Shown: piece by piece, positions 1 to 23,860 of the stretch
Layout of the letters: every line of letters starts with the position of its first letter
Position numbering within the stretch: position 1 is the stretch's first letter
Virus record (IMG/VR): IMGVR_UViG_3300009496_001444
Coordinates: 1-23,860 of that record
Direction: 5' to 3' (one strand)
Source: a virus
Length of the DNA stretch: 23,860 bases
Notes under the pieces: model-generated
Told to the model about the DNA's origin: nothing
Database searches by the model: none
What the model saw: only the letters and a program-made list of their open reading frames with translations
Made by a program: the position numbers and the translations under genes

Positions 1-1
1 T

Positions 2-154
2 AGTGTAAAGCGTAGTTATAGCTGTCACGATGTGCCGCTCGGTAACATCGAAACAGGATTCAAGTTGTTTGATAAGCCGCAGCCTTGTATTACTAGTAGT
101 TGTGTTAGCAGCGCCGATAGCAAAATACCAAAAAGGAAAACAGATGTTCTCTAA
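2..154 (+). CDS. Partial C-terminus of an unidentified Cys-rich protein
   Basis: An open frame runs in from the left edge and stops at TAA 152-154, leaving 50 residues. The tail has three cysteines: one in SCHDVPLGNI, then two more spaced as PCITSSC. It ends in a basic KIPKRK stretch. Cysteines around a GNI turn recall the C-terminal SPASM/twitch cluster region of some radical SAM proteins, but too little is left to assign a family. The next gene starts inside its last codons (ATG 144, 11-nt overlap), the same spacing style as the rest of this cluster, which supports it as a real gene end. The function is a weak guess; the coding call is moderate. Confidence 0.5.
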   Translation, partial: SVKRSYSCHDVPLGNIETGFKLFDKPQPCITSSCVSSADSKIPKRKTDVL

Positions 155-710
155 AGTAACAGATCTGCCGTGTTATGATTTAAGTGGTGAATTTCAAAAG
201 CTACTTGATAATGATGTAATACGCTGGCACGAAGTAGAGAAAGATCAAATTTGTTTAAACACAGTGCCCGGGCAAGATGATAATTTCTTTTACGGCAGAG
301 GCAGTTTAGACTACGACTGGGATAATAGCACAGTAGACAGCAACGGCACGATTAAAGTGTCGCTACGTGATGTTCCGTTAAAAGAACAAGACTTTACGGT
401 TCTTTGTTCACAGTTTCGAAATACAGTATTTGAAGATGTATATAATGCGCTGACTTCTAAGTATAAGTTAGGAAGAGTTCGTATAATGAACCTACAGCCT
501 AAGAAGTGCTTAACATGGCACGCTGATAATACAAATAGGGTACATTATCCGATAAAGACGCAAAAAGGCTGCTTTATGGTTATAAATAGTAAAGTACAGC
601 ATTTAGATCAAAACACTTGGTGGTTTACTAACACTAACAATAACATGCATACAGCGTTTAACGGTAGTAAGCAAGATCGATACCATTTAGTGGCAGCAAT
701 ATTGGATTAG
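144..710 (+). CDS. Fe(II)/2-oxoglutarate-dependent dioxygenase-like protein
   Basis: This 188-residue protein probably uses a double-stranded beta-helix fold to couple 2-oxoglutarate decarboxylation to oxidation of an unknown substrate. The iron triad reads as H126-x-D128 (motif TWHAD) and H169 (NNMHTAF), with R179 (DRYHLV) as the likely 2OG carboxylate anchor. The strand before the HxD (GRVRIMNLQP) resembles aspartyl/asparaginyl beta-hydroxylase-type proteins. The start was set at ATG 144 because an AAGGAAAA ribosome site precedes it; the frame is open upstream, but that stretch is better read as the previous gene in another frame. The stop lies 2 nt before the desaturase. The substrate cannot be told from sequence. 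Confidence 0.72.
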   Translation: MFSKVTDLPCYDLSGEFQKLLDNDVIRWHEVEKDQICLNTVPGQDDNFFYGRGSLDYDWDNSTVDSNGTIKVSLRDVPLKEQDFTVLCSQFRNTVFEDVYNALTSKYKLGRVRIMNLQPKKCLTWHADNTNRVHYPIKTQKGCFMVINSKVQHLDQNTWWFTNTNNNMHTAFNGSKQDRYHLVAAILD

Positions 711-712
711 AT

Positions 713-1387
713 ATGAGTTTAATAATAGCAGTTATAGCAGGACTAGTATGGGGACAGTTAATCTCGCATTGGGGCGCTAGCATTTTGCTTCATCGGTATT
801 ACTGTCATAAGCAGTTTCATGTACCTAAATGGTACGAAGCTATAGGACTATTCATGCTATCAATTGCCTATATAAGATCGCCGATAGGCTGGATTGCTAG
901 TCATAGGATGCACCATCAGTATTCAGACTCTGCTAATGATCCTCATAGTCCTAACCATGTAGGATGGTGGAGAGTGTTCACTACTACTTGGGATATTCCG
1001 AAAATCCCAACTAAGTATGCTCGTGACTTATACACTAACCCGATGCTAGTATTTTTACATAAGCATCACTTTAAGATACTTGTAATACATTGGGCAATAG
1101 CAATACTGGTTAGTTTCTTTATTCCATATTTTTTCGTTGCGTATGCTCTAATACCTTTTGTCCAAGCAAAAATAGGGTTTGGTCTTATTAACACTATGGG
1201 CCACGATGATGGTCCGTCTAACGCACCGTGGATAAACTTATTTGTTGCGGGCGAGGGATATCATAAAGAACACCACGATAATTGGCGTCGTATACGCTTA
1301 CATAAATTCGATACTGGCGGATGGGTTGCTGAAAAGCTAATACAGCTAGGTATTTTTAAAAGCAATAAAAACTTAAAGAAGGCTTAA
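713..1387 (+). CDS. Membrane fatty acid desaturase (acyl-lipid/acyl-CoA type)
   Basis: This 224-residue integral membrane di-iron enzyme is expected to place a double bond in a fatty acyl chain. All three histidine boxes of the delta-9 desaturase family are present: H27-RYYC-H32, H64-RM-H67-H68 and H184-KE-H187-H188. Hydrophobic segments lie near residues 1-25, 44-62 and 122-152. It is shorter than typical bacterial homologues (about 270-320 residues), mostly in the loops and tail, yet keeps every metal-ligand box and so is probably active. It starts 2 nt after the preceding dioxygenase stop, and its own stop shares one base with the next ATG (TAATG), so translation is probably coupled. It would act in the host inner membrane and could change membrane fluidity or make a lipid substrate for neighbouring enzymes. 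Confidence 0.88.
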   Translation: MSLIIAVIAGLVWGQLISHWGASILLHRYYCHKQFHVPKWYEAIGLFMLSIAYIRSPIGWIASHRMHHQYSDSANDPHSPNHVGWWRVFTTTWDIPKIPTKYARDLYTNPMLVFLHKHHFKILVIHWAIAILVSFFIPYFFVAYALIPFVQAKIGFGLINTMGHDDGPSNAPWINLFVAGEGYHKEHHDNWRRIRLHKFDTGGWVAEKLIQLGIFKSNKNLKKA

Positions 1388-2040
1388 TGGTAGAAGTAAT
1401 ACAGAAAATATTAAGTAAACAAAGCTTAGACAATATAGAAGAATATTGGACTACTGATAGCGAGCGGGTACTAACAGATTCAATACAGGGCAAAAAGAGA
1501 AACATAAAGCTCGTTAACGGCGATATTATTAAAGAACTAACAGGCAATGATTTAGACAGGTACGAAGTTCATAGCGGGTTCTTTGCAATAGCAGGCGAAC
1601 CTTACAAAGTACACTGCGACTTAGGGAAGAACCCAATAACACATAACTTGTGTATTAACCTATTACCAGACGATCAGCTAAACGACCAAAGTATTGTAAT
1701 TCTAAAGCAGCTTACTAGAAATAGAATAATATTAGTAGATGACGATACGCCTGACTCTATATTAGAGATATATCAAAAAGTAAAATATCAGCCTGTGTAT
1801 GCTAGTACACTACACGAACATGTTGATAATATTTCATCAGACTTACAAATAACCGACGAGCAGAAACAGTATATGTCTCATGTGTGGCAACAAACTTTGC
1901 CCTATTTAGATGTTGACAAAGTTGTACATCACAAGTATAATCAAGGTATACTATTTGATAGTAGGCATTTACATTGCGGAGGATCTGCTCAAGGTGATCA
2001 TAAGCGATGTGTATTATACGTGAGGTTAAAAGATGAGTGA
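1387..2040 (+). CDS. Fe(II)/2OG dioxygenase-like protein
   Basis: A 217-residue protein with a dioxygenase-like metal site. H76-x-D78 lies in KVHCDLG, and a distal HLHCG motif (H194/H196) is followed by R207 before the final strand RCVLYVRL. Conserved-looking strands HSGFFAIAG and NLCINLLP flank the HxD. A spacer of about 100 residues between HxD and the distal His is long and mostly polar, so it may be an inserted lid. The ATG overlaps the desaturase stop by one base, with AAAGAAGG just upstream as ribosome site. Its 3' end overlaps the next gene by 8 nt. It is clearly different in sequence from the other oxygenases here, so it is not a recent duplicate. Substrate unknown. Confidence 0.6.
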   Translation: MVEVIQKILSKQSLDNIEEYWTTDSERVLTDSIQGKKRNIKLVNGDIIKELTGNDLDRYEVHSGFFAIAGEPYKVHCDLGKNPITHNLCINLLPDDQLNDQSIVILKQLTRNRIILVDDDTPDSILEIYQKVKYQPVYASTLHEHVDNISSDLQITDEQKQYMSHVWQQTLPYLDVDKVVHHKYNQGILFDSRHLHCGGSAQGDHKRCVLYVRLKDE

Positions 2041-2407
2041 TAATTTTGTATGGAGAGAAGGTAGGCAAAAAACAGGCTATCAGCGAATGAAAATATTTAC
2101 AATTTCATGGCCTATACATTTTGACTGTTATATTCTTCGAATGAAGCCAGGTGCGTCGGTTAAGCCGCACAAGGATCTTATGCGAGGCAAGTGGCGTAAC
2201 AAAAAAGCATATAGATTAAATCTAATTATGAATACGCCTGATAAAGGCGGCGAGTTCCTTACAGAGAAATCAATTATTGATTGGCCGCAGTTAAAGCTAT
2301 TTCGTCCTGACATCTATACACACGAAGTCACTACAGTTGAGGGGAATAAAACTCGATACGTATTGAGCTTAGGGGTTGCTGTTAATGATAACAAGCATAA
2401 ACAGTAA
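2033..2407 (+). CDS. Small Fe(II)/2OG dioxygenase-like protein
   Basis: This compact 124-residue protein looks like a minimal 2OG-Fe(II) oxygenase barrel. The H46-x-D48 pair sits in VKPHKDLMRG, the distal ligand H97 in YTHEVTT, and R108 in NKTRYVLSLG, giving the full HxD...H...R pattern at normal spacing. Strand RLNLIMNTP and a GGEF turn match aspartyl/asparaginyl hydroxylase-like proteins. At this length it lacks the usual N-terminal support helices, so it may work as an oligomer or with a neighbour. It overlaps the previous gene by 8 nt and the next by 23 nt. Substrate unknown. Confidence 0.68.
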   Translation: MSDNFVWREGRQKTGYQRMKIFTISWPIHFDCYILRMKPGASVKPHKDLMRGKWRNKKAYRLNLIMNTPDKGGEFLTEKSIIDWPQLKLFRPDIYTHEVTTVEGNKTRYVLSLGVAVNDNKHKQ

Positions 2408-3023
2408 TCTATATGTTGAGACTTTTACTAATGATAATAGTCAATTAACTGCTAAAGTAGAAGATTACAGAAATTACATAGTTTCTCGAAATCATTTAAA
2501 TGATCAAAAACTTATAGAAAATTATAAATCTCATCGTCTTAAGTTCGAAGATCAAGTTGCTACTAGCATTCTTACAGACGGCAACAGTATATTTGCTTTC
2601 AGTACCGTTTTTCACAGAGAATTTTTCGGCAGAGGTGTATATCGCTGTTTAAATCGTTGTTACTTTGATCCCGATTTGCGATACTGGCAACATTTAGAAA
2701 AGAAAAAGAATAAAAACTACCAAGGTAACCCTCGGATAAATATAGTAACGCCAGTAATGATTCAACATCAACTAGATGTTCTCGACGGGTACAAAATGGT
2801 TTTTATGTCTTCTGAGCCATGGAAGCCGTACTGGGCAAAAAGCTACTGTAGGAACTTAACTGAAAAAACTTTAGTTAAGTGGGAGCATAGCCAATTACTG
2901 CACCCGGTGTGTTATAAAGAGAGTTCAAGTTGTTGGCAACATATCATATGGACTGGACAATTTTTATTAGATGAAGGATTATCCTATGATGAATACAAAG
3001 CAAGACCTTTTAAGCAACACTAG
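2385..3023 (+). CDS. Conserved-looking protein of unknown function
   Basis: This 212-residue soluble protein has no motif I can assign. It is rich in aromatic and basic residues, with several Trp and Cys and no signal peptide or membrane segment. The pattern IFAFSTVFHREFFGRGVYRC followed later by KMVFMSSEPW loosely recalls an acyltransferase (GNAT-like) sheet, but this is not firm. ATG 2385 is preferred over TTG 2376 because AGGGG lies about 9 nt upstream. It overlaps the preceding oxygenase by 23 nt and the following one by 38 nt. It is the only member of the overlapping cluster with no recognisable redox motif, so it may be a transferase or scaffold for the same pathway. Confidence 0.6.
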   Translation: MITSINSNLYVETFTNDNSQLTAKVEDYRNYIVSRNHLNDQKLIENYKSHRLKFEDQVATSILTDGNSIFAFSTVFHREFFGRGVYRCLNRCYFDPDLRYWQHLEKKKNKNYQGNPRINIVTPVMIQHQLDVLDGYKMVFMSSEPWKPYWAKSYCRNLTEKTLVKWEHSQLLHPVCYKESSSCWQHIIWTGQFLLDEGLSYDEYKARPFKQH

Positions 3024-3729
3024 GCATTCTTACCCGTACTTAGTTAAGACCGATTATAAGTTTGATCTTGATAAGCTACGTGAAGAAATGATAGCTATTG
3101 AGAAGCAAAACGGTTGGGAAGATATGACTAACCAAAGTGATTTAGTTGCTGGATTGATTCAAGGCAGAAAGCGACTAACTAGTGCGTTTGCTAACAATAG
3201 CGGCGACTATGACGACTACAAGCAGATGATTGTAACAGACATTGATAGAAATGTAGTTGACGAAAATGATTATGCTCAAGTTAACGATAGCGAAAAGTTT
3301 GCTACCTACAAAACAGATATGAAGCGTGGTGCTGCGATTCAAGATGAAACACTTTACGGTAATTTAAGAAGTGTTATGGACGTAGCGCCTTATACAAGTA
3401 AAATGTTAGAGTCGTTTCCTGATCCGTTAGCACGAGTCCGTTACGCAAAGATTAAACCAAACTTTGCTATTAAGCCGCATATTGACTATAATACTACATA
3501 CGGAATGCGGTATCATATTGCTTTACATACGAACGATAAGTGTAAAGTAGGATTTAGACGAAATAAAACACAAGAGTTCGAAGAGTTTCACATTCCAGCA
3601 GACGGCCACTTATATTACTTCAATCAAGGGTTTGAACATTTTGCTAACAACTACAGTGACGAAGAGCGTATTCATATCGTTATAGGTTTGGGTGGCCAGC
3701 AGCTTATGGAACCGTATAAGATAAAGTAA
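2986..3729 (+). CDS. Aspartyl/asparaginyl beta-hydroxylase-like Fe(II)/2OG dioxygenase
   Basis: A 247-residue protein with the clearest beta-hydroxylase-type signature of the set. RVRYAKIKPNFAIKPHIDY holds H165-x-D167, H218 lies in GFEHFANN, and R228 in EERIHIVIGL. The N-terminal 130 residues are acidic and helical and precede the barrel. ATG 2986 was chosen because AAGGA lies 7 nt upstream; the open frame continues to 2971 and a second ATG follows at 2989. The stop shares a base with the radical SAM gene (TAATG). Family members hydroxylate Asp/Asn side chains or act on small molecules. Which applies here is unknown. Confidence 0.72.
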   Translation: MMNTKQDLLSNTRHSYPYLVKTDYKFDLDKLREEMIAIEKQNGWEDMTNQSDLVAGLIQGRKRLTSAFANNSGDYDDYKQMIVTDIDRNVVDENDYAQVNDSEKFATYKTDMKRGAAIQDETLYGNLRSVMDVAPYTSKMLESFPDPLARVRYAKIKPNFAIKPHIDYNTTYGMRYHIALHTNDKCKVGFRRNKTQEFEEFHIPADGHLYYFNQGFEHFANNYSDEERIHIVIGLGGQQLMEPYKIK

Positions 3730-5690
3730 TGAAAAACATCCTAATCTGTCAACCTCCGATGTATCAGGGAACGACATGGCTTCCTTATCTATATGGGTCA
3801 TTGCGCACAGTAGCTGAGCAAGACGAAGAAGTAAAACAGAATTACAATTGGCTAAGTCCGTTATTTCGGCAAGTTGATACAATTAAGGATTTCACTGATC
3901 ACTATGATCCTAAAGAAATAGATATACTTGGGATAAGTTGCTACGAGTGGAATCATATTATTAACTTCAAAATTGCCGAGTACGTTAAGTTACACAACCC
4001 AAACTGTTTAATAGTAGCAGGTGGCCCTCAACCTCCTTGGCGAGATGATAAAGTATTTGATACTTATCCGTACATTGATATTATCATTAAGGGCGACGGA
4101 GAAGTTCCGTTTTCTTCTATTCTAAAAAACTTAGTAAACAATAGATCAAACGACCTAGTACCTGGGTTAATCATTAATAATCAGGGTGTAGCACAGCGTA
4201 CAGCAAAAGAAGTACCTTACAAGTTTGATATAGGTCCTAGTCCGTATATACACTTGTCTAAGCAGTTTGAAGAGTTTGCTGCATACCCAGAACCGTCATT
4301 TGCTGCTCTCGAAACAAACAAAGGCTGTCCTTATAAATGTACTTTTTGTGACTGGGGCTCTGCTACTAATCAAAAAATACGTAAGGTTGGTAGAGATAGA
4401 GTATACCAAGAGATAGAATGGTTTGGTAAAAATAGCATTGAAATGATTTATATTACAGATGCTAACTTTGGCATTCTGCCCGAAGATGTTAACATAGCTA
4501 AAGCACTAGTGGAAACTAAAGAAAAATACGGATTTCCCCGTACCGTATTTTATAATCTAGCAAAGAATAACGACGACCGTATTGTTGATATATTGAAAAT
4601 GTTCACTGACGCAAACATGATCAATAATACAATTATGATTAATTTCCAGTCTACACTAGACAGCGTACTTGATGCTATGGAACGTTTTAATGCGCCGTTT
4701 CCTAAGATTAAAAATATGGTCAGGAGGCTAATTGATGTAAACATTGCGCCCGGCAGTGCATTGATACAAGGCGCTCCTCTTGAAACTGTAGATTCGTGGA
4801 AGAAGTCTGTAACAGATGTATATGAACTAGGTATACACGAAGAAACACGGATCTTTATCTGGCAACAACTACCTAACGCACCTGCTACTGATCCCGAATA
4901 TATTGAAAAATACAAACTACAGGCTGTTGATCGAGCTCCGATAATGAACAGATTTAATAAAGACCTACTACCTAAGATAGGAAGGCTTGGGCTTTCGAGT
5001 TACTTAGTTGAATCATCGTCTTACACTAGAGACGATTGGGCTGAAATGGGGGTCTTTAGTGCATTTACTTTAATGTGTCATAACTTTGGCTTTACTCGCT
5101 ATATTGCCCAATATCATAAGCACAGTTTAGGTGTTCCTTACTTTGATTTTTATAACACGTTATATGACAAATTTAAAACAACAGAACATTATAGTAAATT
5201 AAAAGATCACTTGTATAAGTTTGCTGCTCAGGACGGAAGTACATTTAATATCGACTACGATGATAGTTTGCCGTGGCTGTTAGACCCGGAGGAATACTTG
5301 TTTTTGTCGATATCCGAAGATCAAGAGCTTTTTTATCATACAATGTTTAGTGACGTTACTGACGCAGAGATATTAGATCTAATAAGATTTCAGCAGCAGT
5401 CTATGATTACAGTTAAATCAAAAAATCCTAAAGATGTAATCTTTACTATGAACCAAGACTGGATAGCATACTTTCGATATCTTAAGTCGAGCTACTACGA
5501 GATTGAAGACTATAAGCCGGAACAAACTAAGCGCAAGTATCGGTGTAATACATCGCACTATAATAAAATCTTTGATAATTTATCTCTCGAGGATTACTGT
5601 GTTAAGATATTAAAACGCAAAGCAGGTCGGCAGGATTATACATTAATATCATTTGAAAAGTTTAAGGATGTAACAAATGATACCAACTAG
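3729..5690 (+). CDS. B12-binding radical SAM protein
   Basis: This 653-residue enzyme is the largest in the window. Residues 1 to about 160 look like a cobalamin-binding Rossmann domain (ILICQPP start, DILGISCYEWN, LIVAGGPQPPW, IIIKGDGE). Next comes the radical SAM core with the 4Fe-4S motif C200-PYK-C204-TF-C207-DWG. The last 250 residues are an unassigned domain. The family (class B) often methylates unactivated carbon or phosphorus, or carries out ring rearrangements. The usual B12 DxHxxG motif is not evident, so cobalamin may bind base-off without His. Its place between 2OG dioxygenases, overlapping both (1 nt and 14 nt), suggests a shared biosynthetic or tailoring pathway. The substrate cannot be predicted. 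Confidence 0.85.
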   Translation: MKNILICQPPMYQGTTWLPYLYGSLRTVAEQDEEVKQNYNWLSPLFRQVDTIKDFTDHYDPKEIDILGISCYEWNHIINFKIAEYVKLHNPNCLIVAGGPQPPWRDDKVFDTYPYIDIIIKGDGEVPFSSILKNLVNNRSNDLVPGLIINNQGVAQRTAKEVPYKFDIGPSPYIHLSKQFEEFAAYPEPSFAALETNKGCPYKCTFCDWGSATNQKIRKVGRDRVYQEIEWFGKNSIEMIYITDANFGILPEDVNIAKALVETKEKYGFPRTVFYNLAKNNDDRIVDILKMFTDANMINNTIMINFQSTLDSVLDAMERFNAPFPKIKNMVRRLIDVNIAPGSALIQGAPLETVDSWKKSVTDVYELGIHEETRIFIWQQLPNAPATDPEYIEKYKLQAVDRAPIMNRFNKDLLPKIGRLGLSSYLVESSSYTRDDWAEMGVFSAFTLMCHNFGFTRYIAQYHKHSLGVPYFDFYNTLYDKFKTTEHYSKLKDHLYKFAAQDGSTFNIDYDDSLPWLLDPEEYLFLSISEDQELFYHTMFSDVTDAEILDLIRFQQQSMITVKSKNPKDVIFTMNQDWIAYFRYLKSSYYEIEDYKPEQTKRKYRCNTSHYNKIFDNLSLEDYCVKILKRKAGRQDYTLISFEKFKDVTNDTN

Positions 5691-6525
5691 CGATCAGCAC
5701 GAACACTTTAGAGAACAGGGCTATATTGTTTTAAAAGATGTGCTATCTGACGAATTAGTTTCTTCGTTGTCTGAATTATGTAAGCTATCAGAAGAGTATC
5801 ACGAGAAGTACTCTAGTCAATATTTTATAGACAGGAACGAAGAAAACTTTTTTATAAAATATAAAACAGCTTTAGATATTGCTAATGATCATAATGTAAA
5901 TTTACTACCTATAGATGAATGGTGTCATCGTACTATATACTATCAAGAAGGCTACGAAAAAGAGCCCGAAGTATTAAATTACATTAAGATGCTTGATCGC
6001 ACAATTGGTATTTACGAGTTATTAGCAACACTGCTACAATCTAAGCACTTACAATTCTATAATGCCCAGTTATGGAAAAAGCATGCACGGTCTTGTGACC
6101 CCACAGAGATACACAGAGACTACACCGCATTTGATATGAAGGGTCTAAAAAGTGCTTGCGCATGGATAAGTCCCACAACAGTTCGAAAAGAACATTCTGC
6201 TTTTCAGGTAATTCCCGGTAGTCATAAAGGCGTTGATCATACTACTAAGCATTGGATAGATAAAGACTATTATACTCGTGACAAGTATAACTTAGTAACA
6301 CTAGAAGTAGAACCTAAAGATGTAATTATAATTGATCTACGACTAAGTCATGCCGCTACGCCAAATGTATCGAATCTCGATCGATATGCCATGACATTAA
6401 GATATCTAGGAGATGACTTGCGGTATTATAACAGACCACAGAAGCATAGATTCGGAGCAAGAGCTGAGATCGGCGATGATGAATTATACCCATTAGAACG
6501 ACATCCTATTGTATGGCAATCTTAA
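5677..6525 (+). CDS. Phytanoyl-CoA dioxygenase (PhyH)-like protein
   Basis: This 282-residue Fe(II)/2OG oxygenase has the typical PhyH opening (FREQGYIVLKDVLSDELV). The iron ligands are H146-x-D148 (EIHRDYTAF) and H225 (LSHAATPN), and R236 in NLDRYAMTLRY is the likely 2OG anchor. The motif VIPGSHKG is also characteristic. Bacterial and phage PhyH proteins hydroxylate varied lipids and small molecules, so the name does not fix a substrate. It overlaps the radical SAM gene by 14 nt and is the last intact gene of the plus-strand cluster. The sequence just after its stop continues in frame with a degraded copy of its own C-terminal motif (see the next entry). Confidence 0.85.
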   Translation: MIPTSDQHEHFREQGYIVLKDVLSDELVSSLSELCKLSEEYHEKYSSQYFIDRNEENFFIKYKTALDIANDHNVNLLPIDEWCHRTIYYQEGYEKEPEVLNYIKMLDRTIGIYELLATLLQSKHLQFYNAQLWKKHARSCDPTEIHRDYTAFDMKGLKSACAWISPTTVRKEHSAFQVIPGSHKGVDHTTKHWIDKDYYTRDKYNLVTLEVEPKDVIIIDLRLSHAATPNVSNLDRYAMTLRYLGDDLRYYNRPQKHRFGARAEIGDDELYPLERHPIVWQS

Positions 6526-6618
6526 GTTGAAGATTACTGCGCAACGCCTAACATTTCAAATGAAGATCGTTGCGCTGCCGCTATACGTTATTACGGCGAT
6601 GATATGGTGTTCTTTTAA
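6526..6618 (+). pseudogene. 3' relic of a second PhyH-like dioxygenase
   Basis: After the PhyH stop at 6523-6525 the same frame stays open for 30 codons to TAA 6616-6618. From 6541 it reads ATPNISNEDR, then a short run, then IRYYGDDMVFF. This matches ATPNVSNLDR...LRYLGDD of the intact gene (residues 227-247), including the 2OG-binding Arg. The expected His-Ala before ATPN is replaced by Tyr-Cys and there is no start or upstream domain, so this is a gene end left behind, not a working gene. It most likely marks replacement of an older PhyH gene by recombination, or a tandem duplication. Its stop overlaps the stop of the convergent tail-fibre gene. Confidence 0.7.
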
Positions 6619-7871
6619 GACGTAGTAAAGGTAATCCAAGCGCTGTTTTGATAGCCTTGGAATACATTCAAGCTAGTGTTGTAAATAACCATTCCGTTCG
6701 CAGCAGTAAGGGCATCACGCTCTGCAGTAGTATAACTACCAAACTGTACAAAACCAGCAGCAGTAATAGTGCCGTTTATGCCGTCAATAATAGTAGTTGA
6801 GTCGTCTATCGCATACGAGCCTTTAAACGATCCAGCTTCAACGGTGCCAGTTACTGTGGCATTACCTACTACTGATAGCTTGTCAGCTGGGGTATAAGTA
6901 CCAATGCCGACGTTTCCGTCTACTATAGACATGTATGTGTTAGCGTTAGTGTGTACGCCTGTGCTATCATTACTAATAAATAAACCTGCGAACGAAGTGG
7001 CAATGTTTGTAGTCATTACCGTACCATCAGAACCATCACGACCCATTAGAATGGCACCGTATGAGACGTTACTTGCTGAAAGGTCTGAGATAGATTCTCT
7101 TTTAAATCTAAGGCTAGCTTTGCCGTTGTCTGTTGTAACATCATAAAAGAAGTCGCCTGCTTGTGTGTTACTAATTGAACCTGCGCCGCTTACTGTTATT
7201 TTTTCTCCGTTAATGGAGTTGTTAATGCCGTCGACTATCAATGTACTGTCTTCGCCGAACACACTTCCGCTTAGTACACCGTCAAATGGACCGTAGGAAA
7301 TGCCAGTAATGCCGTCAATTTTAAGTGTACTGTCATCGGAGAATACACTGCCTACAACGTCACCGGCATTAGCAGGAGCACCAGCTTCCCAACGGCTTAA
7401 TGAATTATTCCATACAAGTGCGTCTCCGTTTGACGGAATACTGTTGTGTACGTTTCCTATATCGCTAATTTCATTAGGAGCAAGATTTACTTTTCCGCTT
7501 ACTCCGTCAATTAGTATAGTACTATCGTCAGCAGCAAACGTACCTTTAAAGCTACCAGTAGCAAGGCCAACTGTTGCTGCTGTAAAGTTACCACTAGCAG
7601 CGCTTACAACGCCCGTAGCAGTAATGTTACCGCTATTGCTAATGTTACCTACTCCGGTAATATTATTACTATTTAGGTCTAAGGTGCCGCCTAGTTGCGG
7701 TGTTGTGTCTTCTGCTAAGTCATTAATACCAGTATCGGCTTTTGTGCCGCCGACTGTAGTACCGTCGCCGACATAAAGTAATTTTGTGTCAGTGGTATAT
7801 ATTAATTCACCTACCGCAGGTGTAATTGCCAAACGTTCAGCATCTGTGCCACGTCTAATCTGTAAAGCCAT
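6615..7871 (-). CDS. Tail-fibre-like structural protein with DDST repeats
   Basis: A 418-residue Gly/Ser/Thr/Asn-rich, Cys-free, beta-structured protein. The N-terminus (ALQIRRGTDAERLAITP, then GELIYTTDTKLLYVGDGTT) is the conserved attachment-type domain of marine phage fibre proteins. Four copies of a repeat GSxxxDDSTxxxDGIxG lie near residues 107-127, 173-192, 202-221 and 347-368. GNVGIGTYTPADKLSVVGN (319-337) is the collagen-like/shaft motif often found before fibre tips. The C-terminal RDALTAANGMVIYNT...FQGYQNSAWI element is a common fibre end. It probably forms a trimeric fibre or adhesin that touches the host surface. A late promoter motif lies 30 bp upstream with GGGAG as ribosome site. 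No chaperone/peptidase S74 domain is visible. Confidence 0.85.
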   Translation of the reverse strand: MALQIRRGTDAERLAITPAVGELIYTTDTKLLYVGDGTTVGGTKADTGINDLAEDTTPQLGGTLDLNSNNITGVGNISNSGNITATGVVSAASGNFTAATVGLATGSFKGTFAADDSTILIDGVSGKVNLAPNEISDIGNVHNSIPSNGDALVWNNSLSRWEAGAPANAGDVVGSVFSDDSTLKIDGITGISYGPFDGVLSGSVFGEDSTLIVDGINNSINGEKITVSGAGSISNTQAGDFFYDVTTDNGKASLRFKRESISDLSASNVSYGAILMGRDGSDGTVMTTNIATSFAGLFISNDSTGVHTNANTYMSIVDGNVGIGTYTPADKLSVVGNATVTGTVEAGSFKGSYAIDDSTTIIDGINGTITAAGFVQFGSYTTAERDALTAANGMVIYNTSLNVFQGYQNSAWITFTTS

Positions 7872-7900
7872 TGATAACTCCCGAGTATATCTCTATACTG

Positions 7901-7908
7901 TATTTATC
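7901..7908 (-). promoter_or_regulatory. T4-type late promoter motif (GATAAATA) for the tail-fibre gene
   Basis: On the minus strand the sequence reads GATAAATACAG, one base from the T4 late -10 consensus TATAAATA. It lies about 30 nt upstream of the tail-fibre ATG, in the 41-nt gap after the preceding gene. No good TTGACA lies 17 nt upstream, as expected for late promoters. A late promoter fits a virion protein. Confidence 0.6.
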
Positions 7909-7912
7909 AACT

Positions 7913-8221
7913 TTACTTACGTTTCTTCAAAAAGATCGTAGTTCTTTTTTCGATGTCTGCTTTGATTTTATCCATGTCAACGTTGAAATTAAGAGATTCT
8001 ATGGAATCTTCGTATTCTTCATACAAATCTTCCATAGCTTGCTCGAGGTCATCGGAATTGCTATATTGATTAACGTCAATTAACCATACTTTTCCGTCGA
8101 TAAAAGTAACCTTAATTTGCTTTACATAATCCGTTGGTATAGATTCAATATGAAGATCATCTAGTATTTCAGGCCAGCTTTGTACAGTATGATCTTCAAA
8201 TTGTTTATGTTTATTCTTCAC
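7913..8221 (-). CDS. Conserved phage protein of unknown function (GTG start)
   Basis: A 102-residue acidic protein with a likely beta-sheet core (YVKQIKVTFIDGKVWLIDV) and an acidic helical region (DLEQAMEDLYEEYEDS), ending in a Lys-rich tail. GTG 8221 is preferred because it gives only an 11-nt overlap with the upstream gene. An ATG-started version would begin at 8293 and overlap it by 83 nt. There is no clear ribosome site before the GTG, so coupling to the upstream gene's termination may drive translation. From memory, T4-like marine phages carry similar small proteins next to the two genes upstream; the role is unknown, perhaps morphogenesis. Confidence 0.65.
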   Translation of the reverse strand: MKNKHKQFEDHTVQSWPEILDDLHIESIPTDYVKQIKVTFIDGKVWLIDVNQYSNSDDLEQAMEDLYEEYEDSIESLNFNVDMDKIKADIEKRTTIFLKKRK

Positions 8222-8822
8222 TGGCGTTCTTAAGTCTGTCAGTGATTTCCTTAGCTTGTGCTCTAAGAACCTTTGCTTCTTTAAACATAGCATCCGCTTG
8301 TGAACGATACTGAGAAGCTAACTGTTCGTCAGTGAGCGCACCGTCTTGTGCTGCTGCTTGAACAGGAGCAGGCGCTGGATCTACGTATGCGTCTACTGGA
8401 TCTGCTGCTTCAGCAACAGGAGCAGCAGGCTTACCGCTAGGGTCTTTAAGAGCAAGGTCAGCTACAGTGACACCTTTTTGTTGAGCAATAGTATTGTTAA
8501 GCTCAACAAGATCAATTACAGTGCGAGTGTCAGGGGTCATCTCAACCTGATCAGCTGTTACTTTAATCATCTTACCAGTAGTATGAAAGCCTGCGAGCAT
8601 TACACGTCCGTCCGGCAAACGGGTACGTGCCATTGCTTCAGCAAGCTCGTAAGACTCTTGACCAGCTGCGCTTTCGACTAGCTTAATTAAAGCATCGTGT
8701 TCTTCGGCTAGTAGTGTTTCGGTTGGCACTACAACAGCTTCGTTGTCTGTACCGGGGACAACACGATATGCTACGATACACTTCTTTTGGGTCTTTTTAA
8801 TTCGACCTACATGCTTTAGCAT
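8211..8822 (-). CDS. Conserved T4-like marine phage protein, probably structural
   Basis: This 203-residue protein starts at ATG 8822 (MLKHVGRIKK). A longer open frame upstream would run far into the preceding gene, whose stop ends at 8824. Residues 1-125 form a compact domain (CIVAYRVVPGTDNEAVVV, SYELAEAMARTRLPDG). The C-terminal third is an Ala/Pro/Asp-rich linker (PAAPVAEAADPVD) plus a charged helix likely to coil. The layout suits a virion or assembly-associated protein, and I recall similar proteins in T4-like cyanophages, but no activity is known to me. It sits in a three-gene block under a perfect late promoter (9081-9088), which supports late expression. Confidence 0.75.
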   Translation of the reverse strand: MLKHVGRIKKTQKKCIVAYRVVPGTDNEAVVVPTETLLAEEHDALIKLVESAAGQESYELAEAMARTRLPDGRVMLAGFHTTGKMIKVTADQVEMTPDTRTVIDLVELNNTIAQQKGVTVADLALKDPSGKPAAPVAEAADPVDAYVDPAPAPVQAAAQDGALTDEQLASQYRSQADAMFKEAKVLRAQAKEITDRLKNASEE

Positions 8823-8823
8823 A

Positions 8824-9051
8824 TTATTCTCCAGTTTCTTCAGCAGTATCTTCGTCAGCTGACTGAGGTTGAGCTGCTTGCTCGGCAGCAACAGCTTCGA
8901 AGAACTTGGTTAGTTTGTTGTATAATTGACCAGCGGCGATTTGCTCATCGCCTGGTTCAAAGGCAGCTCGCTTTGAAGCTAGACCGATTAACTGACGTAC
9001 GATATTTAGATCGTTTACAGTTAGTTCAATGTTACTATTTTCTTCCGTCAT
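8824..9051 (-). CDS. Small conserved acidic phage protein
   Basis: A 75-residue, mostly helical protein (ELTVNDLNIVRQLIGLASKR, then QLYNKLTKFFEAV) with a highly acidic tail (SADEDTAEETGE). It starts at ATG 9051 with AGGAG 6 nt upstream. It is the first gene behind the TATAAATA late promoter at 9081-9088 and is followed without a gap by the 203-residue protein. Proteins of this shape, with the same ELTVNDLN opening, occur in T4-like marine phages as conserved hypotheticals. It may be an assembly partner of the downstream gene. No catalytic motif. Confidence 0.75.
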   Translation of the reverse strand: MTEENSNIELTVNDLNIVRQLIGLASKRAAFEPGDEQIAAGQLYNKLTKFFEAVAAEQAAQPQSADEDTAEETGE

Positions 9052-9079
9052 TTTAAACTCCTATTGTTGACAGTATAAA

Positions 9080-9340
9080 TTATTTATAAGCTAACAAAAA
9101 GTAGCTCATCTCTTTTGGCTGCTCAAACGCTACTATTATTCTGTCAAAAGCTAATGATTTTATATAGTAGCGCCCGTGTGTATTTTGTAGAATCCAGTCT
9201 TCGATATTAGCTTCTGTTTCGTATGTAGCAGTGTCTTTGGCTATATCAGATCGTTCGAAGTGTTCGGGAAGAAAGAACACTTTTCTAATCCCGAACAATT
9301 CAAGAGCATTTGGCTTAATGTGTATCTTACGCTTCTTCAT
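9080..9340 (-). CDS. Hypothetical protein
   Basis: An 86-residue basic protein beginning KKRKIHIKPNALELFG, with a beta-rich C-terminus (RYYIKSLAFDRIIVAFEQ). No known motif, signal or membrane segment. Its ATG lies inside the end of the metallopeptidase/VWA gene (14-nt overlap) behind GGGGTGA, so it is translated from the same message and may be co-regulated with that gene. Function unknown. Confidence 0.65.
   Translation of the reverse strand: MKKRKIHIKPNALELFGIRKVFFLPEHFERSDIAKDTATYETEANIEDWILQNTHGRYYIKSLAFDRIIVAFEQPKEMSYFLLAYK
9081..9088 (-). promoter_or_regulatory. Perfect T4-type late promoter (TATAAATA)
   Basis: The minus strand carries the exact T4 late consensus TATAAATA, 29 nt upstream of ATG 9051. 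It overlaps the stop region of the preceding 86-residue gene, so the promoter is tucked into a 28-nt intergenic gap. It would drive the block 9051 to 7913. The position directly before structural-type genes makes chance less likely. Confidence 0.7.
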
Positions 9341-10568
9341 ATCGTGTAGTCACCCCAAACGGAGCTTGCATGTCCTTATCATAGTTACTGTGTAAAACAA
9401 ATACAGTGTCACAGTAAGTTTCGTCACCCCAACTACCCCAGCAATAGCCGTCTGTAAACATAATAAACTTCTTAGGCTCAATACCTTCTTCTTTCATAAA
9501 GTCCCAATTGGCCATAAAGTCAGTACCGCCGCCGCCGGCTGCTTCGTACTCAGTAAGGTCGCCGTTGTGAGCAGTAAACTCTTCTAAATTATAAACTTTG
9601 GTATCAAAACACCAAACTTTTACATTGTAATCGTTATACTGATCCATAATACTTTGAACCTCGCCGAGGAAGTCCATAAGTTGCTCATTGCTGATACTAC
9701 CACTAGTATCAAGCGCAATACATACATCAATAGTTTCTTCGTTTACAGTACCTGGAAGAACTACGCCGTATTGTGACTTGCGTGACGGACGAGAAAAGCT
9801 ATAATCGTTCTTTACAGTGCTTTGAATCTGCTGTTGGAGAATCTCACGCCAGTTCATCTTAGGTTCAGTGAACAGTTTAATAATACGTGCTACTTCTCCG
9901 GGCGTTTTGCCAGCACCAGCGGCTTGCGCTGCTGACAACATACTCTCTTTGACCTGATCCTTGATCTGCTTCAGCTCTTCTTTTGTATACGTAGGGCCGT
10001 TTTGATCATCGCCGCCGTGCTCGCTATTTTCAAGATCCAAGTGTTCGTCGAGCATTTCGCCGAGTTCACTAATGTCAATCTTATCAGCCTGTTCGTAAAG
10101 GTCGTCGTATACTTGTTCACTAGTCCATCCTTCGTACTTGAAGTCTTGGAAACAATCTACCAGCTTCGGCTTTGCGCCGATTTTATCACGGACAAGGATG
10201 TTGTTTACAATGTAGTCAGCAGCAATATTATACAATTTAGGATCACGATCGTTACGACGGCCTAGGTGATCGAATACACAGTGCAGAATCTCGTGAGCAA
10301 TAACAAACTCAATTTCTGCGTTATCCATAGCATTGAAGAATTCTGCGTTAAAGTACAGGTTGCGTCCGTCGACAGCCGCAGTAGGCAGCCAATCGTTAGC
10401 TGCTTTTACCTTAAGACGAGTAGCCATGTTACCGAAGAATGGGTGCTTTAGTAACAGTCCAACACGAGCAACTGTGATACGATCAAAGACATCAGCTGTC
10501 ATACGATCTAGCTCTTCTGGAGTAATGTCTGGGTTAGGTTGCCAATTCTTTTTACCGTCGACGCTCAT
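9327..10568 (-). CDS. Putative metallopeptidase with VWA domain (MoxR/CobS partner)
   Basis: A 413-residue two-domain protein. The N-terminal domain has a zinc-peptidase signature, H92-E-I-L-H96, preceded by EFVI and followed by NIAADYIVNN, as in the VWA-like predicted metallopeptidase family. The middle (about 165-255) is acidic and helical. The C-terminal VWA domain has the MIDAS set D287-T-S-G-S291, GGGGTD (345-350) and FTDG (371-374). The partner AAA+ ATPase is encoded just upstream, and both carry an identical promoter segment. MoxR-VWA pairs (RavA-ViaA, CoxD-CoxE, CobS-CobT) remodel or load metal into target proteins, so it probably serves as the adaptor or effector half of a phage chaperone. 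An AGGAGG ribosome site gives strong initiation. Whether the peptidase site is active is unknown. Confidence 0.85.
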   Translation of the reverse strand: MSVDGKKNWQPNPDITPEELDRMTADVFDRITVARVGLLLKHPFFGNMATRLKVKAANDWLPTAAVDGRNLYFNAEFFNAMDNAEIEFVIAHEILHCVFDHLGRRNDRDPKLYNIAADYIVNNILVRDKIGAKPKLVDCFQDFKYEGWTSEQVYDDLYEQADKIDISELGEMLDEHLDLENSEHGGDDQNGPTYTKEELKQIKDQVKESMLSAAQAAGAGKTPGEVARIIKLFTEPKMNWREILQQQIQSTVKNDYSFSRPSRKSQYGVVLPGTVNEETIDVCIALDTSGSISNEQLMDFLGEVQSIMDQYNDYNVKVWCFDTKVYNLEEFTAHNGDLTEYEAAGGGGTDFMANWDFMKEEGIEPKKFIMFTDGYCWGSWGDETYCDTVFVLHSNYDKDMQAPFGVTTRYEEA

Positions 10569-10578
10569 TGCATCCTCC

Positions 10579-10604
10579 TTGTTTATTAACTGTATATATA
10601 ATAC
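10579..10604 (-). repeat. 26-bp promoter-leader repeat, copy 1
   Basis: A 26-bp segment that recurs without mismatch at 11736-11761. It covers the -10 box and start region of the metallopeptidase/VWA promoter and ends just before its AGGAGG ribosome site. Flanking bases differ on both sides, so identity is limited to the promoter and leader. Confidence 0.85.
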
Positions 10605-10626
10605 AACAAAGCGCCCGACATGTCAA
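10598..10626 (-). promoter_or_regulatory. Sigma70-type promoter for the metallopeptidase/VWA gene
   Basis: On the minus strand TTGACA (10626-10621) is followed after exactly 17 nt by TATTAT (10603-10598), five of six bases of the -10 consensus. The -35 box lies in the loop of an inverted repeat (10605-10636). The start codon is about 30 nt downstream of the -10. This is probably an early promoter read by host RNA polymerase. Confidence 0.75.
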
Positions 10627-10636
10627 GCGCTTTGTT
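10605..10636 (-). terminator. Inverted repeat after the MoxR gene, overlapping the next promoter
   Basis: AACAAAGCGC and GCGCTTTGTT form a perfect 10-bp stem around a 12-nt loop that itself contains the palindrome GACATGTC. It begins 8 nt after the AAA+ gene stop. It could end or attenuate that transcript, though the following stretch is only partly U-rich. The same DNA holds the -35 box and spacer of the downstream promoter, so it might instead be an operator. Confidence 0.5.
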
Positions 10637-10644
10637 TAGTATTA

Positions 10645-11715
10645 TTAGTTTTGAGCTGCTTTAATATACTTGCCGTACTTTTCGTGGAACTCGTCGAAGC
10701 TTGGCACCTTATCTGGATCGATCGGCAACCGATACTGAGTAAGCGCAAGCTTCATTGCCATAACAACTAGTTCAGTATCAAAGTTCTTCATTGAGAACGT
10801 TAAGAACTGTTCGACCTTATCGTAGAACGTATCGTTGTCAACGTCTTGGCTAAGTTCGTAGCACATGGAAATAATTAGACTATACATAGCACTAATCTCG
10901 TCAGTATCGAGGGTATCTACTTTACCTGTCAAGATATCTGTTGGGTTCGGAAGCTTGCTAGCAACCTTACGATGCGCAATAAACTTAACAGCAAGTCCTT
11001 CGCCTACAGAGCCAGCTACCAAGTCCATAAGCGTATCGTCGTTGTAGTTACCGTTAAGAAAGTCACTTACAAATGACCACGAACGAGGTGTAGCAAACGA
11101 ACGGCTCGGAGATTTTGGATCAAAGTCGTACAAGTCTTGCTTGCTAAAGTTCAAGTACCCAACAACGTCAGCATGAACTTTGTTAGTAACAGCCCACTCA
11201 AACCAGTCATCAAACGATACTGACATTTCCAAGTGTACAAAACGGTTAGCCAACGGCGCCGGCATACGATACGTAACACCTTTATCACTGTCACGGTTAC
11301 CAGCAGCAACAATAAGAACGTTGTCTGGCAGCTTGTACTGACCAACACGACGATTAAGAATCAGCTGGTAAGCAGCCGCTTGTACTGCTGGCGGAGCAGA
11401 GTTCATCTCGTCGAGGAACAGAACAATATGTTCGTGTTCTTCTGCCATAGCAGCATCGGGCAATTCGCTTGGAGCAGCCCAAACCATTTTACCTTCAGTA
11501 GCGTTAAAGTAAGGAATACCCTTGATGTCAGTTGGCTCCCAAAGAGACAAACGAACGTCAATAACATGGGCGTTCATTGACGCACCAACTTGGTGAACAA
11601 TATCGGATTTACCAATACCCGGAGGGCCCCACAAAAACAACGGGCGCTTAGAATCAAAAGCAGCCGAGATAACTTGTTTTGCGGAGTTTGGTGAAGAAGT
11701 ACGAATCGTGTCCAT
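10645..11715 (-). CDS. MoxR/CobS-like AAA+ ATPase
   Basis: A 356-residue AAA+ ATPase. Walker A is G30-PPGIGKS37 and Walker B is IVLFLDEMN (97-105). A sensor-type AAGNRDSD and an arginine-bearing helix (PAPLANRFVHLEM) follow, as in MoxR and cobaltochelatase CobS proteins. The C-terminal 150 residues are a helical lid. It would form a hexamer that remodels a client through its VWA partner, encoded next. Marine T4-like phages often carry a gene labelled cobS of this type. The pairing here with a metallopeptidase-VWA protein rather than a plain CobT leaves chaperone and chelatase roles both open. It has its own sigma70-type promoter and an AGAGG ribosome site 9 nt before ATG. Confidence 0.88.
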   Translation of the reverse strand: MDTIRTSSPNSAKQVISAAFDSKRPLFLWGPPGIGKSDIVHQVGASMNAHVIDVRLSLWEPTDIKGIPYFNATEGKMVWAAPSELPDAAMAEEHEHIVLFLDEMNSAPPAVQAAAYQLILNRRVGQYKLPDNVLIVAAGNRDSDKGVTYRMPAPLANRFVHLEMSVSFDDWFEWAVTNKVHADVVGYLNFSKQDLYDFDPKSPSRSFATPRSWSFVSDFLNGNYNDDTLMDLVAGSVGEGLAVKFIAHRKVASKLPNPTDILTGKVDTLDTDEISAMYSLIISMCYELSQDVDNDTFYDKVEQFLTFSMKNFDTELVVMAMKLALTQYRLPIDPDKVPSFDEFHEKYGKYIKAAQN

Positions 11716-11735
11716 TTGCTAAAACCTCTGTGTGT

Positions 11736-11761
11736 TTGTTTATTAACTGTATATATAATAC
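11736..11761 (-). repeat. 26-bp promoter-leader repeat, copy 2
   Basis: Identical to 10579-10604. It covers the -10 box and transcript start of the AAA+ ATPase promoter, but the leader to the ATG is longer here. The sharing suggests that the ATPase and its VWA partner are expressed under the same control. Confidence 0.85.
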
Positions 11762-11783
11762 GACAGTTTAACCAAGATGTCAA
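11755..11783 (-). promoter_or_regulatory. Sigma70-type promoter for the AAA+ ATPase gene
   Basis: Minus strand: TTGACA (11783-11778), 17-nt spacer, TATTAT (11760-11755). The -35 box covers the stop codon of the preceding 128-residue gene. The leader to ATG 11715 is about 35 nt. The architecture matches the other TTGACA-17 promoters in the window. Confidence 0.75.
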
Positions 11784-12166
11784 ATGTTTTTTTGTCGTTC
11801 TATTGCTTTTATTAAGCCGTACTTTTCAAGATCGCCGGAGAATAGGCTTATCTCCATAGCCTTGCGATCGTCAGTAACTTGAATATACTTGGGCGTGAGA
11901 TAATACGGACAAGTGATAAACTTATCTAAGTAAAGAAGAACGTTTGTCTTTTGTATATTAGTTTCGGGCGGAAATTCAATTTTAAAGAACTGTATCTCTA
12001 GATCGTTTTTAAGAAAGTCTCGCCCGGCAGTGGTTAGTCTCAGGCCGCCTGTTGATTTACTACGGACATTATACCACCATTCAGTTGAGTAGTGTCTTAC
12101 ATTAGTTTCGTTAGAACTAACACCAGCGCTATTTAAGAATATCTTAGTATAAGCTAGTCTATTCAT
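11780..12166 (-). CDS. Hypothetical protein
   Basis: A 128-residue protein with alternating beta segments and TGGLRLTTAGRDFL near residues 40-53, a pattern seen in small phage hypotheticals. No catalytic motif, membrane segment or signal is visible. Its ATG overlaps the preceding gene by 8 nt, so it is translationally coupled to it, and its TGA lies in the -35 box of the ATPase promoter. Function unknown. Confidence 0.7.
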   Translation of the reverse strand: MNRLAYTKIFLNSAGVSSNETNVRHYSTEWWYNVRSKSTGGLRLTTAGRDFLKNDLEIQFFKIEFPPETNIQKTNVLLYLDKFITCPYYLTPKYIQVTDDRKAMEISLFSGDLEKYGLIKAIERQKNI

Positions 12167-12443
12167 GATCGTTAGTGTTACCGAACTTTACTACAGTAAA
12201 TTCACTAGTCTTCCACATAGTGTTTAAGCGTTGTGCCAAATTACGAGCATGACCTGGATTAGAGAAGCTGGTTTTTTTATATTTAGGCCCCGGGTAGTTA
12301 GTTAAACTATTAAAGCTTTTAAGATTAAAAGGTTTGCCTTGATAAAATACTGCCCAAATTGCATTAGCTTCTAGTACTTGCTCTGTTCTATAGGTGTGCC
12401 GATCGGTAAATTCTTTTAGCACTACGGGCTTTGGCCTGCTCAT
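12159..12443 (-). CDS. Small basic hypothetical protein
   Basis: A 94-residue, strongly basic protein (MSRPKPVVLKEFTDRHTYRTEQV). Its aromatic beta-hairpins (AIWAVFYQGKPFNLKS) are followed by a helix (HARNLAQRLNTMW), suggesting nucleic-acid or protein binding. It has AAGGA 8 nt before ATG and a late-type motif plus a 14-bp palindrome in its leader. I recall similar short proteins in T4-like phages as hypotheticals. Function unknown. Confidence 0.7.
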   Translation of the reverse strand: MSRPKPVVLKEFTDRHTYRTEQVLEANAIWAVFYQGKPFNLKSFNSLTNYPGPKYKKTSFSNPGHARNLAQRLNTMWKTSEFTVVKFGNTNDHE

Positions 12444-12457
12444 TTTTCGTTCCTTAT

Positions 12458-12477
12458 TATATACGTATATATTTATC
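12458..12477 (-). promoter_or_regulatory. Late-type motif with a 14-bp palindrome
   Basis: The 37-nt gap before the 94-residue gene holds TATATACGTATATA (12458-12471), a perfect palindrome. It abuts GATAAATA on the minus strand (12477-12470), a T4-late-like -10. A TATAAT also lies here but without a good -35 at 17 nt. The gene may have a late promoter with a symmetric site just downstream that could bind a dimeric regulator. Confidence 0.45.
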
Positions 12478-12479
12478 GT

Positions 12480-12719
12480 TTACCAATTGTTCCCACCGTC
12501 CATCTTGATATCAATGTACTCATAATCTCCAGCGTCTTTGGTCATTAGAAGTTGCTCTAAGTCTTCTGCATGTCGTGCGAGTAGTTCGGTGAGGCAGTAA
12601 TGTAGTTTCTTTGCTTTGTCTAGATCCATTCGAATCTCTTTTTGTCGACTTGACTCAGCAGCTTTCACTAAGCTAAGAAACTGACTAATAGGGGAAGTGT
12701 TAATTGGCTGTTTTTGCAT
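12480..12719 (-). CDS. Small helical hypothetical protein
   Basis: A 79-residue, mostly alpha-helical protein with heptad-like Leu spacing (FLSLVKAAESSRQKEIRMDL, then LTELLARHAEDLEQLL). It ends in a short polar tail, IDIKMDGGNNW. ATG 12719 is preferred; the open frame reaches a TTG at 12725. It overlaps the upstream gene by 20 nt. It may be a coiled-coil dimer. Function unknown. Confidence 0.65.
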   Translation of the reverse strand: MQKQPINTSPISQFLSLVKAAESSRQKEIRMDLDKAKKLHYCLTELLARHAEDLEQLLMTKDAGDYEYIDIKMDGGNNW

Positions 12720-13176
12720 TAGCAATACTCAACTGTTGTCGCATTTCTATATCGGTCTTAAACGGGCCTTTGCTTTTATAGCGTTCAATAGTAATAAGCT
12801 TAGGACAGAAACTCTTAACCCATCCTTTGTTAAACTTAATAATGTAGTAGCCTGCGCAATAAATACTCTTAGACTTTTCGCTTTTAGTAAACAACGGTAG
12901 CCGACGCTTAATATCGAACATACTATTATATGGGTTACAATTTACAGGAAAGTCATGAACTTGATAAGAAGTTTCTTCAACTTCCTGACTTGACGCAGAC
13001 CAAGTGATACTACCTAACCGATTCTTAATAGAAGACTTGGACTTACATAATTCTATGGAGCCTTCGCTACTATTTAGAATATAGTGTTCGTTATTATAGG
13101 AGATAGTGCCTACATTTTCGCCTCGATCAGTAACGATCCAAAACTTGTCTTTTAGAATTTCTTTTGCGTTCTTCAT
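12700..13176 (-). CDS. Hypothetical protein
   Basis: A 158-residue protein starting at ATG 13176, which overlaps the 5'-nuclease stop in an ATGA arrangement. The longer open frame (to 13245) begins with a Cys-rich stretch that is only the antiparallel reading of the nuclease end. The N-terminus (KFWIVTDRGENVGTIS, then NEHYILNSS) looks like a small beta barrel, and the C-terminal half is basic (ERYKSKGPFKTD). It may bind nucleic acid or the nuclease it is coupled to. No known motif. Confidence 0.68.
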   Translation of the reverse strand: MKNAKEILKDKFWIVTDRGENVGTISYNNEHYILNSSEGSIELCKSKSSIKNRLGSITWSASSQEVEETSYQVHDFPVNCNPYNSMFDIKRRLPLFTKSEKSKSIYCAGYYIIKFNKGWVKSFCPKLITIERYKSKGPFKTDIEMRQQLSIANAKTAN

Positions 13177-14162
13177 GCTTGGTACCTCGCTTGGAATGGT
13201 GGTGCATACTGCTCGACAGCAGCAGCAACCCGCTGCATATCCCATTTGTTACAGAACTTTAGTAGCCGAATGCCTACTTGTGACAAGTCTTTAGGCTCTG
13301 TTGTTTCTGTATGAATAGTCTGGTTAATCTCGTCACGTACATTATCAGGCTGCGCAGTTAAGTCGCATAGTAGTACATTGCGATTGTAGTCATCAATTAC
13401 ACGATGCTCGTCGCCGTTATGATCAGTCCAGCGTTGTAGCATCATGTTATTCCAGTTAAAGCCTTTAGTAGACATATCGTTGTATGCTTCTAATAGTCCT
13501 ACTTTGTTCTTAGTGCCTTTCTTGCGCACACCGGGGTACGCACTAAAGATGTTATCACTAGTGTCGCCACGCATACACTTCTCAAACAACAGCCATTGTG
13601 GGTCAGGCGCAGGCTTTTCTACACCAGTCTTCTTGTCAATTACACGTTCGCCTTTATCGTCGAAGTAACCTTCGTGTGTAATAGTAGTGTTGCTAACGCC
13701 GTTGTACTGTCGTACATTAGGAGCAACCAGTTGCGCAAAGTCACCGTCTGTGCTAATAATAACGTGATTATCGTTAGGATGAGCTTGAACCCAGCCAGCA
13801 ATCAAATCGTCTGCTTCTAATACAGGGTTTTGTAGTACAGTACAGTTAGTTTTTGTACGTACAAAGTCTTTAAACTCGTCGAAGATCTCAAAGAATACAC
13901 GATCTTCTTCTGCTTGCGCAGGAGTCATCTTGTCTCGAGTCTCTTTGCGATTGCGCTTGTAAGGTTCGTATGCGTCCTTACGCCAGCTACGGCCTTCTAA
14001 GCAAAAGACAACATGGTCGGCATTGAAGTCTTGCCACGCCTTCTTAACGCTGTTAAGTGTAATATGCAAGGCCATGCCAACCTTGTCGTCGAGGTTCCCG
14101 CGAACTACATGTCGAGCTCGAAAGAACGTGTTCATTGTATCAACTAAAATGTAAGTGCTCAT
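13173..14162 (-). CDS. rnh: RNase H / 5'-3' exonuclease (FLAP nuclease family)
   Basis: This 329-residue nuclease should remove RNA primers and flaps during lagging-strand synthesis. The PIN-like metal-site acidic residues appear in order: YILVDTMNTFFR (N-terminus), VVFCLEGRSWRKDAYEPYK, VLEADDLIAG and STDGDFAQL. A helix-3-turn-helix region follows near DNIFSAYPGVRKK. T4 RNase H (305 residues) is the closest functional parallel. The stop overlaps the next gene by 4 nt (ATGA). No Shine-Dalgarno precedes the ATG, and the -10 of the proposed promoter sits only 7 nt upstream, so the message may be leaderless. Confidence 0.85.
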   Translation of the reverse strand: MSTYILVDTMNTFFRARHVVRGNLDDKVGMALHITLNSVKKAWQDFNADHVVFCLEGRSWRKDAYEPYKRNRKETRDKMTPAQAEEDRVFFEIFDEFKDFVRTKTNCTVLQNPVLEADDLIAGWVQAHPNDNHVIISTDGDFAQLVAPNVRQYNGVSNTTITHEGYFDDKGERVIDKKTGVEKPAPDPQWLLFEKCMRGDTSDNIFSAYPGVRKKGTKNKVGLLEAYNDMSTKGFNWNNMMLQRWTDHNGDEHRVIDDYNRNVLLCDLTAQPDNVRDEINQTIHTETTEPKDLSQVGIRLLKFCNKWDMQRVAAAVEQYAPPFQARYQA

Positions 14163-14168
14163 AGTATT

Positions 14169-14197
14169 ATAGTAGTATATATCTACTCAAAAGTCAA
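14169..14197 (-). promoter_or_regulatory. Candidate sigma70-type promoter for the 5'-nuclease
   Basis: Minus strand: TTGACT (14197-14192), 17 nt, TACTAT (14174-14169). Both boxes are weaker than in the other promoters, and an overlapping TATAAT would need a 20-nt spacer. The predicted start falls on or next to the ATG at 14162, implying little or no leader. Confidence 0.5.
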
Positions 14198-14205
14198 CCT
14201 AGTTT

Positions 14206-14571
14206 TTAAGAAACTTCTGATTTACCTTTATCAATAGGAACAACATTAATATAGCCCATCTCTCGATCGGCGGTTTGGCCATCTTCTTGAAGCATTTGAG
14301 TTACAACAGATCTAAACCATTTGTCTACAATTTCTTCTTGACTTTCACCTTTATACCCAGCATCTATTAGTTGTTCAATAAACTCGTTATTCCAATCGAG
14401 CTCAAAGAATCCGTTCTTAATATTTTCTGGATTAACTTGTGTATCAATTACAGCAATATAAGGTTCGCCACGCTTAGTTGCCGCTTCTTTAGGATCAACC
14501 TCATCAAGAAGCTTGAGTTTTTCATCCTCAAGCTTGTCAATGCCCATCATACGTTTAAATAGATTTTTCAT
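14206..14571 (-). CDS. Conserved phage hypothetical protein
   Basis: A 121-residue acidic protein with a basic amphipathic start (MKNLFKRMMGIDKLEDEKLK) and a compact middle (KNGFFELDWNNEFIEQLIDAGYKG, quoted from longer). The motifs RGEPYIAVIDTQVNPENI and EEIVDKWFRSV match a conserved family that I recall in T4-like marine phages, with no known function. It follows the 55-residue gene by 1 nt and precedes the nuclease promoter. Probably cytoplasmic. Confidence 0.72.
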   Translation of the reverse strand: MKNLFKRMMGIDKLEDEKLKLLDEVDPKEAATKRGEPYIAVIDTQVNPENIKNGFFELDWNNEFIEQLIDAGYKGESQEEIVDKWFRSVVTQMLQEDGQTADREMGYINVVPIDKGKSEVS

Positions 14572-14572
14572 A

Positions 14573-14740
14573 TTAGTACTCTACCATTTGTTGAAATTCG
14601 GACATAGATAGTTCTAAGTTAGGATTAACTTTTGCTGTGTAACGAACATCGTGCTTAGTAAGTTCACGATTAATAATTTCAATTTCGTTAAACAGATTTT
14701 TGACTTTAGTAATTAGTTCTTCGACTTTAGGATCTTTCAT
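14573..14740 (-). CDS. Small conserved hypothetical protein
   Basis: A 55-residue protein starting at ATG 14740, one base overlapping the QueE stop (TAATG). The longer frame to 14887 is antisense overlap with QueE and is rejected. It has one amphipathic helix (KVEELITKVKNLFNEIEIIN) then HDVRYTAKVNPNLELS and a short helical tail, probably a small helix-hairpin binding protein. Function unknown. Confidence 0.65.
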   Translation of the reverse strand: MKDPKVEELITKVKNLFNEIEIINRELTKHDVRYTAKVNPNLELSMSEFQQMVEY

Positions 14741-15633
14741 TATGTTCCCCATGCGTTGCCAAATAATGAGATATGAAGCCGAGGCGTAAACCTCCAGCCA
14801 CGCTCCATACAGATTTCTGCCACTTCTTGTACATTCATGTTGTACTCTTCTGAACGTCCGCCTAGTGGCATACAGTATACTGGACATTCGATGCCAGCAG
14901 CACGATAAGCATCAACTGCTCGAGCAACTTCGTCGATATCGTCTTTGTCTGCTACAACAAACTTAAAGTATATATTGCTACCGTCGACAAGACTGTACTC
15001 GTGAGCAACATTAGGCAAGATAGCAGTATCCCAAGGTTCTCCGCTTACACTAAGTTTAGGTGAACAACTCCATGTAACTTCGAAGCGATCTTGGTCGTTA
15101 AGATAGTTATAAAAATCGTCGTGTAGCTGTTGTGTAGTGTTTGTTTCAAACGTAACGTTCTTTAAATCTGCCATTCGAGGATGTTCGAACAGTTCGATGT
15201 ATAGTCGTTGCCAAGCTAGCAAAGGCTCGCCACCTGTAAGAATCAAGTGAATGTCTTGACCATTGTCCATAGTCCACTTGCCTTCTGGAGTAAGACTCAG
15301 CAAGTGTTCTACTACTTCTTCAACTTCTGCTTGACGATTGAAGTGTTTAAACTCAGGGTAGATACTTGCGTAAGTGTCGCACCCTGTGTGAATAATAGGC
15401 AGGTCTTCAAACTTTTCTGTAGTTTGGTGTACACCTGCGTCGATTAGTTCTTTAACTTCTGCGTTATAGCGTTGCCCTTCGGCATGTTGTTCCCAACGAT
15501 CTTTTTTGATGCCAGTGCCAAAGTTCATACAACGAAAGTTACAACCGAAGGTACGTAGGAACACACTAGGTACTCCTACGTATTTGCCTTCGCCCTGAAC
15601 TGAATAAAATGCTTCTGAATAGCGTAATTTCAT
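14740..15633 (-). CDS. queE: 7-carboxy-7-deazaguanine synthase (QueE), phage-type
   Basis: This radical SAM enzyme would convert 6-carboxytetrahydropterin to 7-carboxy-7-deazaguanine, the third step of the preQ0 pathway. At 297 residues it is longer than bacterial QueE (about 210-250). The N-terminus SEAFYSVQGEGKYVGVPSVF is typical. The cluster cysteines are C31 and C35 (GCNFRC) and, after an insertion of about 50 residues, C85 in HTGCDTYAS. This replaces the compact CxxxCxxC motif and is the form I recall in marine T4-like phages. The glycine-rich LILTGGEPLL motif follows. ATG 15633 gives an ATGA overlap with the previous gene; an ATG at 15648 with AAGAAG upstream is the alternative. It is part of the folE-queE-dpdA set. 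Confidence 0.85.
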   Translation of the reverse strand: MKLRYSEAFYSVQGEGKYVGVPSVFLRTFGCNFRCMNFGTGIKKDRWEQHAEGQRYNAEVKELIDAGVHQTTEKFEDLPIIHTGCDTYASIYPEFKHFNRQAEVEEVVEHLLSLTPEGKWTMDNGQDIHLILTGGEPLLAWQRLYIELFEHPRMADLKNVTFETNTTQQLHDDFYNYLNDQDRFEVTWSCSPKLSVSGEPWDTAILPNVAHEYSLVDGSNIYFKFVVADKDDIDEVARAVDAYRAAGIECPVYCMPLGGRSEEYNMNVQEVAEICMERGWRFTPRLHISLFGNAWGT

Positions 15634-15848
15634 TGATATGATGTCCATTCTTCTTTGAACTTAGTGTAGCTCCGATCGAGTAACGGAAATTCTAATAGCA
15701 TAGTATCGAGTTCGACTAACTGTCGAGCAGTAATGCTTTCGATTTCTGCTACATCGCAGTTTCGGATAATGTACGAATACAGTGCATCGTACATTTCTTC
15801 ATAAAAGTAGTCTTCCATTACTGCTAGATGTTTTTTTGAAACTGTCAT
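15630..15848 (-). CDS. Small hypothetical protein
   Basis: A 72-residue, helical and acidic protein (EDYFYEEMYDALYSYIIRNC, then ITARQLVELDTMLLEF). No membrane segment or motif. It is coupled to both neighbours: a 1-nt overlap upstream and an ATGA overlap with QueE. It could be an accessory of QueE, but this rests on position only. Confidence 0.62.
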   Translation of the reverse strand: MTVSKKHLAVMEDYFYEEMYDALYSYIIRNCDVAEIESITARQLVELDTMLLEFPLLDRSYTKFKEEWTSYQ

Positions 15849-16033
15849 TATAGCTCCTCGAGAATGCCCAAGACTTCAGCAGCAATTAGTAAAGCACCGC
15901 CTGCTACAATAGGCATAACTCCTACTGGAGTAAACAGTATGCTTACAAATGCTAGTCCGGCAGCAATGCGTACAGCACTCTTTACGAGGCTAATATAAAA
16001 GTGTTTCTTGCTTACGTCTACTGGTTCTGCCAT
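15848..16033 (-). CDS. Small membrane protein with two hydrophobic segments
   Basis: A 61-residue protein. After a polar N-terminus with positive charges (SKKHFYISLVKSAVR) come two hydrophobic segments, about residues 22-38 and 40-57, joined by a Gly-Pro turn, forming a likely hairpin in the inner membrane. The end is acidic (EEL). It overlaps both neighbours by one base (TAATG). Size and topology fit holin-like, membrane-anchor or superinfection proteins, but nothing in the context selects one. Function unknown. Confidence 0.65.
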   Translation of the reverse strand: MAEPVDVSKKHFYISLVKSAVRIAAGLAFVSILFTPVGVMPIVAGGALLIAAEVLGILEEL

Positions 16034-16239
16034 TATTTTTTTCCTTCAATAAAGATCGGCGACGAGCTTACTGAATCGTGATAGTCGCCGTTGCTGTGAT
16101 ATTCTCTAGTTGCTGTTTCACGTACTAGGGAGTGGTTATTTTTACGATAAATGATTAGTTCTTTGCGAACAACTCCTTCTGAGTTGCTATCGTACACAGA
16201 ATGAAACGGGCCAAGTTCTATAGGTTTAGATGCTGCCAT
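16033..16239 (-). CDS. Small hypothetical protein
   Basis: A 68-residue polar protein with a likely beta-sheet fold (FHSVYDSNSEG, KELIIYRKNNHSLVRETATR). It is His- and Ser-rich near the C-terminus (YHSNGDYHDSVSSS). It starts at the base shared with the FolE stop (TAATG). No motif recognised. Confidence 0.62.
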   Translation of the reverse strand: MAASKPIELGPFHSVYDSNSEGVVRKELIIYRKNNHSLVRETATREYHSNGDYHDSVSSSPIFIEGKK

Positions 16240-16922
16240 TAGTTTGCGTATCCTTGCTGTAATTTAATGTTATCCATAAACTCTTTCTTAGTGCTATGAT
16301 CGTCATAAAATGCACCTTTAAGAACAGTAGTTTGTGTTAACGAGCTGTGTGCGCTAATGCCACGATTTTCGCAACAGCCGTGCGTAGCTTGAATGTATAC
16401 ACCGACGTTTTTAGAACCAGTGGCATTCATAATTTCTTTAGCAATGTCCATTGCTAGTTCTTCTTGTAGTGTACCGCGACGTGCGCACCATTGCGCAAGG
16501 CGTGTATACTTACTAAGGCCAATAAGTGTGTCAGCAGCGATGATACCGATGTATGCTACGCCGCTTACCGGCTGGTGATGATGTGAGCACATGCTTTTTA
16601 GTTCACTGCGTACTACTAGCATACCTTTGTAAGGATCATTTGTTACGTTAGGAAACGCAGTAGCATTAGGCCGAGCATCATAACGCCCGCTCATAATTTC
16701 TTTGTAGTACATTTTCGCAAGTCGCCGAGCAGTATCTTGCGAGTTAGGATCATTGTCACGATCAATAATAAGTGCGTCTAGAACACCTTCGAACTTTTCA
16801 GTAAGATCATCAATTAGTTGTTCTTTTTCGCCTTCGTTGATAAACTTAGTAATGTTATCATTTGCGTGAAAGCCAGCGTCGGCGTCTTTAATACGCTGGA
16901 TAATTTCTTCATATTTTTTCAT
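16239..16922 (-). CDS. folE: GTP cyclohydrolase I (FolE)
   Basis: A 227-residue enzyme converting GTP to 7,8-dihydroneopterin triphosphate, the entry step for both folate and 7-deazaguanine synthesis. The zinc ligands appear as C112, H115 (CSHHHQPVSG) and C183 (HGCCENRG). Substrate motifs are GLSKYTRLAQWCARR and LQEELAMDIA. The length is normal for the family. It is the first gene of a tightly coupled run that leads to QueE, behind a strong TTGACA-17-CATAAT promoter and a CGGAG ribosome site. Together with QueE and a DpdA-like enzyme, its role here is probably deazaguanine supply rather than folate. Confidence 0.93.
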   Translation of the reverse strand: MKKYEEIIQRIKDADAGFHANDNITKFINEGEKEQLIDDLTEKFEGVLDALIIDRDNDPNSQDTARRLAKMYYKEIMSGRYDARPNATAFPNVTNDPYKGMLVVRSELKSMCSHHHQPVSGVAYIGIIAADTLIGLSKYTRLAQWCARRGTLQEELAMDIAKEIMNATGSKNVGVYIQATHGCCENRGISAHSSLTQTTVLKGAFYDDHSTKKEFMDNIKLQQGYAN

Positions 16923-16959
16923 TTATATCTCCGAGTTAATGACGTGGATGTCATATTTT

Positions 16960-16988
16960 ATTATGCTGTATATTTAGGTTTTTGTCAA
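16960..16988 (-). promoter_or_regulatory. Sigma70-type promoter for folE
   Basis: Minus strand: TTGACA (16988-16983), 17 nt, CATAAT (16965-16960). The -35 box abuts the stop of the preceding 99-residue gene. In the leader ATGAC and GTCAT can form a short hairpin upstream of CGGAG. Confidence 0.75.
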
Positions 16989-17288
16989 CTAAAAGTCAAA
17001 AATTTCTTTAACTGATTCCATATCCACAGAATCATCGTCTTGTCGAGGTACAAGATAAACAACGTTATTGTTATCACGTCCTACATTTTGTACAATATGG
17101 AAAGACTTACAGTAGCCCTTTTCTACCCAATCATATCCCCACTTGTAAGCAGCATCAAAACAGTCACGAAGATCTTGCCAGCGTTCACGCTTAGGCACAA
17201 ACATAATCTGTCCTGCTACCGACGGTTTAGGAGCATGATAAGCATCGTACTTTCGAGTACGAACAATAATATCAGATTCGTCAAACAT
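16989..17288 (-). CDS. Hypothetical protein
   Basis: A 99-residue soluble protein. It has a likely alpha-beta fold (SVAGQIMFVPKRERWQDLRD, then FDAAYKWGYDWVEKGY, then NNVVYLVPRQDDD) and an acidic end. No known motif. It has its own promoter (17312-17340) and AAGGA 10 nt before ATG. Only the folE promoter separates it from folE, so the two may be transcribed together by read-through. Confidence 0.68.
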   Translation of the reverse strand: MFDESDIIVRTRKYDAYHAPKPSVAGQIMFVPKRERWQDLRDCFDAAYKWGYDWVEKGYCKSFHIVQNVGRDNNNVVYLVPRQDDDSVDMESVKEIFDF

Positions 17289-17311
17289 TATAGTATTCCT
17301 TTATTTTATAT

Positions 17312-17340
17312 ATTGTACAACACTTTTATGTAACTGTCAA
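17312..17340 (-). promoter_or_regulatory. Sigma70-type promoter for the 99-residue gene
   Basis: Minus strand: TTGACA (17340-17335), 17 nt, TACAAT (17317-17312). The -35 lies inside the last codons of the upstream gene, whose stop falls in the spacer. The leader is about 20 nt. Confidence 0.7.
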
Positions 17341-18087
17341 GTCATAAGATACAGCAAAATGCCTTGACGTATTTTCAGTTGGCGTGTGATAACACAGAAC
17401 GTTTTCAATTGTAACATCACCCCGTGTAACACAGCGATCTAAATTTGTTACAAATACAGTATGCTTCCATGCTTTTTCTTTTTTAGTTAGCTCGCCTGTT
17501 TTTTCGTTGTGATCGTACCACATTCCGCCGTCGTTATGTTGAGTAAATGTACCTAAGCTATCTAAGTGACTGGTAAATTTATTTCTCTTAATTAACAATG
17601 TGTGTTCTTTACGTATGCCTGGCTGCTTATGAAAGTCTCCGATAACAGCACAGTCTCGAGATTTTACAATATCCTTAAAAATATATTTGAGATCTTCTAT
17701 GTTGTCTTGATCGCTAATGCCGTCGGGTAAAGAACTAAAGGTAGGATGAATATTTATAATTTGTGTGTTTTCGATGTAGTAGCTAATAGCAACACTGCCA
17801 GCGCCGGGCATTAAATGCTTTACTTTAGTGTATGCTGGTAGTTTGATCTTTTTAACATTAGATAAAATATTGTGCTTTGACGCAGTAACAATATACAATC
17901 CGTCGTCTCGTTCGTTCTGCTTTATACAGTGGAAGTAAGGAAATTGATCAATAATTGAATCAAAGTGATACTCGGGAACACGGGACATGTTAATTAGATC
18001 AACTCTATTACTAACACTGTCCCAATATTCTCGAGTAAACTGATCAAGAAATCCGTTTGATTCCCACTGTAATACTTTAAGTTTCAT
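17326..18087 (-). CDS. Endonuclease/exonuclease/phosphatase (EEP)-like protein, divergent
   Basis: A 253-residue protein with the strand order of EEP superfamily proteins: KVLQWESNGF at the N-terminus (usually xxWNxxG), IINIHPTF in the middle, CAVIGDFHKQP (usually GDFN), and SRHFAVSYDL at the end (usually SDHxPV). The metal-site Asn, Glu and terminal Asp are not in their usual form, while GDF and the last His remain. It may be a divergent phosphodiesterase or an inactive fold relative. ATG 18087 was chosen over 18108 because the family starts right at the first strand; it overlaps the phosphoribosyltransferase by 11 nt. Function uncertain. Confidence 0.5.
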   Translation of the reverse strand: MKLKVLQWESNGFLDQFTREYWDSVSNRVDLINMSRVPEYHFDSIIDQFPYFHCIKQNERDDGLYIVTASKHNILSNVKKIKLPAYTKVKHLMPGAGSVAISYYIENTQIINIHPTFSSLPDGISDQDNIEDLKYIFKDIVKSRDCAVIGDFHKQPGIRKEHTLLIKRNKFTSHLDSLGTFTQHNDGGMWYDHNEKTGELTKKEKAWKHTVFVTNLDRCVTRGDVTIENVLCYHTPTENTSRHFAVSYDLTVT

Positions 18088-18568
18088 CTTTTTCCCATGG
18101 ATATACAATCCACACAGGGTCGCGAGCTTTGTCGATTTCGCTTGCTACGTATGTCACGTTTGAAAACTTACTAGGCATGTTGTCATGTAATACAGCAACC
18201 CGCACATTGTTTCCCCATACATCTTCCCAACGATCGTTTCCCGGGTAGCAGCTACTACGCCAGTCTTCTTGGATCCAAAGAAGTGTGTTGCCGGTGTCGT
18301 TGATGTCGTCGACAATAAGAATCTTTTTGCCGTCGTACGCATCTTCGGCCATCCATGTTTTAGATTCTTGTATTTCGCCGTCTCGCAACGCTACTTTAAG
18401 AGTTTCGCATGGAATACCTAGTTCGTGTGATAGTAAGACTGCTGGCATAAGTCCGCCTCTTGTGAGTCCCACAATGTAGTCAGGCTGCCAGTTGCTTTTG
18501 CGAACTTGACTAGCAATTTTCATTGTCATGCTTGTAATAGCATCCCAGTTAAAATGTTTTTTATTCAT
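18077..18568 (-). CDS. Type I phosphoribosyltransferase
   Basis: A 163-residue enzyme that should join PRPP to a purine-like base. YIVGLTRGGLMPAVLLSHEL (31-50) is the N-terminal PRT element, and KILIVDDINDTGNT (82-95) is the PRPP loop with both acidic residues. It looks most like the xanthine/hypoxanthine group. ATG 18568 with GGA 9 nt upstream is preferred over ATG 18586, which lacks a ribosome site. Both ends overlap neighbours (8 and 11 nt). In a deazaguanine context it could salvage or activate a base, but host purine salvage is equally possible. Confidence 0.8.
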   Translation of the reverse strand: MNKKHFNWDAITSMTMKIASQVRKSNWQPDYIVGLTRGGLMPAVLLSHELGIPCETLKVALRDGEIQESKTWMAEDAYDGKKILIVDDINDTGNTLLWIQEDWRSSCYPGNDRWEDVWGNNVRVAVLHDNMPSKFSNVTYVASEIDKARDPVWIVYPWEKDET

Positions 18569-18920
18569 CTTTGTTATTCCAATCATCGATAACTAAATTG
18601 TAAGCAGTACGAAATATTTCGTATGCTTTTGCAAACGCAGGATACTCTCCAGCCATTGCGGTAACTTCGTTTACGCTAGGCATACGTTCTTCCCACAACT
18701 GCTGGTCATTTAAATATATGTCGTCGTAAGACATACTACTAGAAGCAGACGTAAGCCATGCACCGTTAGTGTAAGTTGACGCTGTTATAGATGACATACT
18801 ACTACTAGCTGAAGTTAGTGATTCTGTAAAGTTTTTAATAGTAGTCATGTCAATAGTTACATCACCGTTGGCTATAGGCAGTGATATGGATCCTGCTTCA
18901 ACGTTGTTTAATTTGGTCAT
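18561..18920 (-). CDS. Hypothetical protein with Ser-rich duplicate motif
   Basis: A 119-residue protein. The N-terminal half is Ser/Thr-rich and contains LTSASSSMS twice (about residues 35-43 and 56-64). The C-terminal half is helical and acidic (LWEERMPSVNEVTAM, FAKAYEIFRTAYNLV). The second half resembles small T4-like phage hypotheticals that I recall; the first looks like an added linker. ATG 18920 has AGGAG 10 nt upstream and overlaps the glycosyltransferase end by 23 nt. Function unknown. Confidence 0.65.
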   Translation of the reverse strand: MTKLNNVEAGSISLPIANGDVTIDMTTIKNFTESLTSASSSMSSITASTYTNGAWLTSASSSMSYDDIYLNDQQLWEERMPSVNEVTAMAGEYPAFAKAYEIFRTAYNLVIDDWNNKDE

Positions 18921-19965
18921 AAAGTTTATCTCCTGTAAAGAATGATTCTAGTTTTGCTTTTTGTTTTTCTAGCAAGGGCAAAAATGTATCATAATTTTCC
19001 ATGTACTGCTTTACTGTAGCTATCACATGTTCTTTAAAGTGAACATAAGAATCGTAATCTTCAGTCCAGTTACTTGGATATAGGAAGTCTTCCTCTGCCA
19101 TTTCTGCATAGCTTAGTCTATCAGGTACCATGGGCAATGCGTCAACTAAAGCACCTTCATACCAACTAATGCCTAATGTTTCTTGTAGATTAGCGCTAAA
19201 CACTACTTTTGATTCTGCTAGTAGGGTGTGGTATTCGTGCTTAGTAAGATTCTGTTCTTGCGCTACAACAAACTGGTATTGCGGAAGCTCTTTAGCTAAG
19301 TCTTTAAAAATATCCACTTGTTTCTCAGGCGCAATGCGATGTGGAAAAAGAACAATGTCTTTCTTAGTCATGCCTCTGTACGGACCTAGCGCTGTTTCAA
19401 GATACTCCATTGGCCAACCAACTTGTACAACAGTTTGGTTAGCTTTGCGAAGATCGCTGCCGTCCCAATCAAAGAACTCTTCAGCAAACAAGTCAATGTG
19501 AAAATCAGTTGCGTAAAAGTTATGATCATAGCAGCTAAACATACTGTGTTCTGCTGAACGTACCCAAGGAGCATCGCCAATAAGGCGTCCTAAAAAGTCT
19601 TGCGGATCATAGCTACCAGCATGCCACATACCGCCGATTTTAATATCAACGCCTAGCAAACTAGCCATATATTTTAATTGAATTACTGTAGGGTTCCAAG
19701 CGTCAGTATAAAGAAAGTAATCACCGTTCTTTACTGTACCGTTACAAAACATTTCGCCGATTTGTGCGAGCTGATTGCTCTTATATACATTAGTACCGCC
19801 GAAATTAAGAAAAGCCCCAGGCGTAGTAGCCTGAGGCGTTTCTCCACCTGAAATAACAACTACTTCGTCGTTAGTCGCAGCACGAAGCTGTTCAGGTAAA
19901 TGCGTTTTCCATTGCTTGGTATAGCGTGTATCAACAGCTTCTATATCAACAATGTATACGGTCAT
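18898..19965 (-). CDS. GT4-like glycosyltransferase (GT-B fold)
   Basis: A 355-residue nucleotide-sugar-dependent glycosyltransferase. The C-terminal Rossmann domain holds the donor site: VLFPHRIAPEKQVDIF (R210 and K215, phosphate binding), QFVVAQEQ, and E262-TLGISWY-E270, the E-x7-E motif of retaining GT4 enzymes. The N-terminal acceptor domain (YIVDIEAVDTRYT, GDYFLYTDAWNP) is unlike common bacterial ones. No membrane segment. It starts with an ATGA overlap after a 64-residue gene, downstream of the QueD-like gene. Candidate acceptors are modified phage DNA, a host surface glycan or another small molecule. The location next to 7-deazaguanine genes makes DNA worth testing but proves nothing. 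Confidence 0.8.
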   Translation of the reverse strand: MTVYIVDIEAVDTRYTKQWKTHLPEQLRAATNDEVVVISGGETPQATTPGAFLNFGGTNVYKSNQLAQIGEMFCNGTVKNGDYFLYTDAWNPTVIQLKYMASLLGVDIKIGGMWHAGSYDPQDFLGRLIGDAPWVRSAEHSMFSCYDHNFYATDFHIDLFAEEFFDWDGSDLRKANQTVVQVGWPMEYLETALGPYRGMTKKDIVLFPHRIAPEKQVDIFKDLAKELPQYQFVVAQEQNLTKHEYHTLLAESKVVFSANLQETLGISWYEGALVDALPMVPDRLSYAEMAEEDFLYPSNWTEDYDSYVHFKEHVIATVKQYMENYDTFLPLLEKQKAKLESFFTGDKLYDQIKQR

Positions 19966-20156
19966 CCTCGATTCCTATTTGCGTTACGTGCTTTAGCTCG
20001 AAGCCACCCTTGGTGTTTTTGATAAGCTTGCCATACCGGGGCGTCTTGCTTGTATAGGTCTTTTTCGTTAAAGACTTTGCCCTCAAAACGACAGTAGTCA
20101 CGGAACTTGTCAAGATCGTCAAAGACTTTGCGGATAGTAGGATTCTCAATGCCCAT
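19962..20156 (-). CDS. Small conserved basic protein
   Basis: A 64-residue protein rich in aromatic and basic residues: NPTIRKVFDDLDKFRDYCRF, then WQAYQKHQGWLRAKARNANR. Its C-terminus is strongly basic, suggesting nucleic-acid contact. I recall near-identical small proteins in T4-like marine phages. It starts 1 nt before the QueD-like stop end and overlaps the glycosyltransferase ATG by 4 nt. An alternative 84-residue frame over the same DNA is rejected as a shadow. Confidence 0.7.
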   Translation of the reverse strand: MGIENPTIRKVFDDLDKFRDYCRFEGKVFNEKDLYKQDAPVWQAYQKHQGWLRAKARNANRNRG

Positions 20157-20558
20157 TTAGATGTTCTCCAATTTAGCTGGGTAATAAATGCGACAACCAT
20201 TTTCGTTGTCTTCGCTTACGTTGATAGTGATTGACCGACCGGTGTACCGCTCGGAGATTTGGTCGTAAAGGTCATCTGAAATCATTTCACACGACTTGTA
20301 ATCAAGCTCAAGAGTGCCTTTATTGTAAAGGTTTTCAAGCCATCGCTGAAACTGAATAAATTCAATATCTCGATCGTTATGGAATACTTCAATTTGAACC
20401 TTGAAGTGAAAGATATGACGGTGTGGGTATCCGAGGAAACTAACGTCATACTCGTCGCCAGTAGCTAGAAGAGGATCTTCTAATGCTGCTGGATATTTAT
20501 GGATACCTTCTTTTTGAAAGGTAATCCAGATGTAACGCTTAGCAAGCATTTTACTCAT
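20157..20558 (-). CDS. QueD-like T-fold protein (6-carboxytetrahydropterin synthase-like)
   Basis: A 133-residue protein aligned by eye to QueD/PTPS: H20 (GIHKYPAA) and H46-R-H48 stand for the zinc triad of FxAAH and HGH, followed by HIFHFKVQIEVF. F67-IQF matches the xDF strand, LELDYKS matches LDHxxLN, and CEMISDDLYDQI matches PTxENLAxxI, then INVSEDN. QueD would convert dihydroneopterin triphosphate to 6-carboxytetrahydropterin. However, the catalytic Cys before HGH is absent and the catalytic His after Asp is Tyr (D86-Y87). It may have a different reaction or be a structural relative. Starting here at ATG 20558 with AGAGA upstream; behind a strong promoter. Confidence 0.55.
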   Translation of the reverse strand: MSKMLAKRYIWITFQKEGIHKYPAALEDPLLATGDEYDVSFLGYPHRHIFHFKVQIEVFHNDRDIEFIQFQRWLENLYNKGTLELDYKSCEMISDDLYDQISERYTGRSITINVSEDNENGCRIYYPAKLENI

Positions 20559-20589
20559 AGTATTTCTCTTTGTTATTTACTATATTATT

Positions 20590-20618
20590 AATATACTACT
20601 ACTTGAGCACTTTGTCAA
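20590..20618 (-). promoter_or_regulatory. Sigma70-type promoter for the QueD-like gene
   Basis: Minus strand: TTGACA (20618-20613), 17 nt, TATATT (20595-20590). The -35 lies in the last codons of the preceding gene. The -10 is part of an AT palindrome (TATATTAATAATATA, imperfect). The leader is about 25 nt and would serve the run down to the glycosyltransferase and beyond. Confidence 0.72.
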
Positions 20619-21114
20619 GCTTATATTTTGACCAATCAGTATGATAATGATGACTAGTAAGATCGTGTAGTGTATGACACCAAACACCAGCATTAGTAGC
20701 TTTAAAATCTTTATCGTCAATTTTAATCATAGTGTTGTAAGGCCATTGCTTAACATGTGGCACGACTACTCTAAACTGCGGAATAAAAGTATGATACTCT
20801 ACTAGGCTAGTTTCTAGTACTCCGTCTGCTGTAGTAAGCGGCAAGTCTAGACTACACATTATATCTTTGTCTAAAAAATGTTTAATCATTTTTTCCCAAA
20901 CATTCCATTGGTGCTCTTTAGGATTAAATGAATGATTAGCCCCAAAGAAAATGTGTTCACAGTCTTCTTGCTGATAGAATCGCTCAATGAAGTCGATGCT
21001 TTGGACACCGACTACAAAGAGTGTTTTCATATCATAAGCAGGCGTCTTTTCAACTTCGTAACCTGTGAAGAATGTTACGTCGTTCTGTTCGCCAGTCTCA
21101 TAATCTCTGTTCAT
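20599..21114 (-). CDS. Hypothetical protein
   Basis: A 171-residue protein starting MNRDYETGEQNDVTFFTG at ATG 21114, with an ATGA overlap to the phosphoribosyltransferase gene. It has an alpha/beta pattern (KTLFVVGVQSIDFIERFYQQ, HIFFGANHSF, IMCSLDLPLTTADGVLE) and is rich in His, Trp and Tyr near the end (WCHTLHDLTSHHYHTDW). The first half looks like a small parallel sheet as in TIM-barrel or radical SAM-accessory proteins, without a catalytic motif I can name. I recall similar conserved hypotheticals in T4-like marine phages. Its position between DpdA and the QueD-like gene suggests a link to base modification. Confidence 0.68.
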   Translation of the reverse strand: MNRDYETGEQNDVTFFTGYEVEKTPAYDMKTLFVVGVQSIDFIERFYQQEDCEHIFFGANHSFNPKEHQWNVWEKMIKHFLDKDIMCSLDLPLTTADGVLETSLVEYHTFIPQFRVVVPHVKQWPYNTMIKIDDKDFKATNAGVWCHTLHDLTSHHYHTDWSKYKLDKVLK

Positions 21115-21506
21115 TTTAAGTTTTTCCACATACTTGATGCCATTTGAAATAGAGCGTTTACTTGCTGGCTAGCTGGATTTCTAGCAAATGCTACCCAGCA
21201 AATTACTTTTTGATCTTTGTAGTGTTCTTCTACAAACTCTCGAAAACTTGTACCTGTGGTGTATACGTCGTCTACAATAAGCACAGGATCGTTTGAGTCA
21301 CCGGTAGCATATTTTTCCATAGCATATTGTAGTGCTAGCCCGCCTCGGGGAATGCCTACTACTTTAGAGAACGGTCGATTTTCAATCTCAGAGATCATAA
21401 GAGCAAGACACTCCCAATCATCTTCAGTAAGCCCGTCGCACTCGATCTTCCATTTAAGATCAAGTCCTGCGTGTGATACAAAGTCTTCTTTTACAAATAT
21501 TGTCAT
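21111..21506 (-). CDS. Second type I phosphoribosyltransferase
   Basis: A 131-residue minimal PRT. VVGIPRGGLALQYAMEKY (49-66) is the N-terminal element and PVLIVDDVYTTGTS (74-87) is the PRPP loop. It is shorter than most and closest in style to ComF/orotate-like proteins. It differs strongly from the other PRT in this window. It begins 9 nt after the DpdA-like stop with AGGAG and is coupled downstream by ATGA. It could handle a base released or needed by the transglycosylase, though this is inference from position. Confidence 0.8.
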   Translation of the reverse strand: MTIFVKEDFVSHAGLDLKWKIECDGLTEDDWECLALMISEIENRPFSKVVGIPRGGLALQYAMEKYATGDSNDPVLIVDDVYTTGTSFREFVEEHYKDQKVICWVAFARNPASQQVNALFQMASSMWKNLK

Positions 21507-21515
21507 TTTTAACTC

Positions 21516-22970
21516 CTATTGAAAGAACTTGTTAAAGTTAGCACTAGCGTTGATAGTCTTTTTACCTACAGCGCCTCGAGTGCCAATGATACTCATTAGA
21601 TATTTACGATGTTTTTCGACTTCTTTAAGAGCTAGCTCTCGATCGTCAATACTAAAGATTTTTTCTACAACATCTTTAAAGTATAATCGATCAAATGTTT
21701 CTTGTACTAGCATCTTAGGCATTACGCCATTACTGTATTGTCTATTAGCTTCTTGAACAGCGTTAATGTGACTCCAAACATTGTGCCCCATTTGAATAGC
21801 GTAGGAGAAACTATCCCAGCTAGTCTTGCCTTCTTTACCGATCTTATTTAGATCACCCGGCGCATAAAAGCATACATCGCTAACACCAAGTCCCTTGCTA
21901 AGTGGTGAGTCTGAAAAGTTATCAAAAATGCCGTCTTGTAGTACAGCATCACGGAACTCACGTGTGTCAGAGGCGTACTTCTTATCGTCTACACTAGGTG
22001 ACATTCTGTATACCCACTTAGACCGATCTTCAGTTTCAGTTTGTGTATAAATTTGACCGTTAGCAGTAGCAAGAAACGGCGAAGCGCAGTCGAACGTAAC
22101 AGTAAAGTTTTCGTTGTGATACTTGCGAACAGCTCTTTGTACGTCAGTGAGCAGTACCGCCCATTCTAGTTTACTAGTACCCAAGAAGTGCATCACGTCA
22201 TGAATGCCTTTTTCTAGCAAACCGTCAAAACGTAGTGTAACAAGACGCTTGATAGCAAGCTCGATATCGCACATATTCTGACCACCCATAGCCCACCCGT
22301 TAAAGTGTGTATCGGGATAAATGGAAGGATCGCAGTAATCTTTCATTTGTTCGTACCAGTCGTCAGCTTGTTCAAAGTTTTCGCCCTGTAGTACGTTCAA
22401 AAACTTACAAGCACCAGTACGATGCTTTTGCCAGTAGTCGTTGTTAATACGTGTAGCATCTACTGCTTCTTGATATGTACTAATACCAGTAGCACGTTGG
22501 CCAGCCTCGGAACGTGACACCCAAGCCGGAATATCAAGGATCATGCCATAATCCATGTAAGCATCCATCCAACGAAGAACACCGTCACGTTTTTTGTGTG
22601 CTTTAGGACAATTAGGATCTTTCCAATCGCCTTCCCAAACACCTTTACCGATTTGGAAACCACCCGAGTCGCCAAGTACCCAGGTGTTTTCTCTATCACG
22701 GTTTCGAACCATGTCTTCTTTCGGTGACTCTCTGTTCACGTCAAGATCTGCGTGCCCGGCTGAGTACAACGTCCACTTATACTGAAACTGTCCTTTATCT
22801 TTGTTAAGATAGTTAAGGCTCTCAACACCGTTTTTAAAGTTCGACGGTATTCGATCAACTGCGACATACTCGTTGAAACGTTGCTTGCCTACGTAAGTGG
22901 CATAAAAGCCACTCAGCGCAGGTAAGAATATAGCGTAATCGTTTTGTGCTTCAGTTAAGTTTGTATTCAT
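21516..22970 (-). CDS. dpdA: DpdA-like DNA/tRNA guanine transglycosylase
   Basis: A 484-residue TIM-barrel protein of the tRNA-guanine transglycosylase superfamily that should exchange guanine for a 7-deazaguanine base. D101-SGGFQ matches the base-recognition aspartate motif, NGWAMGGQ (224-231) the substrate-binding GG loop, and FTVTFDCASP (D294) the nucleophile segment. The CxCxxC-x-H zinc motif of bacterial Tgt is absent, as in phage DpdA proteins that act on DNA. It is longer than Tgt (about 375), with extra C-terminal sequence. With FolE, QueE and a QueD-like protein nearby, incorporation into phage DNA for protection against host nucleases is likely. It starts at the base shared with the clamp stop (TAATG). 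Confidence 0.78.
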   Translation of the reverse strand: MNTNLTEAQNDYAIFLPALSGFYATYVGKQRFNEYVAVDRIPSNFKNGVESLNYLNKDKGQFQYKWTLYSAGHADLDVNRESPKEDMVRNRDRENTWVLGDSGGFQIGKGVWEGDWKDPNCPKAHKKRDGVLRWMDAYMDYGMILDIPAWVSRSEAGQRATGISTYQEAVDATRINNDYWQKHRTGACKFLNVLQGENFEQADDWYEQMKDYCDPSIYPDTHFNGWAMGGQNMCDIELAIKRLVTLRFDGLLEKGIHDVMHFLGTSKLEWAVLLTDVQRAVRKYHNENFTVTFDCASPFLATANGQIYTQTETEDRSKWVYRMSPSVDDKKYASDTREFRDAVLQDGIFDNFSDSPLSKGLGVSDVCFYAPGDLNKIGKEGKTSWDSFSYAIQMGHNVWSHINAVQEANRQYSNGVMPKMLVQETFDRLYFKDVVEKIFSIDDRELALKEVEKHRKYLMSIIGTRGAVGKKTINASANFNKFFQ

Positions 22971-23698
22971 TATTTAGACTGCGCTGGCAAGATGTAATCG
23001 TAAGTAGTAAGCCCGCTATCAACAGTAATCTTCATAGCGCCTTGGTCAGAAATGCTCATAGTAACATCGCCGCTAAGGTTAAGAATGCTCTGTACTTGGT
23101 TAACAGGATAGAACCAAGAGTGGCCAAGTGTACCAGATACACCTGCTTGGAATACAAACTCACCTGCGTGTGAACTTTGATCACCAAACGAGAACATCAA
23201 GTTACCGTTATCAGTAGAAACTTTAAAGATAGGCTCTTCAGAGTGCGCAGCGCTCATAAGCTTTAGACGACTAATGCTTGCTAGGCTAGGCTCGAATACA
23301 ACATTCCATGTTGCGCCAGTAAACGTAGCAGTCTTAAGTTTCTCTTCGATAATTGCTTTGTTCATAAAGCGATAATCGTTTTGGAAATCACCTGCTGAAT
23401 TTTCAAAGTGAATGTGCGTAGGAATAGTTTCGCCGTTGCGATTGTCTTGAATCACGTCAATTTTAGCATTTTCTCTGTACTCTGGGTTCTTTAAGTGTAG
23501 AGAAAGTTTGTCTAAGTTTGGCATACCGAACGTATCAGTAAACTCAGCAACGGGATTGTGAGTAGTAGCAGTAAGAACAACACTGCGATCTTCTGCCATT
23601 GAATCGATCTTCGTACCGTTATCACTGCCTACTTTCACGATAGAAAGGAAGCCAAGGGCGTGAGTGTGCGCTACGATATCTTGTAGAATGTCTTTCAT
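22970..23698 (-). CDS. Sliding clamp, DNA polymerase processivity factor (gp45-like)
   Basis: A 242-residue protein, close to T4 gp45 (228). Clamp-like beta strands cover the length, with FKVSTDNGNLMFSFGDQ, GEFVFQAGVSG and the ending LTTYDYILPAQ resembling gp45 homologues in T4-like marine phages. It would form a trimeric ring that tethers the DNA polymerase and, in T4, also activates late promoters with gp33/gp55. That fits the TATAAATA-type motifs found in this window. No catalytic residues are expected. It has TTGGAG 7 nt upstream and a TTGACA-17-TATTAT promoter. gp44/62 loader genes do not follow it here, unlike in T4. Confidence 0.8.
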   Translation of the reverse strand: MKDILQDIVAHTHALGFLSIVKVGSDNGTKIDSMAEDRSVVLTATTHNPVAEFTDTFGMPNLDKLSLHLKNPEYRENAKIDVIQDNRNGETIPTHIHFENSAGDFQNDYRFMNKAIIEEKLKTATFTGATWNVVFEPSLASISRLKLMSAAHSEEPIFKVSTDNGNLMFSFGDQSSHAGEFVFQAGVSGTLGHSWFYPVNQVQSILNLSGDVTMSISDQGAMKITVDSGLTTYDYILPAQSK

Positions 23699-23722
23699 TT
23701 TATATCTCCAATATATAACATT

Positions 23723-23751
23723 ATAATAGTATAAATTTGTTTAGTTGTCAA
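23723..23751 (-). promoter_or_regulatory. Sigma70-type promoter for the clamp gene
   Basis: Minus strand: TTGACA (23751-23746), 17 nt, TATTAT (23728-23723), the same boxes as the AAA+/VWA pair. The -35 sits just after the stop of the upstream partial gene. The leader is about 20 nt with TTGGAG. Confidence 0.75.
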
Positions 23752-23754
23752 CAA

Positions 23755-23860
23755 CTATTTAGGCTTTTGATTAGGTTTATTGACATTTTCTTCATTTACA
23801 ACACGATCCCGCAATCCTGATGATGAAAAACGATGGTCACGTTTGTTATAGTACAGCTCA
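23755..23860 (-). CDS. Partial C-terminus of an unidentified upstream gene
   Basis: The minus-strand frame entering from the right edge is open for 34 codons to TAG at 23757-23755. It reads ELYYNKRDHRFSSSGLRDR, then an Asn/Lys/Gln-rich tail ending QKPK. The hydrophilic tail is typical of a protein end, and the stop lies just 4 nt from the clamp promoter, as for other gene ends here. Too little remains for a family. Confidence 0.5.
   Translation of the reverse strand, partial: ELYYNKRDHRFSSSGLRDRVVNEENVNKPNQKPK

Follow-up and report, generated by a model that had tools for sequence, protein, structure and literature searches.

An eight-gene operon on one strand (+) of the window, the whole 23,860-nt stretch of DNA from an uncultured jumbo phage analysed here, combines five predicted Fe/2OG oxygenases with a three-His-box desaturase, a predicted GNAT acyltransferase and a B12 radical SAM (rSAM) enzyme in a tight arrangement at 144-6525 (Table 1). 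In a near-identical phage the whole block from ~140 to ~7230 is replaced, the C-terminal half of the neighbouring tail fibre included, which suggests, at the level of sequence, that a chemical-modification kit is exchanged together with the host-recognising part. Oxygenases of aquatic phages are common, unexplained auxiliary genes that are usually interpreted singly; here they form an ordered operon, block-replaced with the receptor-binding half of the fibre in otherwise near-identical phages. Because two natural alleles of one cassette can be compared, the role of phage 2OG oxygenases becomes testable, and host-range evolution is tied to surface or virion chemistry.

Table 1. Predicted features of the operon, its borders and the exchanged block, with their positions in the window
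Feature	Position	Strand	Basis or remark
Left-border radical SAM gene, C-terminal 50 residues	2..154	+	Open at window edge
g1, AAH (Asp/Asn beta-hydroxylase-type Fe/2OG oxygenase)	144..710	+	PF05118 7.5e-9
g2, three-His-box membrane-type desaturase	713..1387	+	Eight His conserved 38/38
g3, Fe/2OG oxygenase, phage family without Pfam model	1387..2040	+	H76/D78/H196 invariant; fold matches PHD2
g4, short Fe/2OG oxygenase	2033..2407	+	phrog_13746 4e-27; two Pfam matches below cut-off
g5, GNAT-fold acyltransferase	2385..3023	+	AF2 model; start ATG 2385 or TTG 2376
g6, AAH-type Fe/2OG oxygenase	2986..3729	+	PF05118 1.7e-11
g7, B12-dependent radical SAM enzyme, TokK/KedN5 type	3729..5690	+	TokK 7kdx E 2.5e-90
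g8, PhyH-type Fe/2OG oxygenase	5677..6525	+	PF05721 2.5e-20; MysH 4e-11
Tail-fibre-like gene, Mtd_N N-terminus	6615..7871	-	PF18454 5.5e-11
Exchanged cassette	140..7230 (approximate)		Comparison with contig 3300020595_001672

Layout and enzymes of the operon

An earlier note on this DNA had described a cluster of probably co-expressed genes at 2-6525. The operon itself is real, but positions 2-143 belong to the end of the upstream rSAM gene, the first oxygenase gene beginning at 144, and the biological unit extends beyond the operon into the tail-fibre gene. ORF coordinates bear out the proposed overlaps of 1-38 nt at every junction except g1/g2, where a 2-nt gap occurs, and support the view that the genes are probably made together. 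A promoter and terminator scan returned a promoter count close to that of shuffled sequences and a terminator count ~2 sd above it, and a megablast of the whole window against 50,697 phage records gave no match.

The five HxD-type sites and the desaturase and B12 rSAM motifs were all found where that note had placed them, and the corresponding proteins g1, g3, g4, g6 and g8 are confirmed as predicted Fe(II)/2OG oxygenases. Its description of five different oxygenases holds for their number; since g1, g4 and g6 share one Pfam family (Asp_Arg_Hydrox, PF05118), with g4 just under the cut-off, they represent three families, and their divergence agrees with the claim that they are not recent copies. 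Membership is assigned above the Pfam cut-off for g1, g6 and g8, by fold for g3, and by sub-threshold matches for g4 (PF05118, 2.1e-4; PF13640, 7e-4), whose own sequence carries an H46/D48 motif.

Numbered from the ATG at 144, the metal motif of g1 is H126/D128, and both residues are conserved together with the distal H and R; in g6 it is H165/D167, numbered from the ATG at 2986. The latter protein matches a beta-hydroxylase (7v4f, 3.5e-9) and proline cis-4-hydroxylase (8e-8) and is weakly similar to LpxO and OlsC, far below cut-off. Across AAH relatives the ligands are retained in 139/139 (H), 137/139 (D) and 138/139 (distal H, one gap), and the metal triad is conserved among relatives of the g1, g6 and g3 families. 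No Pfam model matches g3, whose metal residues are invariant in an alignment of 30 phage relatives. The AlphaFold2 model of g3 (pLDDT 85) has 2OG oxygenases as its top structural matches (PHD2, E 5e-6), so that the 2OG fold, whose absence from several proteins had been raised as a possible objection, is present. The H146/D148 motif of g8 belongs to a metal triad that aligns with MysH, and the protein is also similar to SnoK; no g8 match over cut-off occurs in 32 related records.

The eight histidines of g2 form the boxes H27x4H32, H64xxHH68 and H184xxHH188. Copies in phages are 62-68% identical, that of Pelagibacter phage Mosig being annotated FA_desaturase, and a weak acyl-CoA desaturase match was obtained in PDB. 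The Pfam model PF00487 (FA_desaturase) does not match g2 but does match its diverged homologues in L058, and the NCBIfam DesA score (1.5e-6) lies below cut-off. From its AF2 model (pLDDT 86), g5, the eighth operon gene, is predicted to be a GNAT acetyltransferase: the top matches are GNAT folds (E 4e-5, prob 1.00, TM ~0.45, ~10% sequence identity), and it belongs to the same family as Mosig_00073. The g7-TokK alignment spans 467 residues, with the cluster motif C200-C204-C207 (CxxxCxxCDW) lying within GCPYxCxFCDWGSAT; Pfam recognises Radical_SAM and, weakly, a B12-binding domain (27.0 against a cut-off of 32.1), and the score against the curated NCBIfam KedN5 model, 209.7 bits, is below its cut-off of 700. 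The rSAM cysteines are conserved in 86/88 relatives, the other two being gaps. Because active-site residues are conserved in relatives, the oxygenase, desaturase and rSAM motifs are not chance occurrences. A recent host origin of g2 and g7 is not supported, since a pattern scan found no cellular source of g2 and g7 has two cellular relatives only, at 30% identity.

Exchange of the cassette with the fibre tip

Gene content, intact active sites, shared slot order, cassette borders and coupling of cassette to fibre tip are established by sequence comparison. Relative to contig 3300020595_001672, the flanks are 97.8% (1-139) and 99.3% (7231-20568) identical, and between them, from ~140 to ~7230, no DNA match was found. 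The order in the alternative cassette is nevertheless identical (2OG-desaturase-2OG-2OG-GNAT-2OG-B12 rSAM-2OG), each of the eight slots keeping its enzyme class at 19-54% identity between the two cassettes; each complete cassette rests on a single metagenome contig, so an assembly chimaera is possible. A search with exact 29-mers for independent contigs recovered none with the window cassette and only the known contig with the other.

The fibre gene is divided correspondingly: in near-identical phages its N-terminal half is 96-99% identical and its C-terminal 200 residues 35-55%, the C-terminal half (about 6615-7230) lying inside the swapped block. Island genes are shared by 5/5 pairs with similar fibre tips, as against 4/414 with dissimilar ones, and in 32 phages island content is predicted far better by fibre-tip type than by backbone similarity, a co-variation that may be plain physical linkage. 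On the left, the border fragment matches the end of the gene at L157:5534-6646 (Radical_SAM, 7.9e-16) and is identical except for the last codons. This rSAM was found at 34 loci, in 32/34 at 77-93% identity, with cassette families following it; most of these loci were retrieved via g1, so the co-occurrence of rSAM and cassette is inflated.

Occurrence of the genes singly and in unrelated orders, which had been named as evidence against a pathway, is not what the closest phage presents; in more distant phages, island content and order are reshuffled. The GNAT-AAH adjacency persists in these distant phages (16 observed, 6.7 expected), and the desaturase is constant in several cassettes. As close-relative scans with g6 and g8 as queries found nothing, relatives of the cassette families were collected by way of the desaturase, of g1 and of the backbone. 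That separately acquired oxygenases with different host substrates have simply gathered as unlinked auxiliary genes in a hypervariable hotspot seems quite improbable: contents and orders do differ in most relatives, and the island is a recombination hotspot adjoining the tail fibre, but the order of enzyme classes is common to two very diverged alleles, neighbours are non-random (GNAT-AAH) and translational overlap is tight.

Sister islands carry sulfotransferase, DegT, carbamoyltransferase, UDP-sugar dehydrogenase, AMP-ligase and aminotransferase genes, which support a surface or sugar direction. A lipid direction is suggested by the constant desaturase, the weak LpxO/OlsC likeness of g6 and the GNAT-AAH adjacency.

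Proposed function and competing readings

The multi-step oxidative pathway put forward earlier is supported, although not as a free-standing metabolic insertion, because the operon has a highly conserved rSAM gene on one side and the receptor-binding part of the fibre on the other, and is exchanged along with this part. The enzymes are likely to form a stepwise tailoring pathway, and we infer that they work one after another on a single molecule. The reading preferred here, held with somewhat less than even confidence, is that of a modular oxidative-tailoring operon, swapped with the receptor-binding half of the fibre, that modifies an acylated host-surface molecule. The starting molecule would be such an acylated surface molecule or an aminolipid or glycolipid precursor of the host; g2 would desaturate its acyl chain, the AAH enzymes, g3, g4 and the PhyH-type protein would hydroxylate several positions, g5 would N-acylate and g7 C-methylate it. 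The surface of the infected cell would thereby be altered and matched to the receptor of this fibre, for example blocking adsorption by released virions or rival phages. The conserved left-border rSAM would act on a common precursor, the cassette setting the variant. A combinatorial chemistry, proposed rather tentatively, would make this rSAM a trunk enzyme that prepares the common precursor, which an exchangeable operon (five or six 2OG oxygenases, desaturase, GNAT and B12 methyltransferase) finishes variant-specifically; as the operon allele would be locked to the fibre tip, receptor specificity and surface/fibre chemistry would switch together.

Joint exchange of the fibre C-terminus and the cassette would also be expected if the enzymes modified a virion protein, such as the tail fibre, by Asp/Asn/Pro hydroxylation, GNAT acetylation and rSAM C-methylation, since enzyme specificity would then have to travel with the tip, and known protein modifiers exist among the AAH, GNAT and SPASM-type rSAM families. 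This is nonetheless improbable: a lipid-type desaturase and the sister-island sulfotransferase, AMP-ligase, DegT and carbamoyltransferase better suit a small molecule or surface conjugate, and the substrate of TokK, to which g7 is closest, is a small molecule. A RiPP pathway was set aside because the operon leaves no space for a precursor, with neither a precursor gene nor intergenic space in 144-6525 and only ~90 nt between g8 and the fibre gene, although a precursor could be encoded at a distance.

That the cassette makes or finishes a diffusible product released by infected cells, such as an antibiotic, toxin or signal, is rather unlikely. It would accommodate the closeness of g7 to TokK of carbapenem biosynthesis (2.5e-90) and of g8 to MysH and SnoK, and a comparable jumbo cyanophage cluster has been predicted to serve a secondary metabolite or capsule decoration (PMC7824862); the linkage to the fibre tip, however, is left unexplained, and no NRPS, PKS or CarA/CarB-like scaffold genes were recognised in the window, a fragment outside which such genes could lie. 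A carbapenem-type pathway was set aside because, despite the TokK-like enzyme, Pfam recognised no CarA/CarB-like scaffold enzymes among the proteins scanned, the window being a fragment.

The window also encodes GTP cyclohydrolase I (FolE), a QueE-like rSAM and a DpdA-like protein. Hypermodification of phage DNA bases, with the oxygenases and rSAM acting alongside these 7-deazaguanine genes, is considered very improbable and ranked last, because a membrane-type desaturase does not fit and the cassette changes while FolE and QueE stay constant.

Relation to known phage islands

The cassette is a further variant of the marine T4-like hypervariable host-recognition islands, here in a PA5oct-like jumbo lineage to which the window backbone corresponds. 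The host recognition cluster (HRC) of pelagimyophages and cyanomyophages is, in the available text of PMC7029224, likewise a hypervariable tail-fibre island with AAH, desaturase, rSAM and GNAT genes, and a serotype-conversion-like role is proposed there for the fibre-linked islands of pelagimyophages; that text describes neither an ordered multi-2OG operon nor allele exchange with the fibre tip. HRC-like behaviour is evident here in a hypervariable, fibre-linked island with near-constant flanks, whereas the T4-like HRC position is not, neither VrlC nor gp14 being seen in this fragment. Within 144-6525, no glycosyltransferase, flippase or O-acyltransferase of the kind expected for O-antigen or serotype conversion was recognised, and no literature on this specific arrangement was found.

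In the cultured phage Mosig (EXVC030M, MT647606) the island reads AAH-desaturase ... GNAT-AAH-fibre, with a desaturase that shares 64% identity with g2; Mosig is T4-like with VrlC/gp14 borders, whereas the window has a PA5oct-like backbone and its island is bounded on the left by a conserved rSAM gene. Jumbo cyanophage S-SSM6a has a ten-gene cluster (PMC7824862) that similarly contains several 2OG oxygenases, but its core consists of halogenase, carbamoyl transferase and HAD phosphatase genes in place of the desaturase, GNAT and B12 rSAM found here. With the TokK/KedN5 C-methyltransferases, g7 shares motif and alignment, but no carbapenem scaffold genes were recognised in this fragment. Viral lipid desaturases occur in cyanophages and pelagiphages (Roitman 2018, as cited in PMC11480375, which notes a pelagiphage contig with one); in the window, g2 is instead part of an oxygenase operon, which is swapped with the fibre tip.

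Genes and active sites of the oxygenase operon

Eight genes (g1-g8) occupy 144-6525 on the plus strand, with a 2-nt gap between g1 and g2 and overlaps of 1-38 nt at the remaining junctions. The earlier note had described a cluster of five different Fe/2OG oxygenases, a desaturase and a B12 radical SAM (rSAM) enzyme at 2-6525. Every motif that it named was found at the residue given, and its listed members stand, joined by g5, a GNAT that it left unmentioned. The extent holds for the oxygenase genes, whereas the frame open at position 2 encodes the C-terminal 50 residues of an rSAM protein outside the oxygenase set. Pairwise similarity among the five oxygenases is very low, but they represent only three kinds: the Asp_Arg_Hydrox type (AAH, PF05118; g1, g4 and g6), the PhyH type, and a family for which Pfam has no model.

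Coordinates of window features
Feature	Position	Strand	Remark
Left-border rSAM gene	2-154		3' end only
g1, AAH	144-710	+	
g2, desaturase	713-1387	+	
g3, 2OG oxygenase	1387-2040	+	
g4, AAH type	2033-2407	+	
g5, GNAT	2385-3023	+	
g6, AAH	2986-3729	+	
g7, B12 rSAM	3729-5690	+	
g8, PhyH	5677-6525	+	
Tail-fibre-like gene	6615-7871	-	
MoxR AAA ATPase beside DUF2201 metallopeptidase-VWA protein	9327-11715	-	pair kept throughout relatives
QueE-like rSAM	14740-15648	-	
GTP cyclohydrolase I	16239-16922	-	
355-aa protein, reads like GT-B glycosyltransferase	18898-19965	-	about 70% conserved in relatives' backbone
DpdA-like transglycosylase	21516-22970	-	

Pfam matches were obtained for g1 and g6 (AAH), g8 (PhyH) and g7 (Radical_SAM plus a weak B12-binding domain); the AAH match of g4 falls below the Pfam threshold, and g3 and g5 have no Pfam match. 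H76, D78 and H196 of g3 are invariant among 30 aligned sequences of its phage family, and its model (pLDDT 85) best matches 2OG oxygenases such as PHD2. The top structural matches of the g5 model (pLDDT 86) are all GNATs, although the TM, about 0.45, is modest, and its family takes in Mosig_00073, annotated as an N-acetyltransferase. Among relatives, the AAH residues are retained at H in 139/139, D in 137/139, the distal H in 138/139 (one gap) and R in 124/139, the desaturase histidines in 38/38, and the rSAM cysteines in 86/88 (two gaps). Because nearly all relatives retain the catalytic residues, the operon products are, judging by sequence conservation, maintained enzymes rather than chance motifs. 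Inside g3, 1913-1941 (+) carries a perfect sigma-70 consensus (TTGACA-17-TATAAT); the overall count of promoter-like sites is close to the shuffled expectation.

Exchange of the cassette with the fibre tip

Contig 3300020595_001672, nearly the same phage, matches window 7231-20568 at 99.3% and 1-139 at 97.8%, with no DNA match to the stretch between; the intervening block measures 7.1 kb in the window and 9.0 kb in the contig, each full cassette being known from a single contig. The left breakpoint lies at the extreme end of the rSAM gene, immediately ahead of the g1 start. The swapped block takes in the fibre's C-terminal half; the N-terminal half, which begins with an Mtd_N domain, is conserved. 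A third contig (L078) matches window 7208-20568 at 99.5%, with a fibre end different again and different neighbours. Its fibre (L078:12698-13960) looks mosaic: it is identical to that of the window as far as about residue 205, diverges in the central part and becomes similar again over the last ~80 residues.

Across 32 dereplicated backbone phages (419 pairs), two or more common island genes at >=50% identity occurred in 5/5 pairs with fibre C-terminal identity >=0.65, and in 4/414 pairs with dissimilar fibre ends. The Mantel correlation was 0.52 (p 2e-4) between fibre end and island, and 0.29 between backbone and island. Two pairs illustrate how backbone and island come apart: L129 and L130 (backbone 93%, fibre end 29%) have zero island genes in common, and L096 and L118 (backbone 79%, fibre end 74%) have 4/5. 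These data provide evidence that cassette and fibre tip form a unit of exchange; co-variation falls short of proving joint function, because physical linkage could yield the same pattern without functional need.

The left-border rSAM gene was found in 34 fetched loci, comprising the locus of the sister contig itself (L157), 31 others at 77-93% and two at 63% identity. It stays conserved where the VWA protein diverges (89% versus 48% to the window in L060 and L212, one record). Cassette families lie within eight genes after it in 33/34 loci, a co-occurrence count biased by the many loci obtained through g1, which leaves the conservation unaffected; in L177 the cassette lies beside it on the opposite strand. 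No cultured phage in the collection searched matches the protein, and its similarity to rSAM models is only generic (MoaA, viperin-like and SPASM, each of them below cut-off). Upstream of the cassette, L157:463-6646 and L165:3471-9254 hold runs of three to five different rSAM genes, including 'twitch domain' proteins above the NCBIfam cut-off, together with SGNH-like proteins without a Pfam match.

Gene order and candidate product

The L157 cassette reads sulfotransferase, AAH, desaturase, 2OG (H99xD101), AAH-type 2OG (H110xD112, H163), GNAT, AAH, B12 rSAM, AAH, TauD, short protein, fibre; that of the window reads AAH, desaturase, 2OG, 2OG, GNAT, AAH, B12 rSAM, PhyH, fibre. Identities over slots 1-7 are 54, 34, 19, 28, 27, 22 and 33%, those of 19-28% being forced global alignments near background, so that kinship there rests on family profiles and, for slot 3, on motif only; slot 8 holds a different 2OG type. 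By our own arithmetic, one given order of five oxygenases, one desaturase, one GNAT and one B12 rSAM has a chance of 1/336, with all 2OG enzymes treated as one letter and no correction for the choice of this pair. The simple reading is that both cassettes would be an ordered pathway of common descent.

Partial orders recur elsewhere, as AAH-DES-2OG-GNAT-AAH-AAH (L160/L161; DES, desaturase) and DES-2OG-GNAT-AAH-2OG (L177). In 42 non-redundant islands, same-strand GNAT-AAH neighbours numbered 16, against 6.7 +/- 2.1 after shuffling (0/1000), and AAH-B12 rSAM neighbours 11, against 5.7 (10/1000). In most other relatives content and order are reshuffled. Densely packed clusters occur repeatedly, with up to five AAH/g3-type genes in 6.4 kb (L163, L167), and all 32 searched records, a set picked via such genes, hold 1-5 AAH genes. 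One island (L058:9368-20624) combines three different desaturases, three AAH-type genes, two rSAM genes and genes without a Pfam match.

At this sequence level, the analysis shows intact active sites, an ordered operon and exchange with the fibre tip; a common trunk with variable tailoring of one molecule could underlie the pattern. An acylated surface molecule would be the first choice of substrate, because a lipid-type desaturase recurs, GNAT and AAH pair, g6 is weakly similar to the acyl-chain hydroxylases LpxO and OlsC, and sister islands carry sulfotransferase, DegT, carbamoyltransferase, UDP-sugar dehydrogenase and AMP-ligase genes. A diffusible product is possible, given the TokK-like g7 and the MysH-like PhyH of g8, and the fibre itself could also be a target of the 2OG and GNAT enzymes. 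In a sister island, a class IV aminotransferase and a short AMP-binding ligase domain occupy the slots adjoining the fibre (L165:11360-12869).

Known systems and phage backbone

A study of pelagimyophages (PMC7029224) describes a host recognition cluster that is hypervariable and holds tail fibres, glycosyltransferases and rSAM cassettes, lists an AAH hydroxylase as a core gene, and proposes that other phages are excluded in a manner resembling serotype conversion. For a cluster with 2OG enzymes in a jumbo cyanophage, capsule decoration or metabolite production is predicted (PMC7824862). Pelagibacter phage Mosig EXVC030M (MT647606) has a cluster that reads AAH-desaturase ... GNAT-AAH-fibre. 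Its desaturase and g2 are 64% identical, although no further match to window genes was seen outside the island, so the two lineages draw on a common gene pool. Hypervariable fibre-linked islands with such enzymes are thus already known, and the window operon is a variant of these; as far as our searches show, what is new is the ordering of several 2OG enzymes into one operon, the conservation of the rSAM gene at its border and, in a PA5oct-like lineage, the swapping of cassette alleles together with the fibre tip.

The window is a complete IMG/VR record of 23,860 bases; as related contigs are up to 260-330 kb long, it very probably covers only part of a larger genome. Its minus-strand half encodes MoxR, the VWA-metallopeptidase, a 5'-exonuclease, GTP cyclohydrolase I, a QueE-like rSAM and a DpdA-like transglycosylase, the last called from reading a protein without Pfam or NCBIfam match. 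Among isolates, the VWA and DpdA-like proteins find their best matches in Pseudomonas jumbo phages from the PA5oct group (44% and 35%, respectively), and the VWA gene is encoded in at least 395 IMG/VR stretches. The 355-aa GT-B-like protein, without match in Pfam, NCBIfam or PHROG, could be a DNA glycosyltransferase. The QueE-like, GTP cyclohydrolase I and DpdA-like proteins probably constitute a pathway for 7-deazaguanine DNA modification. The sister contig has a QueC-like gene (L157:4214-4810).
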